From an uncultured Flavobacteriales bacterium (GTDB taxonomy: Bacteria > Bacteroidota > Bacteroidia > Flavobacteriales > BACL11), in assembly GCA_905181635.1 (NCBI GenBank), contig CAJIYM010000004.1, positions 204,264 through 268,263 on the forward strand: 64,000 bases of DNA, in the 5' to 3' direction. Numbering within the stretch: the stretch's first letter is position 1; every line of letters begins with the position of its first letter. The notes under the pieces were generated by a model. It made no database searches. It was not told where the DNA came from and saw only the letters and a program-made list of their open reading frames with translations. Below, piece by piece: positions 1-64,000 of this stretch. The translations under genes were made by a program, and so were the position numbers.

Positions 1-893
1 TTTGTTTCTGGAACATAATAAGGTATCCTACATAATTTCACCCAATCAAAATCATCATTTTCATCTAAGAAAGGAATTAAATCCTTAATATATAGTATTC
101 CTAATACAGCATCAAACTGAACTTTATATACAGGTATACGAGAAAAACCTGAAGATATAACAAGCTGAAGCACTTCTTTGAATTTTGTTTTATGTTCAAT
201 TGCTAACACATCAACTCTTGATTTCATTATTTCTTTAACATCCGTGTTTCCAAACTCAACAACAGATCTTAATATTCTTCTTTCATCTTCCTTACTTTCG
301 TGCTCAGTAATATCCAAAGCTTTAGTTATTTCCTCAAAAGAAACCTCAGTTTGTCTTTGAGCTAAGCGCTTATCAATAAAATCAGTGAATGAAACCAGTA
401 AATAACTAAGAGGAGAAAATAATTTTTGCAAAAATAATAATGGCTTTACCATATTTAACGAAAATTCTTTTGCTTTCTGATTCGCATACACCTTAGGTGT
501 AATTTCACCAAAAAGCACTAATAAAGCAGTAATAATTACAACTTGAAAAATAAATTCTAAAGAAGATCCATCAGGGAAAGTAAATGCCAATGAAGTAAGA
601 TTTGCTGAGAAGATTACAATTGCAACATTAATAAAATTATTAACTATTAAAATAGTTGCTAAAAGTTTATTTGGTTTTTTTAATAAAGTAATAATCTCAC
701 TATTTTCCTTTTCCAAGTCATCCAATTCGCTAGCACTTAAAGAAAAATAAGCAACTTCAGCACCTGAAATGAATGCAGAACAAACAATTAATAATAACAC
801 AAAAAATAAGCTACTAAGCACTTCTAGATTAAAAAAATGAAGCTCTACGAGGCTGAAAATTGATAAAAATATAGGGACGGGAATCTCTTCCAA
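1..893 (-). CDS. gldE: Gliding motility protein GldE, 3' part missing
   Basis: This inner-membrane protein belongs to the CNNM/CorC (HlyC-type) family, and its flavobacterial version GldE is needed for gliding and type IX secretion. Translating the minus strand from a TTG codon at 893 gives about 297 residues. There is a hydrophobic helix near residues 28-45, then a DUF21-type membrane region with the family motif GEITPKVYA near residue 129, then the start of a CBS pair beyond about residue 205. The gene runs off the left edge, so the transporter-associated C-terminus is not visible. It follows ssb by 15 nt in the order mutY-ssb-gldE, which from memory is conserved in flavobacteria. There is no ATG upstream in frame, so TTG is the likely start. 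The identification is firm and the exact start is less so. Confidence 0.88.
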   Translation of the reverse strand, partial: MEEIPVPIFLSIFSLVELHFFNLEVLSSLFFVLLLIVCSAFISGAEVAYFSLSASELDDLEKENSEIITLLKKPNKLLATILIVNNFINVAIVIFSANLTSLAFTFPDGSSLEFIFQVVIITALLVLFGEITPKVYANQKAKEFSLNMVKPLLFLQKLFSPLSYLLVSFTDFIDKRLAQRQTEVSFEEITKALDITEHESKEDERRILRSVVEFGNTDVKEIMKSRVDVLAIEHKTKFKEVLQLVISSGFSRIPVYKVQFDAVLGILYIKDLIPFLDENDDFDWVKLCRIPYYVPET

Positions 894-908
894 AATAGAA
901 TTATTTAA

Positions 909-1310
909 TTAAAATGGTAAGTCATCTGATTTATCATTAGAAGATGAAGAAGATAACGAAGGAGAGTCATCTTGAGATTGCCTACCACCAAGCATGGTCA
1001 TATTATCAGCCAATATTTCAGTATTATATCTTGTTTTACCATCTTTATCTTCCCACTTACTTGTTTTGATTTTTCCTTCAATATAAACACTTGCTCCTTT
1101 CTTTAAGTATTTTTCAGCCACTTCAGCCAACCCTCTCCATAAAACTATGTTGTGCCACTCAGTTTGACTCACACGCTCACCTTCCTTATTCTTGTAATTT
1201 TCTGTTGTTGCTAAGGAAAAATTTGCAACAGCAACTCCATTATCTAGATATCGTACTTCAGGATCCTTTCCTAAATTCCCCAATAATATAACTTTATTAA
1301 CTCCTGCCAT
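909..1310 (-). CDS. ssb: Single-stranded DNA-binding protein
   Basis: SSB coats single-stranded DNA during replication, recombination and repair and recruits partner proteins through its tail. The 133-residue protein has the OB-fold N-terminus starting [20 protein letters not shown], the WHNIVLW segment near residue 52, and a low-complexity Ser/Asp linker ending in the acidic tip DDLPF that partner enzymes bind. The length is normal for flavobacterial SSB. A TAnnTTTG promoter (1340-1347) lies about 29 nt upstream, so ssb is probably transcribed separately from mutY and together with gldE. Confidence 0.97.
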
Positions 1311-1339
1311 GACTATAATTTTTTATTTAGAATCTTAAA

Positions 1340-1347
1340 CAAATATA
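1340..1347 (-). promoter_or_regulatory. Promoter -7 box of ssb-gldE (TATATTTG)
   Basis: The minus strand reads TATATTTG, an exact match to the Bacteroidota -7 consensus TAnnTTTG. It sits in the mutY-ssb gap, 29 nt before the ssb start. The function is inferred from motif and position. Confidence 0.6.
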
Positions 1348-1354
1348 TACAATT

Positions 1355-2398
1355 CTACACTAATTTTATAGTCTCAAAATATTTTTCTGTTAGTCGAGAA
1401 ACAGGAAGTTCTAATAATCTATTTTTAGAAATAAGTTCATACTCTTCCAATTCAACTCCAGTTGCTTTTATTCGCCAAAACTGAGCATGGATTTTTTGAT
1501 GAGAAAGAACATGAATGAACTCACAAGAAACGGACTTAATATTAAAAGTTGAATTTAAAAATATCTTTAGCCAATCATTAGATTTCATAACTTGCTTCTC
1601 GTCCATTTTTTTCATAAATTCTAAAAAAGGGAATTCATAAAGACCAGTCCAAATCCCTGATTTTCTTTTACCAAAAAAAATATTATCTTTTTGTTCAATT
1701 AACAAATAGTATAAAAACCTATCATTAACTTTAACCTTTTTTGATTTTACTGGTAATTGCGCAACGGAATTAGTAGAATAAGCAACACAAGAATCCTGCA
1801 AATGACAACTTGAGCAGTGAGGAGATTTTGGTTTACATATTATAGCGCCAAATTCCATAATTGCTTGATTGTAAATGGCTGCTTTTTTTTCAATAAGCAA
1901 TTCTTGTGCTAATTTCTGAAACTGCTTTTTGCCGGCTGAGATGTCAAAAGGGATACTTACACCAAAGACTCTACTTAAAACACGAATAACATTCCCGTCA
2001 ACAACAGCATAAGGCATATTGAAAGCAAATGAGGTAATAGCAGCTGCAGTATAGACGCCAACACCTTTTAACTTTAAAACCTCACTATAGTCTTTTGGAA
2101 ATTCTCCTCCAAAATTATCTACAATATATTTAGCTGTAAAATGAAGATTTCTAGCTCTAGAATAATACCCCAAACCCTGCCACATTTTTAACACCTTATC
2201 TTCAGTTGAATTAGCTAAATCCTTAATCGTAGGAAAAGCCTTTAAAAAAGCTAAGTAATAAGGTGTCCCCTGTAAAACCCTTGTCTGCTGTAGAATGATT
2301 TCTGACAACCAAATATGATAAGGATTGTTAGTGCTACGCCATGGCAAATCCCTTTTATTGCTTTGATACCAACTTACTAACTTATTTGAAAAATCCAT
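1355..2398 (-). CDS. mutY: A/G-specific adenine DNA glycosylase MutY
   Basis: MutY removes adenine mispaired with 8-oxoguanine. The 347-residue protein has the HhH-GPD core with the catalytic glutamate region SEIILQQTRV near residue 32, the hairpin LKGVGVYTAAA near 109, and the catalytic aspartate in VVDGNVIRVL near 132. The four iron-sulfur cysteines follow the C-x6-C-x2-C-x5-C pattern near residues 188-205. The C-terminal third fits the MutT-like 8-oxoG recognition domain. It diverges from the HU-family gene and lies upstream of ssb. Confidence 0.96.
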   Translation of the reverse strand: MDFSNKLVSWYQSNKRDLPWRSTNNPYHIWLSEIILQQTRVLQGTPYYLAFLKAFPTIKDLANSTEDKVLKMWQGLGYYSRARNLHFTAKYIVDNFGGEFPKDYSEVLKLKGVGVYTAAAITSFAFNMPYAVVDGNVIRVLSRVFGVSIPFDISAGKKQFQKLAQELLIEKKAAIYNQAIMEFGAIICKPKSPHCSSCHLQDSCVAYSTNSVAQLPVKSKKVKVNDRFLYYLLIEQKDNIFFGKRKSGIWTGLYEFPFLEFMKKMDEKQVMKSNDWLKIFLNSTFNIKSVSCEFIHVLSHQKIHAQFWRIKATGVELEEYELISKNRLLELPVSRLTEKYFETIKLV

Positions 2399-2471
2399 AA
2401 CTCTCTGAAAAATAAAACAATAAACTAAATAAAAAAGACAAACCCATAACTGCTGAGCTACTTTTTTTTAA

Positions 2472-2479
2472 TATATTTG
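2472..2479 (+). promoter_or_regulatory. Promoter -7 box of the HU - RNase G block (TATATTTG)
   Basis: TATATTTG matches the Bacteroidota -7 consensus and lies 44 nt upstream of the HU-family start. It probably drives the HU gene, the 29-residue basic protein and RNase G together, because no other clear box is seen before either of those genes. Confidence 0.6.
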
Positions 2480-2523
2480 CAGGCTCAAAATTAGAGAAGA
2501 ATTTAACATATAATAGAAAAAAA

Positions 2524-2808
2524 ATGACAAAAGCAGAACTTGTTAGTAAAATATCAGAAAGAACAGGAGTAGAAAAGGTAACAACTTTAGCAATTGTTGA
2601 ATCAATGATGAATGAAATTAAAGGTTCAATCTCAGCTAATGAAGCTGTCTTTTTAAGAGGTTTTGGAACATTTAAAGCCAAGAAAAGAGCTGAAAAAACA
2701 GGAAGAAATATCAAAAAAAATACAACTATAATAATCCCTGCGCACCATATACCAGCTTTTAAGCCAGCTAAAATATTTGTAGAGGAAGTAAAAAATAAAG
2801 TAAAATAA
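2524..2808 (+). CDS. HU/IHF-family DNA-binding protein
   Basis: This is a small nucleoid protein that bends DNA as a dimer. The 94 residues show the HU/IHF fold throughout: helix-rich N-terminus starting MTKAELVSKISERTG, the core RGFGTFKAKKRAEKTGRN near residues 45-62, and a C-terminal helix ending in a basic tail. The DNA-intercalating arm proline is visible in TTIIIPAHHIPAFKPA. It is followed after 26 nt by the 29-residue basic protein and then by RNase G. The HU-RNase G pairing is familiar in flavobacteria (from memory). HU and IHF subunits cannot be told apart here. Confidence 0.93.
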   Translation: MTKAELVSKISERTGVEKVTTLAIVESMMNEIKGSISANEAVFLRGFGTFKAKKRAEKTGRNIKKNTTIIIPAHHIPAFKPAKIFVEEVKNKVK

Positions 2809-2834
2809 GCTTTAAAGAGCTAAAAAAATAAATT

Positions 2835-2924
2835 ATGTCAGGAGCTAAGAAAAAGAAAAGATTAAAAATTGCTACTCACAAACGCAAGAAGCGTTCAAGA
2901 AAAAATAGACATAAAACTAAATAG
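2835..2924 (+). CDS. 29-residue very basic protein, candidate small ribosomal protein
   Basis: A short frame starts ATG-TCA-GGA and encodes 29 residues, of which well over half are Lys, Arg or His. The middle reads LKIATHKRKKRSRKNRHKTK. It sits between the HU-family gene and RNase G on the same strand, with 26 and 37 nt gaps. The composition is that of a tiny ribosomal protein, similar in style to Thx or the mS38/AURKAIP1 family. Flavobacterial ribosomes are reported to carry an extra small protein called bL38, and this gene may encode it, but I cannot confirm that from sequence. A coding call is supported by the clean frame, the co-oriented neighbours and the non-random composition. Confidence 0.75.
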   Translation: MSGAKKKKRLKIATHKRKKRSRKNRHKTK

Positions 2925-2961
2925 ATTTTAGTTTTGCACTAGTTTCTTAAACATAAAAGTC

Positions 2962-4497
2962 ATGAAATACGATCTAATTATCGATTCAAGACCTTCTGAA
3001 GTAGTGATTGCCCTTTTACGTAATGGACTTCTAATAGAACTTCATAAACAAAAGCACGATAACAATTTTTCAGTTGGAGATATTTATCTAGGAAAAGTCA
3101 GAAAGACGGTTCCTGGCCTAAATGCCTCATTTGTAAATATAGGATATGAAAAAGATGGGTTTTTACACTATCTCGATTTAGGACCACAATTTAACTCTTT
3201 CAAAAACTTTACTCGAAAAGCAATTGATAAGAAATTAAATACTGCTTCCCTTAAAAACTTTAAGAAAGAAACTAACCTTGAGAAAGATGGAAAGATTAAT
3301 GATGCTCTAAAAGGAGGCGACTTAATACTTACACAAATCTCAAAAGAACCAATATCTACTAAAGGTCCTAGGCTAACTACTGAGATTTCACTTGCTGGAA
3401 GATACATGGTTTTAATGCCTTTTTCTGATCGAGTCTCTATTTCACAAAAGATTGCAGACCCTGAAGAAAAAGCAAGATTAAAAAAATTAATCAGAAGTAT
3501 AAAACCCCATGGATTTGGAGTAATTATCCGTACAGTTGCTACTGGAAAAAAAGTAGCAGAATTAGATAGAGATTTAAAAAATCTATATAAAAAATGGCAG
3601 ATTATAAGCAAAAAACTAAAAGATGCACAACCTAACACTAAAATATTAGGAGAGCTTAATAGATCAGAGGCAATACTGAGAGATCTACTAAGTTCAAAAT
3701 TCAATAATATTCACGTAAACAGTACTGAAGTTCAGGAAGAGTTAAAAGAATATCTTTCTCGAATTTCTCCTGAACAAGAAAAGATTGTCTTATTACATAA
3801 AAAAGAAACTCCAATCTTTCAAGAATTTAATGTAACCAAGCAAATAAAAGGTGCATTTGGAAAAAATGTAACTATGAAAAAAGGAGTTTATCTTGTAATA
3901 GAACATACAGAAGCACTTCATGTAATTGATGTTAATAGTGGCAAAAAAGTTGACTCTAATAAAGATCAAGAAGCAAATGCTTTATCCGTAAACTTAGAGG
4001 CTGCAGAAGAAGTAGCAAGACAATTACGCCTAAGAGATATGGGAGGAATTATTGTTGTTGATTTCATTGATATGAAAAAAGAGAAGAACAGGAATCTCTT
4101 GACTGAAAAAATGAAGGAAGCAATGAGCACTGATAAAGCAAAACATAATATCTTACCTCCTACTCGATTTGGTTTAGTACAAATAACAAGACAAAGAGTT
4201 CGCCCTGAAATGAATATTGATACTCAAGAAAATTGCCCAATGTGCTCTGGTAATGGAAAAATTGATTCTAGTTTATTGCTAATTGATCAGATTGAAAATA
4301 AACTTCACAGTCTAAATGAATCTCATAAAGGGAACATTCACATCTCAACACACCCTTTCGTAGCAAGTTACATAAATAAAAAGGAAGGCTGGTTTTCTAC
4401 TTCCATTAGTAAGCAATGGAGCAACAAGTTTGGAAGGAAGATAGATATTACTGCTGATGAGCGTTTACACTTACTACAATATAGCGTAATAAAATAA
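2962..4497 (+). CDS. rng: Ribonuclease E/G family protein (RNase G)
   Basis: This endoribonuclease cuts single-stranded A/U-rich RNA and matures rRNA. The 511 residues match RNase G length and lack the long C-terminal scaffold of RNase E. The N-terminal S1 domain includes VGDIYLGKVRKTVPGLNASF near residue 38. The two catalytic aspartate regions are HVIDVNSGK near 315 and IIVVDFIDMKKEKNR near 357. The zinc-link motif CPMCSGNGK follows near 422. It ends 1 nt before the stop codon of the convergent MFS gene, leaving no room for a terminator between them. Confidence 0.95.
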   Translation: MKYDLIIDSRPSEVVIALLRNGLLIELHKQKHDNNFSVGDIYLGKVRKTVPGLNASFVNIGYEKDGFLHYLDLGPQFNSFKNFTRKAIDKKLNTASLKNFKKETNLEKDGKINDALKGGDLILTQISKEPISTKGPRLTTEISLAGRYMVLMPFSDRVSISQKIADPEEKARLKKLIRSIKPHGFGVIIRTVATGKKVAELDRDLKNLYKKWQIISKKLKDAQPNTKILGELNRSEAILRDLLSSKFNNIHVNSTEVQEELKEYLSRISPEQEKIVLLHKKETPIFQEFNVTKQIKGAFGKNVTMKKGVYLVIEHTEALHVIDVNSGKKVDSNKDQEANALSVNLEAAEEVARQLRLRDMGGIIVVDFIDMKKEKNRNLLTEKMKEAMSTDKAKHNILPPTRFGLVQITRQRVRPEMNIDTQENCPMCSGNGKIDSSLLLIDQIENKLHSLNESHKGNIHISTHPFVASYINKKEGWFSTSISKQWSNKFGRKIDITADERLHLLQYSVIK

Positions 4498-4498
4498 T

Positions 4499-5773
4499 TT
4501 AATTTTTTTCCGCTGATATAATTCGCTTATACCAATATAATAACGGAATAAGCGTCAGAAACATTAAAAGCACTCCAATAAAATATCCATACCTAATATT
4601 ATCATCAGTATTAAAAAAAGGTAAAGCAAAAGCACCTATCATTAACATCCTCACCGTAATATTTAAAGAACTGAAAACAGAATTAGCTCTACCTATTAGG
4701 TTATTAGGCACATGATTAAAAAGAAAAGTGGTTCTTAAAATTCTCACTCCTGAATTAGCAATGCCAAGCGTCAAATTTCCTAAAAAGAAAACCCAAAGTA
4801 CATTGTAAATTGCCATAGCGTAAAAAGCAACAGAAACGATAATCAGTAGAAAAATAATAGAAGCCACAGTAGTTAATTTATTAAATACTCTCAAGACCAA
4901 TACCCCTGAAAGTATAGCTCCAATAGAATAATAAATTTCTGCGGAAGCATACACATTACCATCCATTTTTAAAAACTGATGCACATAAGAAGGAAGCAAA
5001 ACATGTACCTCAACTAAAGTAAAAGCGAAAAGCATATATGAAAGGAATCCAAAAATAAAAATGATAGGATTTTCTTTTAAATATACAACCCCCCCCATAA
5101 GGCGGGAAAACAAAGCTCCCTTATGTACTAAACCTTTAGCAATTGGCTTGTATTTAATCATCATGAAAATAAAAATTACAAAAATATAAGTAATCGCATC
5201 CATAAGAAAAATTTCATAAATATCCCATGCAATAATATCAAATGGAAGAACGAAACTAAGTCCTGCAATTTCTAAAACATTATTTTGAGTTCCTGTAAGC
5301 AATAAAGCAGCAAAAGCACCTGCTAAAACTGAGGTAGTCTGTCCCTGTACTTCAATATAGGAATTTAATTTTCCATAATTTTTTGACTCTGTAATCTCCT
5401 GCCCAAAAGCATACAAATTAGGATAATGTATGTTGTAATTAAAAATAGTAACACCAAAAACTAGAATAACAAAAAAATCTGCTAAATAAGACATGTGAAA
5501 ACCATATAAAGCAATACTTCCAATAATTAAACCACATACAGCATTAATAATAATAAAAAGTTTTTTTCTAGAATACCTGTCAATTAAAGTGCCCGCATAC
5601 AAGCCCCAAAACAAAGTAAGGAAGGTAATTACAACATAGGAAGAGGTGAAAAATTCAGGGCGAGCAACTACCTTAACAAAATACCAAGGAATAGCAACCA
5701 TACTAATTCCCTGGGCTAAACCAGAAATAATATTTGCCAAGAATAAAAGAGTAATTGCCTGTTTGTTTTGCAT
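4499..5773 (-). CDS. MFS transporter
   Basis: This is an integral membrane transporter of the major facilitator superfamily with about 12 predicted helices. The loop after helix 2 carries GTLIDRYSRKKLF, the MFS signature-type GxxxDrxgRk motif. No substrate can be deduced. I chose the ATG at 5773 (424 residues, start MQNKQAITLLFL) over the longer frame from 5824, because a TAnnTTTG promoter box at 5779-5786 lies between the two starts and the extra 17 residues do not look like family sequence. The gene diverges from recX. Confidence 0.85.
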   Translation of the reverse strand: MQNKQAITLLFLANIISGLAQGISMVAIPWYFVKVVARPEFFTSSYVVITFLTLFWGLYAGTLIDRYSRKKLFIIINAVCGLIIGSIALYGFHMSYLADFFVILVFGVTIFNYNIHYPNLYAFGQEITESKNYGKLNSYIEVQGQTTSVLAGAFAALLLTGTQNNVLEIAGLSFVLPFDIIAWDIYEIFLMDAITYIFVIFIFMMIKYKPIAKGLVHKGALFSRLMGGVVYLKENPIIFIFGFLSYMLFAFTLVEVHVLLPSYVHQFLKMDGNVYASAEIYYSIGAILSGVLVLRVFNKLTTVASIIFLLIIVSVAFYAMAIYNVLWVFFLGNLTLGIANSGVRILRTTFLFNHVPNNLIGRANSVFSSLNITVRMLMIGAFALPFFNTDDNIRYGYFIGVLLMFLTLIPLLYWYKRIISAEKN

Positions 5774-5778
5774 GTACA

Positions 5779-5786
5779 CAAAAGTA
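5779..5786 (-). promoter_or_regulatory. Promoter -7 box of the MFS gene (TACTTTTG)
   Basis: TACTTTTG on the minus strand ends 5 nt before the chosen MFS start codon. The mRNA would be leaderless or nearly so. The box also decides the start, since a start at 5824 would lie upstream of the promoter. Confidence 0.6.
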
Positions 5787-5806
5787 ATATTTATAATCAT
5801 ATTTAA

Positions 5807-5814
5807 TACCTTTG
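5807..5814 (+). promoter_or_regulatory. Promoter -7 box of recX (TACCTTTG)
   Basis: TACCTTTG matches TAnnTTTG and ends 4 nt before the recX ATG, predicting a leaderless or nearly leaderless transcript. It is divergent from the MFS promoter 20 bp away. Confidence 0.6.
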
Positions 5815-5818
5815 AAAA

Positions 5819-6295
5819 ATGCACAATAAAAAAGTTTATGACGTCAGTATTGCTATTGAGCGCATCAAAAATTATTGTGCCTTACAAGATAGGTGTCAGT
5901 GGGAAGTATTACAAAAACTAAGTGAATGGGGATTACAACAAGCAACAAAGGATCACATTTTAGAAATATTAATTACTGATAAGTTTATTGATGAAGAACG
6001 GTTTGCCACTTCCTTTTGTAGAGGAAAATTTAGAATAAAAAATTGGGGAAGACGTAAAATAATTAATGAACTAAAGCGAAAACAGATTTCAATCATCTGT
6101 ATAAATACAGGACTAAAAGTTATTGATGAAAATGAATACAACCTTGTACTTGAGAAATTATTTTTTCAAAAAGAAAGTAGTACAAAAGATAAAAATCAAT
6201 TTATCAGAAAAACAAAAATTGCAAACTTTTTGATACAGAGAGGGTTTGAAAATAATTTGGTGTGGGACAAAATAAGAGAATTAAGCTATAAATAA
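5819..6295 (+). CDS. recX: Regulatory protein RecX
   Basis: RecX binds RecA filaments and limits recombination. The 158 residues are rich in short helices typical of the three-helix RecX repeats. ERIKNYCALQDRCQWEVLQKL near residue 13 and the segment FIDEERFATSFCRGKFRIKNWGRRKI near 57-82 match the family pattern. It begins a plus-strand run with prfB and the ArsC-like gene. The start codon is only 4 nt after a promoter box. Confidence 0.92.
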   Translation: MHNKKVYDVSIAIERIKNYCALQDRCQWEVLQKLSEWGLQQATKDHILEILITDKFIDEERFATSFCRGKFRIKNWGRRKIINELKRKQISIICINTGLKVIDENEYNLVLEKLFFQKESSTKDKNQFIRKTKIANFLIQRGFENNLVWDKIRELSYK

Positions 6296-6296
6296 T

Positions 6297-6304
6297 TACT
6301 TTTG
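6297..6304 (+). promoter_or_regulatory. Promoter -7 box of prfB (TACTTTTG)
   Basis: TACTTTTG lies 2 nt after the recX stop codon and 4 nt before the prfB ATG. It suggests that prfB has its own nearly leaderless transcript besides readthrough from recX. Confidence 0.55.
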
Positions 6305-6308
6305 ACAA

Positions 6309-7385
6309 ATGGTTGACCAAGAAAAAATAAAATCACTAAGCATAAGAAAAGATGAACTTTATAAGTTCATTAATATAACTGAGAAACAAAAAGAAGCAAA
6401 TAATCTTACCTCACTTTCTCAAGGAAATAATTTCTGGGATAATCCTAAAAAAGCACAAATCATACTCAAGAAACTAAGTATACTTAAAAACTGGCTGAAA
6501 TCATATAATTCAGTAGTTACAAATATAGATGAACTTTCTGTTTTAATTGAACTTGAAGCTGATGAAGAAGAACTTGAAATACAACTACAAAAAACAAGAT
6601 CAATAGTTGAAGAATTAGAGTTTAAAAATATGTTAAGTGCCGAAGAAGATAGTATGTCGGCAGTAATAACTATTAACCCAGGTGCAGGAGGAACCGAAGG
6701 ACAAGATTGGGCAGAAATGTTAATGAGAATGTATCTAATGTGGGGAGAGAAAAACAAGTACAAATTAAAAACCCTTGACTTACAAAAAGCAGAGCCAGTA
6801 GGTATCAAATCAGTTACCATTGAAATAGAAGGCGACTTTGCTTTTGGACACTTAAAAGGAGAAAATGGTGTCCATAGGTTGGTTCGAATTTCACCATTTG
6901 ATTCTAATGCAAAACGACACACTACCTTTGCATCAGTATTTGTTTATCCACTTGCAGATGATAGTATTGAGGTAATAATTGATCCATCAGAAATAAGCTG
7001 GGATACTTTTAGAGCAAGTGGTGCAGGAGGACAAGGGGTTAATAAAACTGAGTCTGCTGTTCGTTTAAAACATAATCCTTCAGGAATTACAATAGAAAAT
7101 TCAGAGTCTAGATCTCAGTTAGAAAATAAAGCAAAAGCAATACAACTTCTAAAATCTCAACTTTATGAACTAGAGATACGAAAAAAAGAAGAAGAAAAGA
7201 GTAAACTGGAGGGGACAAAAAAGAAAATTGAGTGGGGATCTCAAATAAGAAGTTATGTTTTGCATCCCTACAAAATGGTAAAAGATTTACGTACCAGCTA
7301 TGAGTCTTCTAATCCTGAAAAAGTATTAGATGGCGATTTGAATGCTTTTATAAAAGCATATTTAATGGAATTTGGACAGAAATAA
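6309..7385 (+). CDS. prfB: Peptide chain release factor 2
   Basis: RF2 recognises UGA and UAA stop codons and releases the finished protein. The 358 residues carry the RF2 recognition tripeptide SPF at 195-197 and the catalytic GGQ at 240-242. In many bacteria prfB needs a programmed +1 frameshift near codon 25, at a CUU-UGA site after an internal Shine-Dalgarno. Here the frame is continuous from ATG through that position (around YKFINITEK) with no stop and no G-rich element, so this autoregulation is absent. The stop codon overlaps the next start by one base (taATG). Confidence 0.97.
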   Translation: MVDQEKIKSLSIRKDELYKFINITEKQKEANNLTSLSQGNNFWDNPKKAQIILKKLSILKNWLKSYNSVVTNIDELSVLIELEADEEELEIQLQKTRSIVEELEFKNMLSAEEDSMSAVITINPGAGGTEGQDWAEMLMRMYLMWGEKNKYKLKTLDLQKAEPVGIKSVTIEIEGDFAFGHLKGENGVHRLVRISPFDSNAKRHTTFASVFVYPLADDSIEVIIDPSEISWDTFRASGAGGQGVNKTESAVRLKHNPSGITIENSESRSQLENKAKAIQLLKSQLYELEIRKKEEEKSKLEGTKKKIEWGSQIRSYVLHPYKMVKDLRTSYESSNPEKVLDGDLNAFIKAYLMEFGQK

Positions 7386-7732
7386 TGAATATAAAGATAT
7401 ACCATAATCCAACATGCAGCAAAAGCAGACAAACACTTGCTCTTCTTGAAAAAGAAATAACTGATTTTAAAATAATTGAATATTTAAAAAATCCTTTAAG
7501 TTTTGACGAAATAAAAGGGATTGTAAAAAAACTAGCTATTAAACCAATTGACCTAATACGTAAAAATGAAGAAATATGGATAAATGATTATAAAGGAAAA
7601 GAAATGAGTGATATTGAAATTATTAAAGTAATGGAAAGAAATCCTAAATTAATTGAACGACCAATTGTTATAAAAAATAAACAAGGTATTATAGGGAGAC
7701 CACCTAAAAAGGTACTAAGCTTGTTTGATTAA
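7385..7732 (+). CDS. ArsC/Spx-family thioredoxin-fold reductase (arsenate reductase-like)
   Basis: The glutaredoxin-like arsenate reductase family reduces arsenate with glutathione/glutaredoxin-type partners. The 115 residues include the active-site motif NPTCSKSRQ with Cys11 and Arg15, and the later RPIVI segment with the conserved Arg-Pro near residue 92. No arsenic genes are nearby, and the gene is coupled to prfB by a one-base overlap, so a housekeeping role of the YffB/ArsC type is as likely as arsenic resistance. Its end overlaps the convergent 49-residue gene by 4 bp. Confidence 0.88.
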   Translation: MNIKIYHNPTCSKSRQTLALLEKEITDFKIIEYLKNPLSFDEIKGIVKKLAIKPIDLIRKNEEIWINDYKGKEMSDIEIIKVMERNPKLIERPIVIKNKQGIIGRPPKKVLSLFD

Positions 7733-7878
7733 GAAGGTATTTGATCTTCTTCTAGCTTCCCTTCTTTTAACCAAACAAAAATAAAGTAAGGAATAACACT
7801 AGCAAGAAAAATAATACACCAAAAAGCCATTAAGAAAATAAATACAAATAATAAAAAGCCTAGAAATTTCATAATCAT
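7729..7878 (-). CDS. 49-residue putative membrane protein
   Basis: The minus strand holds a clean frame from ATG at 7878 to TAA. It starts MIMKFLGFLLFVFIFLMAFW, continues as one long hydrophobic stretch (about residues 4-36) and ends in a charged tail KEGKLEEDQIPS. A second ATG is two codons inside. It fills the otherwise empty gap between the ArsC-like gene and fumC and overlaps the former by 4 bp tail to tail. I do not recognise the family. The helix plus charged tail favours a real small membrane protein over chance, but no clear promoter is seen. Confidence 0.55.
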   Translation of the reverse strand: MIMKFLGFLLFVFIFLMAFWCIIFLASVIPYFIFVWLKEGKLEEDQIPS

Positions 7879-7930
7879 TAATTTTACAGCAAATTAACAA
7901 TAACAAAAAAGAATATCAAAATATTTTAAG

Positions 7931-9325
7931 ATGAAATATAGAATAGAAAAAGATACAATGGGAGACGTAAAGGTTCCGTATGACAAATACTGGGGGGCCC
8001 AAACAGAAAGAAGCAGAAATAACTTTAAAATTGGTGCTGCCGAAAGCATGCCTTTAGAGGTAGTTTATGGTTTCGCTTACCTTAAAAAAGCAGCCGCACA
8101 TACAAATTGTGAACTTGGTATTCTTTCTGAAAATAAAAGAGATTTAATCTCAATAGTCTGTGATGAAATATTGAATGGAAAACATGACGACCAATTTCCT
8201 TTAGTAATTTGGCAAACAGGAAGTGGTACGCAAAGTAATATGAATACTAATGAGGTAATTGCTAATCGTGCTCATGTTATAAATGGAGGGATTTTGGAGG
8301 ATGAAAATAAGGTGATTCACCCAAATGATGATGTCAATAAATCACAAAGCTCAAACGATACTTTCCCAACAGGAATGCATATTGCAGCTTATAAAGTTAT
8401 TATTAAAAATACAATACCTAGTATAAAGCAATTGCGTGATACTTTAGAAGCAAAATCAGTAGCCTTTAACAGAGTAGTTAAAATAGGAAGAACTCATTTA
8501 ATGGATGCCACTCCACTTACTTTGGGACAAGAATTCTCTGGATATGTTTCACAATTAAATCATGGACTAAAGGCATTGGATAACACTTTAGATCACTTGT
8601 CAGAAATCGCTCTAGGGGGGACGGCTGTAGGTACAGGAATTAATACTCCTGAAGGATACTCTGATCTAGTAGCACAATATATAGCTGATTTCACAGAACT
8701 ACCGTTTATAAGTGCTGAAAATAAATTTGAAGCTTTAGCCGCTCATGATGCAATAGTTGAGAGCCATGGAGCCTTAAAGCAATTAGCAGTTTCAATAAAT
8801 AAAATAGCTAATGATGTTAGAATGTTAGCTTCAGGACCAAGAAGTGGAATAAGTGAAATTATCATTCCATCTAATGAACCAGGTTCATCTATCATGCCTG
8901 GAAAAGTAAACCCTACACAATGTGAGGCTATTACTATGGTATGCGCACAAGTAATGGGAAATGATGTAGCTATAACTATTGGAGGAATGCAAGGACATTA
9001 TGAATTAAATGTATTCAAACCACTAATGGCAGCCAACTTTTTACAATCAGCTCGTTTAATTGGAGATGCTTGCGTTTCATTTGACAAAAATTGTGCTCAG
9101 GGCATTAAACCAAATTACGAAAACCTTAAAAAAAATTTAAATAACTCCCTAATGTTAGTTACCGCATTAAACACTAAGATTGGTTATGAAAAATCAGCTA
9201 AGATTGCAAAAACTGCTCATTTAAATGGAACAACTTTAAAAGAAGAAAGCATTAATTTAGGTTACCTCACTTCAGAAGAATTTGATGAATGGGTATGTCC
9301 TGAAAATATGTGTGGAGGGTTATAA
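7931..9325 (+). CDS. fumC: Class II fumarate hydratase
   Basis: This enzyme interconverts fumarate and malate in the TCA cycle without an iron-sulfur cluster. The 464 residues match FumC length. Visible motifs are [13 protein letters not shown] near residue 98, the [18 protein letters not shown] segment near 136, the [12 protein letters not shown] region near 195 and the superfamily signature [11 protein letters not shown] near 317. It is a single gene flanked by a strong terminator downstream. Confidence 0.97.
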
Positions 9326-9345
9326 ATTATGTAATAAATATTTAT

Positions 9346-9378
9346 TAAAAAAGCCAAACATTAATGTTTGGCTTTTTA
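9346..9378. terminator. Bidirectional rho-independent terminator between fumC and tonB
   Basis: A perfect 9-bp stem (AGCCAAACA / TGTTTGGCT, arms 9352-9360 and 9365-9373) with a 4-nt TTAA loop is flanked by an A-run on the left and a T-run on the right. It can end transcripts from fumC (plus) and from the gcvH-tonB run (minus). Confidence 0.85.
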
Positions 9379-9392
9379 ATATTATGAAGTTC

Positions 9393-10061
9393 TTAATTCA
9401 AAGTAAAATTAATAGGAATTGTATGTAGCACATTTACTGATTTACCTCTTTGCTTGCCTGAAGTATACCAAGGAGACATTAACTTTACAACTCTTATAGC
9501 TTCAGCATCTAAATTTTTATCAACACCTCTAACCACCTTAACATTAATGACTTTCCCAGACTTGTCTACAACGTAACTAACATAAACTTTTCCTGTTATG
9601 TTATATTCTTTAGCAATAGCAGGGTAATTTACTTTCTCATTAATAAATTTAAAAATAGCTGCAGCACCTTTTTTCTTCTTGTATGTAAATTCTGGCATTT
9701 TTTCAACAACCATAAATACTTCTTCATCATCTTCTTCAATAATTTCAATCACTTCATCTTCATCAGACTCAGTATCTTCAATCTCAATCTCATCCTCAAT
9801 TACCACATCATCTTCAACAATTTCAATTATTTCTGGAGGAGGTGGGGGAGGTGGGGGAGGCTTTACTTCCTGCTTAGTAATTGGAATAATTTCTTCTTCC
9901 AAATCATCAAGGCTTAAAGCACCTAAATTATAGGCAATTTTCTCGAATGTTTTATACTCAAAAGCACCAAGTACCACTAACAAAGCGATAACTAAACCTA
10001 TCTGCAAAAACAAGCCTCTTTTCCTTTCTAAATTTACTTCTGGATTCTTTTTTGGTTCCAT
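9393..10061 (-). CDS. Energy transducer TonB
   Basis: TonB couples the ExbBD proton motor to outer-membrane receptors. The 222-residue protein has a short cytoplasmic N-terminus, one membrane helix near residues 17-33, a run of nine prolines at 68-76, then a very acidic stretch of about 40 residues, and the C-terminal TonB domain (VNYPAIAKEYNITGKVYVSY near 147, then VKVVRGVDKNLDAEAIRVV near 173). The ExbBD genes are not adjacent. It lies 10 nt after gcvH in the sprA neighbourhood. Confidence 0.95.
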   Translation of the reverse strand: MEPKKNPEVNLERKRGLFLQIGLVIALLVVLGAFEYKTFEKIAYNLGALSLDDLEEEIIPITKQEVKPPPPPPPPPEIIEIVEDDVVIEDEIEIEDTESDEDEVIEIIEEDDEEVFMVVEKMPEFTYKKKKGAAAIFKFINEKVNYPAIAKEYNITGKVYVSYVVDKSGKVINVKVVRGVDKNLDAEAIRVVKLMSPWYTSGKQRGKSVNVLHTIPINFTLN

Positions 10062-10071
10062 AATATATATT

Positions 10072-10449
10072 TTATCCTACTAATTCCTCATATGCTGAAG
10101 CGTCAAGTAACTCATCTAATTCGGTAACATCTGAAATAGTAATTTTAACAATCCAACCTTCCCCGTAAGGATCTGTATTAATTAATTCTGGATCATCCTC
10201 TAACTTTTCATTAAACGATAAAACCTCTCCATTTATTGGCATAAATAAGTCAGAAACAGTTTTAACAGCCTCTATTGATCCAAAAACCTCCTCTTTTTCG
10301 AGCTCTTCTCCTTCAGTATCTACATCAACAAAAACAATATCCCCTAACTCTCCTTGGGCAAATTCTGTAACACCAATATAGGCATTGCTTCCTTCAACTC
10401 TTAGCCATTCATGGTCCTTACTATATTTTAATTCTTTTGGAAATTCCAT
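10072..10449 (-). CDS. gcvH: Glycine cleavage system H protein
   Basis: This lipoyl-carrying protein shuttles the aminomethyl group in glycine cleavage. The 125 residues include the lipoylation site [12 protein letters not shown] with Lys63. A promoter box lies 13 nt upstream, so it can be expressed apart from sprA. Its position between sprA and tonB is typical of flavobacteria as I remember them. The P, T and L proteins are not in the window. Confidence 0.97.
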
Positions 10450-10462
10450 TTATTTTTTTTTT

Positions 10463-10470
10463 CAAAAATA
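10463..10470 (-). promoter_or_regulatory. Promoter -7 box of gcvH-tonB (TATTTTTG)
   Basis: TATTTTTG on the minus strand lies in the sprA-gcvH gap, 13 nt before the gcvH start. Confidence 0.5.
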
Positions 10471-10493
10471 CATTTTTTTGTTGGCAAATAAAA

Positions 10494-13400
10494 TTATCCG
10501 GCTAAGGTAAATCGCAAACTAAATCCTGCGTTAGTAATTGCTCCTGGAAAAGTAGTTGAAATAAATGGATTTGTAATCACTCTATCATAAAATAACTTAA
10601 TATTTAATCTTTGATTCATCACATAATCAGCTGAAAATTTAACACTAATTATCTGTTGCCCCATAGTTAGTTGCTGCTGATCCTCAATCACTTTTCGAAT
10701 AACTGTTTTATTACTCCTTATATTTAAGTCTAATTTTAAATCTAAATCGCTTGACATCTTCTTCCCTCTACCACCAGACAAGAAATTAAATTCTACATCT
10801 TTAAATCTATATCCAATTCCTACAATATACTCTTGCGATCCAGTTTCAGTAATTTGATTATTAGCCAAGGAAAGAGCCAAAACCCTACTTCTTTTAATCT
10901 CCACTTTTGTAAGCAAGCTATTTTTCCAAGTCATATTCACCTTAAACAACGGACTAAATTGCTCATTAATTGTTACTTGAGAAATTTCTTTCTGGACATG
11001 ATAACTCATGTTATTGAAATTAATCTCACTTGTAAATCCATCTTTATTTATATCCTTATAATTCAAATTAGTTTGATAAGAGCTTATCGAATACGTAGAA
11101 CGATAAGCATGGCTAATACTAAATTGTTTAAAGTTCTTTTTAATGTACGGAATCTTTATAAAACCATCATATGTTATGCGCCAATTTGGGAATGGAATTG
11201 CTGGAAAAGCAGTTAACTTTGATTTAGACGGATCTGAGCCACTGTAAGCTGACAAAAATGCTGGAATCATCACTTGTTGTGAGGTCGCGCCATACCCTCC
11301 TATTAAAGTAGCTGAAGAATCGCCAGGATAATTAATATATTCAGTAGGATATCCTGTAACAGGGTCTATTCCACCATTAAAATTAGGATTATTATCAGCT
11401 AATTGTTTTGCAATATTACTTCTGTAATTCTTAAAATTATTAAAAACTGATGATTCATCATTATCATTATCCCCTCTAAAAGCAGTAAATAATGAGATGA
11501 ATGAAATACTAAAACTACCTGATTCTGTAGGACTAAACGAATTAAAATTATCAATATCATCATCCCATCTATAATATTCTGTATAATTCTCTGATGTTGT
11601 TTTATTTGCGGTTAACTCAATTCTAAATTGCTTAATAGGCTCAACTGTACTTCTTAAAGTTAGATTAGTTGAAGTATTGTTCTTATACATAGTATTTAAA
11701 TCAGTACTTTTCGTAATCCATCCATTTTCACCCCCTAGTTGCCTTATGTCTGACTGACTACCAAAAACAAAGGGCAAACCTGGAGAAAGGCTGGACCAAT
11801 CTTGCCCTAACACTTTTGATAGATTAAGATAACCCGGCAAAAAAGTTCCTTGATTCTCAGAATAATTAATTGACACATTTTTAATTCCAAGAGCAAAACG
11901 TGTAATATGTTTTACAAATTCAAATTTCCTTTTAGCGTCATCACCCTCTTGATCTTGCCTATTTTTTACAGTATTTCTTCCTCTACCTTTTCTACTTCCT
12001 TGATTAAGCTTTTTAAAAAAAGGCACCTTATTATATAAGGTTGTTAGATTAATTTGTCCAGTGTATTGTTTTGAATTGGAGTTTTGAATATTGTTACCAA
12101 GATAAGAAATTGCTGGAAGCGATGCTGTCCAATGATAGCTTGCATTATATCTAGTATTTAATGATATAAAGTTTAGAATAGGTATCTTATTCAAAGGTAA
12201 TTGATAGTTCATACCAAATGTTTGATGATAGTTTTTAGCCCTACCATAGTCCCAAACATTTTTCCAAATGGAATCAATCTTATCCTTGAAAAAAGGATCT
12301 GATTTATCCAACTTTCCTGCTGGCTCATCAATGTTTGCTTGTTGATTCACAGAAAAATCTAACTTTAATGATCTGGTCAAATCATATTTTAACTCATAAG
12401 ACCTATTCCAATGAAAAAATTTATTGTAAGTAGGAAATATAAGCATGTTAGAATTACTTAAGTTCCTCATTTTGGTTTCATTATAATTTCTATCAATATT
12501 AGTTCTGAAAGAGAATGATTTAGGCATAGTATTAAAATTAAAATCTTTAATAAGCCTAAAGTAAGCTGATTTTGGAAAATTAATTTTGGAAAAAGGCTTT
12601 ATATTATTTGGTTGAGCATTAAAGTTATAGGTTAATGCTCCTCTATAATTTACTGTACGATTGTATTCAGTATTTATATTTCTAATTTTAGTTTCATTTT
12701 TGGAATAAGAAACTGTAACATTCTCTATATCATACAATCTAGCTTTTTTTGCTTTTTGTCCTTTCTTCTGAATTTTAGTTTTTCTCACATTTGTAAAATT
12801 TATGCTTTTTCTTGACACATAATCCTGTACAATGTTTTTTAAATTATTTTTAGCAACTTTATTAGGTAATGATTCTAGTGATTCGGTTAACAAAAGATCA
12901 GGGTCAAGAGGATTATATTGAGGGTTTTTTATAGTTTGTGATCTACCTATATACATGGGGATTTTTAATCCGTAATTTTCAGGAAAAACTTCGTCTACAT
13001 TTAGAGTAGATGAAAAATCATATTGATAAGCATTATACTTCTGTCTTTCATTTACTTTTTTCTCAATACTTCCAAAGCCTATCGTACTCATATTTCCAGA
13101 CAACGTAACATTCCCAAAGTCAGCTAACCGAGTAGTAATTCTACTATTTGCAGCCCAACCACCTTGCTCATCAAAGTCAGTTAATCTCAATTCATTAACC
13201 CATATCTGACCACATTTAGATAAGCCGTCATCGTTATCTTCTATTGATTTTTTCTTTGGATTTCTAACACCAATCATGATTGTTTTTACTTGAGCTAAGT
13301 TCGGATTTCCGACTACTGTAACCTTACCTCCACTAGTAAATGTTATGTATGGTGAAGTTACATCAGTATTATTATAGTTTCTTTCCTGCTTTGCCTTTTT

Positions 13401-16400
13401 AAAGATTTCAAATGCAATATCAATTTCATTTTGTGATGGCCAAATATTATTAGGACTTGTAGTACCATGCTCAGTTGGTTTTAAAGCTATTTCATATTCA
13501 TAATAGTTTGAAGTAAAATCAGTTCCTAATCTTAAAAAACAGGTTAAATCTTCATCTTTTAAATTATCTTCTTCTCCCTCAGCGTGAACAAACATTTTAA
13601 TGCGTTTATAAGTTCTTAAGTCAATATCTGATGTTTTATAAGTCGCTCTAGAGTCTCCATCTTTTAGATTACAAACTTTAAGGACTAAAGATTGTTCGTT
13701 CTGCTGCCTTAGTGAAGTGGTAGTATTGTCTACTTCCTGCTCTATACCTGGCGGTAACACATAGTTAATTGGCGAACGATTTCCATTCTCTTCAATATTA
13801 ACAGCAGACACATCAAATGTAGTTTCACCATTATCATCACTAGGTAAATATTCACCTGGCTCAGCTAAAGAAAAATTGTATCTCCTCCACTCACCTCTAA
13901 CTAGATCAAAAGTTGCAAAACGGCAAATAATCGGTTCATAAAAATCAGTAAGCACTAATCTCATAAAACGAATAGATTTAAAATCTCTAATGCCACCTAC
14001 GGATTTATCTGGCTGATAAACAGGAACTCTAAATTGATACCATTTAATATTTCTTGTTTGTCCATTTTCAGTTTTAACATTAGTTTCCAATACATCTGAA
14101 ATATAATTCTGGCCAACATTCATTTCTTGTGGATCTAGCCTAACTTTATATTGAAAATAGCTTTCTGTCTCACTGAGTGTATAATCTCTATTTAAATCTT
14201 CTGTATTGGGCTGTGAAGATGCTGCGGTAGGATAACTTTCAGGTGAATTATCAGTGGTAACTGAATTTCCTTCTGTATTATTAAAATTCTTATACCTTTC
14301 TAAAATTCCTACAGATTTAGCATCAAAATCACTTCCTCTAAAATAATGAAAGTCATCAGCAGATGGATCCCTAACTGCATTACTATACACTGAAGAGGCT
14401 GCACCGTAAGTTGTAAGTAATTGTTGAATATAAACTGAATCAAAGAAAAGTTTCTCATCAGTATTTCTTAGTCCATCCATACCAACATCTTGATATTCTC
14501 TAGATGTAGGATCATTATCAAATGCTTCAACAATGGAAAAATTTGTTGGCACCCTCCCCCAAGCAGTAGTATCTACATCCTCAACTATTGCTGAATTTGG
14601 CAAGCCATTCTCGAAGCTTTTATAACCATCTTTTAATATATCTTCAGAAACATTTCCTAGATGAATGTACATGTCACCTCCAGAATGATTTGATAAACCA
14701 TCCTCATCATTAAATGGATCCATCATCCAGAACTCTACAAATTCAATATTTGAAGCTTCAAAATCATTGGTTTCTAATTTACGCATTATCCCTCCCCAAC
14801 TTTGATTAGGGGTAATTAATTTACCATACTCATCAATACCGTTGATAGTGTAATTATTTGGACCTCTTTCTTCGGGATAATAAGCAAGGTCTAACACTGA
14901 AAGGTTTGTTATTTGACTTCCTAAATTAGGATCTTTATTTGGAAACACCTCAGTTTCCAAAACCTCACGGGCATAATGATAAGATTGTTGAGCAATTGTA
15001 TTTCCATTTTCTAATGTTAAATTTTTATTTACATTTGGAGGTGTAATAGATGTCTTTCTGAAAAATAAAGGATCAATTGTATACCAAGCTAATTTTGCTC
15101 TTTTAAAACCTAGTATCAGATTATTATTTTCATTAGAATTTTCAAATAAGTTTTGTTGGCCCTGAGGTATACTAGCCAACTTCCATGCTCCCATGTTTTT
15201 TATGTCAATTGAAGTTCTACTTGACTCAAAATCATCAATATACGAGACACCTTCACTACCAACAGCACGATGGTGCCCGGGAATAAGATGTGCAAATTCT
15301 GCAGTTGCAATAAATCTTGATTTTGCCTTTGTTTCAATTAAAGGTAACTTATCAATAGCAGTAGTTAACCATGGTAATTCAGTTTGATAATTGGCATCTA
15401 AGCCCCAAATCGTGTTAGATATAGGCTCATCTCCAGAATTTATTTTTGTTGTATATGGTCGTTCAGTGAGATTCAACATAGTTGCTCCAATTAAAAAATC
15501 CTTATTTATTTCATAATCCGCATGTAAACCAACTAACGTCTTGTTCTGAATACCAAACATAGAATTATTCTCTAAAGAAATTTTGATAGGCACACCTGAG
15601 CTTAATATTCCATCATTAATAATGGTAACGCGCCCCAACATATAATCTACAGTATAATCCTGATTTTCAATCAATTTTTGAGAGCCTGCAGTTACCGTTA
15701 CTGAACCTTCTGGAACATTCATAGCATTTAAACGAATTTCAGCTCCAGATGAGGATTGATAAGTACCTTTTAATCGAAATTTATTCTTTTCAGGAAATTG
15801 TTGTGCAACTGTTAAAGTAGAGTCATATAAAATCTGATAAGAGTATTTATCTGCAATAGTTGGATCGTTAAATTTAGAAACTAAATGATTCCCAAACGGT
15901 TCTCTTACTGGGAAAATTATCCTTCCATTTGATGATCTAACTGTAATACCCTCCATATAATCAAAAACACCATCAGACTGAACATCCATCTGCTTATTCA
16001 ATCTATCTAAATTTAATAGTTTAATTAATGGTATCCCCTTGACATTTTGTTCTTCTGGCTCACTTAAATAATTTGTTAAAGCTCCTGACTCTTCCGTATT
16101 TTCATAAACTACATCTAATATAAAGCCATCCTCACTCATTTGATAAGCTCCAATAGCATAAATATTTTTCATCATTAAATTCCAGTTTGGTAAAGAGGGT
16201 GTGAAATTTGTTCCCTTTAACAATTTTAGAATTAGTGTGTTTGGTGCATTAGGCCCTGTTGTGCTTAACTCTCCAACTTGAAAAGTCTCACTCCCTATAG
16301 TATATTGAAAAGCAATTGCTAACACCTCATCATTATTCAAAGCTTGATTAAGTGAAACATAACCCAACTGTCTGTGAAAAGAATATTCCGATTCTGACAG

Positions 16401-17642
16401 TTTTCGTGCTCTTTCTAATTTTTCAAAATCTGTTCCATTTGACAATGAAGTAGATTGCAATGTGCTATTAACATCATTAATATTTCGTATTCCAGCAAAT
16501 TGCGTAGTTAGGGAGGTAAACATATCATTCGCAGCAATATTATCAGGGAAATTACTATTGCCCGGAAAAGTAAATGCTGTATTATAAATATTTCCATTTG
16601 TTTCTCCTAAGTCTAAAAACGAAACAATATTTCTTGTATCGTTTGTAGTTCCTGTTTTATTGGTTACCCATACCTCAATTTTAGTAATATCTATTCCAGA
16701 ATTTATAAATGGTAAATTCTTTAACGCTTCATCATATTGATCTTTAAAGTAATGGGATAAGAAATAATGTTTATTAGCCTCATATTGATCAGCATACACA
16801 TCAAATTCAGATGTTTGCGCTCCACCACTAACTTCAATTTCTGATTTTGTACTTTTTTGCTGAGATAAAATTCCGGTAATAGTTGTACGTCCAAATTGCA
16901 ACTGTGTTTTAAAACCAAAAAGAGATTGACTTCCTGTAATTAATGTTCCATTTAATGGTAAACTTACATTTCCAATCTCTATCTTTTTTATAATTTCATC
17001 TTCGTATCCTGTATATTCCAATTTCATTTGATTCTCAAAATCAAAAGTACTTTCGGTATTAAAGTTAGTAGTTAGTTTTAGTTTATCACCAATTTTACCA
17101 ATCACATTCATTTGTATCTTTTCTTGAAAATCAAATGAAGTAGTTTTTCTTTGTTCTTCAGTTAAGGCAGGGTTATCCAATCTATTAGTTTTTAAACCAA
17201 AGATAAGTTCAGCAGAACCTTGAGGACGAATATCAACAGAATTACCACCAAAAATTTTATCAAATGCCTGACCAGGAATAAATAATTTAGGTAAGCCTAA
17301 AGCTGAAGTCAGATTACCTGCGCGTTCATTTGACCTATCATTCCAATAATCAGCAATAAAATTTTTCATTTTATATTGCTGATATTCTTTAAAATCCAGT
17401 GTAGTCGACCCCCCTAACATTAACCCTCCTATTTTACTCTGAAGAGTATATTGATTATTCAGAATATCATAAGTAACCTGTGACTTAATATTGCTAGGCG
17501 TGTTCATAAACATACCTCCGCTTTGATTGCCAGAAAAAGGATACACCAAAGAAGAATCGGAAGATTGCCCAAAAGCATGAGCATTTGCAAAAAACAATGC
17601 AAAAACTAATAAAAGTAAACTATGATTTCTAATGATTTTCAA
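10494..17642 (-). CDS. sprA: SprA, type IX secretion outer-membrane translocon
   Basis: SprA (Sov in Porphyromonas) forms the giant 36-strand outer-membrane barrel that releases type IX cargo, and it is needed for flavobacterial gliding. The 2382 residues fit the family's usual length of about 2300-2500. A signal peptide is visible (MKIIRNHSLLLLVFALFFAN followed by AHAFGQ). The rest is rich in alternating aromatic and polar strands and ends in a terminal strand GFSLRFTLAG. The frame is unbroken over 7.1 kb. It starts 15 nt after the ruvA stop, in the order maeB-ruvA-sprA-gcvH-tonB. Cargo with sorting domains is encoded nearby. Confidence 0.96.
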   Translation of the reverse strand: MKIIRNHSLLLLVFALFFANAHAFGQSSDSSLVYPFSGNQSGGMFMNTPSNIKSQVTYDILNNQYTLQSKIGGLMLGGSTTLDFKEYQQYKMKNFIADYWNDRSNERAGNLTSALGLPKLFIPGQAFDKIFGGNSVDIRPQGSAELIFGLKTNRLDNPALTEEQRKTTSFDFQEKIQMNVIGKIGDKLKLTTNFNTESTFDFENQMKLEYTGYEDEIIKKIEIGNVSLPLNGTLITGSQSLFGFKTQLQFGRTTITGILSQQKSTKSEIEVSGGAQTSEFDVYADQYEANKHYFLSHYFKDQYDEALKNLPFINSGIDITKIEVWVTNKTGTTNDTRNIVSFLDLGETNGNIYNTAFTFPGNSNFPDNIAANDMFTSLTTQFAGIRNINDVNSTLQSTSLSNGTDFEKLERARKLSESEYSFHRQLGYVSLNQALNNDEVLAIAFQYTIGSETFQVGELSTTGPNAPNTLILKLLKGTNFTPSLPNWNLMMKNIYAIGAYQMSEDGFILDVVYENTEESGALTNYLSEPEEQNVKGIPLIKLLNLDRLNKQMDVQSDGVFDYMEGITVRSSNGRIIFPVREPFGNHLVSKFNDPTIADKYSYQILYDSTLTVAQQFPEKNKFRLKGTYQSSSGAEIRLNAMNVPEGSVTVTAGSQKLIENQDYTVDYMLGRVTIINDGILSSGVPIKISLENNSMFGIQNKTLVGLHADYEINKDFLIGATMLNLTERPYTTKINSGDEPISNTIWGLDANYQTELPWLTTAIDKLPLIETKAKSRFIATAEFAHLIPGHHRAVGSEGVSYIDDFESSRTSIDIKNMGAWKLASIPQGQQNLFENSNENNNLILGFKRAKLAWYTIDPLFFRKTSITPPNVNKNLTLENGNTIAQQSYHYAREVLETEVFPNKDPNLGSQITNLSVLDLAYYPEERGPNNYTINGIDEYGKLITPNQSWGGIMRKLETNDFEASNIEFVEFWMMDPFNDEDGLSNHSGGDMYIHLGNVSEDILKDGYKSFENGLPNSAIVEDVDTTAWGRVPTNFSIVEAFDNDPTSREYQDVGMDGLRNTDEKLFFDSVYIQQLLTTYGAASSVYSNAVRDPSADDFHYFRGSDFDAKSVGILERYKNFNNTEGNSVTTDNSPESYPTAASSQPNTEDLNRDYTLSETESYFQYKVRLDPQEMNVGQNYISDVLETNVKTENGQTRNIKWYQFRVPVYQPDKSVGGIRDFKSIRFMRLVLTDFYEPIICRFATFDLVRGEWRRYNFSLAEPGEYLPSDDNGETTFDVSAVNIEENGNRSPINYVLPPGIEQEVDNTTTSLRQQNEQSLVLKVCNLKDGDSRATYKTSDIDLRTYKRIKMFVHAEGEEDNLKDEDLTCFLRLGTDFTSNYYEYEIALKPTEHGTTSPNNIWPSQNEIDIAFEIFKKAKQERNYNNTDVTSPYITFTSGGKVTVVGNPNLAQVKTIMIGVRNPKKKSIEDNDDGLSKCGQIWVNELRLTDFDEQGGWAANSRITTRLADFGNVTLSGNMSTIGFGSIEKKVNERQKYNAYQYDFSSTLNVDEVFPENYGLKIPMYIGRSQTIKNPQYNPLDPDLLLTESLESLPNKVAKNNLKNIVQDYVSRKSINFTNVRKTKIQKKGQKAKKARLYDIENVTVSYSKNETKIRNINTEYNRTVNYRGALTYNFNAQPNNIKPFSKINFPKSAYFRLIKDFNFNTMPKSFSFRTNIDRNYNETKMRNLSNSNMLIFPTYNKFFHWNRSYELKYDLTRSLKLDFSVNQQANIDEPAGKLDKSDPFFKDKIDSIWKNVWDYGRAKNYHQTFGMNYQLPLNKIPILNFISLNTRYNASYHWTASLPAISYLGNNIQNSNSKQYTGQINLTTLYNKVPFFKKLNQGSRKGRGRNTVKNRQDQEGDDAKRKFEFVKHITRFALGIKNVSINYSENQGTFLPGYLNLSKVLGQDWSSLSPGLPFVFGSQSDIRQLGGENGWITKSTDLNTMYKNNTSTNLTLRSTVEPIKQFRIELTANKTTSENYTEYYRWDDDIDNFNSFSPTESGSFSISFISLFTAFRGDNDNDESSVFNNFKNYRSNIAKQLADNNPNFNGGIDPVTGYPTEYINYPGDSSATLIGGYGATSQQVMIPAFLSAYSGSDPSKSKLTAFPAIPFPNWRITYDGFIKIPYIKKNFKQFSISHAYRSTYSISSYQTNLNYKDINKDGFTSEINFNNMSYHVQKEISQVTINEQFSPLFKVNMTWKNSLLTKVEIKRSRVLALSLANNQITETGSQEYIVGIGYRFKDVEFNFLSGGRGKKMSSDLDLKLDLNIRSNKTVIRKVIEDQQQLTMGQQIISVKFSADYVMNQRLNIKLFYDRVITNPFISTTFPGAITNAGFSLRFTLAG

Positions 17643-17657
17643 TTCCTAATATAGTAG

Positions 17658-18242
17658 TTACATTTGGCTTAATGCCGTTCTCACTAAATCTTCAACAGTT
17701 ACAATTTCAGGGTTTGATCTTAATACTTTATCTATTTTAGTTTCAGCCCCCTTTTTAGCAAATCCTAAAGCTAGTAATGCAGATAACGCCTCTGCCTTAA
17801 TAGTATTGTCTACAGCATCAAACAATAGATCAGAAGTAGGCATTCCTTTGGCGACCTTATCTTTTAAGTCAATAATAATTCTTTGGGCCGTTTTCGCACC
17901 TATTCCTTTCACACTTTGTACCGCTTTGACATCAGCACTAGTTATATGATGAATAATTTCCTGGGGAGAATAAGTTGATAGTATTACCTGAGCAGTACTT
18001 GGACCAACACCTGAAACAGAAATTAAATTTCGAAATAAATGACGTTCACTTTCTTGAAAGAAACCAAATAAAGTATGTGAATCTTCCTTTACAGAAAGGT
18101 GAGTATATAACTTACACAATTCTCCATCAATTGCAGAGAATGTTTGTAAAGATATTTTTATTTTATAACCTACACCATTAACATCAACAACAACATAGGT
18201 TGGTGTTTTTTCTAGTAATTTTCCGTGTATATGTGTTATCAT
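17658..18242 (-). CDS. ruvA: Holliday junction DNA helicase subunit RuvA
   Basis: RuvA binds four-way junctions and loads the RuvB motor. The 194 residues show the N-terminal OB domain ([20 protein letters not shown]), two helix-hairpin-helix motifs (LISVSGVGPSTAQVIL near 74 and VQSVKGIGAKTAQRII near 109) and the C-terminal RuvB-binding three-helix domain. The start overlaps the maeB stop as ATGA, which implies translational coupling. ruvB lies separately near 28.5 kb. Confidence 0.97.
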   Translation of the reverse strand: MITHIHGKLLEKTPTYVVVDVNGVGYKIKISLQTFSAIDGELCKLYTHLSVKEDSHTLFGFFQESERHLFRNLISVSGVGPSTAQVILSTYSPQEIIHHITSADVKAVQSVKGIGAKTAQRIIIDLKDKVAKGMPTSDLLFDAVDNTIKAEALSALLALGFAKKGAETKIDKVLRSNPEIVTVEDLVRTALSQM

Positions 18243-20509
18243 CTTTTTATTTGAGCATCGACAACCGACAAGGTTACCATATTAATAATTTCACGCACTG
18301 TACACCCTAACTGCAAGATATGTACTGGCTTTTTCATTCCAACTAAAATAGGACCAATTGAGTCAGCTTCTGCAACTTCTTGTATTAATTTATAAGCTAA
18401 ATTACCTGATTCAAGATTAGGGAAAATTAATGTATTTGCTTGCTTCTCTGCTAATTCCGAAAATGGAAAAATACCTGCCGTTTTCTCACTATTCAAAGCA
18501 AAGTCTACCTGTATCTCCCCTTCTACTATCAAATTAGGATTTCTTTCTTTCAAAAGAACTGTTGCTTTTGCCATTTTTGAAGATCCTTCAGTTCTTGTAG
18601 AACCAAAATTAGAATATGATAACAAGGCTAACCTTGGTGTTATATTGAATTTTTTAACCGACTTAACAATCATTTCACTCATATCAACTAATTCTTCAGC
18701 CGTAGGGCTTGTATTGATTGTTGTATCTGCTAAAAATAGCGTTCCTTTTTTAGTATTCATGATATACATCCCAGCTACCTTTTTCACATCATCCTGCTTA
18801 CCAATAACTTCAAGTGCAGGCTTAATTGTAGTTCTATAATTTCTTGAAATACCGGAAATTAAGGCGTCTGCCTCTCCATTTTCTACCATCATTGATCCAA
18901 AATAGTTACGCTCACGCATTAATTTTCTAGCTTCAAACTGAGTAAGTCCTTTTCTTTTTCTTTTTTCCCAAAGAATATCACCATACTCATCCCTTTTCTT
19001 TTCTTGCGAAATAGCTTTAGGATCTATAATGATTAAATCCTCAAGCTCAATAGAAAACTCCTCAATTAAATCAATGATTTTCTGTTTTCTTCCCAATAAA
19101 ATTGGAGTAGCAATCCCCTCATCACTTACCTGTTGAGCAGCCTTTAATATTTTATAATGCTCAGCCTCAGCAAAAACAACTTTTTTAGGATTTCGTTTTG
19201 CTCTAGCAGTTAAATTTCTGATTAACTTATTGTCTAGACCTAATCGTTTTTTTAAACTTTCACGGTACTTGTTCCAGTCTGGAATTTCCAACTTTGCCAC
19301 CCCACTTCTAATTGCCGACATAGCAACTGCAGGAGCTACAGCAGTAATTAATCTAGGATCTAAAGGTTTAGGAATAATATATTCGGAACCAAAGGTTAAA
19401 GTATTATCATCATATGCTAAATTAATTTCATCTAACACTGTTTCCTTAGCCAAATTAGCAATTGCCTTTACAGCTGCTAACTTCATATTTTCATTTATTT
19501 CAGTTGCTCTTACATCTAGGGAACCCCTAAAAATATAAGGAAAGCCTAGCACATTATTTACTTGATTAGGATGATCAGATCTTCCTGTGGCCATAATAAT
19601 GTCATCACGAGAAGCCATAGCATCTTTGTATGAAATCTCAGGATCGGGATTAGCTAAAGCAAATACAATTGGGCGTTTTGACATAGATTGAACCATTTCT
19701 GATGTAACAATATTTGCTACTGAAAGTCCTAAGAAAACATCTGCATTTTTCATAGCTTCATCTAGCGAATCACATCTTCTATTAGTTGCAAAAATTTTCT
19801 TATTACCTTTTAGCCCTTCCCTGTTTTGCTTAATAACTCCTTTGCTATCCAGCATGACAATATTTTCCTTTTTTACCCCTAAGGATAAGTATAATTTTGA
19901 GCAGGACATAGCTGCTGCACCTGCGCCGTTAACTACAATTTTAATTTTTGAAATATCTTTTTTGGCAATTTCTAAAGCATTCAATAAAGCAGCTGAAGAA
20001 ATAATAGCTGTCCCGTGCTGATCATCATGCATGACTGGAATATTAAGCTCTTCTTTAAGTCTTCTTTCAATTTCAAAACATTCTGGTGCTTTTATATCTT
20101 CTAGATTAATCCCCCCAAAAGTAGGAGCAATTGCTTTAACAGTTTGAACAAATGTATCAACGTCACTTGCATCGACTTCTATGTCAAAAACATCAATATC
20201 AGCGAAAATCTTAAATAATAATCCCTTCCCTTCCATTACTGGTTTTGATGCTTCAGGGCCTATATCTCCTAAACCTAACACTGCTGTTCCGTTTGAAATA
20301 ACAGCAACCAAATTTCCCTTGGCTGTGTATTTATAAACATCATCTTTTTTTTTCGAAATCTGCTTGCAAGGTTCGGCGACTCCAGGGGAATAGGCTAAAG
20401 AAAGTTCTCTTTGAGAACTATGTTGTTTGGTTGGCACAACCTCAATCTTACCAGGTCTTCCTTCTGCATGATAAGCCAAAGCCTCTTTCTTACTTATTTT
20501 TTCTGCCAT
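18239..20509 (-). CDS. maeB: NADP-dependent malic enzyme with phosphotransacetylase-like domain
   Basis: The enzyme decarboxylates malate to pyruvate and makes NADPH. The 756 residues hold an N-terminal malic enzyme half (about 1-420; [12 protein letters not shown] near 159 and the nucleotide-binding [12 protein letters not shown] near 191) fused to a C-terminal half (about 430-756) of the phosphate acetyl/butyryltransferase fold, for example [15 protein letters not shown]-type segments. In MaeB proteins that half is regulatory, binding acetyl-CoA. Its own promoter box lies 23 nt upstream, and the stop overlaps ruvA. Confidence 0.95.
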
Positions 20510-20532
20510 ATTTCTTTAACTATATAAGAAGG

Positions 20533-20540
20533 CAAATTTA
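20533..20540 (-). promoter_or_regulatory. Promoter -7 box of maeB-ruvA-sprA (TAAATTTG)
   Basis: TAAATTTG on the minus strand lies 23 nt before the maeB start. It is the likely head promoter of the maeB-ruvA-sprA run. Confidence 0.55.
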
Positions 20541-20570
20541 ATGATTTGAATATATTTAGCACCATAAAAA

Positions 20571-20602
20571 AGAAAACCCTGCGCTTTCGAGCAGGGTTTT
20601 AA
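20571..20602 (-). terminator. Rho-independent terminator of the 228-residue type IX cargo gene
   Basis: A perfect 10-bp stem (AAAACCCTGC at 20573-20582 and GCAGGGTTTT at 20591-20600) with an 8-nt loop lies 20 nt past the stop of the minus-strand gene. It separates that gene from maeB. Confidence 0.8.
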
Positions 20603-20622
20603 TTTATTATTTAAAGAATTAA

Positions 20623-21309
20623 TTATTTTACAATCAATTTTTTAATTGAAACAACTTCATTATTCACTATTAAATTTCCAAAATAAATTCCTTTATTCAT
20701 ATCAGATAAATCAAGTTTTTTAACTCCCTTTTGGCTAAGTAAAATCTCTTTTACATTATTTCCTAGAATATCAATCAATTTTAGAGTTGCTAAACTACCA
20801 TTAAAATTAAAATAAACTATATCATTAGCAGGATTTGGATAGAAATCACCAATATTTGTATAGTATGGATTATCATTAACTGATGTAGCACTTCCATGGT
20901 AAGTAACTGTAAAGCATGTTCTATCAATTGTATCTGCAATAGGATAAAAACAATACTCGACAACTCCAATGCCTTGTTCACAATAGGCATCAAAATATCC
21001 TCCAAATGAAACTGCATCTCCTTGACCTGATTGCAGAGTTAAAAATTCACTAGAGACTATAGTGTTAGAACCATAACAAAGTCCTCCCCAACAAAAATAA
21101 TTTGACATACCAGCCGGCTGAGAGATTACATTTTTCTCGCAGGCAATAACATGTTCCTTGTTAGAAATATTTTTTACTGTCAAATTAGAATGTGTTGTGA
21201 GGCAAATATCAGAATTCAAAACAGAATTATCGCCAGTAACAACTAAACTTTGTGCAGCAACAAAGCTAATTTGCGTGATAACGAGTATGTAGAGTATAAT
21301 TTTTCTCAT
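20623..21309 (-). CDS. Secreted protein with type IX sorting domain, function unknown
   Basis: The 228-residue protein has a signal peptide (MRKIILYILVITQISFVAAQ), a middle of about 120 residues with six or more cysteines, and a C-terminal type A sorting domain starting near NIGDFYPNPANDIVYF (about residue 150) and ending KLIVK. The domain marks it for export by SprA and surface attachment. The middle resembles no family I recognise and looks like a small beta-rich domain, possibly disulfide-bonded. It has its own promoter box and terminator. Confidence 0.85.
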   Translation of the reverse strand: MRKIILYILVITQISFVAAQSLVVTGDNSVLNSDICLTTHSNLTVKNISNKEHVIACEKNVISQPAGMSNYFCWGGLCYGSNTIVSSEFLTLQSGQGDAVSFGGYFDAYCEQGIGVVEYCFYPIADTIDRTCFTVTYHGSATSVNDNPYYTNIGDFYPNPANDIVYFNFNGSLATLKLIDILGNNVKEILLSQKGVKKLDLSDMNKGIYFGNLIVNNEVVSIKKLIVK

Positions 21310-21320
21310 TGTTTTTTTTT

Positions 21321-21328
21321 CAAAGGTA
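21321..21328 (-). promoter_or_regulatory. Promoter -7 box of the 228-residue cargo gene (TACCTTTG)
   Basis: TACCTTTG on the minus strand lies 11 nt upstream of the start codon. Confidence 0.55.
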
Positions 21329-21408
21329 CAAAATTTTACTTTAATATTTTTATTTTCCTAATACATAAGATTCTAAATTAACATTCACATAAATTACTGT
21401 ATTTTTTG

Positions 21409-21416
21409 TATATTTG
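21409..21416 (+). promoter_or_regulatory. Promoter -7 box of the thioredoxin-like cargo gene (TATATTTG)
   Basis: TATATTTG lies 28 nt before the start codon. The leader ends in a run of A, a common Bacteroidota replacement for a Shine-Dalgarno. Confidence 0.6.
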
Positions 21417-21444
21417 ACAAATTATTTAATCCAAAAAAAAAAAA

Positions 21445-23007
21445 ATGAAAAAAATATTACTGATTGCAGTGGTTGCACTACTATCACTAAACAATGTAAA
21501 AGCACAGCTACCTGATGGGTCAGTTGCTCCAAACTTTACTTTAACGGACTTAGATGGTAATAGTCATGACTTGCATGCCTTACTTGATCAAGGATATACT
21601 GTTTTTCTTGATTTTTCAGCAATTTGGTGTCCTCCTTGTTGGAGTTATCACACTGGAGGAGCTTTGGAAGATTTATATATGAATCACGGCCCTGCAGGAT
21701 ATCCAAATGTTAACGCTAACACAACTGATGATGTAATGGTGTTTTTCATTGAGGGTGATGGAGGAACCTTAGCAGAACTAAATGGAGGGGCTGGATCACA
21801 AGGAGACTGGGTTACTGGAACTCCTTACCCAATACTACCTACATATGCTGGATCTAATAGTGATCAAGTTACCTCAGATTATCAAATTGGATATTGGCCA
21901 ACTGTATATCAAGTATGTCCTGATAGGATAGTAACTGAATGTGGACAGTCAGCTAATCCTTATTCTTTAGTAGGTGCATGTCCTGCTCCTGCATCAAACG
22001 ATAATGATGCTAGAACATTTGATTATGCTGGTGAAACTCTAACTTGTGAAGGTGACATAGTACCAGAAATTATGATTCAAAATTATGGTCTTGTAAACCT
22101 TACATCTTTATCAATTGACGTGGCGGTTAACGGAACTAGTGTATCTACTACACCTTGGACAGGAAATTTAACAACATACGCAACTGATAACATTATATTA
22201 CCTGTGTTAACTGGATTAACAAGTAATGATGCGGTTACTATCAATACGAGTTATCCTAATGGAATGATTGATTCAGATCCATCTAACAACCCAACCGCTG
22301 CATTCTATGTTTCTTTAGCAACACAAAACACTAACACTTTTATAACTGTTCAAATTGTAACTGACGCATATGGATCAGAAACTACATGGGATATTAAAGA
22401 TGCAAACGGAATGATAGTTTTATCTGGAGGCCCTTACAGTGATTTAGGTGCTAATGGCACAACTATTGAAACTCCTGTTTCAGGAACTTTAAACACAAAT
22501 GAATGTCACACATTTACAATTTATGATTCTTATGGAGATGGAATAAATGCTGGATATGGTACTGGTTCTTTTTCAGTAACTGATGGAAGTGGTACAGTTT
22601 TAACTTCAGGAGGCGTATTTACAGATATTGATGGTGGTGCATTCAAAACAGGTTCTCAAGGCGGACCACCTGCTTCTTGGGATTGTGATGCTATCAACGG
22701 ATGTGTAGATCCCGGTACAGGTTCAGGGTTATATACTTCAATAACTGATTGTAATGCAGCATGTAGTGCAACTGATGTAAGTGAAGTGATTTCAAACCTT
22801 TCAATGTACCCTAACCCTGCAAAAGATGTATTAACGATTGAAGGCTCTTATACTTCTATTGAAATCGTTGATGTATTTGGTAAAGTAGTTTTATCATCAG
22901 AATATGTTAAAACTATTAATGTTAAGTCACTATCTGATGGTGTTTATATGCTAAACATTAAAACAGAAAATGGTATTGCTGTAAAGAAAATTACTGTAGC
23001 TAAGTAA
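21445..23007 (+). CDS. Secreted thioredoxin-like protein with type IX sorting domain
   Basis: After a signal peptide (MKKILLIAVVALLSLNNVKA) comes a thioredoxin/redoxin domain of about residues 25-180 with the active site WCPPC at 61-65. It is followed by beta-rich extracellular modules (about 185-410), a cysteine-rich linker at about 412-441 (CDAINGCVDPGTG pattern, four or more Cys) and a type A sorting domain from about 451 ending KKITVAK. The CxxC suggests disulfide exchange on or outside the cell surface, but the substrate is unknown. A strong terminator separates it from the downstream operon that starts with another TlpA-type protein. Confidence 0.88.
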   Translation: MKKILLIAVVALLSLNNVKAQLPDGSVAPNFTLTDLDGNSHDLHALLDQGYTVFLDFSAIWCPPCWSYHTGGALEDLYMNHGPAGYPNVNANTTDDVMVFFIEGDGGTLAELNGGAGSQGDWVTGTPYPILPTYAGSNSDQVTSDYQIGYWPTVYQVCPDRIVTECGQSANPYSLVGACPAPASNDNDARTFDYAGETLTCEGDIVPEIMIQNYGLVNLTSLSIDVAVNGTSVSTTPWTGNLTTYATDNIILPVLTGLTSNDAVTINTSYPNGMIDSDPSNNPTAAFYVSLATQNTNTFITVQIVTDAYGSETTWDIKDANGMIVLSGGPYSDLGANGTTIETPVSGTLNTNECHTFTIYDSYGDGINAGYGTGSFSVTDGSGTVLTSGGVFTDIDGGAFKTGSQGGPPASWDCDAINGCVDPGTGSGLYTSITDCNAACSATDVSEVISNLSMYPNPAKDVLTIEGSYTSIEIVDVFGKVVLSSEYVKTINVKSLSDGVYMLNIKTENGIAVKKITVAK

Positions 23008-23030
23008 TTCTATACAACATATAATCCAAT

Positions 23031-23062
23031 AAAAAACCCTGAATTTTTCAGGGTTTTTTATT
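23031..23062 (+). terminator. Rho-independent terminator after the thioredoxin-like cargo gene
   Basis: The stem AAAAAACCCTG / CAGGGTTTTTT with a short loop and a T-run follows the stop codon by about 25 nt. Confidence 0.85.
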
Positions 23063-23115
23063 ATATCTTAATTCAGCTATTATTATTAAATTAGCCAAAA
23101 ATAAAAACAAATAAA

Positions 23116-23610
23116 ATGAGAAAACTATTTTTATCGATTTTAGCAACTACACTCTTTTCGACTATAAGTATTGCTCAAAGCAGATCTTTACCTTCTGTAG
23201 ATTTAAAAACACTTAATGGCGGTAGTATTAATATTTCAGAAATAGAGAATAATGGCAAGCCAATTGTAATAAGTTTCTGGGCTACATGGTGTAAACCTTG
23301 TAAAAAAGAACTTAATACTATTGCAGAGGTCTATGAAGATTGGCAAGATGAAACAGGTGTAAAGCTTGTGGCTATTTCAATTGATAATTCAAGATCAATG
23401 GGTAAGGTCGCACCTTATGTTAATGCATCTGACTGGGATTATGAAGTTTATATAGATCAAAATGGTGATTTAAAAAGGGCAATGGGAATTTCAACAGTAC
23501 CACATACATTTTTATTAAACAGTAAAAAAGAAATAATTTGGCAACACAAAGGATATGTTGATGGCGATGAAGATGAGCTGTTTGAACAAATTAAAAAACT
23601 AGCACACTAA
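23116..23610 (+). CDS. Periplasmic TlpA-family thiol-disulfide protein
   Basis: The 164 residues comprise a signal peptide (MRKLFLSILATTLFSTISIA) and a TlpA/ResA-type redoxin domain with the active site WCKPC at 58-62 and a cis-proline region STVPHTFLL near 131. It lacks a lipobox, so it should be soluble in the periplasm. It begins a compact operon; its stop overlaps the next start by one base. Neighbouring proteins also carry cysteine pairs and may be its partners, which is inference. Confidence 0.92.
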   Translation: MRKLFLSILATTLFSTISIAQSRSLPSVDLKTLNGGSINISEIENNGKPIVISFWATWCKPCKKELNTIAEVYEDWQDETGVKLVAISIDNSRSMGKVAPYVNASDWDYEVYIDQNGDLKRAMGISTVPHTFLLNSKKEIIWQHKGYVDGDEDELFEQIKKLAH

Positions 23611-25244
23611 TGTTAAAAAAAATAACCTATACTTTAATTTTATCCTTTTTAGCACTTAATGGTTTCTCTCAAAATAATAGTAGTGAAATTCACGGAAACT
23701 TTGATTTGAACATGCAAAGCTATCAAGAGGATGAACTTATTGGTGCAGAAGCAGCTGATGAAATTATTCTTAATAACGCTTACTTAAACATTAATTACAC
23801 GAAAGGTGATTTTATTGCTGGCTTGCGTTACGAAAGCTATCTAAATGCACTTCTAGATTTTGATGATAGTTATAAAGGAAATGGGATTCCATTCCGCTAT
23901 GCCTCATATACTGTTGATGGGCTTGAAGTAACCGCTGGAAACTATTACGAACAAATTGGAAGCGGATTAATTTTCAGAAGCTATGAAAACAAAGGCTTAG
24001 GGGTTGATAACGCAATGGATGGAATTCGCTTAAAATACAGTCCATTAAAAGGGGTTTATTTAAAGACATTTATAGGAAAGAGCAGAACTTATTTTACTTA
24101 TGCTGATGGCATAATCAGAGGAGCTGATGCTGAAGTTAATATTAATGAAGTTTTAAATTTTGAATCAAAAACAAGAATAATTATTGGGCAAGGGTTCATA
24201 AGTAGATTTCAAGCAGATATCAATCCTAAATTTAAATTACCTCAGAATGTTGCTGCCTATTCATCTCGTTTAAATATAATAAATGGAGGATGGAACTATT
24301 CAGGAGAATATGCAATTAAGCTAAACGACCCTGTAGGATCGCTAACTACTGAAGGAAATAATTATGCAAATGGAAATGCATTAATGAGTAGTCTTACCTA
24401 CTCAAAAAGAGGATTTGGGATTATAGCGGAAATGCATAGAGTAGATCACATGGAATTCCGCTCAGAAAGAGCTCAAGAAAAACAATATATAATCAATTAC
24501 ATACCTACACTAACCAAGCAACATACTTATACTTTATTAGCCCTTTACCCATCTGCAACTCAGTCAGAAGGTGAGTTTGGTACTCAAATTGATGTATTCT
24601 ATAAAATTAAAAAGGGTAGTCTTTTAGGGGGGAAATATGGCACAAAAATAATATTTAATTTTTCTAGGATTAATGCTCTAAATGGAGGAAACTCATACTT
24701 GAATGACAATGAGGAGCACAATCCAATGTTTGTTAGTATTAAAGGAGAAGAACTATACTACAGAGATATAAACTTAGAGATCTACAAAAAAATTAATAAG
24801 AGAATTCAAGTAACTGCTATATTAGCTAAACAATCCTACAATAAAGATGTATTAGAAGGAAAAACGCCTGGAACTTACGGAGTCGTTGAATCCACTATTG
24901 CTATTGCAGATATAAGTTATAAAATTAAGAAAGGGCATACTATTCGTATTGAATTGCAAGAATTATTAGCTGACGGTGGGGAAGGAAGTTGGAGTATGGG
25001 ATTAGCAGAATATACTATATCTCCAAATTGGTTTTTTGCAGTACAAGACATGTACAACTGGGGGAATAATAAAGCAAGTAAGCAACTACATTATGTAAAT
25101 ATAAATTGTGGCTTCTTAAAAGGAGCTAACAGAATTGCTATTGGATATGGGAAAAAAAGAGCAGGAATTTTCTGCGTTGGAGGAGTATGCAAAGAAGTTC
25201 CTTCATCAAACGGATTTAGTTTAACAATATCTTCAAGTTTTTAA
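23610..25244 (+). CDS. Outer-membrane barrel-like protein of DUF6029 type
   Basis: The 544 residues start with a signal peptide (ending ALNGFSQ) and are dominated by amphipathic beta strands, finishing with a terminal strand GFSLTISSSF. This is the pattern of an outer-membrane beta-barrel. Near the C-terminus two cysteines, Cys522 and Cys527, form a C-VGGV-C motif. From memory this resembles the Bacteroidota family DUF6029, which is often next to TlpA and Omp28 genes. Function is unknown. It is coupled to tlpA by a one-base overlap and to the Omp28-like gene with a 1-nt gap. Confidence 0.7.
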   Translation: MLKKITYTLILSFLALNGFSQNNSSEIHGNFDLNMQSYQEDELIGAEAADEIILNNAYLNINYTKGDFIAGLRYESYLNALLDFDDSYKGNGIPFRYASYTVDGLEVTAGNYYEQIGSGLIFRSYENKGLGVDNAMDGIRLKYSPLKGVYLKTFIGKSRTYFTYADGIIRGADAEVNINEVLNFESKTRIIIGQGFISRFQADINPKFKLPQNVAAYSSRLNIINGGWNYSGEYAIKLNDPVGSLTTEGNNYANGNALMSSLTYSKRGFGIIAEMHRVDHMEFRSERAQEKQYIINYIPTLTKQHTYTLLALYPSATQSEGEFGTQIDVFYKIKKGSLLGGKYGTKIIFNFSRINALNGGNSYLNDNEEHNPMFVSIKGEELYYRDINLEIYKKINKRIQVTAILAKQSYNKDVLEGKTPGTYGVVESTIAIADISYKIKKGHTIRIELQELLADGGEGSWSMGLAEYTISPNWFFAVQDMYNWGNNKASKQLHYVNINCGFLKGANRIAIGYGKKRAGIFCVGGVCKEVPSSNGFSLTISSSF

Positions 25245-25245
25245 T

Positions 25246-26133
25246 ATGAAAAATATAATCACACTTTTTAGTTTAATTTTAATTATCACATCATGTGATA
25301 TTATTGAAGGACCTTATGAAATTGACACAGAAAATATTGCACTTACAGACACTACCACTTATGTCAAAAAAATATTAATTGAAGATTTTACAGGCCATAC
25401 ATGTCAAAATTGCCCATCAGCTGCAAGAGAACTAGAAGCAATACATAGTCTTTATGGAGATCGGATTATCGGTATGGCGCTACATGTCAGCAAATCATTT
25501 GCAAGACCTTACCCTTTAAGCCAAGCACCAAATTATCAATATGATTTCAGAACAAAGTGGGGAAAAGAATGGGATGAATTATTTGGGATTTCTGAGATGG
25601 GACTGCCAGGAGGAATGATTAACAGAACAGGATACCCAAGTGGACATAGACTCGGTAAAGATGAATGGCTGGCTAGAGTAATCACTGAGCTAGAAAAAGA
25701 AACTGATTTTGGCATTAGTATTTCTGTAAATGAAGGGATAATAACTGTCCAAACAGAAATATTAAATAATATAAATGGGGATTATAATTTAGTAGTTTGT
25801 ATAATTGAAAGTAATATTATCAACTGGCAAAAAGATGGATCTGAAGATGTTGAAAATTACGAACACAATCACGCTTTAAGGTCTTTACTTTCTAATGAAA
25901 ATTTAAGTACTTCAAGTAATTATTCTATCTCTGATAAAATTGAAAAAATAATCAATTATGATTTAATCTCTTTAGAACAATTTAATATTAATTATTCTGA
26001 AAATACAGCAGAACTAGGCAATGGAAATTCAGGAGGATGGGATGCTTTAAATATGTCAGTTATTGCTTATATTTATGACAATACTAATAAAGAAATACTA
26101 CAAGTTGAAGAAGCTCATTTAATGAATAAATAA
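25246..26133 (+). CDS. Omp28-related outer-membrane lipoprotein
   Basis: This 295-residue lipoprotein has a lipobox with Cys17 (IITSC) and then the Omp28-like segment KKILIEDFTGHTCQNCPSAA with a CxxC at Cys53 and Cys56, placed where a thioredoxin-fold active site would be. The remainder is a mixed alpha/beta and beta-rich region. Omp28 was first described in Porphyromonas as a surface antigen; its biochemical role is unclear. In this operon, beside TlpA and a barrel with a cysteine pair, a thiol-exchange role is plausible but unproven. Confidence 0.85.
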   Translation: MKNIITLFSLILIITSCDIIEGPYEIDTENIALTDTTTYVKKILIEDFTGHTCQNCPSAARELEAIHSLYGDRIIGMALHVSKSFARPYPLSQAPNYQYDFRTKWGKEWDELFGISEMGLPGGMINRTGYPSGHRLGKDEWLARVITELEKETDFGISISVNEGIITVQTEILNNINGDYNLVVCIIESNIINWQKDGSEDVENYEHNHALRSLLSNENLSTSSNYSISDKIEKIINYDLISLEQFNINYSENTAELGNGNSGGWDALNMSVIAYIYDNTNKEILQVEEAHLMNK

Positions 26134-26143
26134 ACTTAACATT

Positions 26144-27073
26144 ATGAAAAAAAATCTATTAACAATCTTGGCAATCTTTTCTGGATTAAGTTCTTTTGGT
26201 CAAATCCAAAATATTCTTGCAGATGACATTGCACAAGGAGGAAAACTTATTGAAGCCTATTTCTCTCCAATGGCTGAAAGTTTTGGGACAGGTTTAAATA
26301 GTGGGTGGTATAATACTGCAAGACCACACAGTTTAGGTGGCTTTGATCTAACATTTACTATAAATACTGTTATTATCCCAAATTCTGCAGAAACTTTTAA
26401 TATTGAGGATGCTGGTGGGGGAACTTTTAATTCCACTAAAGATAAAGCATCTACTATATTTGGAAGCTCTGATGTAACTGCAATGACATATAACAATACA
26501 GATTTTGATATGCCTGGAGGATTTAAAACTCCTGCAATACCATTACCTATGATTCAAGCAGGTATTGGTTTAATTAAAAATACGGCTATTGACATAAGGT
26601 ACATGCCAATGTTAAATGTTGGCGATAATATTAATGTAAATCTATTTGGAGTTGGAGTAAAACATGATTTATTACAATGGATACCTGGAATTGGTAATGC
26701 TATTCCAATGAGCCTTTCATTTCAAGGAGGTTACACCTCTTTGAATACAGAATTAAAAATAGCTGGACAAAAAGTTTCTCTTCAGACTAAGGCTACTACT
26801 GTTAATTTAGTTGCATCAAAAAAAATATTAATGATCACTGGCTATATTGGATTAGGATACAACTCAGCAAGTACAACTTTTATGACAGATGCTAATTTTG
26901 ATTTAGGTGGAATTCAATTTGAAGAAAAATTAGAAGTAGATTTTATATCTAATAAAAATTTAAGGAAAAATATTGGATTAAGATTAAATCTAACTCTAGT
27001 AACAATTCAGGCAGATTATACTTTTGCAGACTACCCAACAGCTACTTTAGGTGTTGGTGTTAGTTTAAGATAA
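26144..27073 (+). CDS. DUF6588-type envelope protein
   Basis: The 309-residue protein has a signal peptide (ending LSSFGQ) and a glycine- and aromatic-rich beta pattern compatible with an outer-membrane barrel. The region ADDIAQGGKLIEAYFSPMAE just after the signal, and the extended strands that follow, resemble the Bacteroidota family DUF6588 as I remember it. There are no cysteines in the mature part, unlike its upstream neighbours. It is the fourth gene of the operon, 10 nt after the Omp28-like gene. Function is unknown. Confidence 0.7.
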   Translation: MKKNLLTILAIFSGLSSFGQIQNILADDIAQGGKLIEAYFSPMAESFGTGLNSGWYNTARPHSLGGFDLTFTINTVIIPNSAETFNIEDAGGGTFNSTKDKASTIFGSSDVTAMTYNNTDFDMPGGFKTPAIPLPMIQAGIGLIKNTAIDIRYMPMLNVGDNINVNLFGVGVKHDLLQWIPGIGNAIPMSLSFQGGYTSLNTELKIAGQKVSLQTKATTVNLVASKKILMITGYIGLGYNSASTTFMTDANFDLGGIQFEEKLEVDFISNKNLRKNIGLRLNLTLVTIQADYTFADYPTATLGVGVSLR

Positions 27074-27074
27074 T

Positions 27075-27677
27075 ATGAGAAAGACATTTACACTATTGCT
27101 TTGTTGTTTATTTTTTTCAATAAGCATTAAAGCACAGAGTTTTGGAGGGGGAATGATTCTAGGGCTTAGTACGTCACAGGTTTCTGGAGACAATTTAGGA
27201 GGTTTTAAAAAAGCAGGATTGTTAATTGGAGGCTTTATTGATTTGCAACTTAATAATGTAGTAAAGGGTCAAATGGAAATGACTTTTATTCAGAAAGGCA
27301 GTAATAATCCAAATATGAACGAAAATAGCTATTCAGACATTAGTTTATCTTATGTTGAAATCCCGGTACTTATAAAATATCAACAAAGCCGTACAATAGC
27401 GATTGAAGGAGGAATTGAAACTGCATTTCTAATTTCTGCTTCTGATAATGATATTTACGGTCAGATTTCCGCCAACAGTTCAAAAAAATTCAATAGAACA
27501 GATATTAGTATTTTTATAGGAATTAATTATTTTATTAATAATCGATTAATATTAAATAGTCGAATCAGTAATTCTATTCTGCCAATAAGAGCACATGCTT
27601 CAGGTACTACTTTTCAATTTAACAAAGGACAATACAATTCTGTAATGAGTTTCGCATTACACTACTTTCTATTATGA
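27075..27677 (+). CDS. Small outer-membrane beta-barrel protein (porin-family-like)
   Basis: The 200 residues have a signal peptide (ending FSISIKAQ) and alternating strand pattern, with SYVEIPVLIKYQ near residue 93 typical of the Bacteroidota PorT/OMP_b-brl type barrels, and a C-terminal strand ending FALHYFLL. It begins 1 nt after the previous stop and overlaps ubiX by 4 bp. It could be a channel or a structural barrel; nothing specific can be said. Confidence 0.75.
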   Translation: MRKTFTLLLCCLFFSISIKAQSFGGGMILGLSTSQVSGDNLGGFKKAGLLIGGFIDLQLNNVVKGQMEMTFIQKGSNNPNMNENSYSDISLSYVEIPVLIKYQQSRTIAIEGGIETAFLISASDNDIYGQISANSSKKFNRTDISIFIGINYFINNRLILNSRISNSILPIRAHASGTTFQFNKGQYNSVMSFALHYFLL

Positions 27678-28246
27678 ACACAAAACACAAAATAATAATT
27701 TCAGTTTCAGGAGCAAGCGGATCAATATACGCAAAGGTCCTATTTGATAAATTAGTACAACTAAAAGAACAAATAGAAGTAGTTGGCGTTTTAATGAGCG
27801 AAAACGCAAAATATGTATGGCAAACAGAGTTAGGCAATTCAAATTACAATAATTATCCTTTTACTTTTTATGAGAAGATGGATTTTATGGCTCCCTTTGC
27901 AAGTGGCTCGGCAAATTTTGGTACAATGATTATTTGTCCTTGCTCAATGGGAACTATGGGAAGGATTGCTACAGGAATAAGTAATGATTTAACAACTAGA
28001 GCTGCTGATGTTATCTTAAAAGAAAGAAGGAAACTCGTAATTGTAGCCAGAGAAACACCACTTAGTTTAATTCATATTAATAATATGAAAATTATCACTG
28101 AAGCAGGAGGAATTATATGCCCTGCAACTCCATCATTTTATAGCAATCCGCAAAACTTTGAAGAACTTGCTGCCACTGTAATTGATCGAGTTTTGATGCT
28201 AAGTGGTTTAGAGAATAAATCATATAGTTGGGGAGAAAAACAATAA
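27674..28246 (+). CDS. ubiX: Flavin prenyltransferase UbiX
   Basis: UbiX makes the prenylated FMN cofactor used by UbiD-type decarboxylases. The 190 residues contain the FMN-binding ISVSGASGSIYAKVL near residue 8, the CPCSMGTMGRIATGISNDL segment near 90, and ARETPLSLIHI near 132. Its start overlaps the preceding barrel gene as ATGA, so it is the last cistron of the envelope operon by position. No ubiD-like gene is in the window. Confidence 0.94.
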   Translation: MNTKHKIIISVSGASGSIYAKVLFDKLVQLKEQIEVVGVLMSENAKYVWQTELGNSNYNNYPFTFYEKMDFMAPFASGSANFGTMIICPCSMGTMGRIATGISNDLTTRAADVILKERRKLVIVARETPLSLIHINNMKIITEAGGIICPATPSFYSNPQNFEELAATVIDRVLMLSGLENKSYSWGEKQ

Positions 28247-28288
28247 AATATTAAATTTTGGGTTATTGTGTTATAAACTATAAATCCG

Positions 28289-28474
28289 ATGTTAGAATTC
28301 AGTAAAAAAATACTTCAGAAGGTAAGCTTTGATAAAGGACTATTTAAAAAAGAATTACAAAAAAGCGCTAGATGGATTAGCAAACATGAAACAGCAGCTT
28401 TAAAGATTTGGGCATTAACCTATTTCTCTCATTACAAGGAAACAATTCTAGAAGTTTTTGATAAAGTATACTAA
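28289..28474 (+). CDS. Conserved-looking 61-residue protein, function unknown
   Basis: A short, lysine- and aromatic-rich helical protein starting [20 protein letters not shown] and ending EVFDKVY. It has no signal or membrane helix. It follows ubiX by 42 nt on the same strand and overlaps the end of ruvB by 4 bp tail to tail. The even, non-repetitive composition and spacing support coding. I think similar proteins occur in other flavobacteria, but I cannot name a family. Confidence 0.7.
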
Positions 28475-29493
28475 AATAAATTTGCTTGATTAGCTGGCTT
28501 AATTCTTCCCAGATGCTTAAAGGCTAATTCTGTAGCTTGACGACCTCTAGAAGTTCGCATTAGATAACCTTCCATAATTAAAAAAGGCTCATACACCTCT
28601 TCAATAGTGCCAGCTTGCTCTCCTACAGCAGTAGCTATAGTTGTCAGCCCAACTGGGCCACCATTAAACTTATCAATGATAGTTGTCAAAATTCTATTAT
28701 CCATTTCATCAAGACCATGCTCATCTACACTTAAAGCTGTTAAAGAAAATTGAGTGATCTTCTTATCAATACTACCGTCTCCTTTAATTTGCGCAAAATC
28801 ACGTACTCGCCTTAATAAAGCATTTGCAATTCTTGGAGTGCCTCTACTCCTTCCTGCAATTTCAATAGCTGCATCCTTTGCTATACTTACATCCAAAATG
28901 GAAGAGGATCTGTTTACAATTTTAGATAATAAATCAATTTTATAATATTCAAGACGAGAGTTAATTCCAAAGCGAGCTCTGAGAGGGGCTGTCAATAAAC
29001 CTGATCGAGTAGTTGCACCAATTAAAGTAAAAGGATTTATTTTTATTTGAACAGAACGTGCATTCGGGCCTGACTCAATCATAATATCAATTTGATAATC
29101 TTCCATAGCTGAATACAAATACTCCTCAACTATAGGGTTTAACCTGTGAATTTCATCAATAAATAAAACATCTCTATCTTCCAAGTTAGTGAGTAAACCA
29201 GCTAAATCTCCTGGCTTATCCAAAACAGGCCCAGATGTAGTTTTAATACCTACCTCAAGCTCATTTGCAATAATATTTGCTAAAGTAGTTTTGCCTAGCC
29301 CAGGAGGACCATGCAGTAAAACATGGTCTAGCGCTTCTTCTCTCTCTTTAGCGGCTTTAATAAATACTTCCAAATTATCTACAATTTTTTCTTGGCCCTC
29401 AAAATCATCAAATAATTTAGGGCGCAATACTTGCTCTACCGCTAACTCCTCTTCAGAATCAACTTTATGCTCAGGATTTAGGTTTTCACTCAT
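28471..29493 (-). CDS. ruvB: Holliday junction helicase motor RuvB
   Basis: RuvB is the AAA+ ATPase that drives branch migration with RuvA. The Walker A motif is GPPGLGKTT near residue 62, Walker B is [10 protein letters not shown] near 108, and the sensor segment GATTRSGLL lies near 157, followed by the winged-helix end ([17 protein letters not shown]). I start it at the ATG at 29493 (340 residues, MSENLNPEH) rather than seven codons upstream, because TATATTTG sits between the two candidate starts. Confidence 0.96.
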
Positions 29494-29501
29494 TTTGATA
29501 G

Positions 29502-29509
29502 CAAATATA
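29502..29509 (-). promoter_or_regulatory. Promoter -7 box of ruvB (TATATTTG)
   Basis: TATATTTG on the minus strand lies 8 nt upstream of the chosen ruvB ATG. The longer alternative start would fall inside this box. Confidence 0.6.
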
Positions 29510-29522
29510 AACAATAATTGAC

Positions 29523-29550
29523 AAAAAAAGAGCCAGTGTAGCTGACCCTT
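29523..29550 (-). terminator. Probable terminator of the alternative complex III operon
   Basis: The minus strand can form a 5-bp stem GUCAG / CUGGC (one G-U pair) with a 5-nt loop, followed after two bases by seven U residues. It lies about 25 nt past the last operon gene. The stem is short, so confidence is moderate. Confidence 0.55.
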
Positions 29551-29574
29551 GATTTTTATATTAACAATAAACTA

Positions 29575-30795
29575 TTAAGTGTGTAAGTTCTGACTTTCTT
29601 CTAAAAAAGGATGATGCTTTACTTCAATATTTCTTTTAGCTAAATTTGACATGAAAACTCTTAAGAAAAATCCAAGAAAACCAATACCTACACCTATCTC
29701 AAGTAATCCTAGATGTCCATGCTCATGTAGTGTTCCTGGGGCAAACAATAGATATGAATTAATCCAATGTCCAATTAAAATGACTAAACAAACAAATACA
29801 AGACGATTCCTATTTCTCTTAGCATCTCTACTCATCAGAAAGAGTGTTGGAACAATAAAATTAATTGCAAGACTAAACCAGAAAAGAAATCTATAATTTT
29901 CGAGCTCTATTCTTTCAAGATGATAGGTAACTTCCTCAGGTATATTTGCATACCAAATTAGCATAAATTGCGAGAACCACATATAAGTCCATACAATGGA
30001 AAAAGCAAAAATTAACTTTCCTAAATCATGAATATGACTATCGTTTAAATGCTTTAAATAACCTTGCTTGTTAAGCAATAATGCTAACAATAAAATTGAT
30101 GTAAAACCAATTGTGGCCCACTCACTGAAAATATACCAACCAAATAATGTACTAAACCAATGTGCATCAATAGACATAATCCAATCCCAAGAAGCAGTTG
30201 AAGAAGTCACAGCAAATAATACAATAAACCATGCAGACACTTTAAGACCCTTCCAATATGACTTTTCACCAATACCACCTTCATTGTCACCATCTAAAGA
30301 AATTTGCCTTAATCTTTTTGCGCAATATAGCCAAATACCGACATATAAAAATGACCTAAAAAGAAAAAACATTGAATTTAAATACGGTTCCTTTCCTGCT
30401 ATTATTTTATCATAATTAGGAGCGCCCTCAGTCATAATACCATCTTCTAGCCAATGATAAATATGGTTACCTCCAAAATGAAAAACAGCAGTCACTACAA
30501 TAAATAACATAACAAAGCAAGTGTAAGGCAAAAAGGTCATTATAGCTTCAGGCACTCTTTTGATAGCTATAGACCAACCGGCTTCGGCAACATGTTGTAA
30601 TGCAATAAAAAATACAGCAAATATAGAAATACCAAGAAAGAAATAATTATTAAACAATAGATTTGTCCAAGCAGCATGATTATCAAAAATAAATGCAATT
30701 GCAATTGAAAATAGCCCAATTATAATCATAACCAATGAGGCTACACTCAAATTCTTATTTAGAGTATACATATTTATATTATCTAATTTATTCAT
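29575..30795 (-). CDS. actF: Alternative complex III subunit ActF
   Basis: ActF is one of the membrane subunits of the quinol:cytochrome c oxidoreductase called alternative complex III. The protein is about 406 residues with about ten hydrophobic helices, including FFLGISIFAVFFIALQHVAEAGW near the N-terminus and WDWIMSIDAHWFSTLFGWYIF in the middle, matching the ActF family. The start at 30795 (MNKLDNINMYTL) overlaps ActE by 8 bp; a longer frame from 30831 would overlap by 44 bp and is less likely. It ends the operon. Confidence 0.92.
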   Translation of the reverse strand: MNKLDNINMYTLNKNLSVASLVMIIIGLFSIAIAFIFDNHAAWTNLLFNNYFFLGISIFAVFFIALQHVAEAGWSIAIKRVPEAIMTFLPYTCFVMLFIVVTAVFHFGGNHIYHWLEDGIMTEGAPNYDKIIAGKEPYLNSMFFLFRSFLYVGIWLYCAKRLRQISLDGDNEGGIGEKSYWKGLKVSAWFIVLFAVTSSTASWDWIMSIDAHWFSTLFGWYIFSEWATIGFTSILLLALLLNKQGYLKHLNDSHIHDLGKLIFAFSIVWTYMWFSQFMLIWYANIPEEVTYHLERIELENYRFLFWFSLAINFIVPTLFLMSRDAKRNRNRLVFVCLVILIGHWINSYLLFAPGTLHEHGHLGLLEIGVGIGFLGFFLRVFMSNLAKRNIEVKHHPFLEESQNLHT

Positions 30796-31372
30796 TACTG
30801 TAATTCTGAAGTGCTTGAACATATAAAACAACCTTCCATCTTTCTTCTTCTGTTAGCTGAGAAGAATGAGGTCCCATTGCATTTAAGCCATAAGTAATTG
30901 CATGAAATATCTGCCCTGTAGTTAATTCTCGCATAGTGTTGCCTGATCTCCTAAGCAGAACACTGTCGTTATAGTGAGGGATAGCAGAGTATACTGGATG
31001 AGTTATTGATCCTCCCCCTGCGCCATTAGGCCCATGGCAATGCTTACAAAACATTGCATAAAGAGCTTTACCTTCACCAGTATTTTTATCATTAGTGTCA
31101 TATGGGTTAGTAGCTTTTTTCCCTGCAAGTAGATAATCTTCTTGACTAGGCCCAAAACTAAATGTTGTCAAATAGCCTCTTGCAATAGTACCTTTTACGG
31201 GATCTCTAGCATTAAGGCTATCACTAAAAACTTTGTTTTTTCCATATGTTTCTAAAGATGGAGAACGATACATATCTGGCATATACTCATACCCTCTACC
31301 ATCATTACCACAAGAAGCAAGCAACAAACCAATACTGCAAATTATAAAAAATTTAGCTTTCATCTTTCTCAT
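30788..31372 (-). CDS. actE: Alternative complex III subunit ActE, monoheme cytochrome c lipoprotein
   Basis: ActE passes electrons from the multiheme subunit to the acceptor. The 194 residues have a lipobox (LLLASC, Cys21), then a class I cytochrome c domain with the heme site CKHCH near residue 110 and a distal Met candidate in NAMGPHSSQL. Two in-frame ATG codons are possible (31372 and 31363); both overlap the actD end and either gives a normal signal sequence. Confidence 0.94.
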   Translation of the reverse strand: MRKMKAKFFIICSIGLLLASCGNDGRGYEYMPDMYRSPSLETYGKNKVFSDSLNARDPVKGTIARGYLTTFSFGPSQEDYLLAGKKATNPYDTNDKNTGEGKALYAMFCKHCHGPNGAGGGSITHPVYSAIPHYNDSVLLRRSGNTMRELTTGQIFHAITYGLNAMGPHSSQLTEEERWKVVLYVQALQNYSNE

Positions 31373-31889
31373 TTATTTCAGTAACATTAGATTTTTCAAG
31401 TAATCTTACAACATTATTTTTATCTTCATTATAAAGAATTTCAACTAAGAATTTATCATCAGTCGTCCTTGGATCAGGGCTTGTTGTTTTGCTACCCGGA
31501 TATAAATTATTTCTAATTAAATACGTAATTGACATTAAATGAGCTGCAAAAAGTACGGTACACTCAAAAATAATTGGAACAAAAGAAGGAAGGTTATGGT
31601 AAAATGTAGAATTTGGTTTCCCTCCTATATTCATTGGCCAACTTTTTCCAACGCCCGAAATCATAATGTAATAAATCAAAAGTCCTCCAAAACTTAGTCC
31701 AATACAGCCATAAATAAATGCTGTAATAGCCATTCTTGTCTCCTTAAGACCTAAAATAGGGTCAAGACCATGTATTGGAAATGGACTATACACTTCATTA
31801 ACAACTATATTGCTGTCTTTTAAGTCTTTAACAACTGTCAAGACATCTTGTTCATCATCAAAAATTGCATGTATAATTTTATCTCTCAT
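31353..31889 (-). CDS. actD: Alternative complex III subunit ActD (DUF3341)
   Basis: This 178-residue subunit has a soluble N-terminal region (HAIFDDEQDVLTVVKDLKD) and two hydrophobic segments near residues 53-75 and 105-125, matching the DUF3341 family that forms ActD. The motif VNEVYSPFPIHGLDPILGL near residue 30 is characteristic. It lies between actC (2-nt gap) and actE (20-bp overlap). Confidence 0.94.
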   Translation of the reverse strand: MRDKIIHAIFDDEQDVLTVVKDLKDSNIVVNEVYSPFPIHGLDPILGLKETRMAITAFIYGCIGLSFGGLLIYYIMISGVGKSWPMNIGGKPNSTFYHNLPSFVPIIFECTVLFAAHLMSITYLIRNNLYPGSKTTSPDPRTTDDKFLVEILYNEDKNNVVRLLEKSNVTEINEKDES

Positions 31890-31891
31890 TT

Positions 31892-33265
31892 TTACTTTTT
31901 ATATTCAGAACCTGATGATTTGAGTATACTCTTTATCTCAGCTTGCGCAATAACAGGAAATGCTCTTGCATAAAGTAGAAATAAAACAAAAAAGAATCCA
32001 ATTGTTCCAACAAAAATTCCAATATCAATAAAGGTAGGTGAAAACATAGTCCATGATGAAGGAAGAAAATCTCTATGAAGAGAAGTAACAATAATTACAA
32101 AACGTTCAAACCACATTCCTATATTAACAAATATTGACAATATAAATGTAGCTACAAATGAGGTTCTTATTTTATATATCCAATAAAGTTGAGGAATTAC
32201 CACATTACAAGTCATCATACTAGCATATGCCCACCAATAAGGTCCTGTTGCACGATTTAGGAATGCATACTGTTCAAATTCCACACCTGAGTACCAAGCC
32301 ATAAAAAGTTCTGTAATATACGCAACTCCAACTAAAGAACCTGTGAAGAGAATAATGACATTCATATATTCTATATGCTTAATGGTAATGTAAGCCTCCA
32401 TATTAACAACCTTTCTCATGATAATTAATAATGTTTCAACCATAGCAAATCCCGAAAAAAGTGCTCCAAGAACAAAATAAGGCGGGAATATTGTAGTATG
32501 CCATCCTGGGATAATAGAGGTAGCAAAATCCATACTTACAATCGAATGTACAGAAAAAACAAGAGGTGTAGCAAGACCGGCTAACACTAAGCATACCTCC
32601 TCAAACCTTTGCCAATGTTTAGCCTTACCACTCCATCCAAACGCCATTAAACCATAAAGATTCTTCTTCATTGGGGATAATTTCTTGTCAATTCTATCCC
32701 TAAGCATTGCAAAATCTGGAATTAAACCAATATACCAGAAGACACAAGAAACGGAAAAATAAGTTGAAATAGCAAATACATCCCACAATAAAGGTGAGTT
32801 AAAGTTAACCCACAATGAACCAAACTGATTTGGTATTGGGAAAACCCAATAAGCTAACCAGGGCCTACCCATGTGTATAAGTGGGAATAGTGCTGCTTGA
32901 GCTACTCCAAAAATAGTCATTGCTTCAGCAGATCTATTAATAGCCATTCTCCATTTCTGTCTAAACAATAATAAAACTGCAGAAATTAATGTACCAGCAT
33001 GTCCAATACCAATCCACCATACAAAATTAGTGATATCCCAAGCCCAATTAACTGTTCTATTTAAACCCCAAGCACCTATACCAGTCCCAATTGTGTATGC
33101 CATACAAGCAAAACCCCACAACATCAAAACTGCAGCTAAAGAAAATAAAATCCACCAATACTTGTTTGCCTTACCTTCAACAGGTCTTGCAATATCTCTT
33201 GTTATATCATGATAAGTCTTGTTTCCAAGAATTAAAGGATCTCTTATTTTTGATTCTTTTTGCAT
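31892..33265 (-). CDS. actC: Alternative complex III subunit ActC (NrfD-like)
   Basis: ActC is the NrfD/PsrC-type membrane subunit that holds the quinol site next to ActB. The 457 residues carry about ten membrane helices, with family segments such as VNWAWDITNFVWWIGIGHAGTLIS near 68 and WHTTIFPPYFVLGALFSGFAM near 256. The start touches the actB stop by a shared base. Confidence 0.95.
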   Translation of the reverse strand: MQKESKIRDPLILGNKTYHDITRDIARPVEGKANKYWWILFSLAAVLMLWGFACMAYTIGTGIGAWGLNRTVNWAWDITNFVWWIGIGHAGTLISAVLLLFRQKWRMAINRSAEAMTIFGVAQAALFPLIHMGRPWLAYWVFPIPNQFGSLWVNFNSPLLWDVFAISTYFSVSCVFWYIGLIPDFAMLRDRIDKKLSPMKKNLYGLMAFGWSGKAKHWQRFEEVCLVLAGLATPLVFSVHSIVSMDFATSIIPGWHTTIFPPYFVLGALFSGFAMVETLLIIMRKVVNMEAYITIKHIEYMNVIILFTGSLVGVAYITELFMAWYSGVEFEQYAFLNRATGPYWWAYASMMTCNVVIPQLYWIYKIRTSFVATFILSIFVNIGMWFERFVIIVTSLHRDFLPSSWTMFSPTFIDIGIFVGTIGFFFVLFLLYARAFPVIAQAEIKSILKSSGSEYKK

Positions 33266-36243
33266 TAGGATTTGTTTCGTACTTTAGTTTGATAAAAAAC
33301 AGAAGGGTCAACATTTAAATGATCCAATAAATCGTAGGCTCTTTCATCATTTTTAAGCTTATAGACTTCGCTTTCTTTGTTGTTTGAATCTCCAAAAACA
33401 ATAGCATTAGTAGAGCATGAAGATGCGCAAACAGTTTGTGCTTCCTCATCTAGTACCGGTCTTCCTTCTTTCTTTGCATTTAATTTTAGTTCTTGTATTT
33501 TCTGAATACACATACTGCACTTTTCAATAACACCTCTTGATCTTACAACAACATCAGGATTTAAAACCATTTTACCATAATCATCATTCATATTAAAGTC
33601 AAACTTATCATTATCTGAATATTGGAACCAATTAAACCTTCTTACTTTATAAGGACAATTATTCGCACAATACCTTGTGCCAACACACCTGTTGTAAGTC
33701 ATCTGATTCAATCCTTCGTTACTATGCGTAGTAGCTGCCACAGGACAAACATTCTCACATGGAGCATTGTTACAGTGCTGACACATAACAGGCTGAAAAA
33801 CTACCTCTGGATTTTCAGATGGCTCCTCCATTTCCTTATACATATCAATTGTAGAAACATCATTTTTTGATGCCAACTCTTGAGTCATATCAGATGAATA
33901 ATAACGATCAATACGCATCCAGTGCATGTCACGACTATTTCTAATTTCTTGTTTACCAACTACAGGAATATTGTTTTCTGCCTGACACGCAATAACACAT
34001 TCTGCACAACCAGTACAAGATGTTAAGTCAATTGATAGATTCCAAAAATGTCCTGTTTTAAGATCTTGTTGATCATAAAAAGTTAATTCGTCAGCTTTAA
34101 GATCCCCCTTCCAAGTAGGATAAGTATCAGTGTGATTTCCTGATGATGGATTATTGATATACTCTGCCAATGATGTTTCTTTAACCATATCTCTACCCAT
34201 CATGGTATGATGTAATTGAGTAGAAGCAAATTCATGTTCACCCTCAATGTTCTCTAAAGCAATAAATTTTGAATTTAATAATGGAAATGCATTTAATCCA
34301 ATACCATTTGCAGCTTTTCCAGACTTCATTCTTCCATAACCTAAAGATAATCCAACTGTATTATTAGCTTGACCTGGCTGTATCATTACTGGAACTTTTT
34401 TTATGACAATATCATCTGATATTACATTAACTAAACTACCATTTAAAGCTCCATTTGCTACATTCCAGTTCTTTAAATTAAGGTTTTTTGCAGTTACTGC
34501 AGAAATAGTAATATAATTATCCCAGCATGCTCTGGATATTGGATCTGGCAACTCTTGAAGCCAAGGATTATTTGCTTGAGTACCATCCCCTATTCCAATT
34601 TTTTCGTATAAAGCTAACTCAATTTTATTTATATTATTTATTTCGAAAGATAATACATTCTCATTTAATTTTGCAATACTAGTTACTTGAGATTTTCTAT
34701 CTTTAATATTAAAAAACCCATCATGAACAGCTTTTTCCCAATTAACTCCTCTTTTACGCCAAAAATCAGACAAGAAACTATTATAATCGCTGTCATCTAG
34801 CCATTTTAGTAAGGTTTCCTCAAACTGCCTAGTATTGAATAGAGGTGCAATAGTTGGCTGCATCAAACTGTATGTATTGTAAGATGGATGAGCATCTCCC
34901 CAGCTTTCTAAATTATGATTATCTGGACAAACATATTCCATTAGCGATGCCGTTTCATCATTATATAGAGAAGTTGAAATTGTTAAAGGTACTTTAGATA
35001 AAGCATTAGAAAAATCTTTAGCATTATGGAGATTATATGCTGGATTAACCTTATAGGTTATTAAAGCTCCAATCTCATTATTTCCCATCTCTTCAATAAG
35101 GTTATTGACCTTAGCAGTATTACCTTGCCTAATATAAGATGGCATAGCTATAGACATCGTTTGGTCATAATTCCCTAAAATATAATTGATTGCATTAACT
35201 ATTAGTTGAGTTTTTTTATCATTACTATCACATACAATAATAGAACTACCCTTGTTGGCTTTTAATTTTTTAACTATTTCTGATAACCTATTATCTTTTG
35301 GATCTGACCCAGAAGATAACGAACTATATAAATCAGATAATAAAACTTTCTGTTCAGAAGGCTTTATTACAATTCGTTTATCAGCATTAGATCCTGATAG
35401 AGATAAATTTGTCTCTATTTGATAATGCTTAGACATCATTCCTTTTTTAGGATTCCTACCAGAAATATAGTCTGTTGAGTAGTCATTATTAAGCCAGTTA
35501 CCAATAAAATCAGCTCCAAAAGAAACTATAACATTTGCTTTAGAAAAATAGTAACTAGGAATTGCTCGTAAACCAAAAGATTCTTCATTTGCATTTAAAA
35601 TTCCATCATACGGAACAGCATCATGCATAATGTGCTCTACATTTTTATATTTTTTAGACAAATTTTCTAGCAAACTTATAATAGAAGGACTTAATATAGT
35701 AGCTGTTAATAAAATTATTTTTTTGTCCTTAATTTTAGATAATCGATCCTTTATATCTGAGTCTACTTCCAACCATTCCGCCTCAACACCATTTTTTAAT
35801 GGAGTCTTTAAACGTGCTGAATCATATAATGATAAAACAGAGGCTTGAACTCTAGCGTTTGTACAAGTTTTATTATTTTCAATCTTTATTGGACGACCCT
35901 CTCTATTTTTAACTAAAACACTAGCATAATCTCTACCATCATAAATAGTAGTTGCATAATAATTTGCCACTCCTGGAATTATTTCATCCGGTTTAATAAG
36001 ATAAGGAATAGATTTTACAATAGGAGCTTCGCAAGAAGCTAAAGTTGCAGCAGCAGTAGTAAATCCTAAAAATTTTAGAAAATCTCTCCTTGAAGTATTA
36101 GTACTAGATAAGTCATCAGACAAAAAATCATCAAGAGGTAATTTCTCTGCAAACTCATTATGAGCTAACTTCTCAATATCAGGATTATTTTCTAATTGCG
36201 CTAAGCCCTTCCAATATTTTTTATTATTTTTCATACTCTGCAA
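33265..36243 (-). CDS. actB: Alternative complex III subunit ActB (molybdopterin oxidoreductase-like, iron-sulfur)
   Basis: The 992-residue protein fuses a molybdopterin-oxidoreductase-like region (about 80-700) to a ferredoxin-type region (about 740-990). A twin-arginine-like signal SRRDFLKFLG is at residues 51-60, set in from the start as in the family. Four cysteine clusters are visible in the C-terminal part: CTGCAECVIACQ, CQHCNNAPCENVCP, CVGTRYCANNCPY and CSMCIQKI. In characterised complexes the first region has lost its molybdenum cofactor. It overlaps actC by one base. Confidence 0.95.
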   Translation of the reverse strand: MQSMKNNKKYWKGLAQLENNPDIEKLAHNEFAEKLPLDDFLSDDLSSTNTSRRDFLKFLGFTTAAATLASCEAPIVKSIPYLIKPDEIIPGVANYYATTIYDGRDYASVLVKNREGRPIKIENNKTCTNARVQASVLSLYDSARLKTPLKNGVEAEWLEVDSDIKDRLSKIKDKKIILLTATILSPSIISLLENLSKKYKNVEHIMHDAVPYDGILNANEESFGLRAIPSYYFSKANVIVSFGADFIGNWLNNDYSTDYISGRNPKKGMMSKHYQIETNLSLSGSNADKRIVIKPSEQKVLLSDLYSSLSSGSDPKDNRLSEIVKKLKANKGSSIIVCDSNDKKTQLIVNAINYILGNYDQTMSIAMPSYIRQGNTAKVNNLIEEMGNNEIGALITYKVNPAYNLHNAKDFSNALSKVPLTISTSLYNDETASLMEYVCPDNHNLESWGDAHPSYNTYSLMQPTIAPLFNTRQFEETLLKWLDDSDYNSFLSDFWRKRGVNWEKAVHDGFFNIKDRKSQVTSIAKLNENVLSFEINNINKIELALYEKIGIGDGTQANNPWLQELPDPISRACWDNYITISAVTAKNLNLKNWNVANGALNGSLVNVISDDIVIKKVPVMIQPGQANNTVGLSLGYGRMKSGKAANGIGLNAFPLLNSKFIALENIEGEHEFASTQLHHTMMGRDMVKETSLAEYINNPSSGNHTDTYPTWKGDLKADELTFYDQQDLKTGHFWNLSIDLTSCTGCAECVIACQAENNIPVVGKQEIRNSRDMHWMRIDRYYSSDMTQELASKNDVSTIDMYKEMEEPSENPEVVFQPVMCQHCNNAPCENVCPVAATTHSNEGLNQMTYNRCVGTRYCANNCPYKVRRFNWFQYSDNDKFDFNMNDDYGKMVLNPDVVVRSRGVIEKCSMCIQKIQELKLNAKKEGRPVLDEEAQTVCASSCSTNAIVFGDSNNKESEVYKLKNDERAYDLLDHLNVDPSVFYQTKVRNKS

Positions 36244-36247
36244 TTTA

Positions 36248-37465
36248 TTAATAATGACATTTAGAACATTCTAAACCACCCATCTTAGCAACTGTAATTG
36301 CTTCGCCTTTATATTTTTCTTTTAGCTGTTCGTGTAAGTGAGTGTAATAGCCATTACCTTCCATTTTCACTTCCGTTTCTCTATGACAATCAATACACCA
36401 CCCCATAGTTAGCTCTGAATACTGATATAACACATCCATTTCCTCAACTGGACCATGACATTCCTGACATTCTAATTCACCAACCACAACATGTTGAGAG
36501 TGATTGAAGTATGCGTGATCAGGTAAATTATGTATTCTTATCCATTCAATTGGCTTCTTCTCATAACCTGGAATATAAGTTCTAGAATCTGAATCAAAAC
36601 CAATTGCATCATATATTTTTTGAATTTCTACTTTTCCATTTACTGCACCTTCATTAATATATGTGTGACAATTCATACAAACATTAGCTGAAGGAATTCC
36701 TGAATGCTTGCTTTTTCTTGCACTAGTGTGACAGTAATTACAATCAACACCATTTATTCCAGCATGTATTTTGTGAGAAAACTCAATAGGTTGAGTTGGT
36801 TGATAATTAGTAGTAACACCTACCCCCATCAAGCTGTCATAAGTAAACTTAAACACAACAATAGCAATAAATAGTACCATAAATAGCTTGAAAGCATTGT
36901 TGGAAAGAAATATATTTTTCTGTACAATTATGGCCTCAGAAATACTTTCTGTATTTTGCCCTAAACTCTCCTTTAAACTATTTTTTACTGAAGATAAAAC
37001 AAAAACTAACACTAATAAAATTAAGGCAATAATCATTATTATTGTTGAATTACTAATTCCACTCTCTTCTGCAGTCACATTAGTTGCTAAGACAGGCTCA
37101 ACTTCAACAGGAGGTGCAGCTAGATAAGCAAATAAGTCCGAGAATTCATCATCTGAAAAATAAAATGATGACATTGCTGTCTTATTGTACTCTTCATAGA
37201 TTTTTATTGCTCTCTCATCTCCACTTGCTATTAATTCTTGAGAATTTCTTATCCATTTTACCAACCATTCTTTTTCATACTTATCAGTAACTCCTTTCAA
37301 TCCCGGGCCAACTAGCCTAGCATCAGTTATCATATGACATGCAGTACAATTCTGTTTAAAAATTTGCTCACCTTTTGCAACATCAGCAGCAGATAGCTGA
37401 TATGAAAAAATTGTCAGAATTAAAACAAGTAATTTATGGTAATTAAAGCTATGATTTGTAATCAT
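36248..37465 (-). CDS. actA: Alternative complex III subunit ActA, multiheme cytochrome c
   Basis: The 405-residue protein starts with a signal peptide and a class I cytochrome c domain with CTACH at 40-44. Two membrane helices follow (about 137-160 and 192-212), then a C-terminal pentaheme region with CNYCH, CMNCH, CQECH, CIDCH and CSKCH. That makes six heme sites in total, one more than the pentaheme count I recall for the characterised subunit. The C-terminal motif is right at the end of the protein. It is the first gene of actABCDEF, with a promoter box 31 nt upstream. Confidence 0.94.
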   Translation of the reverse strand: MITNHSFNYHKLLVLILTIFSYQLSAADVAKGEQIFKQNCTACHMITDARLVGPGLKGVTDKYEKEWLVKWIRNSQELIASGDERAIKIYEEYNKTAMSSFYFSDDEFSDLFAYLAAPPVEVEPVLATNVTAEESGISNSTIIMIIALILLVLVFVLSSVKNSLKESLGQNTESISEAIIVQKNIFLSNNAFKLFMVLFIAIVVFKFTYDSLMGVGVTTNYQPTQPIEFSHKIHAGINGVDCNYCHTSARKSKHSGIPSANVCMNCHTYINEGAVNGKVEIQKIYDAIGFDSDSRTYIPGYEKKPIEWIRIHNLPDHAYFNHSQHVVVGELECQECHGPVEEMDVLYQYSELTMGWCIDCHRETEVKMEGNGYYTHLHEQLKEKYKGEAITVAKMGGLECSKCHY

Positions 37466-37496
37466 ATAATGTTTGGTATGCAGTTTTTTTCGGATG

Positions 37497-37504
37497 CAAA
37501 TTTA
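37497..37504 (-). promoter_or_regulatory. Promoter -7 box of the act operon (TAAATTTG)
   Basis: TAAATTTG on the minus strand, 31 nt before actA, is the only consensus box seen ahead of the six-gene operon. Confidence 0.55.
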
Positions 37505-37597
37505 TATTTTTATATGTAATTTAAACATAGAGAAATGTTTAATTTTATAATTTATATTAGTTCTAAATAGCGACTTACAACAATAGTAAAGTTATAA

Positions 37598-37852
37598 TTA
37601 TAATGAAGAAATTTCAATAACTTCTTTAACTCTTGGAACTGCACGCTTTACAGCAATCTCAACTCCATTTTTTAAAGTCATCATACTAATACTGCAAGTA
37701 CTACAAGCACCAACTAACTTAACTTTCACTATCCAATCGTCAGTAAGCTCAATAAAATTAATATCCCCTCCATCAGCCTCCAAGAAAGGCCTAATCTCTT
37801 GAAGAGAAAATTCAATTTTATCAAGTATCTCTTTGTCTTTTATTATTCCCAT
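37598..37852 (-). CDS. NifU C-terminal domain Fe-S scaffold protein
   Basis: Proteins of this type assemble or carry an iron-sulfur cluster. With the ATG at 37852 (MGIIKDKEIL) the protein has 84 residues, matching a stand-alone NifU/Nfu domain; the cluster-binding pair is CSTCSIS near residue 58. A longer frame from 37894 would overlap the end of mrp by 35 bp and adds non-family residues. It is 7 nt after mrp, another Fe-S protein, suggesting a joint role in cluster delivery. Confidence 0.9.
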   Translation of the reverse strand: MGIIKDKEILDKIEFSLQEIRPFLEADGGDINFIELTDDWIVKVKLVGACSTCSISMMTLKNGVEIAVKRAVPRVKEVIEISSL

Positions 37853-37859
37853 ATTTATT

Positions 37860-38984
37860 TTATGAACAACCCTTCCCTTTTGATGTATCAACAACCAGTG
37901 TATCTGGCAAATTTACATTTCTTTTTTCAATTGCAGTGACTATTTTCTTACTCATGTTTAAAAGCTTGAGAGCAATTGGAGTAGTCAATTGTAAAATTGC
38001 TGGCCTACCAGCATCAGCAGCTTCTCGAATTGATTGTACAATTGGAATTTCCTCTAATAAATCAATATCCATTTGATCAGCTAAGCCTTTTGCACCTTCT
38101 TTTCCGAATATATAATATTTATTATCAGGAAGTTCTTTAGGTGTAAAATAAGCCATATTCTCTATCATGCCCAAAACAGGTACATTAATACTATCCATTC
38201 GAAACATATTAACCCCCTTTTGTGCATCAGCTAAAGCTATAGTTTGAGGTGTACTTACAATAACTGCTCCCGTTAAGGGAATTGATTGAACTAGGGATAA
38301 ATGAATATCTCCAGTTCCTGGAGGCAAGTCAACGATTAAATAATCTAATTCGCCCCAATGTGTATCCCACAATAATTGGTTTAAAGCCTTAGAAGCCATA
38401 GGACCTCTCCAAACCACAGCTTGCTGACTTTGTGCAAAAAACCCAATTGACAGCAATTTAACGCCGAAACTCTCAAGGGGTTTAATTTTAGATTTACCTT
38501 CAACCGAAACAGTTAAAGGTGATTCACCCTCTAAACCAAACATGATATGCATAGAGGGACCATAAATATCAGCATCAATCACCCCAACTTTATAACCTAA
38601 ATGTGACAGTCCAACTGCGAGATTTGCCGTAATAGTTGATTTTCCAACACCACCCTTACCAGATGATACTGCTATAATATTTTTTACTCCAGGAATAGGT
38701 TTTCCCTTTATCAGATTTTCCTTTACTGGAACATTTACAATAAGATTTACTTTAACTTTTGATTTTTCATAAGCATGTTCATGAATAGCTTTCAAGCAAT
38801 CAACTTCGACCTTCTTTTTGTACTGTAATGTAGGATTCTTAATCTCTATATCTAATTCTACATCTGAACCAAATAGTTGTATATTTTTAATTGCCCCAAT
38901 CTCTACAATATTTTGCTCTTCATTAGGAAAAGAAACATGCTCTAATGCTGCAATTACAACCTCCTTAGTTAACTTCATTTTCAA
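37860..38984 (-). CDS. Mrp/ApbC-family P-loop Fe-S carrier
   Basis: This 374-residue cytosolic protein has an N-terminal DUF59/MIP18-type domain (about 1-95) and a Mrp/NBP35 ATPase domain with the deviant Walker A SSGKGGVGKSTITANL at about 107-122 and the DLPPGTGD segment near 220. The CxxC that bridges the shared cluster in ApbC is not visible; the region reads MENMAYFTPKELPDNKYY. One cysteine stands near the very C-terminus. It is followed by the NifU-type gene and preceded by the 75-residue gene. Confidence 0.92.
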   Translation of the reverse strand: MKMKLTKEVVIAALEHVSFPNEEQNIVEIGAIKNIQLFGSDVELDIEIKNPTLQYKKKVEVDCLKAIHEHAYEKSKVKVNLIVNVPVKENLIKGKPIPGVKNIIAVSSGKGGVGKSTITANLAVGLSHLGYKVGVIDADIYGPSMHIMFGLEGESPLTVSVEGKSKIKPLESFGVKLLSIGFFAQSQQAVVWRGPMASKALNQLLWDTHWGELDYLIVDLPPGTGDIHLSLVQSIPLTGAVIVSTPQTIALADAQKGVNMFRMDSINVPVLGMIENMAYFTPKELPDNKYYIFGKEGAKGLADQMDIDLLEEIPIVQSIREAADAGRPAILQLTTPIALKLLNMSKKIVTAIEKRNVNLPDTLVVDTSKGKGCS

Positions 38985-38997
38985 ATTAATAATTTAT

Positions 38998-39225
38998 TTA
39001 ATTTGTTTTAGATCCTTTATTATCTCCATCAATCCAATAGTGATCTTTAACTTGGCCAAGGTATTTGAAATTACGATCCTTGTATTGCTTTTCAGCGTCT
39101 TTCATTTGCTCATAGGTTTCTCGCATTAATCTAATAGCTTTACTAGTATTGCTTAAGGTAATTGACATGTAATAGCCATCTTTAAGTCTCTTTGGGATTT
39201 TAGAAGGTCTTCCGCTTTTTTTCAT
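38998..39225 (-). CDS. 75-residue basic protein, function unknown
   Basis: It starts MKKSGRPSKIPKRLKDGYYM. The N-terminus has an AT-hook-like GRPSK flanked by basic residues, followed by a charged helical region (about 33-50) and a short C-terminal strand YLGQVKDHYWIDG. No signal or membrane helix is present. A promoter box ends 5 nt before the start codon, so it heads a small unit with mrp (13-nt gap) and the NifU-type gene. I do not recognise the family; DNA binding is a guess based only on the GRP motif. Confidence 0.72.
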   Translation of the reverse strand: MKKSGRPSKIPKRLKDGYYMSITLSNTSKAIRLMRETYEQMKDAEKQYKDRNFKYLGQVKDHYWIDGDNKGSKTN

Positions 39226-39230
39226 AAGGG

Positions 39231-39238
39231 CAAAACTA
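39231..39238 (-). promoter_or_regulatory. Promoter -7 box of the 75-residue gene and mrp (TAGTTTTG)
   Basis: TAGTTTTG on the minus strand ends 5 nt before the ATG, another nearly leaderless arrangement. Confidence 0.55.
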
Positions 39239-39384
39239 CAGAAAATTTATGAAAAAAATAAAAAAAAAGTCAGGTTATCCGCACTAAGAACTATACTCGA
39301 CTTACATGATTAAAGTAAAATTTAATATGGGAGTTTTCAACACTAATTCATTATCTATGAGAAAGACTTTTTTTAGACTAGGCT

Positions 39385-39708
39385 CTAAATATTACTTGGT
39401 TTCCACAAAAAAATTTCCAAATCAACAATTTGGTTCTTTTCAATAACAATCCCTTCATTTTCCAAAAGCTGTTGCATAAGGCAAATTCCATGAAAATGTA
39501 TTTTTCCTGTTAATAGTCCTTTTTGATTTACTACCCTGTATGCTGGCACATCACTTGGGCATTTATTCAAAGCCCAACCTACCATTCTAGCTGACTTGGC
39601 ACTGCCTAAATATTTGCCTATCGTCGCATAAGTACTTACTTTTCCTTGAGGAATCTGGCGAACAATCTCATATACTTTATGAAAGAAATTATCTTGTTTT
39701 ATTATCAA
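39385..39708 (-). CDS. Alkyltransferase-like protein (MGMT fold, no active-site cysteine)
   Basis: The 107 residues fit the DNA-binding C-terminal domain of O6-alkylguanine alkyltransferase: helix-turn-helix segment GKVSTYATIGKYLGSAKSARMVGWAL (about 22-47), then PAYRVVNQKG at about 55-64. In active enzymes that last motif is PCHRV; here Cys is replaced by Ala56 and His by Tyr57, so the protein cannot accept alkyl groups. Alkyltransferase-like proteins of this sort bind alkylated DNA and flag it for nucleotide excision repair. The start is TTG; there is no ATG in the right place. Confidence 0.88.
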   Translation of the reverse strand: MIIKQDNFFHKVYEIVRQIPQGKVSTYATIGKYLGSAKSARMVGWALNKCPSDVPAYRVVNQKGLLTGKIHFHGICLMQQLLENEGIVIEKNQIVDLEIFLWKPSNI

Positions 39709-39855
39709 ACCTTTTAATTATTGTAAAATTAATTTTTCATTACATCTCTCTTTTAATAAGAACTTATAAAAAAACAAAAACAGCCGTAAAATATATTTTT
39801 CATAAGTCGCTAAACTACAAAATATAGTTATTATAAATAATCTCTAAATCAATAA

Positions 39856-40521
39856 CTATTTCAACCTAAACCTCAAATAAGTAATTGGCAAACCTTTGTT
39901 CAAATAGATTTGTTCGTAATGGGTTTTAATTTCCATGTGTTCTCTTTCTACGGGAGAAGTATATAGATCATGAGTGCTATCCTCCAAAATATGATTTTCA
40001 CCCGTTATAACCCCTAAGGTAAAACCATGTAAAAATTGGCTGTCTGTTTTCAGGTGAATGATTCCATCTTTCTTTAGAATATTATTATATTTTTTTAAAA
40101 AATTAGGATGTGTTAAACGTTTTGCTCCCTTTCTTTTTTTTAATTGTGGATCAGGAAAAGTAATCCAAATTTCATCTACCTCATCTTGTGCAAAACAAGC
40201 TTCTATCCAATCAATGCGTATGCGTAAGAAGCCTACGTTACTCAATTCTTTATTCAAAGCATCAGTTGCTCCTTGCCAAATTCTAGCTCCCTTTATATCT
40301 ACTCCTAAAAAATTCTTCTCAGGAAATTTCTCTGCCAATCCTACACTATATTCTCCCATTCCACAACCCAACTCCAACACCAAAGGATTTTCGTTTTTAA
40401 AAAAATCTTGTTTCCACTTTCCTTTTAAATGAAAACCTTCTTTCATTTCCTCCAATGTAGGCTCCTCAACATGAGGATAATCCTTCATCTGCCCGAATTT
40501 TCTTAACTTATTTTTTGCCAA
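39856..40521 (-). CDS. trmB: tRNA (guanine-N7-)-methyltransferase TrmB
   Basis: TrmB methylates G46 in tRNA using S-adenosylmethionine. The 221-residue protein has the SAM-binding motif LELGCGMGEYSVGLA near residue 49, the NFLGVDIKGARIWQGA segment near 70 and the characteristic FPDPQLKKRKGAKRLTHPNF near 121. The start codon appears to be TTG (MAKNKLRKFG). It diverges from the glycosyltransferase gene. Confidence 0.95.
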   Translation of the reverse strand: MAKNKLRKFGQMKDYPHVEEPTLEEMKEGFHLKGKWKQDFFKNENPLVLELGCGMGEYSVGLAEKFPEKNFLGVDIKGARIWQGATDALNKELSNVGFLRIRIDWIEACFAQDEVDEIWITFPDPQLKKRKGAKRLTHPNFLKKYNNILKKDGIIHLKTDSQFLHGFTLGVITGENHILEDSTHDLYTSPVEREHMEIKTHYEQIYLNKGLPITYLRFRLK

Positions 40522-40569
40522 ATCTAATATTTTGATGCAAAAATACTTTGTTTTAAGTATTTTCGGCTT

Positions 40570-41628
40570 GTGAAAGTCAAAAAACGAATTTTAGTAGCTC
40601 CACTAGATTGGGGTATAGGACACTCAACTAGGTGCATTCCTGTTATTAAGGCTCTAATAAGTAATAATTATGAAGTAATACTGTCAGCTGACTCACGTCC
40701 ATTGCATTTATTAAGTACTGAATTCCCCAAATTAGAAATGATTCGTTTTGAAGGATACAATATAAAATACTCTAAGTATTTACCTATGATTCTAAGTATG
40801 ATTTTGCAAATTCCAAAAATATTATGGAACATAAAAAAGGAAAATGCTACTCTTGAGGATATTATTAAGGAGTATACAATTGATGGTGTAATTTCAGACA
40901 ATCGTTTTGGTCTGTATTCAAAAAAAGTACCTTGCGTTTTCATTACTCATCAGCTAGAAATACAAACACCTTCTTTTAATGAAAGTATACGAAATTTCAA
41001 TTATAAATACATCAATAAATTTGATGCCTGTTGGGTGATGGATGATGAAAAAATTAATTTAGCAGGCAACTTATCAAAACCAAAATTTCTTCCAAATAAC
41101 AGTCACTATATAGGAATCCAATCACGTTTTGAAAAACAAGAAATAAAGAAAAAATATGATTTTCTTGCAATCGTTTCAGGGCCAGAACCACAAAGAACTA
41201 TTTTAGAAAAAGGTCTTATAAAAGCATTAAAAAACAGAAACGAAAAATCCTTAATTGTTTTAGGAAAACCAGAACTCAACACAAGTAATCAAATAGGAAG
41301 CCTAACAATAAAATCTCACTTAGATGCAAAGGATTTAAATACTGCCATTAGCAAGTCCGAACTTATTATTTGTAGGTCAGGCTATTCTACCGTTATGGAT
41401 TTAGCAAAACTGGGGAAAAAGGCAATATTTATTCCCACCCCAGGCCAAACAGAACAAGAATATCTAGCTAATAATTTTAAAGATTTAGGCATTTGTTATA
41501 CTCAAAAGCAAAGTGACTTCAATTTTGAAATAGCAGTAGAAGAAAGTGAAAATTACACAGGATTTAATACAGAAATAAATTCAAAAACTGATTGGCCTTC
41601 TTTATTTCGCCTTTTTGAGGGTAAATGA
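40570..41628 (+). CDS. Glycosyltransferase of MurG/GT28-like fold
   Basis: The 352 residues form two Rossmann-like halves. The N-terminal half starts KKRILVAPLDWGIGHSTR, with the glycine/histidine loop typical of GT-B enzymes. The C-terminal half holds the donor-site pattern ELIICRSGYSTVMDLAKLGK (about 260-279) and IPTPGQTEQEYLA. The substrate is unknown; envelope or surface-glycan synthesis is likely for the fold. The start is GTG. Its end overlaps the convergent histidine kinase gene by 27 bp. Confidence 0.85.
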   Translation: MKVKKRILVAPLDWGIGHSTRCIPVIKALISNNYEVILSADSRPLHLLSTEFPKLEMIRFEGYNIKYSKYLPMILSMILQIPKILWNIKKENATLEDIIKEYTIDGVISDNRFGLYSKKVPCVFITHQLEIQTPSFNESIRNFNYKYINKFDACWVMDDEKINLAGNLSKPKFLPNNSHYIGIQSRFEKQEIKKKYDFLAIVSGPEPQRTILEKGLIKALKNRNEKSLIVLGKPELNTSNQIGSLTIKSHLDAKDLNTAISKSELIICRSGYSTVMDLAKLGKKAIFIPTPGQTEQEYLANNFKDLGICYTQKQSDFNFEIAVEESENYTGFNTEINSKTDWPSLFRLFEGK

Positions 41629-42597
41629 GAAAGTAGATCCTTCTCCAAACGTACTTCTTATATTCAAAGTCTGTTGATGCGATTCTATGATATGCTTTAC
41701 AATGGATAAACCTAAACCTGTACCTCCTTTTTCACGAGACCGACTATCATCCACCCTGTAAAATCGTTCGCATAAGCGGGCTAAATGTGGCTCTTGAATT
41801 CCTATTCCATCATCAGAAACTTCAATAAGAATCACATCATTCATATCAAAGAAACGCACTTTTGTTAAGCCGTTCTTACTTCCATATTTTATTGAGTTCA
41901 CAAGAAGATTAGATAAAACCTGACTTATTTTTTGCTCATCAGCCTGCACCAAGATTGATTCATATACTTTATCAAATTCTAAAGTAATATTACTCTTGCC
42001 AGCCTTATCTTCTAAAGCATCTAAAACATTACTACAGCATTGAATAATATCAAACTCACTGAATTTTATTTTCTCAACATTGGTTTCTAGGTGGGAAACA
42101 CTTTCTAAATCTTCTACAATAGAAATCATTCTTTCAACACTTTTCTGAGTACGTAATAAATATTTTCTGTTTATTTCTTCATCCTCCAAAGCACCCTCCA
42201 GCAAGGTCAAAATATACCCCTGGATATTAAAAATAGGCGTTTTTAGCTCATGAGAAACATTTCCTAAAAATTCTCTCCTAAATTGCTCAGTGTCTTTTAA
42301 ATGTTCAAATTCTGCCTGTCGTTCACTTACCCATCTCTTCACATCTACTTCTGATTTTTCTAAATTAAAATCATTTAATGAATCTAATTTTTGATTATGA
42401 ATAGTGCGGTACAAGAGTTCAATTCTTTTAGTAATATATATTTTTATTAGCCAATAAGAAATGGTAGACGTAACCAAAAAAACGAAAACAATTTTTACTA
42501 ATAATGATAATTGAGGGACTTCAAAAATTAAAACAATCATTGTAGTGACAATCACTCCTATTAATAAACTTATATTTTTTGATGTATCCAAACGCAT
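41602..42597 (-). CDS. PhoR-type sensor histidine kinase
   Basis: The 331-residue kinase has two N-terminal membrane helices with almost no periplasmic loop (about 9-26 and 31-51), as in PhoR kinases that sense through the Pst transporter. It then has a HisKA domain with the phospho-acceptor in LGNVSHELKTP (about residue 114) and an ATPase domain with NLLVNSIKYG, DDGIGIQ and GTGLGLSIVKHI. Its start shares one base with the response regulator stop. The adjacent pst genes support a phosphate-sensing role. Confidence 0.9.
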   Translation of the reverse strand: MRLDTSKNISLLIGVIVTTMIVLIFEVPQLSLLVKIVFVFLVTSTISYWLIKIYITKRIELLYRTIHNQKLDSLNDFNLEKSEVDVKRWVSERQAEFEHLKDTEQFRREFLGNVSHELKTPIFNIQGYILTLLEGALEDEEINRKYLLRTQKSVERMISIVEDLESVSHLETNVEKIKFSEFDIIQCCSNVLDALEDKAGKSNITLEFDKVYESILVQADEQKISQVLSNLLVNSIKYGSKNGLTKVRFFDMNDVILIEVSDDGIGIQEPHLARLCERFYRVDDSRSREKGGTGLGLSIVKHIIESHQQTLNIRSTFGEGSTFSFTLKKAK

Positions 42598-43268
42598 TAT
42601 TCACTTAATCTGTAACCAACTCCTTTTATTGTTTCAATTACATTATCTCCTAATTTCTCACGTAATTTTCTGATATGAACATCAATAGTTCTATCCCCAA
42701 CAAAAACATCTGTACCCCAAATAGTATTCATTATTTCATCTCGAGTAAAAACTTTTCCTATATCTGAAAATAATAATTGCAAAAGTTTAAACTCCTTTTT
42801 AGCAAACTTAATCTCCACCCCACCTTTTAGTACTTTATGCTTATTTGAATCTATAGTTATATCTTTAAATATATGTGCTTTTTGCGTTGATGTATCTTCA
42901 AACCTTCTTAAAAGAGATTTTACTTTACTTAATAAAACTCTTGGCCTTACAGGTTTATTTAAATAATCATCTGCACCAGCATTAAGGCCTGAGATTTGCG
43001 AATAGTCTTCTGATCGGGCAGATAAAAAAGTAATAATAGTTTTACTAATTTCAGGGGTTTCTCTAATTTTTATACACGCCTCTATTCCATCCATATTGGG
43101 CATCATCACATCCATAACAATTAGGTGTGGCTTGTATTTTTTTGCTTGTACTATTGCCTGCAAACCATCTTCAGCGATAAAAACCTCATATCCTTCTTTT
43201 TTAAGATTATATCCTAAAATCTCTAAAATATCTGGCTCATCATCAACTAATAATATTCTGTAACTCAT
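42597..43268 (-). CDS. phoB: PhoB-type response regulator
   Basis: The 223 residues comprise a receiver domain (acidic pocket LLVDDEPD, phospho-acceptor Asp in LIVMDVMMPNMD near residue 52, Lys in LNKPVRP) and an OmpR/PhoB winged-helix domain ending VGDRTIDVHIRKLREKLGDNVIETIKGVGYRL. It is divergent from pstS and partnered with the PhoR-type kinase. It is the likely binder of the 11-bp repeat arrays described nearby. The promoter box lies 5 nt upstream. Confidence 0.92.
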   Translation of the reverse strand: MSYRILLVDDEPDILEILGYNLKKEGYEVFIAEDGLQAIVQAKKYKPHLIVMDVMMPNMDGIEACIKIRETPEISKTIITFLSARSEDYSQISGLNAGADDYLNKPVRPRVLLSKVKSLLRRFEDTSTQKAHIFKDITIDSNKHKVLKGGVEIKFAKKEFKLLQLLFSDIGKVFTRDEIMNTIWGTDVFVGDRTIDVHIRKLREKLGDNVIETIKGVGYRLSE

Positions 43269-43273
43269 AAAGA

Positions 43274-43281
43274 CAAAAATA
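43274..43281 (-). promoter_or_regulatory. Promoter -7 box of phoB-phoR (TATTTTTG)
   Basis: TATTTTTG on the minus strand ends 5 nt before the phoB ATG. Confidence 0.55.
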
Positions 43282-43318
43282 ATAACAAATAGCTAGTAAA
43301 ATACAACAAGTTAATGAT

Positions 43319-43347
43319 TTAACACAATCTTAACATTTTCTTAATAT
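43319..43347 (+). promoter_or_regulatory. PHO-box-like array in the phoB-pstS gap (three repeats)
   Basis: Three heptamers TTAACAC, TTAACAT and TTAATAT start at 43319, 43330 and 43341, exactly 11 bp apart with 4-nt spacers. The layout is that of PhoB direct-repeat operators. It lies 37 nt from the phoB -7 box in the opposite orientation and over 100 nt before the pstS box, so its target promoter is unclear. Confidence 0.6.
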
Positions 43348-43418
43348 AGCTATAATTTCATAAAATAATAAATTGCGTTATAATTATTATGTTGGATAAA
43401 TGATTCTCATCATTTTTA

Positions 43419-43458
43419 TTTACAATTTCTTAACGCTAAGTTAAATTTAACTTTACGC
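43419..43458 (+). promoter_or_regulatory. PHO-box-like array before pstS (four repeats)
   Basis: Heptamers TTTACAA, TTAACGC, TTAAATT and TTTACGC start at 43419, 43430, 43441 and 43452, each 11 bp apart. The array ends 19 nt before the pstS -7 box, which puts an activator where the -33 element would be. The individual repeats are degenerate, but the period is exact. Confidence 0.6.
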
Positions 43459-43477
43459 AGATGCTGAATTCTCATTC

Positions 43478-43485
43478 TATTTTTG
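43478..43485 (+). promoter_or_regulatory. Promoter -7 box of pstS (TATTTTTG)
   Basis: TATTTTTG lies 29 nt upstream of the pstS ATG and 19 nt after the PHO-like array. Confidence 0.65.
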
Positions 43486-43514
43486 CATCATAAATAACTC
43501 AACATAATATTAAA

Positions 43515-44462
43515 ATGAAAAAACAAATTAAAACAATTTTATTCGCAATTACAGCTACTTTATTAGTGAGCTGTGGAGGTAGTTCAGAAAAAGCTAAGAC
43601 AACAAATGAATTAACTGGATCTATCAAGATTGATGGCTCGTCAACAGTTTATCCAATTACTGAAGCAGTTGCTGAGGAATTCAGAACAGTACAGCCTAAA
43701 GTAAATGTTACAATTGGGGTTTCAGGCACTGGAGGAGGATTCAAAAAGTTTGGAAGAGGAGAAATTGACATCTCAGACGCTTCAAGACCAATTAAAGATA
43801 AAGAAATATTAATTTGTAATGAAAATAACATTACATATGTAGGACTTTCGGTTGCTTATGATGGATTGGCTGTTTTAGTAAATCCTAAAAACACTTGGGT
43901 AGACTATTTTACAGTTGAAGAGCTAAATACTATATGGAATCCATCAGCTCAAAATACAATTATGTATTGGGATCAAGTTCGTGAAGGATGGCCACATGAA
44001 AAATTAAATTTATACGGTCCAGGAACGGCATCAGGAACATATGATTATTTCTCAGAAGCTATTTGCGGAAAAAAAGTAGGAACAAGAGCTGACTATACCG
44101 CATCAGAAGATGATCATATTTTAGTTCAAGGAATTGCAACTGATAAAACTGGATTAGGATTCTTTGGGTTAGCTTACTATGAAGAAAATAAAGATAAACT
44201 GAAATTAGTTGGCGTAGATAATGGTAGTGGTGCAATTAAGCCAACAATGGAAACAGTGTCAAATGGAACTTATTCTCCACTTTCTCGCCCAATATTTATC
44301 TACGTAAATAGCACTTCTGTTAAACGACCTGGATTAGTTGAATTCGTTAATTTTTACTTAAAGAATGCAGCAACACTTTCAGCTGAAGTTGGCTATATCC
44401 CTATGCCAATATCTGAATATGAAGTTCAGCAGGCTAAGTTTAATAATTTTATAAAAAAGTAA
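43515..44462 (+). CDS. pstS: Phosphate-binding lipoprotein PstS
   Basis: PstS captures inorganic phosphate for the PstCAB transporter. The 315-residue protein has a lipobox (LLVSC, Cys20) and the phosphate-site motifs IDGSSTVYPITEAV near 41 and SGTGGGFKKFGRGEIDISDASRP near 72, plus GPGTASGTYDYFSE near 172 (read as separate segments). It is preceded by a PHO-like array and followed by a strong intercistronic hairpin, consistent with higher expression than the transporter genes. Confidence 0.96.
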   Translation: MKKQIKTILFAITATLLVSCGGSSEKAKTTNELTGSIKIDGSSTVYPITEAVAEEFRTVQPKVNVTIGVSGTGGGFKKFGRGEIDISDASRPIKDKEILICNENNITYVGLSVAYDGLAVLVNPKNTWVDYFTVEELNTIWNPSAQNTIMYWDQVREGWPHEKLNLYGPGTASGTYDYFSEAICGKKVGTRADYTASEDDHILVQGIATDKTGLGFFGLAYYEENKDKLKLVGVDNGSGAIKPTMETVSNGTYSPLSRPIFIYVNSTSVKRPGLVEFVNFYLKNAATLSAEVGYIPMPISEYEVQQAKFNNFIKK

Positions 44463-44495
44463 ATTAGCAGGCAATACTTTTTAATTTTTTGATTA

Positions 44496-44529
44496 GCAAA
44501 TCTATACTGCACAAGCAGTATGGATTTGC
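44496..44529 (+). other. Intercistronic stem-loop between pstS and pstC
   Basis: Arms GCAAATCTATACTGC (44496-44510) and GCAGTATGGATTTGC (44515-44529) pair over 15 bp, with one U-G wobble and an ACAA loop. No T-run follows on either strand, so it is not a standard rho-independent terminator. Its place after pstS suggests a 3'-end stabiliser, processing site or attenuator that raises PstS over PstCAB. Confidence 0.8.
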
Positions 44530-44545
44530 GCATTAAAAAAGAACT

Positions 44546-45418
44546 ATGAAGAAAGAAAAAATAATAGAAGGATTACTCAAATTATCGGCTCTTGTAACTA
44601 TACTTACAACTGTTGGAATTTTGTATGTTCTACTTTCTGAAAGTATTGCTTTTTTTAGGGAAGTCTCTATTTGGGAATTCATCACAGATAAAGAATGGAC
44701 ACCTCTTTTTGTAAACAAGCATTTTGGAATAATGCCATTGGTGGCAGGAACTCTACTTACGACTTTTATTGCCATTTCAGTTGCGCTTCCTATTGGAATA
44801 ACCATTGCGATTTATTTAAGCGAGTACGCCCATAAAAGGTTTAAAAAAATTGTAAAACCTCTTTTAGAAATCTTGGCTGCTGTTCCAACAGTAGTTTATG
44901 GCTTTTTTGCTCTAACAGTGGTTACCCCTTTCTTGCAATCTATCATTCCAAGCATGTCTGGTTTTAATGCTCTTTCAGCTGGTATAGTAATGGGAATTAT
45001 GATTATCCCATATGTAAGCTCACTAAGTGAGGACGCTCTTAGTGCTGTGCCAAAAGAATTAAGAAATGGATCTTATGCCATGGGAAGTACTAGATTGCAA
45101 ACAGCCTTTAAAGTGATGGTTCCTGCCGCATCTTCCGGAATAATTGTATCTGTTATTTTGGCCTTTTCACGAGCAATTGGCGAAACTATGATTGTAGCAA
45201 TTGCAGCGGGGCAACAACCAAGACTAACAATGAATCCTTTAGTGCCTATAGAAACGATTACGGCCTATATTGTACAGGTAAGTTTGGGAGATGTTCAGCA
45301 TAATTCGATAGAATACAGAACTATTTTTGCTGCAGGAATAACATTATTTATTTTTACATTTATTTTAAATAATATAGGTTTTTATATCCGTAAAAAATAC
45401 AGAGAACAATATGAATAA
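44546..45418 (+). CDS. pstC: Phosphate ABC transporter permease PstC
   Basis: One of two membrane subunits of the high-affinity phosphate importer. The 290 residues have six or more helices and the ATPase-contact loop in YAMGSTRLQTAFKVMVPAAS near 177, with the ABC permease pattern SRAIGETMIVAIAAGQQP near 206. It starts 16 nt after the hairpin and overlaps pstA by 8 bp. Confidence 0.95.
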   Translation: MKKEKIIEGLLKLSALVTILTTVGILYVLLSESIAFFREVSIWEFITDKEWTPLFVNKHFGIMPLVAGTLLTTFIAISVALPIGITIAIYLSEYAHKRFKKIVKPLLEILAAVPTVVYGFFALTVVTPFLQSIIPSMSGFNALSAGIVMGIMIIPYVSSLSEDALSAVPKELRNGSYAMGSTRLQTAFKVMVPAASSGIIVSVILAFSRAIGETMIVAIAAGQQPRLTMNPLVPIETITAYIVQVSLGDVQHNSIEYRTIFAAGITLFIFTFILNNIGFYIRKKYREQYE

Positions 45419-46268
45419 TAGCCAAATAAATAGATTAAAAGATAAGACATTCAACTATTTTGGGATTTTCTGTACACTTATAGGCTTAGTTATTCTTGCC
45501 TTTTTTATAGGCAGCATATTTTATGACGGACTTAGGCGAATTGATTGGGATTTCCTCACATCTTTACCCTCAAGAAAAGCAGAAAAAGCAGGTATACTTA
45601 CCGCATGGGTCGGATCCATTTGGATTGTAATATTTACTTTCATTATAGTTGTACCTTTAGGAATTTCAGCAGGAATTTATTTAGAAGAATATGCTAAGAA
45701 AAGCAGATTATCTTCATTAATAGAAGTAAATATTTCAAATCTTGCAGGAGTGCCATCAATAATTTATGGCTTATTAAGTTTAGAAATTTTTGTAAGATTA
45801 TTTGGAATGGGGAATAGTATTTTAGCCGGAAGTTGCACATTAGCTTTATTAGTTTTGCCTATAGTTATTGTAGCTACTCGTGAAGCTTTAAAAGCAGTTC
45901 CTCATTCAATAAGAGCAGCATCATATGCTTTGGGAGCAAGTAAATGGCAGACTGTTTGGGAGCAAGTTTTGCCAGCATCATTTGGGGGAATTCTTACAGG
46001 AGTAATACTAGCAATCTCAAGGGCTGTTGGAGAAACAGCACCGCTTATTGTAATTGGAGCATTACTTTACGTACCATTCACTCCATCTTCACCAATGGAT
46101 GAATTTACAGTATTACCAATACAAATTTTTAACTGGATTTCAAGACCACAACACGAATTTACAATAAATGCAGCAGCAGCAATTATAATATTATTACTCA
46201 TCACATTTATAATGAATGGTGTGGCGGTATATTTCAGAAACAAATGGCAGAAAAAAATAAATTGGTAA
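45411..46268 (+). CDS. pstA: Phosphate ABC transporter permease PstA
   Basis: The partner permease of PstC. The 285 residues show six helices, the coupling loop [20 protein letters not shown] near 172 and the motif [18 protein letters not shown] near 202. It overlaps pstC by 8 bp and is followed after 1 nt by pstB. Confidence 0.95.
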
Positions 46269-46269
46269 T

Positions 46270-47025
46270 ATGGAAAATGTATTAGAAGCAAAAAATGTAA
46301 ATGTTTTTTATGGCGATTTTCAAGCATTAAAAAATATAAATATGAAGTTCAAAAAAAATGCTGTAACTGCACTTATTGGTCCTTCTGGCTGTGGTAAATC
46401 AACTTACTTACGCCTTTTTAATAGAATGAATGATTATATTGATTCATTTAATATGCAAGGAGATATAATGGTAGAAAACAAAAATATCTACAATAAAGAG
46501 ATTGTAGTTGAAGAGCTTAGAAAAAAGATAGGTATGGTATTTCAGAAACCAAACCCATTTCCAAAATCTATTTTTGAAAATGTCGCTTATGGCTTAAAAA
46601 TACAAGGAGTAACTAATAAAGCTGTTTTAAAAAATGCAGTCAGAAAAGCGCTACAACAAGCAGCACTTTGGGATGAAGTAAAGTTAGATCTGGATAAGTC
46701 AGCATTGGCATTAAGCGGAGGACAACAACAAAGATTATGTATTGCAAGAACTTTGGCAGTAGAGCCGTCAATTATTTTAATGGATGAACCTACTTCAGCA
46801 CTAGATCCAATTGCAACGGCTAAAGTAGAAGAGCTTATTCGTGAATTAAAACAGAAATATACTATTATAATTGTAACTCATAACATGCAGCAAGCAAGTA
46901 GGATATCAGATTATACTGCTTTCTTTTATATGGGAGATATGATAGAATACAACAAAACAGATACTATTTTCAGAAACCCTCAATACGAAAGAACCCAAAA
47001 TTATATTACTGGGAGATTCGGCTAA
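46270..47025 (+). CDS. pstB: Phosphate ABC transporter ATPase PstB
   Basis: The 251-residue ATPase energises PstSCA. Walker A is GPSGCGKST near 37, the signature is [17 protein letters not shown] near 153 and Walker B is [13 protein letters not shown] near 174. The PstB-specific LRLFNRMND segment lies just after Walker A. The order pstSCAB-phoU is standard. Confidence 0.97.
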
Positions 47026-47037
47026 AATTATAAAAAT

Positions 47038-47697
47038 ATGAATAACTTAGAAGAAGAAATTTCAGCATTAAAACAAGAACTATTGAAAATGTTTTCTTTA
47101 GTAGGAAAACAATGGAAGAAAACTGCTACTGCTATTTTAGAGTTTGACCAAGATATAGCTGAGGAGATCTCATCAACTGAAACCAGAGTTAATGCTCTTG
47201 AAATTGCTATTGATAGAGATTGTGAGAATATTCTAGCACTACTTTCTCCTGTGGCAATTGATATGCGTTTTGTATTATCCACCTATAAAATAAATCATGA
47301 ATTAGAAAGAATTGGCGATATAGCTGAAGGCATTGCAAACTATATTTGTGAAAATGAATCAGCTTACCCTAAAGAAGTTTTGGAAGAGGTCGGCCTTAAA
47401 TCTATGATGGAACAAATACTTTCTATGATTTCTGACATCTCGTATGCATTTGAATATGAAGATACAAAAGTTGCAAGAAAAATCTTCAAAAAAGATAAAA
47501 TGCTAAACAAATACAATGCTGATTCTGTAACTATAATACTTAACAACATGGATATATTTGATAGGCAGAAGTTGTTATATATACTCTCCACTGTAAGGGA
47601 AATTGAACGCGCAGGAGACTCAGTAAAAAGTATTGGTGAGGAAATTATTTTTCATATAGAAGCTAAAGTATTAAAGCATGTAGAAAATAAAGATTAA
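47038..47697 (+). CDS. phoU: Phosphate signalling protein PhoU
   Basis: PhoU links the Pst transporter to the PhoR kinase and lowers the response when phosphate is sufficient. The 219 residues are all helical with two PhoU repeats; the metal-site pattern ELERIGDIAEGIANYI is near 90 and REIERAGDSVKSIGEEIIFH near 189. Its stop codon lies inside the first repeat of the next gene's PHO-like array. Confidence 0.95.
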   Translation: MNNLEEEISALKQELLKMFSLVGKQWKKTATAILEFDQDIAEEISSTETRVNALEIAIDRDCENILALLSPVAIDMRFVLSTYKINHELERIGDIAEGIANYICENESAYPKEVLEEVGLKSMMEQILSMISDISYAFEYEDTKVARKIFKKDKMLNKYNADSVTIILNNMDIFDRQKLLYILSTVREIERAGDSVKSIGEEIIFHIEAKVLKHVENKD

Positions 47698-47722
47698 CAA
47701 TTCCTTAACATTGAATTAACAT
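47694..47722 (+). promoter_or_regulatory. PHO-box-like array before the Na/Pi cotransporter (three repeats)
   Basis: TTAACAA, TTAACAT and TTAACAT start at 47694, 47705 and 47716 at an exact 11-bp period. The first repeat includes the phoU stop codon. The nearest -7-like octamer, TACTTTAG at 47732-47739, starts after a 9-nt gap, about one helical turn closer than at pstS and the porin, and has one mismatch. This is the best-conserved array in the window. Confidence 0.7.
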
Positions 47723-47763
47723 TTGAAAGTTTACTTTAGCGCCCAAATCAAAAAAATATAAAA

Positions 47764-49476
47764 ATGAAATTTGGAATTTTCGAACTACTCAACTTAATTG
47801 GCGCACTTGGTTTCTTCATTTTTGGAATGAAGGTAATGAGTGATGGCATACAAAAAGCAGGAGGCGCTAAAATGCGTCAAATTCTTGGTGGTATGACATC
47901 AAATAGATATTTCGGTGTAATGACAGGGTTTTTAATTACCGCAATTGTACAGTCCTCTTCTGCTACCACCGTAATGACGGTAAGTTTTGTAAATGCAGGA
48001 CTACTTACTTTAGTTGAATCAGCAGGAGTAATGATGGGAGCTAATATTGGCACAACCATTACGGCCTGGATTATCTCAATTTTAGGCTTTAAAGTGAAAA
48101 TGTCAGTTATAGCATTACCAATAATTGCTTTTGGTATGCCAATGATGTTTGCTAGAAGAACTAAAACAAAAAATTGGGGGGAATTTTTAGTAGGTTTTGC
48201 CTTATTATTTATCGGTCTTGCTGAACTAAAGAATGCTGTTCCAGATGTAAAAAATAATCCAGAAATTCTAAACTTTTTAGCAGGCTTCGCTGATATATCA
48301 TTCTTGTCTCGATTAATGTTTGTAGGAGTAGGAACAATCTTAACGATTGTAGTTCAATCTTCTACTGCGGCAATGGCACTTACTTTAGTATTGTGTAGTA
48401 CAGGTGTAATTCCTTTTGAAGTTGCAGCTGCTATGGTTTTAGGTGAGAATATTGGAACAACTATTACTGCTGAATTAGCATCATTGGTAGGAAATGTTCA
48501 CGCTAAGCGTTCAGCAAGAATTCACTCAATGTTTAATGTTATTGGGGTAACTTGGATGCTTATTCTAATGCCTTATGCATTAGATGTAGTAGAGTATGTT
48601 TCCATGAATTACTTTGGTTCTATTTCACCATACACAGCTGTAGATGGATGGGGAGACAGTATGTCGCCAGTGCCAATCGCATTATCTATTTTCCATACAG
48701 GTTTTAACCTGCTTAATGTTCTTCTTCTTATATGGTTTGTTCCTGCTTTAGTAAGAGTGGCTGAAAGAACAGTGAAATCACAAGGAGATATGGATGAAGA
48801 GTTTCACTTGGAACATATTGGAACAGGTCTTATGCAAACTGCTGAACTTTCAGTATTAGAAGCAAGTAAAGAAGTAGTGAAATTTGGAAACATAACTAGT
48901 CGATTATTCAATATGATTCCAGAACTATTAAAAGAAGCAGATGATAAACAGTTTGGGAAGCAAATGATTCGTATTCAAAAATATGAAGATATTACAGATA
49001 GAATGGAAGTAGAAATAGCTGACTATTTAACGAAAGCAGCACAAGGAGAATTGAGTGATCCAGCTTCAAATAAAGTTAGAAGCATGCTATCAATAATTAA
49101 TGATATGGAACGAATCGGCGATATTTGTTATCAATTATCAATCACAATTCAAAGAAAGAATGAACAAAAAGCTTATTTCACTCCTGAGTTAAGAAAAACA
49201 GTGGAAGAAATGATACTTGAGGTACAAAAAGCATTAACTATCATGAATAAAAACTTAGACTCAGAATACTCTCAAGTATCAATAACTGATGCAAATCAGG
49301 CAGAGACTATAATTAACAATATGAGGAATAAGTTAAGAAAAGACTACCTGCAAAAAATTCAAAAAGGAGAATTTAATATTGAAACAGGAATGATTTATAT
49401 TAATCTTATACATTCTTTTGAGAAAGTTGGCGATCATATTTACAATATAAGTGAAGCAATTGAAGAAAGTAAGTAA
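47764..49476 (+). CDS. Na/Pi cotransporter family protein with C-terminal PhoU-like domain
   Basis: This membrane protein moves phosphate with sodium; bacterial homologues (NptA/YjbB) import or export phosphate. The 570 residues have two inverted Na/Pi repeats with the QSSS-type motifs VQSSSATTVMTVSF near 61 and VQSSTAAMALTL near 197, about eight to ten helices, and a cytosolic PhoU-like region (about 350-570, with NDMERIGDICYQL near 446 and EKVGDHIYNISEAI near 552). It has its own PHO-like array, so low phosphate probably induces it. Confidence 0.93.
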   Translation: MKFGIFELLNLIGALGFFIFGMKVMSDGIQKAGGAKMRQILGGMTSNRYFGVMTGFLITAIVQSSSATTVMTVSFVNAGLLTLVESAGVMMGANIGTTITAWIISILGFKVKMSVIALPIIAFGMPMMFARRTKTKNWGEFLVGFALLFIGLAELKNAVPDVKNNPEILNFLAGFADISFLSRLMFVGVGTILTIVVQSSTAAMALTLVLCSTGVIPFEVAAAMVLGENIGTTITAELASLVGNVHAKRSARIHSMFNVIGVTWMLILMPYALDVVEYVSMNYFGSISPYTAVDGWGDSMSPVPIALSIFHTGFNLLNVLLLIWFVPALVRVAERTVKSQGDMDEEFHLEHIGTGLMQTAELSVLEASKEVVKFGNITSRLFNMIPELLKEADDKQFGKQMIRIQKYEDITDRMEVEIADYLTKAAQGELSDPASNKVRSMLSIINDMERIGDICYQLSITIQRKNEQKAYFTPELRKTVEEMILEVQKALTIMNKNLDSEYSQVSITDANQAETIINNMRNKLRKDYLQKIQKGEFNIETGMIYINLIHSFEKVGDHIYNISEAIEESK

Positions 49477-49496
49477 TAATTTAATTGGTAAAAAAC

Positions 49497-49525
49497 TTAA
49501 TATTAACTTAACTTACTCTTAACAT
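49497..49525 (+). promoter_or_regulatory. PHO-box-like array before the porin (three repeats)
   Basis: TTAATAT, TTAACTT and TTAACAT start at 49497, 49508 and 49519, 11 bp apart. The array ends 19 nt before TAATTTTG, the same spacing as at pstS. Confidence 0.68.
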
Positions 49526-49544
49526 AACAGCTTTTATATACTAT

Positions 49545-49552
49545 TAATTTTG
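49545..49552 (+). promoter_or_regulatory. Promoter -7 box of the phosphate porin (TAATTTTG)
   Basis: TAATTTTG lies 27 nt before the porin ATG and 19 nt after the PHO-like array. Confidence 0.65.
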
Positions 49553-49579
49553 TGCCATAATAAATATAAAAAATAAACA

Positions 49580-50542
49580 ATGAAAAAAACAATTTTAGCA
49601 CTTAGTGCTGCACTTTTAACAGTAATCTCTGTTAACGCACAAGTAGGAAAGCCTTCAGTAAAAGTATTCTCAAACTTCAATTATAACTTATCAACTGAAG
49701 AAGGGGAAACAGCCTTCAAAGAATTCGAAATTAAAAGAGCATATTTAGGTTACTCATACAAAATAGATGAGCAATTCTCAACAAAGATTACTTTTGACGT
49801 AGGAAACAACGAATCTGGAAGTGCGTATACTGCATTCCTAAAAATTGCTAGCTTAAAATGGAAAAATTCTGACAAATTAACTCTTAATTTTGGGATGGTA
49901 GGCACAAAGAATTTTAAATTTATGGAAAAATCTTGGGGGCGAAGATATATCGAAAAATCTGCACAAGACAAGTATAAATGGGCAAACTCTGCTGATTTAG
50001 GAGTAACTGCTGATTATAAAATTAGTGATAATCTAGCAATTGATGCTCAAATATTAAATGGAGAAGGATACAAAAAAGCACAAGATAATTTAGGCTTATT
50101 TAGAGGAGGACTAGGTGTTACCTATAAAATAAGCACTAACTTAGCTTTAAGATTGCATCAGGATATAACACCGAGAAGCACTTATACTGATTCAACTGAT
50201 TCTCAATATATTTCCACTGCTAGTCTTGCCTATTCTGGAACAAATTTTTCATTAGGTTATGAAGCAAGTTTAAAGCAAAACGCAGATAATATTATAGCAG
50301 ATGAAGAAAAAAGTTTGATGTCGATTTATGGGTCTTATAAATTAAATGACGATTATACTTTATTTGCTAGATATGACGATGCTACAGAAACCGCTAAGGA
50401 GGGTTCATATACAATTTACGGTATAGAAAGACAAATGACGAAAGGAGTAACTGTTGCATTAAACATGCAATCATGGACAGATGCTGCAGATGGATCTGAA
50501 GCAGAAAATACTTTATACTTAAATTTAGAATACAAATTCTAG
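49580..50542 (+). CDS. Outer-membrane porin, probable phosphate-selective type
   Basis: The 320-residue protein has a signal peptide (ending VISVNAQ) and a repeated amphipathic strand pattern with turns rich in Asp, Asn and Lys, ending in LYLNLEYKF, a typical C-terminal strand. The layout resembles the OprO/OprP-like porin family. The family match is moderate, but the PHO-like array and the position at the end of the pst locus argue for a phosphate-starvation porin. A terminator follows. Confidence 0.82.
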   Translation: MKKTILALSAALLTVISVNAQVGKPSVKVFSNFNYNLSTEEGETAFKEFEIKRAYLGYSYKIDEQFSTKITFDVGNNESGSAYTAFLKIASLKWKNSDKLTLNFGMVGTKNFKFMEKSWGRRYIEKSAQDKYKWANSADLGVTADYKISDNLAIDAQILNGEGYKKAQDNLGLFRGGLGVTYKISTNLALRLHQDITPRSTYTDSTDSQYISTASLAYSGTNFSLGYEASLKQNADNIIADEEKSLMSIYGSYKLNDDYTLFARYDDATETAKEGSYTIYGIERQMTKGVTVALNMQSWTDAADGSEAENTLYLNLEYKF

Positions 50543-50560
50543 AAATTAAAAATAACTAAT

Positions 50561-50596
50561 AAAAAAGGAGATTCCAAATGGAGTCGCCTTTTTTAT
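50561..50596 (+). terminator. Rho-independent terminator after the phosphate porin
   Basis: An imperfect stem GGAGATTCC / GGAGTCGCC with an AAAT loop is flanked by AAAAAA and TTTTTT, giving a long A-U-extended hairpin. It closes the phosphate locus. Confidence 0.75.
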
Positions 50597-50644
50597 TGTT
50601 TTAATTGTAAACCTACAAGTTTACTTTTTCGTTAGTTCTTTTTA

Positions 50645-51076
50645 TTATCGAACAGTTACATTAATCGTTTTACTCATTTTTTCACCATAAGACTGATGGA
50701 ATCCATCTGCAAACTGCAGTGTTAAAGAATAATTTCCTGCTACCAAATCTAATTGGCAATCAGTTTGTCCAGCACCAAAATGAATATGTTTTTCATCAGC
50801 AGGTACAACATCTCCATCAATAATAAAATCAGAATTTATAATAATATGATGGTGCCCCATTAAATCATTTTTCATTCCTGCAGACTCTACTGCCATGCCC
50901 TCCACTCCCATCTCTACAAGAAAAGGAGAAGTTAGAACATCTCCTGTTTGGATGTTTTTAAAAAATACTGAAGGCTCTGTAACTGTTTTTTCATTAGATT
51001 GAGTATTGGATTGACATGCGCTTATTACAATAGCAAAAAGCAAGATAATTAGTTTTGTACTTTTAAATGTTTTCAT
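50645..51076 (-). CDS. DUF4399-type lipoprotein
   Basis: The 143 residues start with a lipoprotein signal (VISAC, Cys21), followed by one compact domain with the histidine-rich segment LMGHHHIIINSDFIIDGDVVP near 72-92 and HIHFGAGQTDCQLDL near 97. From memory this matches DUF4399, a family of small envelope proteins of unknown function. The clustered His, Asp and Cys residues could bind metal, which is inference. It is divergent from the LuxE-like gene. Confidence 0.8.
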   Translation of the reverse strand: MKTFKSTKLIILLFAIVISACQSNTQSNEKTVTEPSVFFKNIQTGDVLTSPFLVEMGVEGMAVESAGMKNDLMGHHHIIINSDFIIDGDVVPADEKHIHFGAGQTDCQLDLVAGNYSLTLQFADGFHQSYGEKMSKTINVTVR

Positions 51077-51100
51077 AAAATTATTTTAATGTAAAAATAG

Positions 51101-51108
51101 TATTTTTG
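51101..51108 (+). promoter_or_regulatory. Promoter -7 box of the LuxE-like gene (TATTTTTG)
   Basis: TATTTTTG lies 21 nt upstream of the TTG start of the LuxE-like gene. Confidence 0.55.
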
Positions 51109-51129
51109 ACTTCTTAATAGTAATATAAT

Positions 51130-52108
51130 TTGGAAGCATTAACAAATAAAATTTTTAGTTGCAATAATGAGGCAACTTTTGAAAAATTAGCATTGGAATT
51201 ATTCCATTATCAAATGGAAAATAACCCAATATACGCTCCTTATGCTGCACTAATATTAAAAGGGAAAATACCAGCTAATATTTACGAAATTCCATTTTTA
51301 CCTATAGATTTTTTCAAACGAGAACAAATTATCTGCCAAGGAAAAGCAATAGAGGAAGTATTTTTAAGTAGCGGAACAACAGGAGAGCAAAGCAAACACT
51401 TAATTAGTGACCTCACTCTTTACAAGAAATCTTTCAGAAAAACCTTCCAAAAATTTTATGGAGATGTAAATGATTACTGCGTTTTAGCATTACTTCCTTC
51501 ATATCAGGAAAGAGAAGCTTCATCACTTATTTTTATGGTGGATGATTTAATAAGTAAAAGTAAACATCCAAAAAGTAGTTTTTACCTAAATAACCTTTCT
51601 GAACTTTCTGAAACAATAAAAGAACTGGAACATAAAGGCCAAAAAACAATTTTGTTTGGCGTAACATATGCCTTACTTGACTTAGCAGAACAATATCCTC
51701 AACAACTAAAAAATACCATCATTATGGAAACAGGTGGTATGAAAGGGAAAAGAAAAGAATTACTAAAAGAAGAAATTCATCAGTTGTTGCAAGAAGCATT
51801 TATAACTGAAAAAATACATTCGGAATATGGAATGACAGAACTTCTTTCGCAAGGTTATTCAAAAGGTGAAAATATTTTTAATTTTCCTCGCTTGGATGAA
51901 GATACTAATTCGTGATGTAAATGACCCTTTATCTATTATTGGAAACAACAAGACTGGTGGAGTAAATGTAATTGATTTGGCAAATATTTATTCTTGTCCA
52001 TTTATAGCTACTCAAGATTTAGGCAAAACATTTGACAACGGCTCTTTTACGGTGCTTGGAAGGTTTGATGAATCAGATTTAAGGGGATGCAACCTACTTG
52101 TGCAATGA
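51130..52108 (+). pseudogene. LuxE-family acyltransferase/acyl-protein synthetase, frame-disrupted
   Basis: LuxE-type proteins activate fatty acids with ATP. The first frame gives 261 residues from a TTG start, with the adenylate-forming motif LSSGTTGEQSK near 77 and YGMTELLSQGYSKG near 235, and then stops early in a non-family tail. The natural continuation is in another frame from about 51893 (WMKILIRDVNDP, then GGVNVIDLANIYSCPFIATQDLG and FDESDLRGCNLLVQ). Removing one T from CGCTTGG at 51889-51895 joins them into one protein of about 325 residues that ends at 52108. This is either a real single-base mutation, a sequencing error, or less likely a programmed shift. No flanking decay is seen, so the damage is recent or artefactual. 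Confidence 0.8.
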
Positions 52109-52608
52109 TAATCAGAAAAGCAAATAAAGGAGACTTGGGAAGTATCATCAAGATGTATAAGTCGTGTGTAAAAGGGATGGTTAAAAATGGCATAGACCAA
52201 TGGGATCACACATATCCTAACGAAGAAATAATCTATGAAGATTTGAGTATTGGCACATACTATGTTGCAGAAATGGATGGAACTATTATTGGAGGAATAA
52301 ATATTGACCAAAACCAAGACGATACTTATCTACCACTTGAATGGAAAGATAAATCTAATTCTTTCTTGGTGGCACACCGTTTAGGCGTTAAAGAAGAGTT
52401 CTGGAATAAAAAGATTGGCAAAGATTTGATGCTATTTTCTGAGAGTTTAGTCATCAAAAAAGGATTGAAATCTATTCGATTAGATACATATTCTGGCAAT
52501 CTAAAAGCTATGCAATTTTACATTAAACTTGGGTATACAGAAATCGGTACGATAGATCTAAAATCCCACAAAGACAAATACCATTGTTTTGAAAAAATTA
52601 TAAACTAA
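52105..52608 (+). CDS. GNAT-family N-acetyltransferase
   Basis: The protein transfers an acetyl group from acetyl-CoA to an unknown amine. With the ATG at 52105 (MIIRKANKGDLG) it has 167 residues, and that start overlaps the LuxE-like stop as ATGA. The acetyl-CoA loop is LGVKEEFWNKKIGKDLM near 95-111, and the C-terminal RLDTYSGNLKAMQFYIKLGY is typical of the fold. The close coupling with the LuxE-like gene suggests one transcript, and perhaps a related substrate. Confidence 0.9.
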   Translation: MIIRKANKGDLGSIIKMYKSCVKGMVKNGIDQWDHTYPNEEIIYEDLSIGTYYVAEMDGTIIGGINIDQNQDDTYLPLEWKDKSNSFLVAHRLGVKEEFWNKKIGKDLMLFSESLVIKKGLKSIRLDTYSGNLKAMQFYIKLGYTEIGTIDLKSHKDKYHCFEKIIN

Positions 52609-52683
52609 GAGAATTCATTTGTTTAATTGATCTTAATTTGCCTGAATAACGTATAAATCTAAGCATAAATAATGATTAAAAAA

Positions 52684-53547
52684 TTAATCAGTATTTATTT
52701 CTGAAAGACGATAAATTTTCAAAATTATTAGACCAAATAGAACCCCTATTACTAAGAGGATTACACTTGAGAGTCCACTTACGCTAAATGATAATCGCAA
52801 TAAAATAGTTGAAATAATAAAGCCTGTATTTCTTATTATTTGGTGATATCTATCAGTGTACTGAAAAGAGAGTAAGAGAATAAATACATCTACCAAAATT
52901 AAAATAGTAAAAAAGTCAATAAAGAACACTGCATTAATATTTTTTACAATCTCGTTATTTATAAAAATTGAATAAGTCCAATCAAAAAGATTTGAAAGAC
53001 ATAAAAACAGAAGGATAGGCACCAAAACAATACTGAGAATTTTTTTATAAGAAATAAAACGGACTAGATTTTCATTAGTCTTTCTTTTAGGAATACTTGA
53101 AATAGTTTTTCTAAATAAAAATATTAAATAGAATATTATAATGATGGCAATCAAATCATATAGCAACAATAAACTTTGTTGATTATAGATTCCAGAAGAA
53201 ATATCTAATTGAGGAATATCCTCAAAAATTTTCCTAATCAAAACAAGTGAAATAATTTCATACTCTTTTGCAACAGATGTCGTAAAGGATCTCGGAAAAT
53301 AATAAATAAGTAAAAAAGCTTCATAAACTAAAATGAAAGAAAATGGAGTATAAAGTGCTGAGATAGGGTTGGACAATAAACTATCAAGTCCAACAAAATA
53401 ATTCACATCATAATTTAAGTTTAAAAAAACTAATGCTAAATGAATTAAAAAACCAGCAATAGCAAAATAAAGAATAAGCTTTTCAAAACTTTTAATATTT
53501 TTTTCTGAAAAAACTTTTTTATGTAATGAATCAGCGTGTTTAAGCAT
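52684..53547 (-). CDS. Integral membrane protein, function unknown
   Basis: The 287 residues from ATG 53547 (MLKHADSLHKK) hold about seven or eight hydrophobic helices with short loops, for example LILYFAIAGFLIHLALVFL near the N-terminus and a C-terminal VILLVIGVLFGLIILKIYRL. A longer frame from 53592 adds 15 non-specific residues. There are no recognisable motifs for a transporter or enzyme. The histidine and charged residues cluster at the N-terminus. I do not recognise the family, and it stands alone between convergent GNAT and the hydrolase-pdxJ unit. Confidence 0.78.
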   Translation of the reverse strand: MLKHADSLHKKVFSEKNIKSFEKLILYFAIAGFLIHLALVFLNLNYDVNYFVGLDSLLSNPISALYTPFSFILVYEAFLLIYYFPRSFTTSVAKEYEIISLVLIRKIFEDIPQLDISSGIYNQQSLLLLYDLIAIIIIFYLIFLFRKTISSIPKRKTNENLVRFISYKKILSIVLVPILLFLCLSNLFDWTYSIFINNEIVKNINAVFFIDFFTILILVDVFILLLSFQYTDRYHQIIRNTGFIISTILLRLSFSVSGLSSVILLVIGVLFGLIILKIYRLSEINTD

Positions 53548-53756
53548 TTTTATTTTTTTCAAAATTATTAATTGAAATTGACAAAGACTCATTTTTATGA
53601 GAAAATTAAAAACAAAAAATATTTTTTTTCTTTAAAACCATACAATATCAAGTGAAATGACAATTATTTTTGTTAAAATAAATTATCTTTATAAACATAT
53701 ATTGCAGCCATATACAGTGTGCACATTAATACTTAATACTAAAAATTTTAGCTGAT

Positions 53757-54527
53757 TTACATTAAGCAAAAACCCATTACTTCATCATAAAAACGTTCAG
53801 GCTTTTCGGCATGCAACCAATGGCCAGCTCCATCAATCGTACAAATACTGAAATCAGTAAAGTGCTTTTTAATTAACAGTTCATCTGATTTGTTAATGTA
53901 ATCTGAATTACTGCCTCTAATAAAATGTGCTGGAACAGTTAATTTACCTGACACAAAACTGGCGTCCTGTATATTCTGTACTTTATCTAGCAATACATCA
54001 ATATTAAAGCGCCAAGCAAATTCTTTTTTTTCGTTTCTATATAAGTTTTTCAAAAGAAAAAGACGCATACCTTTATCCGTGTAAGAGAAAGAAAGTACAT
54101 TGTCAATTTCCTCTCTTTTTTCGAAATCCTGTAAGGGTAGTTTATATAAAGTTGCCAAAAGGTTTTTATAAAAATCACTATTATATTGCCTAGGAGCAAT
54201 ATCTGCGACAATGAGTTTCTCAATCTTATCAGGATATGTAAAAGCAAATTTCATAGCTACCTTACCACCTAAAGAATGCCCTAAAATAATTGGATCCACT
54301 ATATTATTCTCCTCCATGTACTCTAATATATCCTGGCACATAACTTCATAGTTGAAATCATTTGAGTGTGGTGATCTCCCATGATTTCTCAAGTCAATTA
54401 AATGTGCTTTACAATATTTAGAAAATTTCTTCCCCAAAGTATTCCAATTATCACTCATACCAAAAAGCCCATGAATAATAATTAAATCCTGCCCTTTATC
54501 ACCGTATATTTTTGAATGCAATTTCAT
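53757..54527 (-). CDS. Alpha/beta hydrolase, YbfF-like esterase
   Basis: The 256 residues show the hydrolase fold: oxyanion region IIHGLFGMSDNWNTL near 18, the nucleophile elbow GHSLGGKVAMKFA near 83 (Ser85), and a late histidine in GAGHWLHAEKPE near 235. The family cleaves acyl-ester or thioester substrates in the cytoplasm; the real substrate is unknown. It directly abuts pdxJ with no gap, so the two are one transcript. Confidence 0.9.
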   Translation of the reverse strand: MKLHSKIYGDKGQDLIIIHGLFGMSDNWNTLGKKFSKYCKAHLIDLRNHGRSPHSNDFNYEVMCQDILEYMEENNIVDPIILGHSLGGKVAMKFAFTYPDKIEKLIVADIAPRQYNSDFYKNLLATLYKLPLQDFEKREEIDNVLSFSYTDKGMRLFLLKNLYRNEKKEFAWRFNIDVLLDKVQNIQDASFVSGKLTVPAHFIRGSNSDYINKSDELLIKKHFTDFSICTIDGAGHWLHAEKPERFYDEVMGFCLM

Positions 54528-55238
54528 TTATAGTAAGCGTTTATACATTTGTATAGTGTTTTCTAATCCTAAATAAATTGAATCACTAATAAGAGCGTGC
54601 CCAATTGAAACTTCATCCAGATTAGGAACTTGATTTGCAAAATACTCTAAATTACCTAAGCTTAAATCATGTCCAGCATTTATCCCAATTCCTAATTCAG
54701 TTGCTTTTGTAGCTGCTAATATGTAAGGCGCAATTGCTAGCTCTTTATCCTCAAAATATTGTGTCGCATACTCTTCTGTATATAATTCAACTCTATCCGC
54801 TCCACACAACTTTGCTCCTTCTATAATTTCTAATTTAGGATCAACGAAAATGGAAGTTCTAATTCCGTACTCTTTAAACTCTGTAATTATTTCTTTCAAA
54901 TAATCCTGAAATTTGATAGTATCCCAACCTGCACAAGAAGTTATAACATTAGGTCCGTCAGGTACTAGGGTAACCTGTTCAGGCTTTACAGCAATTACCA
55001 TTTTAATAAAATCAACGGATGGGTAGCCCTCTATATTATACTCAGTAGTAATTATTGGTTTTATAGCAAAAACATCTTTATTAGTAATATGTCTTTCATC
55101 TGGCCTAGGGTGGATAGTAATCCCATCAGCACCAAATTTTTGACAATTTATTGCAGCTTCTACAACTGAAGGTGACGCTCCTCCTCTAGCATTTCGAATA
55201 GTTGCTATCTTGTTTATATTTACACTTAACTTTGTCAT
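54528..55238 (-). CDS. pdxJ: Pyridoxine 5'-phosphate synthase
   Basis: PdxJ condenses 1-deoxyxylulose 5-phosphate with aminoacetone phosphate in vitamin B6 synthesis. The barrel motifs are LSVNINKIATIRNARGG at the start, HPRPDERHI near 47, and GINAGHDLSLGNLEYF near 185. I start it at the ATG at 55238 (236 residues) because TACTTTTG lies 6 nt upstream; the longer frame from 55274 would begin upstream of the promoter. Divergent from the CBS gene. Confidence 0.95.
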   Translation of the reverse strand: MTKLSVNINKIATIRNARGGASPSVVEAAINCQKFGADGITIHPRPDERHITNKDVFAIKPIITTEYNIEGYPSVDFIKMVIAVKPEQVTLVPDGPNVITSCAGWDTIKFQDYLKEIITEFKEYGIRTSIFVDPKLEIIEGAKLCGADRVELYTEEYATQYFEDKELAIAPYILAATKATELGIGINAGHDLSLGNLEYFANQVPNLDEVSIGHALISDSIYLGLENTIQMYKRLL

Positions 55239-55244
55239 AGGCCA

Positions 55245-55252
55245 CAAAAGTA
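55245..55252 (-). promoter_or_regulatory. Promoter -7 box of pdxJ (TACTTTTG)
   Basis: TACTTTTG on the minus strand ends 6 nt before the pdxJ ATG and settles the start choice. Confidence 0.6.
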
Positions 55253-55260
55253 AAAAATAG

Positions 55261-55268
55261 TATGTTTG
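55261..55268 (+). promoter_or_regulatory. Promoter -7 box of the CBS gene and envelope block (TATGTTTG)
   Basis: TATGTTTG ends 4 nt before the ATG of the CBS-domain gene. It is only 8 bp from the divergent pdxJ box, so the two promoters probably compete. Confidence 0.55.
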
Positions 55269-55272
55269 CTCC

Positions 55273-55935
55273 ATGCAAGCAAGCGAATTAATTTCATCTT
55301 CCCTAACAACTTTACATCCTGATGATGATGGAAATAGAGCTTTATCACTTATGAATGAGTTAAGGGTAAATCATTTGGCAGTTGTAAGAAACTCTTTTTA
55401 TTTAGGGATTTTATCAGAAAAAGAGATATTAAGCTGGACAAAAACCAATGAATTTATTGATGAACATCTTTCTGAACTCACTGCGCCTTCAGTAATTAAT
55501 TCACAACATTTATACGATATTATTCAAACTGTAGAACTTAATAGTCTTAGTATAATTCCTGTTTTAGATGTGAAAAAACATTATTTAGGAGCTATTACAA
55601 ATCGTAAATTATTGTACACAATTGCAAAAAGTACTAGTGTGCAAAGTATTGGAGGAATGATTGTTTTGCAAATCAAAGAAAATGATTATAGTATGAGTGA
55701 AATTGCTAGAATTATTGAGTCTAATGATACAAAAATACTAAGTTCTTATATTACTTCAATTCCCAATGCACAAATGATGGAGCTTACACTAAAACTAAAC
55801 AAAGTAGATATTACTGCAATAGTGAAAGATTTTGAGCGATTTGACTACACCATAACAGCCTCTTACAACGAAAACAATAAAAAAGATGATTTTTTAGACC
55901 GATACGAATCTTTAATTCGATTTCTAAATCCGTAA
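55273..55935 (+). CDS. CBS-domain protein
   Basis: The 220 residues contain a CBS pair in the first two thirds (VNHLAVVRNSFYLGILSEKEILSW near 32 and LNSLSIIPVLDVKKHYLGAITNRKLL near 93), which usually binds adenine nucleotides. The last 80 residues have an ACT-like mixed pattern (IGGMIVLQIKENDYSMSEIAR). It has no membrane helix. As the first gene of a block leading to nadK, uppS and bamA, it may regulate one of them, though no target is visible. The next gene starts 1 nt later. Confidence 0.88.
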   Translation: MQASELISSSLTTLHPDDDGNRALSLMNELRVNHLAVVRNSFYLGILSEKEILSWTKTNEFIDEHLSELTAPSVINSQHLYDIIQTVELNSLSIIPVLDVKKHYLGAITNRKLLYTIAKSTSVQSIGGMIVLQIKENDYSMSEIARIIESNDTKILSSYITSIPNAQMMELTLKLNKVDITAIVKDFERFDYTITASYNENNKKDDFLDRYESLIRFLNP

Positions 55936-55936
55936 A

Positions 55937-57310
55937 ATGAAAAAAATAATATTCTTTTTTCTGTTTTTAACTCAATTAACACAAGCACAAATTGTAGTTA
56001 GCACTATTACGTTGAGCGGAAATAATAAAACTCAAAATGACATAATAATACGTGAACTTTCTTTTGAAATAAATAAGAGTTATATTGCTGGGGATTTAGA
56101 AAAAAGAATTGAGCAAAGTAAAGAAAACCTAGTTAACTTAAAACTTTTCAATTTTGTAACAATTAATAAAACTAAGAATAAAGATTCAATTAAAATAATA
56201 ATTGAAGTTATTGAAAAGTGGTATATATGGCCTTATCCAGTATTCGAAATTTCAGAACGTAATTTTAATACCTGGTGGGAAGAGTTTTCTGATAATAATT
56301 ATTCTGATTTTTCTCGTTTAAATTATGGTGTATTTTTTAATTGGGAAAATTTTAGAGGCAGAAATGAACTCTTAAAACTTAAAATAAGAAAAGGATTTAA
56401 AGAACATTATTTACTAGCTTATGAAATTCCTTATTTTAACAAAAATAAAACTATAGGAATCAATACAAATCTGCAATTATTCAGAAGAAAGAAAACACAT
56501 TTTTCAACTGAAGAAAATAAATTAAATTATCTTGAAAGTGACACTTTTAACAGTATTGATTACGATTTAAATACTGAGGTTACATATAGAAAGAATATTC
56601 ACCAAACACATAGATTAAAACTCACATACTTACATACCAGTATTGATGATTCAATTGCAGCACTTAACCCTAATTATTTAGGCAATAACTTGCCTAAGAC
56701 TAGTATTTATATTTTAGAGTATATATTTGAATATGAAAATCGAGATTACATCAATTATCCTTTACATGGATTTGCTCTTAGTTTTGCAGCAAAAAAACAC
56801 CTCTCAGTAACATCTAATGTTAAACACTTAGAGCTTTCCACTAAATTAGAAAAATATACCGAGCCCTACAAGCGTCTCTACATTGGATCGAGCTTTAAAG
56901 CAAAGTGCAGTACTCAGGGGAGTCAGCCTTACTTTATTCAAAAAGCTTTGGGATATGAGGACTATGTAAGGGGATATGAATATTATGTAGTAGACGGACA
57001 GAGTTATTGGCTTTCCAAAACGGCTGTTAAATATGCACTTATTGAAAAAACAACTTTTGATATTCCTTATGTAAAAATGAAGCAATTCAACAAGTCACAC
57101 TATTCACTTTATTTAGGAATATTTTCTGATCTAGGGTATGTTATCAATAATCAAAATCAAGAACGAAATTTCATCAATAATTCATTGCTATGGGGGAAAG
57201 GAATTGCACTTGATTATGTAACCTATTATGATAAACTATTAAGAATTGAGTATTCAATAAACGCTTTAGGAGAAAAAGGAGTATTTTTACATTTTTCATG
57301 TCCATTCTGA
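55937..57310 (+). CDS. Short BamA/TamA-like outer-membrane protein
   Basis: The 457 residues include a signal peptide (ending LTQLTQAQ), one POTRA-like domain (about 20-95; SGNNKTQNDIIIRELSF) and a surface-antigen-type barrel, with the late segments RGYEYYVVDGQS near 345 and a terminal strand GVFLHFSCPF. True BamA has five POTRA domains and is encoded 2.5 kb downstream, so this is a distinct family member. It may insert specific proteins or act in lipid transport; the role is unknown. It lies between the CBS gene and nadK with tiny gaps. Confidence 0.85.
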   Translation: MKKIIFFFLFLTQLTQAQIVVSTITLSGNNKTQNDIIIRELSFEINKSYIAGDLEKRIEQSKENLVNLKLFNFVTINKTKNKDSIKIIIEVIEKWYIWPYPVFEISERNFNTWWEEFSDNNYSDFSRLNYGVFFNWENFRGRNELLKLKIRKGFKEHYLLAYEIPYFNKNKTIGINTNLQLFRRKKTHFSTEENKLNYLESDTFNSIDYDLNTEVTYRKNIHQTHRLKLTYLHTSIDDSIAALNPNYLGNNLPKTSIYILEYIFEYENRDYINYPLHGFALSFAAKKHLSVTSNVKHLELSTKLEKYTEPYKRLYIGSSFKAKCSTQGSQPYFIQKALGYEDYVRGYEYYVVDGQSYWLSKTAVKYALIEKTTFDIPYVKMKQFNKSHYSLYLGIFSDLGYVINNQNQERNFINNSLLWGKGIALDYVTYYDKLLRIEYSINALGEKGVFLHFSCPF

Positions 57311-57324
57311 TAAAACACTAAATT

Positions 57325-58203
57325 ATGACAATTGCAATTTTTGGAAGTCCATATCCCGAGCACTTTAGCAAGTATATTCAGCACTTAATTAAAAAATTAG
57401 AAACTGAACATATCAACCTCATTATTGAGGAAGAGTTTAGTATTTTCCTAGATAATAATATCCGCTTTAACAAAAGCATTAGCACTTTTAATAGTTATGA
57501 GACTCTTAAAAATAAGGCTGATTTCCTGCTGAGTATTGGTGGAGACGGCACCTTACTGAAAGCTGTAACCTATGTACGTGAATCAGAGATTCCGATTATG
57601 GGAATAAATACTGGCAGGCTAGGGTTTATATCAAGTATATCAGCTGACCAAATTGATGATGCAATTACTGATATTCTAAAAGGAAATTATAAAATAAATG
57701 AACGAACCTTATTAGAATTAAGCTCTGATAAAAAATTATTTAAGGAAAAAAATTTCGCTCTTAATGAAGTAGCTGTTTCTAAGAAAGATACTTCATCCAT
57801 GATTAGAATTGATGCCTATGTAGATGATGAGTTTTTAAATACATATTGGGCTGATGGATTAGTTGTTTCTACTCCAACTGGTTCAACAGGATATTCCTTA
57901 AGTTGTGGAGGACCGATCATTATGCCAGGAACAAATAATATTATAATAACTCCTAATGCTCCACACAATTTAAATGTTCGACCTATTGTAATTGATGATA
58001 ATAGTGTGATAAAATTGAAAGTTGAGGATAGAGATCAATTAGCGCTAGTATCTCTAGACTCTAGATCAAGAGCTTTTGATTCAGAAACAGAGTTAATTAT
58101 TAAAAAATCCGACTTTAAAGTAAGACTGGTCCAACCTCAAAACAATTCCTTAATCAAAACTATACGACATAAACTTATGTGGGGACTGGATAAAAGAAGT
58201 TAA
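57325..58203 (+). CDS. nadK: NAD kinase
   Basis: This cytosolic enzyme phosphorylates NAD to NADP. The 292 residues include the GGDGT motif at 72-76, NEVAVSKKDTSSMIR near 149 and the second motif STPTGSTGYSLSCGGP near 186. It sits 14 nt after the BamA-like gene and before the DUF6089-type gene, a neighbourhood I recall for flavobacterial nadK-uppS-bamA clusters. Confidence 0.96.
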   Translation: MTIAIFGSPYPEHFSKYIQHLIKKLETEHINLIIEEEFSIFLDNNIRFNKSISTFNSYETLKNKADFLLSIGGDGTLLKAVTYVRESEIPIMGINTGRLGFISSISADQIDDAITDILKGNYKINERTLLELSSDKKLFKEKNFALNEVAVSKKDTSSMIRIDAYVDDEFLNTYWADGLVVSTPTGSTGYSLSCGGPIIMPGTNNIIITPNAPHNLNVRPIVIDDNSVIKLKVEDRDQLALVSLDSRSRAFDSETELIIKKSDFKVRLVQPQNNSLIKTIRHKLMWGLDKRS

Positions 58204-58231
58204 GAACACTAAATTAAACACTAAGAATAAG

Positions 58232-58239
58232 TATATTTG
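58232..58239 (+). promoter_or_regulatory. Promoter -7 box of the DUF6089-type gene, uppS and bamA (TATATTTG)
   Basis: TATATTTG lies 17 nt before the start codon and can drive the gene and the following uppS and bamA. Confidence 0.6.
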
Positions 58240-58256
58240 CAAATTATTGACAAATC

Positions 58257-59084
58257 ATGATTATGAAAAGATTTAACCATAGAATAAAATTAATCTTCAT
58301 TGTTGCTTTTGTATTTAGTTTAAGTACTAAGGCGCAACAATTTAAGCCAAATACAGAAATTGGGATTTTATTAGGATCATCATATTACCTTGGAGATTTA
58401 AATACTATTCACTTTAACCAGCCTTCAGCTGCAGCAGGATTAATAATAAGAAAAAATGTTGACAAACGATTTACTTACAAGGCCGAAGTAATGTATTTAA
58501 ACATAAAATCTGATGAAAGAAATTCAGAAGATACCATTGCTAAAAATAGAGGATTACATTTTAAATCACCAATCTACGAACTTTCAGGTCAAGTGGAATT
58601 TAATTTTTTACCTTTTCAACCCGAAAATCCTCTTTACACCTGGACTCCTTATGTGTATACCGGTATTTCAATTTTTCACTTCAACCCAAAAGCTGAAAAT
58701 AAAAATGGAGAATGGGTAGATTTACAAGAACTTGGTACTGAGGGGCAGGGAACTACTTTATTCCCAGACAGAAAAAAATACTCACTAGTTCAATATGCAA
58801 TTGCAATGGGAGGTGGTGTTAAAATTGCAGTAAACCCTTCATTTAATATTGTATTAGAGTATGGAATACGTAAAACTTTTACAGATTATTTGGATGATGT
58901 CAGCACAACCTACCCTGGAGACCTATTAGATATGTCCAATGAAGCGAACTTTATGTCTGATCCTTCAGAAACTTATCAGCTCGGAGAACAAAGAGGAAAT
59001 CCTGATAAAAAAGATTGGTATTCTTTTGCTGGAATTACTTTAAGTTTCAGACTTAATAACAACACTGAAGGTTGCGATTACTAA
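58257..59084 (+). CDS. DUF6089-type outer-membrane protein
   Basis: The 275-residue protein has a signal peptide (ending LSTKAQ) and an eight- to ten-strand barrel pattern with EIGILLGSSYYLGDLN near 33 and WYSFAGITLSFRLNN near the end. The family is Bacteroidota-specific as I recall and is usually encoded before uppS and bamA, as here (21-nt gap to uppS). The second codon is followed by another ATG (MIMKR), so the start could be two codons later. Function is unknown; assembly of the outer membrane is likely from context. Confidence 0.82.
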   Translation: MIMKRFNHRIKLIFIVAFVFSLSTKAQQFKPNTEIGILLGSSYYLGDLNTIHFNQPSAAAGLIIRKNVDKRFTYKAEVMYLNIKSDERNSEDTIAKNRGLHFKSPIYELSGQVEFNFLPFQPENPLYTWTPYVYTGISIFHFNPKAENKNGEWVDLQELGTEGQGTTLFPDRKKYSLVQYAIAMGGGVKIAVNPSFNIVLEYGIRKTFTDYLDDVSTTYPGDLLDMSNEANFMSDPSETYQLGEQRGNPDKKDWYSFAGITLSFRLNNNTEGCDY

Positions 59085-59105
59085 ATTCTATTTACGAATA
59101 GTCTC

Positions 59106-59825
59106 ATGGAAAAAATAGATATAACTAATTTACCCAGGCACATTGCAATAACTATGGACGGTAATGGTAGATGGGCAAAAAGCAAGGGGAAGCTAAGAGT
59201 TTTTGGCCACAAAAATGGAGTGGAAGCAGTGCGTGATACTATTGAAGGAGCGGCTGAAATTGGAATTAAATACATTACTCTTTATGCTTTTTCAAGCGAG
59301 AATTGGAATCGACCAGAAAAAGAAGTGAATGCATTAATGACTCTACTAGTTTCAGCAATTAATAAGGAAACAAACACCTTAATGGATAACAATATCCAAC
59401 TAAAAACTATTGGTGATATTAATAAATTACCATTAATGGCACAAAAAGAATTACAGAAAGCTATTACAAAAACAAAAGACAACACTAGAATGACTTTGGT
59501 TTTAGCTTTAAGCTATAGCGGTAGAGAGGAAATACTAAATGCAGTACAGGAAATCATTAAAGATGGGAAAGAGCCAGAGGAAATAAATGAAGCTACATTT
59601 CAGCAATATCTCACTACAAAAAGCGTTCCTGACCCTGAATTATTAATCAGAACTAGTGGAGAATATAGAATAAGTAATTTTCTTTTATGGCAAATTGCAT
59701 ACTCCGAACTTTATTTCACTGACACACTTTGGCCTGACTTTAGAAGAGCCGATTTATATAAAGCGATATTGAATTATCAAAGTAGAGAAAGACGATTTGG
59801 AAAAACAACTGAACAATATACATAA
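59106..59825 (+). CDS. uppS: Isoprenyl transferase (undecaprenyl diphosphate synthase)
   Basis: UppS builds the C55 lipid carrier for peptidoglycan and surface glycans. The 239 residues show the catalytic MDGNGRWAKSKG near 18-29, the YAFSSENWNRP segment near 64 and the late RTSGEYRISNFLLWQIAYSE near 187 (in parts). It is followed after 8 nt by bamA. Confidence 0.96.
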   Translation: MEKIDITNLPRHIAITMDGNGRWAKSKGKLRVFGHKNGVEAVRDTIEGAAEIGIKYITLYAFSSENWNRPEKEVNALMTLLVSAINKETNTLMDNNIQLKTIGDINKLPLMAQKELQKAITKTKDNTRMTLVLALSYSGREEILNAVQEIIKDGKEPEEINEATFQQYLTTKSVPDPELLIRTSGEYRISNFLLWQIAYSELYFTDTLWPDFRRADLYKAILNYQSRERRFGKTTEQYT

Positions 59826-59833
59826 ATAAAATT

Positions 59834-62347
59834 TTGAAGAAATTTACAATCATCATAATTAGTCTGCTCAGCCTAGCATTGGGCGCTCAAACTAATGAAA
59901 AATTAGATTATTCTAACCCTAAAACCTATGAGATAGGTGGAGTTATGGTAATAGGCGCTGACAATTTAAACAACAGTACTTTAATAGCTATATCTGAGTT
60001 AACTATAGGGGATAAAATTAAAATTCCTGGAGATAATTTCAGTATCGCAATTACTAAACTTTGGAAAGAAGGTTTATTCTCAGATGTGAATATCACAATT
60101 GACAAAATAGATAAAAATATAGTTTTTCTTAACATCAATTTAGTAGAAAATAGTCGCTTATCAAAGTTTAAATTCAAAGGGAAAATCAGCAAATCAGATA
60201 TCACTTCTCTAAAAGAAGATTTAAAGTTAATGAGAGGGAAAATATTAACAGAAAATATAATTAACAATAGTATTAACTTAATAAAAACCTATTACTTAAA
60301 TAAAGGATTTCTAAATGCCAGTGTAGGCTACTTAACTACAATTGATACAACAGCAGTAAATTCTGAAAACTTAATTTTTAATATAAATAAAGGGGATAAA
60401 GTTAAAATTAAAGAAATAAAAATATACGGAAGAAAAAAAATTGCCAATACCAACAAAACATTTCTAAACAGAAAAGATACTGTTTATGCTGTAAATAACA
60501 GAAAAATAAAGAAAAGCATGAAAGAAACTAAAGCCAAAAATTGGTGGCGTATCTTTAAGGTTTCAAAATTTATTGATGAAAATTATATTAGTGATAAAGA
60601 AAAACTAATTGCTAAATACAATGAAGTAGGATATAGAGATGCTAGAATAACCAGCGACACGACTTATCTTAACAAAGACAATACCTTAACAATTGAGATG
60701 AATATTGATGAAGGGGTAACATACAAGTTTGGTGAAATCAAATTTGTTGGTAATACTGTCTATTCTTCAGAAGAACTAAGTAGGCAATTAGGAATTAAGA
60801 AAGGAGAGATATTTGATCAATCTATTTTAGATTCTCGTTTATTTGGGAGCCCTGAGGGAAATGATATTAGCTCACTTTATCTTGATGATGGTTATTTATT
60901 CTTTAATGCTACGCCAGTTGAAATTGCTGCTAACAATAAAAATATCGACCTTGAAATAAGAGTTTATGAAGGAAAGCAAGCCCGAGTAAACAAAGTAATG
61001 ATTCAAGGAAATACAAAAACAAACGACCATGTAATAATGCGTGAAATCCGCACGAATCCAGGGGATCTATTTAAGCGATCAGATATAATGCGCTCACAAA
61101 GAGAGTTATCTCAAATGGCGTTCTTTGACCCTGAGGCATTTGATGTAAAGGTGGAGCCAGATCCAGCAAGAAATGAAGTAGATATAACCTATGTTTTAGC
61201 TGAGAAATCATCATCCCAAATACAATTACAAGGTGGTTGGGGAGCAAATAGAATAGTAGGTTCATTAAATCTAGTATTTGATAATTTTTCAACGCAAAAT
61301 ACTTTTAATAAAAAAAGCTGGTCACCACTTCCTTCAGGAGATGGACAAAGACTGTCTCTAAGCGCATCTTCTAATGGAGCATATTATCAAAACTATAATA
61401 TTTCATTTACTGAGCCTTGGTTGGGAGGAAAAAAACCTAATGCACTGACCGTTTCTCTTTACAAATCTGTATCTTCAAATGGACAAGAAGGAGATAATAG
61501 AGAGGCAATTGAAATATTAGGATTAACTATAGGGATTGGAAAAAGATTGAAGAATCCTGACGATTATTTTACAATTTATAATGGAATAAATTTTCAACAA
61601 TATAAACTTATAAACTCTCAATCTTTCTTCTCCTTTAAGGATGGATTTTCTAACAATGTAAATTACAATATCAGACTAGGAAGAAATTCTGTTGATCAAC
61701 TAATTTTTCCAAGAAGAGGATCAAACTTTTCATTAGGATTAAAGATAACCCCACCTTACTCTATGTTTGATGGAATAGATGACTACAGCTCAGTAAGCGA
61801 TCAAGAAAAATATAAATACATTGAATACTACAAATGGAAATATAAATCTTCATGGTACTCAGCGTTTACAGATAAGCTTGTTTTAGCAACAAAAATAGAG
61901 ATAGGATTATTAGGTGCATATAATAACAACTTAGGAATAGCTCCTTTTGAAAGATTTTATGTTGGGGGAGATGGCCTAAGTGGAATGGGTATGGTGTATG
62001 ATGGCAGAGAGCTAGTCTCTTTAAGAGGATATAGTAATAACTCTGTTTCTCCGCTAACAGGAGCTACTATTTACAACAAATACACTTCCGAACTTAGATA
62101 TGCATTAAGTCTAAATCCAAGCTCGACTATGTATGCTTTAGGATTTCTAGAAGCTGGTAATGCTTGGGACAATTTTGACAACTTTAATCCTTTTGGAGTA
62201 AAACGATCAGCAGGATTTGGGGTAAGAATTATGTTGCCAATGATAGGCATGATGGGGCTAGACTACGGCTGGGGTCTTGATGATATTACTGGAAAATCAG
62301 ATGCAAACGGCGGTCAATTTCACTTTTCAATAGGTCAACAATTTTAA
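59834..62347 (+). CDS. bamA: Outer-membrane assembly factor BamA
   Basis: BamA folds and inserts outer-membrane barrels. The 837 residues include a signal peptide (ending LALGAQ), five POTRA repeats (about 30-440) and a C-terminal barrel with the lid-type segment SLRGYSNNSVSP near 726 and last strand GQFHFSIGQQF. The start codon is TTG, unusual for such a key gene. The downstream Skp-like genes are its usual neighbours. Confidence 0.94.
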   Translation: MKKFTIIIISLLSLALGAQTNEKLDYSNPKTYEIGGVMVIGADNLNNSTLIAISELTIGDKIKIPGDNFSIAITKLWKEGLFSDVNITIDKIDKNIVFLNINLVENSRLSKFKFKGKISKSDITSLKEDLKLMRGKILTENIINNSINLIKTYYLNKGFLNASVGYLTTIDTTAVNSENLIFNINKGDKVKIKEIKIYGRKKIANTNKTFLNRKDTVYAVNNRKIKKSMKETKAKNWWRIFKVSKFIDENYISDKEKLIAKYNEVGYRDARITSDTTYLNKDNTLTIEMNIDEGVTYKFGEIKFVGNTVYSSEELSRQLGIKKGEIFDQSILDSRLFGSPEGNDISSLYLDDGYLFFNATPVEIAANNKNIDLEIRVYEGKQARVNKVMIQGNTKTNDHVIMREIRTNPGDLFKRSDIMRSQRELSQMAFFDPEAFDVKVEPDPARNEVDITYVLAEKSSSQIQLQGGWGANRIVGSLNLVFDNFSTQNTFNKKSWSPLPSGDGQRLSLSASSNGAYYQNYNISFTEPWLGGKKPNALTVSLYKSVSSNGQEGDNREAIEILGLTIGIGKRLKNPDDYFTIYNGINFQQYKLINSQSFFSFKDGFSNNVNYNIRLGRNSVDQLIFPRRGSNFSLGLKITPPYSMFDGIDDYSSVSDQEKYKYIEYYKWKYKSSWYSAFTDKLVLATKIEIGLLGAYNNNLGIAPFERFYVGGDGLSGMGMVYDGRELVSLRGYSNNSVSPLTGATIYNKYTSELRYALSLNPSSTMYALGFLEAGNAWDNFDNFNPFGVKRSAGFGVRIMLPMIGMMGLDYGWGLDDITGKSDANGGQFHFSIGQQF

Positions 62348-62348
62348 T

Positions 62349-62356
62349 TATATTTG
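62349..62356 (+). promoter_or_regulatory. Promoter -7 box of the first OmpH/Skp gene (TATATTTG)
   Basis: TATATTTG begins 2 nt after the bamA stop codon and lies 17 nt before the OmpH ATG, adding a local promoter for the two chaperone genes. Confidence 0.6.
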
Positions 62357-62373
62357 CATACTAAATTTAAATT

Positions 62374-62880
62374 ATGAAAAAGTTTCTTTTATTATTAGTA
62401 ATTAGTTTTTTAACACTAAGCATACAGGCTCAAAAGTTTGCATATGTAGATACAGAATATATCTTAAATAAAATTCCTGATTTCAAGCAAGCACAAGACA
62501 AGCTAGATGCCCTTTCAACAGACTGGCAAAAAGAAATAGAAAATAAATATGCTGATGTTGAAAAAATGTATCGTGCATATCAGCAAGAACAAGTTCTGTT
62601 AACTTCTGACATGAAAGAAAAAAGAGAGGGAGCAATCATTAAGAAAGAAACAGACGCAAAAAATTTACAACAAAAATACTTTGGGCCTGAAGGGAGCTTA
62701 TACATCAAAAGACAAGAATTTATAAAACCTATTCAGGACAAAATATATGATGCAATTCAACAGTTAGCTGTAGAAAATAAATATGCAATTGTTTTTGACA
62801 GTTCAAGCGATTTAATAATGCTTTACAAAAACAATAACTATGACAAAAGCGATAAAGTACTTAATTTAATGGGGTACTAA
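62374..62880 (+). CDS. OmpH/Skp-family periplasmic chaperone, copy 1
   Basis: Skp-type chaperones hold unfolded outer-membrane proteins in the periplasm. The 168-residue protein has a signal peptide (ending LSIQAQ), the family start FAYVDTEYILNKIPDF, a long charged coiled-coil arm (about 40-125) and a C-terminal YAIVFDSSSDLIMLY strand. It is followed by a related second copy. Sequence identity between the two is moderate, so the duplication is old. Confidence 0.93.
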   Translation: MKKFLLLLVISFLTLSIQAQKFAYVDTEYILNKIPDFKQAQDKLDALSTDWQKEIENKYADVEKMYRAYQQEQVLLTSDMKEKREGAIIKKETDAKNLQQKYFGPEGSLYIKRQEFIKPIQDKIYDAIQQLAVENKYAIVFDSSSDLIMLYKNNNYDKSDKVLNLMGY

Positions 62881-62940
62881 AAGTATTTAGAGTAGATCGA
62901 CAATTAAAACACTAATTTAATAATAACAATAAACAACAAA

Positions 62941-63438
62941 ATGAAGAAAATTACCTTTTTAGTACTATTAAGTGCACTAACTATCAGCTCAATAGCTCAA
63001 AATAAATTTGGATATATTGATTCACAAGAACTTTTAACATTAATGCCTGAGCGGGTAGCTGCAGCAACTGAGGTAGAAAATTTTGCAAAAAGCTTGGAAG
63101 CTCAGTTAGGTTCAATGACTGCTGAATATCAGCAAGGAGTACAAGAATACCAAGCAAATGAAGCAATTTATACTGATTTAGTAAAACAGGATAAAGTTGC
63201 TGAAATTACCGGCTTAGAACAAAGAATTCAGGCTTTCCAGCAAAACGCACAAAAATCGTTACAAGCAAAAGAGCAAGAGATGTTAGAGCCAATTCTAGCT
63301 AAAGCAAGAAAGGCAATTGAAGATGTAGCTACAGAAGGAAATTACACTTATATCTTTGACAAAAGTATTGGTTCAATACTTTATGCTAAAGATAGTGAAA
63401 ATGTAATAGCCTTGGTAAAAAAGAAATTAGGTCTTTAA
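62941..63438 (+). CDS. OmpH/Skp-family periplasmic chaperone, copy 2
   Basis: The 165 residues follow the same plan as copy 1: signal peptide (ending ISSIAQ), FGYIDSQELLTLMPE, a glutamine-rich coiled coil (about 35-120) and YTYIFDKSIGSILYAKDSENV. The arm is richer in Gln and Ala and less basic than that of copy 1, suggesting different clients. A terminator follows. Confidence 0.93.
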   Translation: MKKITFLVLLSALTISSIAQNKFGYIDSQELLTLMPERVAAATEVENFAKSLEAQLGSMTAEYQQGVQEYQANEAIYTDLVKQDKVAEITGLEQRIQAFQQNAQKSLQAKEQEMLEPILAKARKAIEDVATEGNYTYIFDKSIGSILYAKDSENVIALVKKKLGL

Positions 63439-63462
63439 TAAAAACTTAAAATCCATTATTTT

Positions 63463-63492
63463 AAAAAGCATCTTTGTAAGGTGCTTTTTTTA
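63463..63492 (+). terminator. Rho-independent terminator after the second OmpH gene
   Basis: The stem AAAAAGCATC / GGTGCTTTTT (one T-G wobble) with a 7-nt loop is followed by a T-run. It separates the chaperone genes from murI. Confidence 0.8.
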
Positions 63493-63504
63493 TATCTTTA
63501 ACTC

Positions 63505-64000
63505 ATGAAAAAATCTCCTATTGGTATATTTGACTCTGGAATCGGTGGGTTAACTATTGCTCATGCTTTAAAAGAAAAATTACCTAATGAGAATATTATA
63601 TATTTTGGAGATACTGAGCATTTACCTTATGGAGAAAAATCCAAAACTGCTATTCAGAATTTCAGTAAAAAAATTACCCAATTTCTATTAGACAAAAATT
63701 GTAAAACAATAATTATTGCATGTAATAGCGCTTCATCAGTAGCCTATCAAAGTGTGAAAGAGATAGCCGGAAATACACCTGTATTTAATGTTATTCAACC
63801 CGTAATAGATGAAGTAGTAAAGCAATGTTCAGAATACAAAATTGGAGTAATTGGTACAAAAGCAACTATACAATCCAATAGTTATGAAAAAAAAATAAAA
63901 GCACTTTGTAGTTCTGCTAAAGTTTTATCGTTAGCGACTCCTCTTCTAGCCCCTATGATAGAAGAAGGGTTTATCAATGAGGATATTAGCCATACAATTA
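63505..64000 (+). CDS. murI: Glutamate racemase, 5' part
   Basis: MurI makes D-glutamate for peptidoglycan. About 165 residues are present before the window ends. Visible are PIGIFDSGIGGLTIAHAL with the catalytic Asp (residue 10), YFGDTEHLPYGEKS near 35 and the first catalytic cysteine region IIIACNSASSVAYQ near 70. The second cysteine lies beyond the edge. A TATCTTTA octamer, one mismatch from the promoter consensus, ends 4 nt before the ATG. Confidence 0.93.
   Translation, partial: MKKSPIGIFDSGIGGLTIAHALKEKLPNENIIYFGDTEHLPYGEKSKTAIQNFSKKITQFLLDKNCKTIIIACNSASSVAYQSVKEIAGNTPVFNVIQPVIDEVVKQCSEYKIGVIGTKATIQSNSYEKKIKALCSSAKVLSLATPLLAPMIEEGFINEDISHTI

Follow-up and report, generated by a model that had tools for sequence, protein, structure and literature searches.

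A cluster of three adjacent genes in Bacteroidota, encoding a TlpA-like oxidoreductase, a DUF6029 outer-membrane barrel, and an Omp28-type lipoprotein, is best explained as an outer-membrane thiol-disulfide module acting on PorA-family surface proteins, a reading that we hold tentatively, at just short of even confidence. The component families are known, and it is their combination and the tie to PorA that are new. An earlier note on the 64,000-nt window (i.e., the whole stretch of DNA that was analyzed) had described three tight consecutive genes with WCKPC, CVGGVC, and CQNC motifs; the open reading frames, Pfam identities, and motifs all proved to be as described. The note had also proposed a joint thiol-redox function, which is now well supported by conserved gene order, near-universal cysteine motifs, and TlpA-DUF6029 fusions, and had called a relay in these families undescribed, which holds as far as our literature search reached. 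The three-gene unit is real, and two points are added to the earlier picture: the barrel cysteine pair is predicted to sit on the last extracellular hairpin and not at the periplasmic end, and more genes than these three belong to the unit.

The core genes are arranged head to tail on the + strand. The first (23116-23610) encodes a TlpA/ResA-like exported thiol-disulfide oxidoreductase with an AhpC-TSA/Redoxin fold that scores above the Pfam cut-off (1.6e-20) and carries its WCxxC motif as WCKPC (23287-23301); it also matches the ResA model NF002854 (3.4e-24), and its closest relative in the PDB is 2m72 (E 7.8e-46). A 1-bp TAATG overlap joins it to the second gene (23610-25244), which encodes the DUF6029 outer-membrane barrel (PF19494, 6.4e-176), with residues 3-544 aligning to positions 2-538 of the profile at 586.6 bits, against a cut-off of 27. 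A 1-nt gap separates the barrel gene from the third gene (25246-26133), which encodes the Omp28-type lipoprotein, with Cys17 in its lipobox (ITSC17) and CQNC (25402-25413) in a thioredoxin-like N-terminal half. This protein matches PF11551 (1.7e-16; 61.0 bits versus a cut-off of 34.9) and, in the PDB, Omp28 itself (2r2c, E 1.8e-5); its relatives keep the starting sequence C-D-x-[IV]-x-x-P. Against NCBIfam NF033782, it scores 128.7 bits (2.3e-37), below the curated cut-off of 150 bits, and on that score it is a relative of the family rather than a protein named by the model. A weak match to an NCBIfam family of Omp28-related selenoproteins gives a hint that the CxxC of Omp28 can be redox-active.

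Between the gene at 21445-23007 and tlpA is a terminator-like inverted repeat with T tracts (23027-23063; not assigned to a strand, reported on the - strand), in a region where the number of terminator-like sites is not above that in shuffled sequences. With this repeat separating the core from the redoxin gene upstream, tlpA is probably the first gene of the operon, which probably continues through the co-directional genes for a DUF6588 protein, a small outer-membrane barrel, and UbiX (26144-28246, +). These three genes were considered as parts of the core and rejected: none of the loci retrieved contains a relative of DUF6588 (0/80 named loci; see below), and the other two are nearby only in some lineages (small barrel, 20/80; UbiX, 16/80).

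The conservation of the core was assessed in two sets of loci. When 395 genomes from across the GTDB phylum were searched for the DUF6029 family, 98 had it; the loci were fetched and their gene order read, with the window TlpA as query, and we treat this phylum-wide set as unbiased. A second, named set of ~80 loci was found via the barrel cysteine motif and was excluded from judging cysteine conservation. The barrel motif, C-x2-G-x-C, is present in 96/96 intact DUF6029 members of the phylum-wide set, down to ~20% identity, in a count from which three members were excluded, two as truncated and one as doubtful. Only one other cysteine column is common to at least six sequences, and it lies in the signal peptide; the mature protein has hardly any cysteine besides the pair. 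TlpA is immediately upstream of DUF6029 (position -1) in 75 of the 96 unbiased loci, as opposed to 0-2 loci for each of the other upstream offsets, and CxxC is present in all 75 of these relatives; a cruder motif scan, on either strand, places TlpA beside the barrel in 83/97. Position +1 holds an Omp28 protein resembling that of the window, always with CxxC, in 30/97 loci of the unbiased set and in 73/79 of the named set. In much of the remaining unbiased set, position +1 is taken by other thioredoxin-fold proteins with CxxC (CPHC, CPLC, and CPPC types), and the linkage of the cluster is repeated in the 80 named genomes. Hence, neither of the doubts attached to the original reading, that the cysteines might vary among orthologs or that the genes might rarely be neighbors, is borne out.

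Several DUF6029 loci have no adjacent TlpA. In family f34 (L096, L103, L105, L106, L113, L117, and L119), the DUF6029-Omp28 pair is kept with no TlpA directly upstream. In L074, L077-L086, and their relatives, the gene or two genes after DUF6029 encode TlpA-like proteins with a DsbA-like CPHC motif, one of them with a tail like those of type IX secretion system (T9SS) proteins; a PorA-like gene is absent from G065, the single genome with this locus type that was tested.

Further evidence of joint action comes from genome G292, in which tlpA and the DUF6029 gene form one 667-residue protein with a single signal peptide, WCVPC, a short linker, and a barrel ending in CVGGVC. A second species of the same genus has the same in-frame fusion, again with no second signal peptide. 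The natural fusion, at 5439-7442 of L101, puts TlpA at the N-terminus of the barrel, i.e., on the periplasmic side, and constitutes strong evidence that the two proteins act together.

The most informative partners were missed by the earlier note: a PorA homolog, a T9SS-secreted WCPPC protein just upstream of the core, and SprA three genes beyond. In Porphyromonas gingivalis, deletion of porA lowers PorXY-SigP signaling and T9SS expression, and PorA, which has a FimH-like Ig domain, is on the cell surface also when the T9SS translocon is missing (PMC7712824). PorA is a main partner of Sov-PorV in this species (PMC8754138), and it has been said to be confined to Porphyromonas (PMC7712824). The window gene at 20623-21309 (-) encodes 228 residues with an Ig-like domain and a T9SS C-terminal sorting domain (Por_Secre_tail 7.7e-12; PF18962, 45.8 bits; TIGR04183, 38.7 bits). 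No Pfam family covers the Ig-like domain, which contains a C-x4-C pair (C73/C78, within FCWGGLCY; codons 21076-21093). Our first PorA-like profiles included the C-terminal domain (CTD) and ran into other T9SS proteins, and were replaced by a CTD-free profile. Searched against the whole PDB, the CTD-free family profile has a single match, the structure of the PorA N-terminal domain from P. gingivalis (6kjk; E 2e-6), in which LCFGQC aligns on the cysteine pair of the family. An AlphaFold2 (AF2) model of the window protein likewise has 6kjk as its top match, with a Z of 13.5 at 2.3 A for 116 aligned residues, against 10.7 for the entry ranked second, while Foldseek returned generic Ig folds, with PorA first only in a second comparison. 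The cysteine pair is present in nearly all members of the PorA-like family. On these profile and model comparisons, the protein is a PorA homolog.

A blind search in the reverse direction, with a PorA fragment against 395 Bacteroidia genomes, returned three weak matches. Two are inside TlpA-DUF6029-Omp28 clusters; the third is on a contig that breaks off next to genes for a sirtuin, malic enzyme, and RuvA, the same genes that flank one of these clusters. The fragment searches covered three families and one class, and no Porphyromonas genome was among those drawn. Family members vary in architecture: L044 encodes a 495-aa PorA-like protein with tandem FCFDVCF-type domains, adjoining a second PorA-like protein, and those of L031, L032, and L034 have an extra N-terminal GCCxC/KCCxC ahead of the usual FCSGQACY. 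In L118, whose genome gave no SprA match, DUF6029 is followed by a gene (3390-5459) for two Omp28 segments flanking a beta-rich insert with ICAGGQC. Its interpretation as an Omp28-PorA fusion is not supported (HMM score of -4 bits; hhalign probability of 4%), the motif being the only likeness to PorA.

In 35/97 unbiased and 41/80 named loci, a small PorA-like protein with a cysteine pair is encoded no more than a few genes away from DUF6029, and the association extends beyond linkage, since the PorA-like gene is often on a different contig from DUF6029. PorA-like genes were found in 27 of 40 genomes with DUF6029 but in only one of 40 without it, the exception being G049 (C9:239946-240371). Counted by family, the contrast is 15/23 versus 1/17; kinship of the genomes inflates the significance of these comparisons, yet the pattern is plain. 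Among genomes with a T9SS, as judged by SprA, the counts are 27/39 with DUF6029 versus 1/29 without. SprA was found in 39 of the 40 DUF6029-positive genomes, and 29 of the 40 DUF6029-negative genomes also have a T9SS. Around the window, 11 of the 12 genomes tested (its own and those of relatives) have a PorA-like gene. Conversely, 12-13 of the 40 DUF6029-positive genomes tested, including Balneola-type members, have no PorA-like match, so PorA cannot be the sole client.

Other T9SS genes are close to the core in the window. The gene at 21445-23007 (+) encodes a T9SS-secreted redoxin/thioredoxin-like protein with WCPPC (Por_Secre_tail 1e-14; its Redoxin match, at 6.9e-6, falls slightly short of the Pfam cut-off), and many relatives have a similar T9SS thioredoxin-like gene at position -2 of DUF6029. 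SprA/Sov, the T9SS outer-membrane translocon, is encoded at 10494-17642 (-; TIGR04189, 2669 bits; PF14349, 9.5e-205), in a row of genes beside the unit that comprises gcvH, SprA/Sov, ruvA, and malic enzyme (10072-20509, -). Adjacency to SprA was considered as a phylum-wide feature and rejected: only 7/80 named loci have SprA within 6 kb of DUF6029, none of the phylum-wide set does, on the limited flanks available, and the arrangement is probably local to a few lineages. On the other side of the unit is an Alternative complex III-like respiratory cluster (29575-37465, -), with a MoCo-extended oxidoreductase/Fe-S protein, a multihaem cytochrome c, and further cytochrome genes.

For the barrel, AF2, run with 64 sequences, predicts 24 strands with a mean pLDDT of 92. 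The loops that follow odd-numbered strands average 16 residues and the turns that follow even-numbered strands 3.8, which suggests that the odd-to-even loops are extracellular. In the model, C522 and C527 (C522-V-G-G-V-C527; codons 25173-25190) are in a small hairpin (residues 519-530; 25164-25199, +) within the last extracellular loop, between strands 23 and 24; a periplasmic site for the pair was rejected on these predicted loop lengths. The earlier suggestion of a relay from periplasm to outer membrane is affected accordingly: because the pair is predicted to be on the extracellular side, such a relay would need a step across the barrel.

The barrel could instead be an ordinary transporter of a polysaccharide, metal, or small solute, with TlpA and Omp28 only maturing its one disulfide, and with the PorA linkage due to common regulation or to crowding at the surface. 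A disulfide hairpin may be invariant for structural reasons, and the possibility that the invariant surface disulfide is purely structural also counts against the module acting on PorA. The only mention of DUF6029 in the literature that we found is a passing HHpred likeness to Wzi-like export porins (PMC9603273), and porins rank high in our own fold comparisons. However, no polysaccharide (including OPX) or metal genes are among the window neighbors scanned, and two dedicated oxidoreductases would be a costly way to mature one disulfide. Together with the unlinked PorA co-inheritance and the TlpA fusion, which a transporter leaves unexplained, these points make this explanation unlikely.

Rather doubtful is the idea that DUF6029 is an usher-like secretion pore for the PorA family, through which the folded Ig-like domain would pass while TlpA and Omp28 make or shuffle its disulfide. 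The closest solved folds are indeed the FimD and PapC usher pores (Z 18.4 for 3ohn, 374 residues aligned), the N-terminal domain of PorA resembles FimH, P. gingivalis PorA can be at the surface without the translocon (PMC7712824), and PorA and DUF6029 co-occur strongly. However, OccK/OprD-type porins score almost equally (Z 17.8), the Foldseek TM is only 0.46, and the AF2 model consists of signal peptide and barrel only, with no plug and no N- or C-terminal periplasmic usher domains. Thus, the fold comparison points to a large barrel and not to an usher, and we do not claim usher membership. Moreover, the PorA homologs bear T9SS sorting domains, PorA binds Sov-PorV (PMC8754138), and many DUF6029 genomes have no PorA. 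Quite improbable is a general periplasmic/outer-membrane disulfide repair for many T9SS cargoes, with a periplasm-facing Omp28 and no specific PorA role, since, although 39/40 DUF6029 genomes have a T9SS and several T9SS-tagged thioredoxin-like genes lie alongside, T9SS-positive genomes without DUF6029 are common (29/40) and have a PorA-like gene in only 1/29 cases, which argues for a client narrower than all T9SS cargo.

For the module acting on PorA-family proteins, we infer the following relay, of which each step, along with any complex among the proteins, is a proposal. The inner-membrane protein DsbD would reduce TlpA, and DsbD-family proteins are encoded in 12/12 relatives tested, making such reduction possible. 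TlpA would dock where the 24-strand barrel opens to the periplasm, or part of the way into it, and exchange disulfides with the C-x2-G-x-C hairpin, either at its outer face or in the lumen. The Omp28 lipoprotein, acting as a putative surface oxidoreductase, would pass the redox state on to the PorA cysteine pair and to T9SS-secreted thioredoxin-like proteins, and T9SS activity might then be set or reported, via PorA, through PorXY-SigP. The flow is more likely to be reductive and outward, because TlpA is ResA-like and DsbD is present. In the boldest reading, a trans-outer-membrane thiol conduit in which TlpA plugs the DUF6029 pore, thiol-disulfide equivalents reach the surface cysteine hairpin, and Omp28 toggles the PorA pair would couple surface redox to T9SS control across Bacteroidota; we consider this reading unlikely.

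Several known systems resemble parts of the proposed module. The window TlpA is of the same family as TlpA/ResA/StoA, which work with DsbD/CcdA; in those systems, the partner is an inner-membrane cytochrome or spore pathway, whereas here it is an outer-membrane barrel, fused to TlpA in one genus. DUF6029 shares a large barrel and a similar strand order with FimD/PapC and OccK/OprD, but has its cysteine hairpin in the last extracellular loop and no plug or periplasmic domains. In MtrCAB-type conduits, a barrel lets redox equivalents cross the outer membrane via haem wires; the idea of a barrel conduit is common to both, although here it would be thiols, if anything, that carry them, and we see no evidence of homology. 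We know of no thiol-based conduit across the outer membrane. HBP35, a surface T9SS thioredoxin of P. gingivalis with reductase/thioredoxin activity (PMC2907840), is an earlier case of thiol chemistry at the cell surface in a bacterium with a T9SS, but is a single cargo with no known tie to an outer-membrane barrel. Our literature search found no link between T9SS and an outer-membrane thiol module.

The P. gingivalis locus may have a comparable layout, in which PG2174 would be DUF6029 and PG2175 would be TlpA. PorA (PG2172/PGN_0123) and an Omp28 lipoprotein (PG2173) have consecutive locus tags (PMC7712824, PMC9722745), and PG2174 is described as an uncharacterized vesicle protein (PMC9722745, PMC4335976). 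P. gingivalis PorA, with its ties to PorXY-SigP and Sov-PorV that are known from this species only, and the window protein are alike in their Ig-like domain, T9SS sorting domain, and cysteine-pair position. Where the literature has a protein of Porphyromonas only, with a cysteine pair to which the 6kjk publication assigns no redox role, we find a phylum-wide family co-inherited with DUF6029.

These findings bear on what activates PorXY-SigP control of type IX secretion. PorA had been regarded as peculiar to Porphyromonas, and the authors who discovered it reasoned that further factors have to act between PorA at the surface and the inner-membrane sensor PorY (PMC7712824). PorA now gains a phylum-wide family, an overlooked conserved cysteine pair, and co-inherited thiol-redox partners in the periplasm, in the outer membrane, and, according to the predictions, at the cell surface. 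The question of how PorXY-SigP is activated thus becomes directly testable, and the proposed role, if true, would be the first function for DUF6029 and Omp28.
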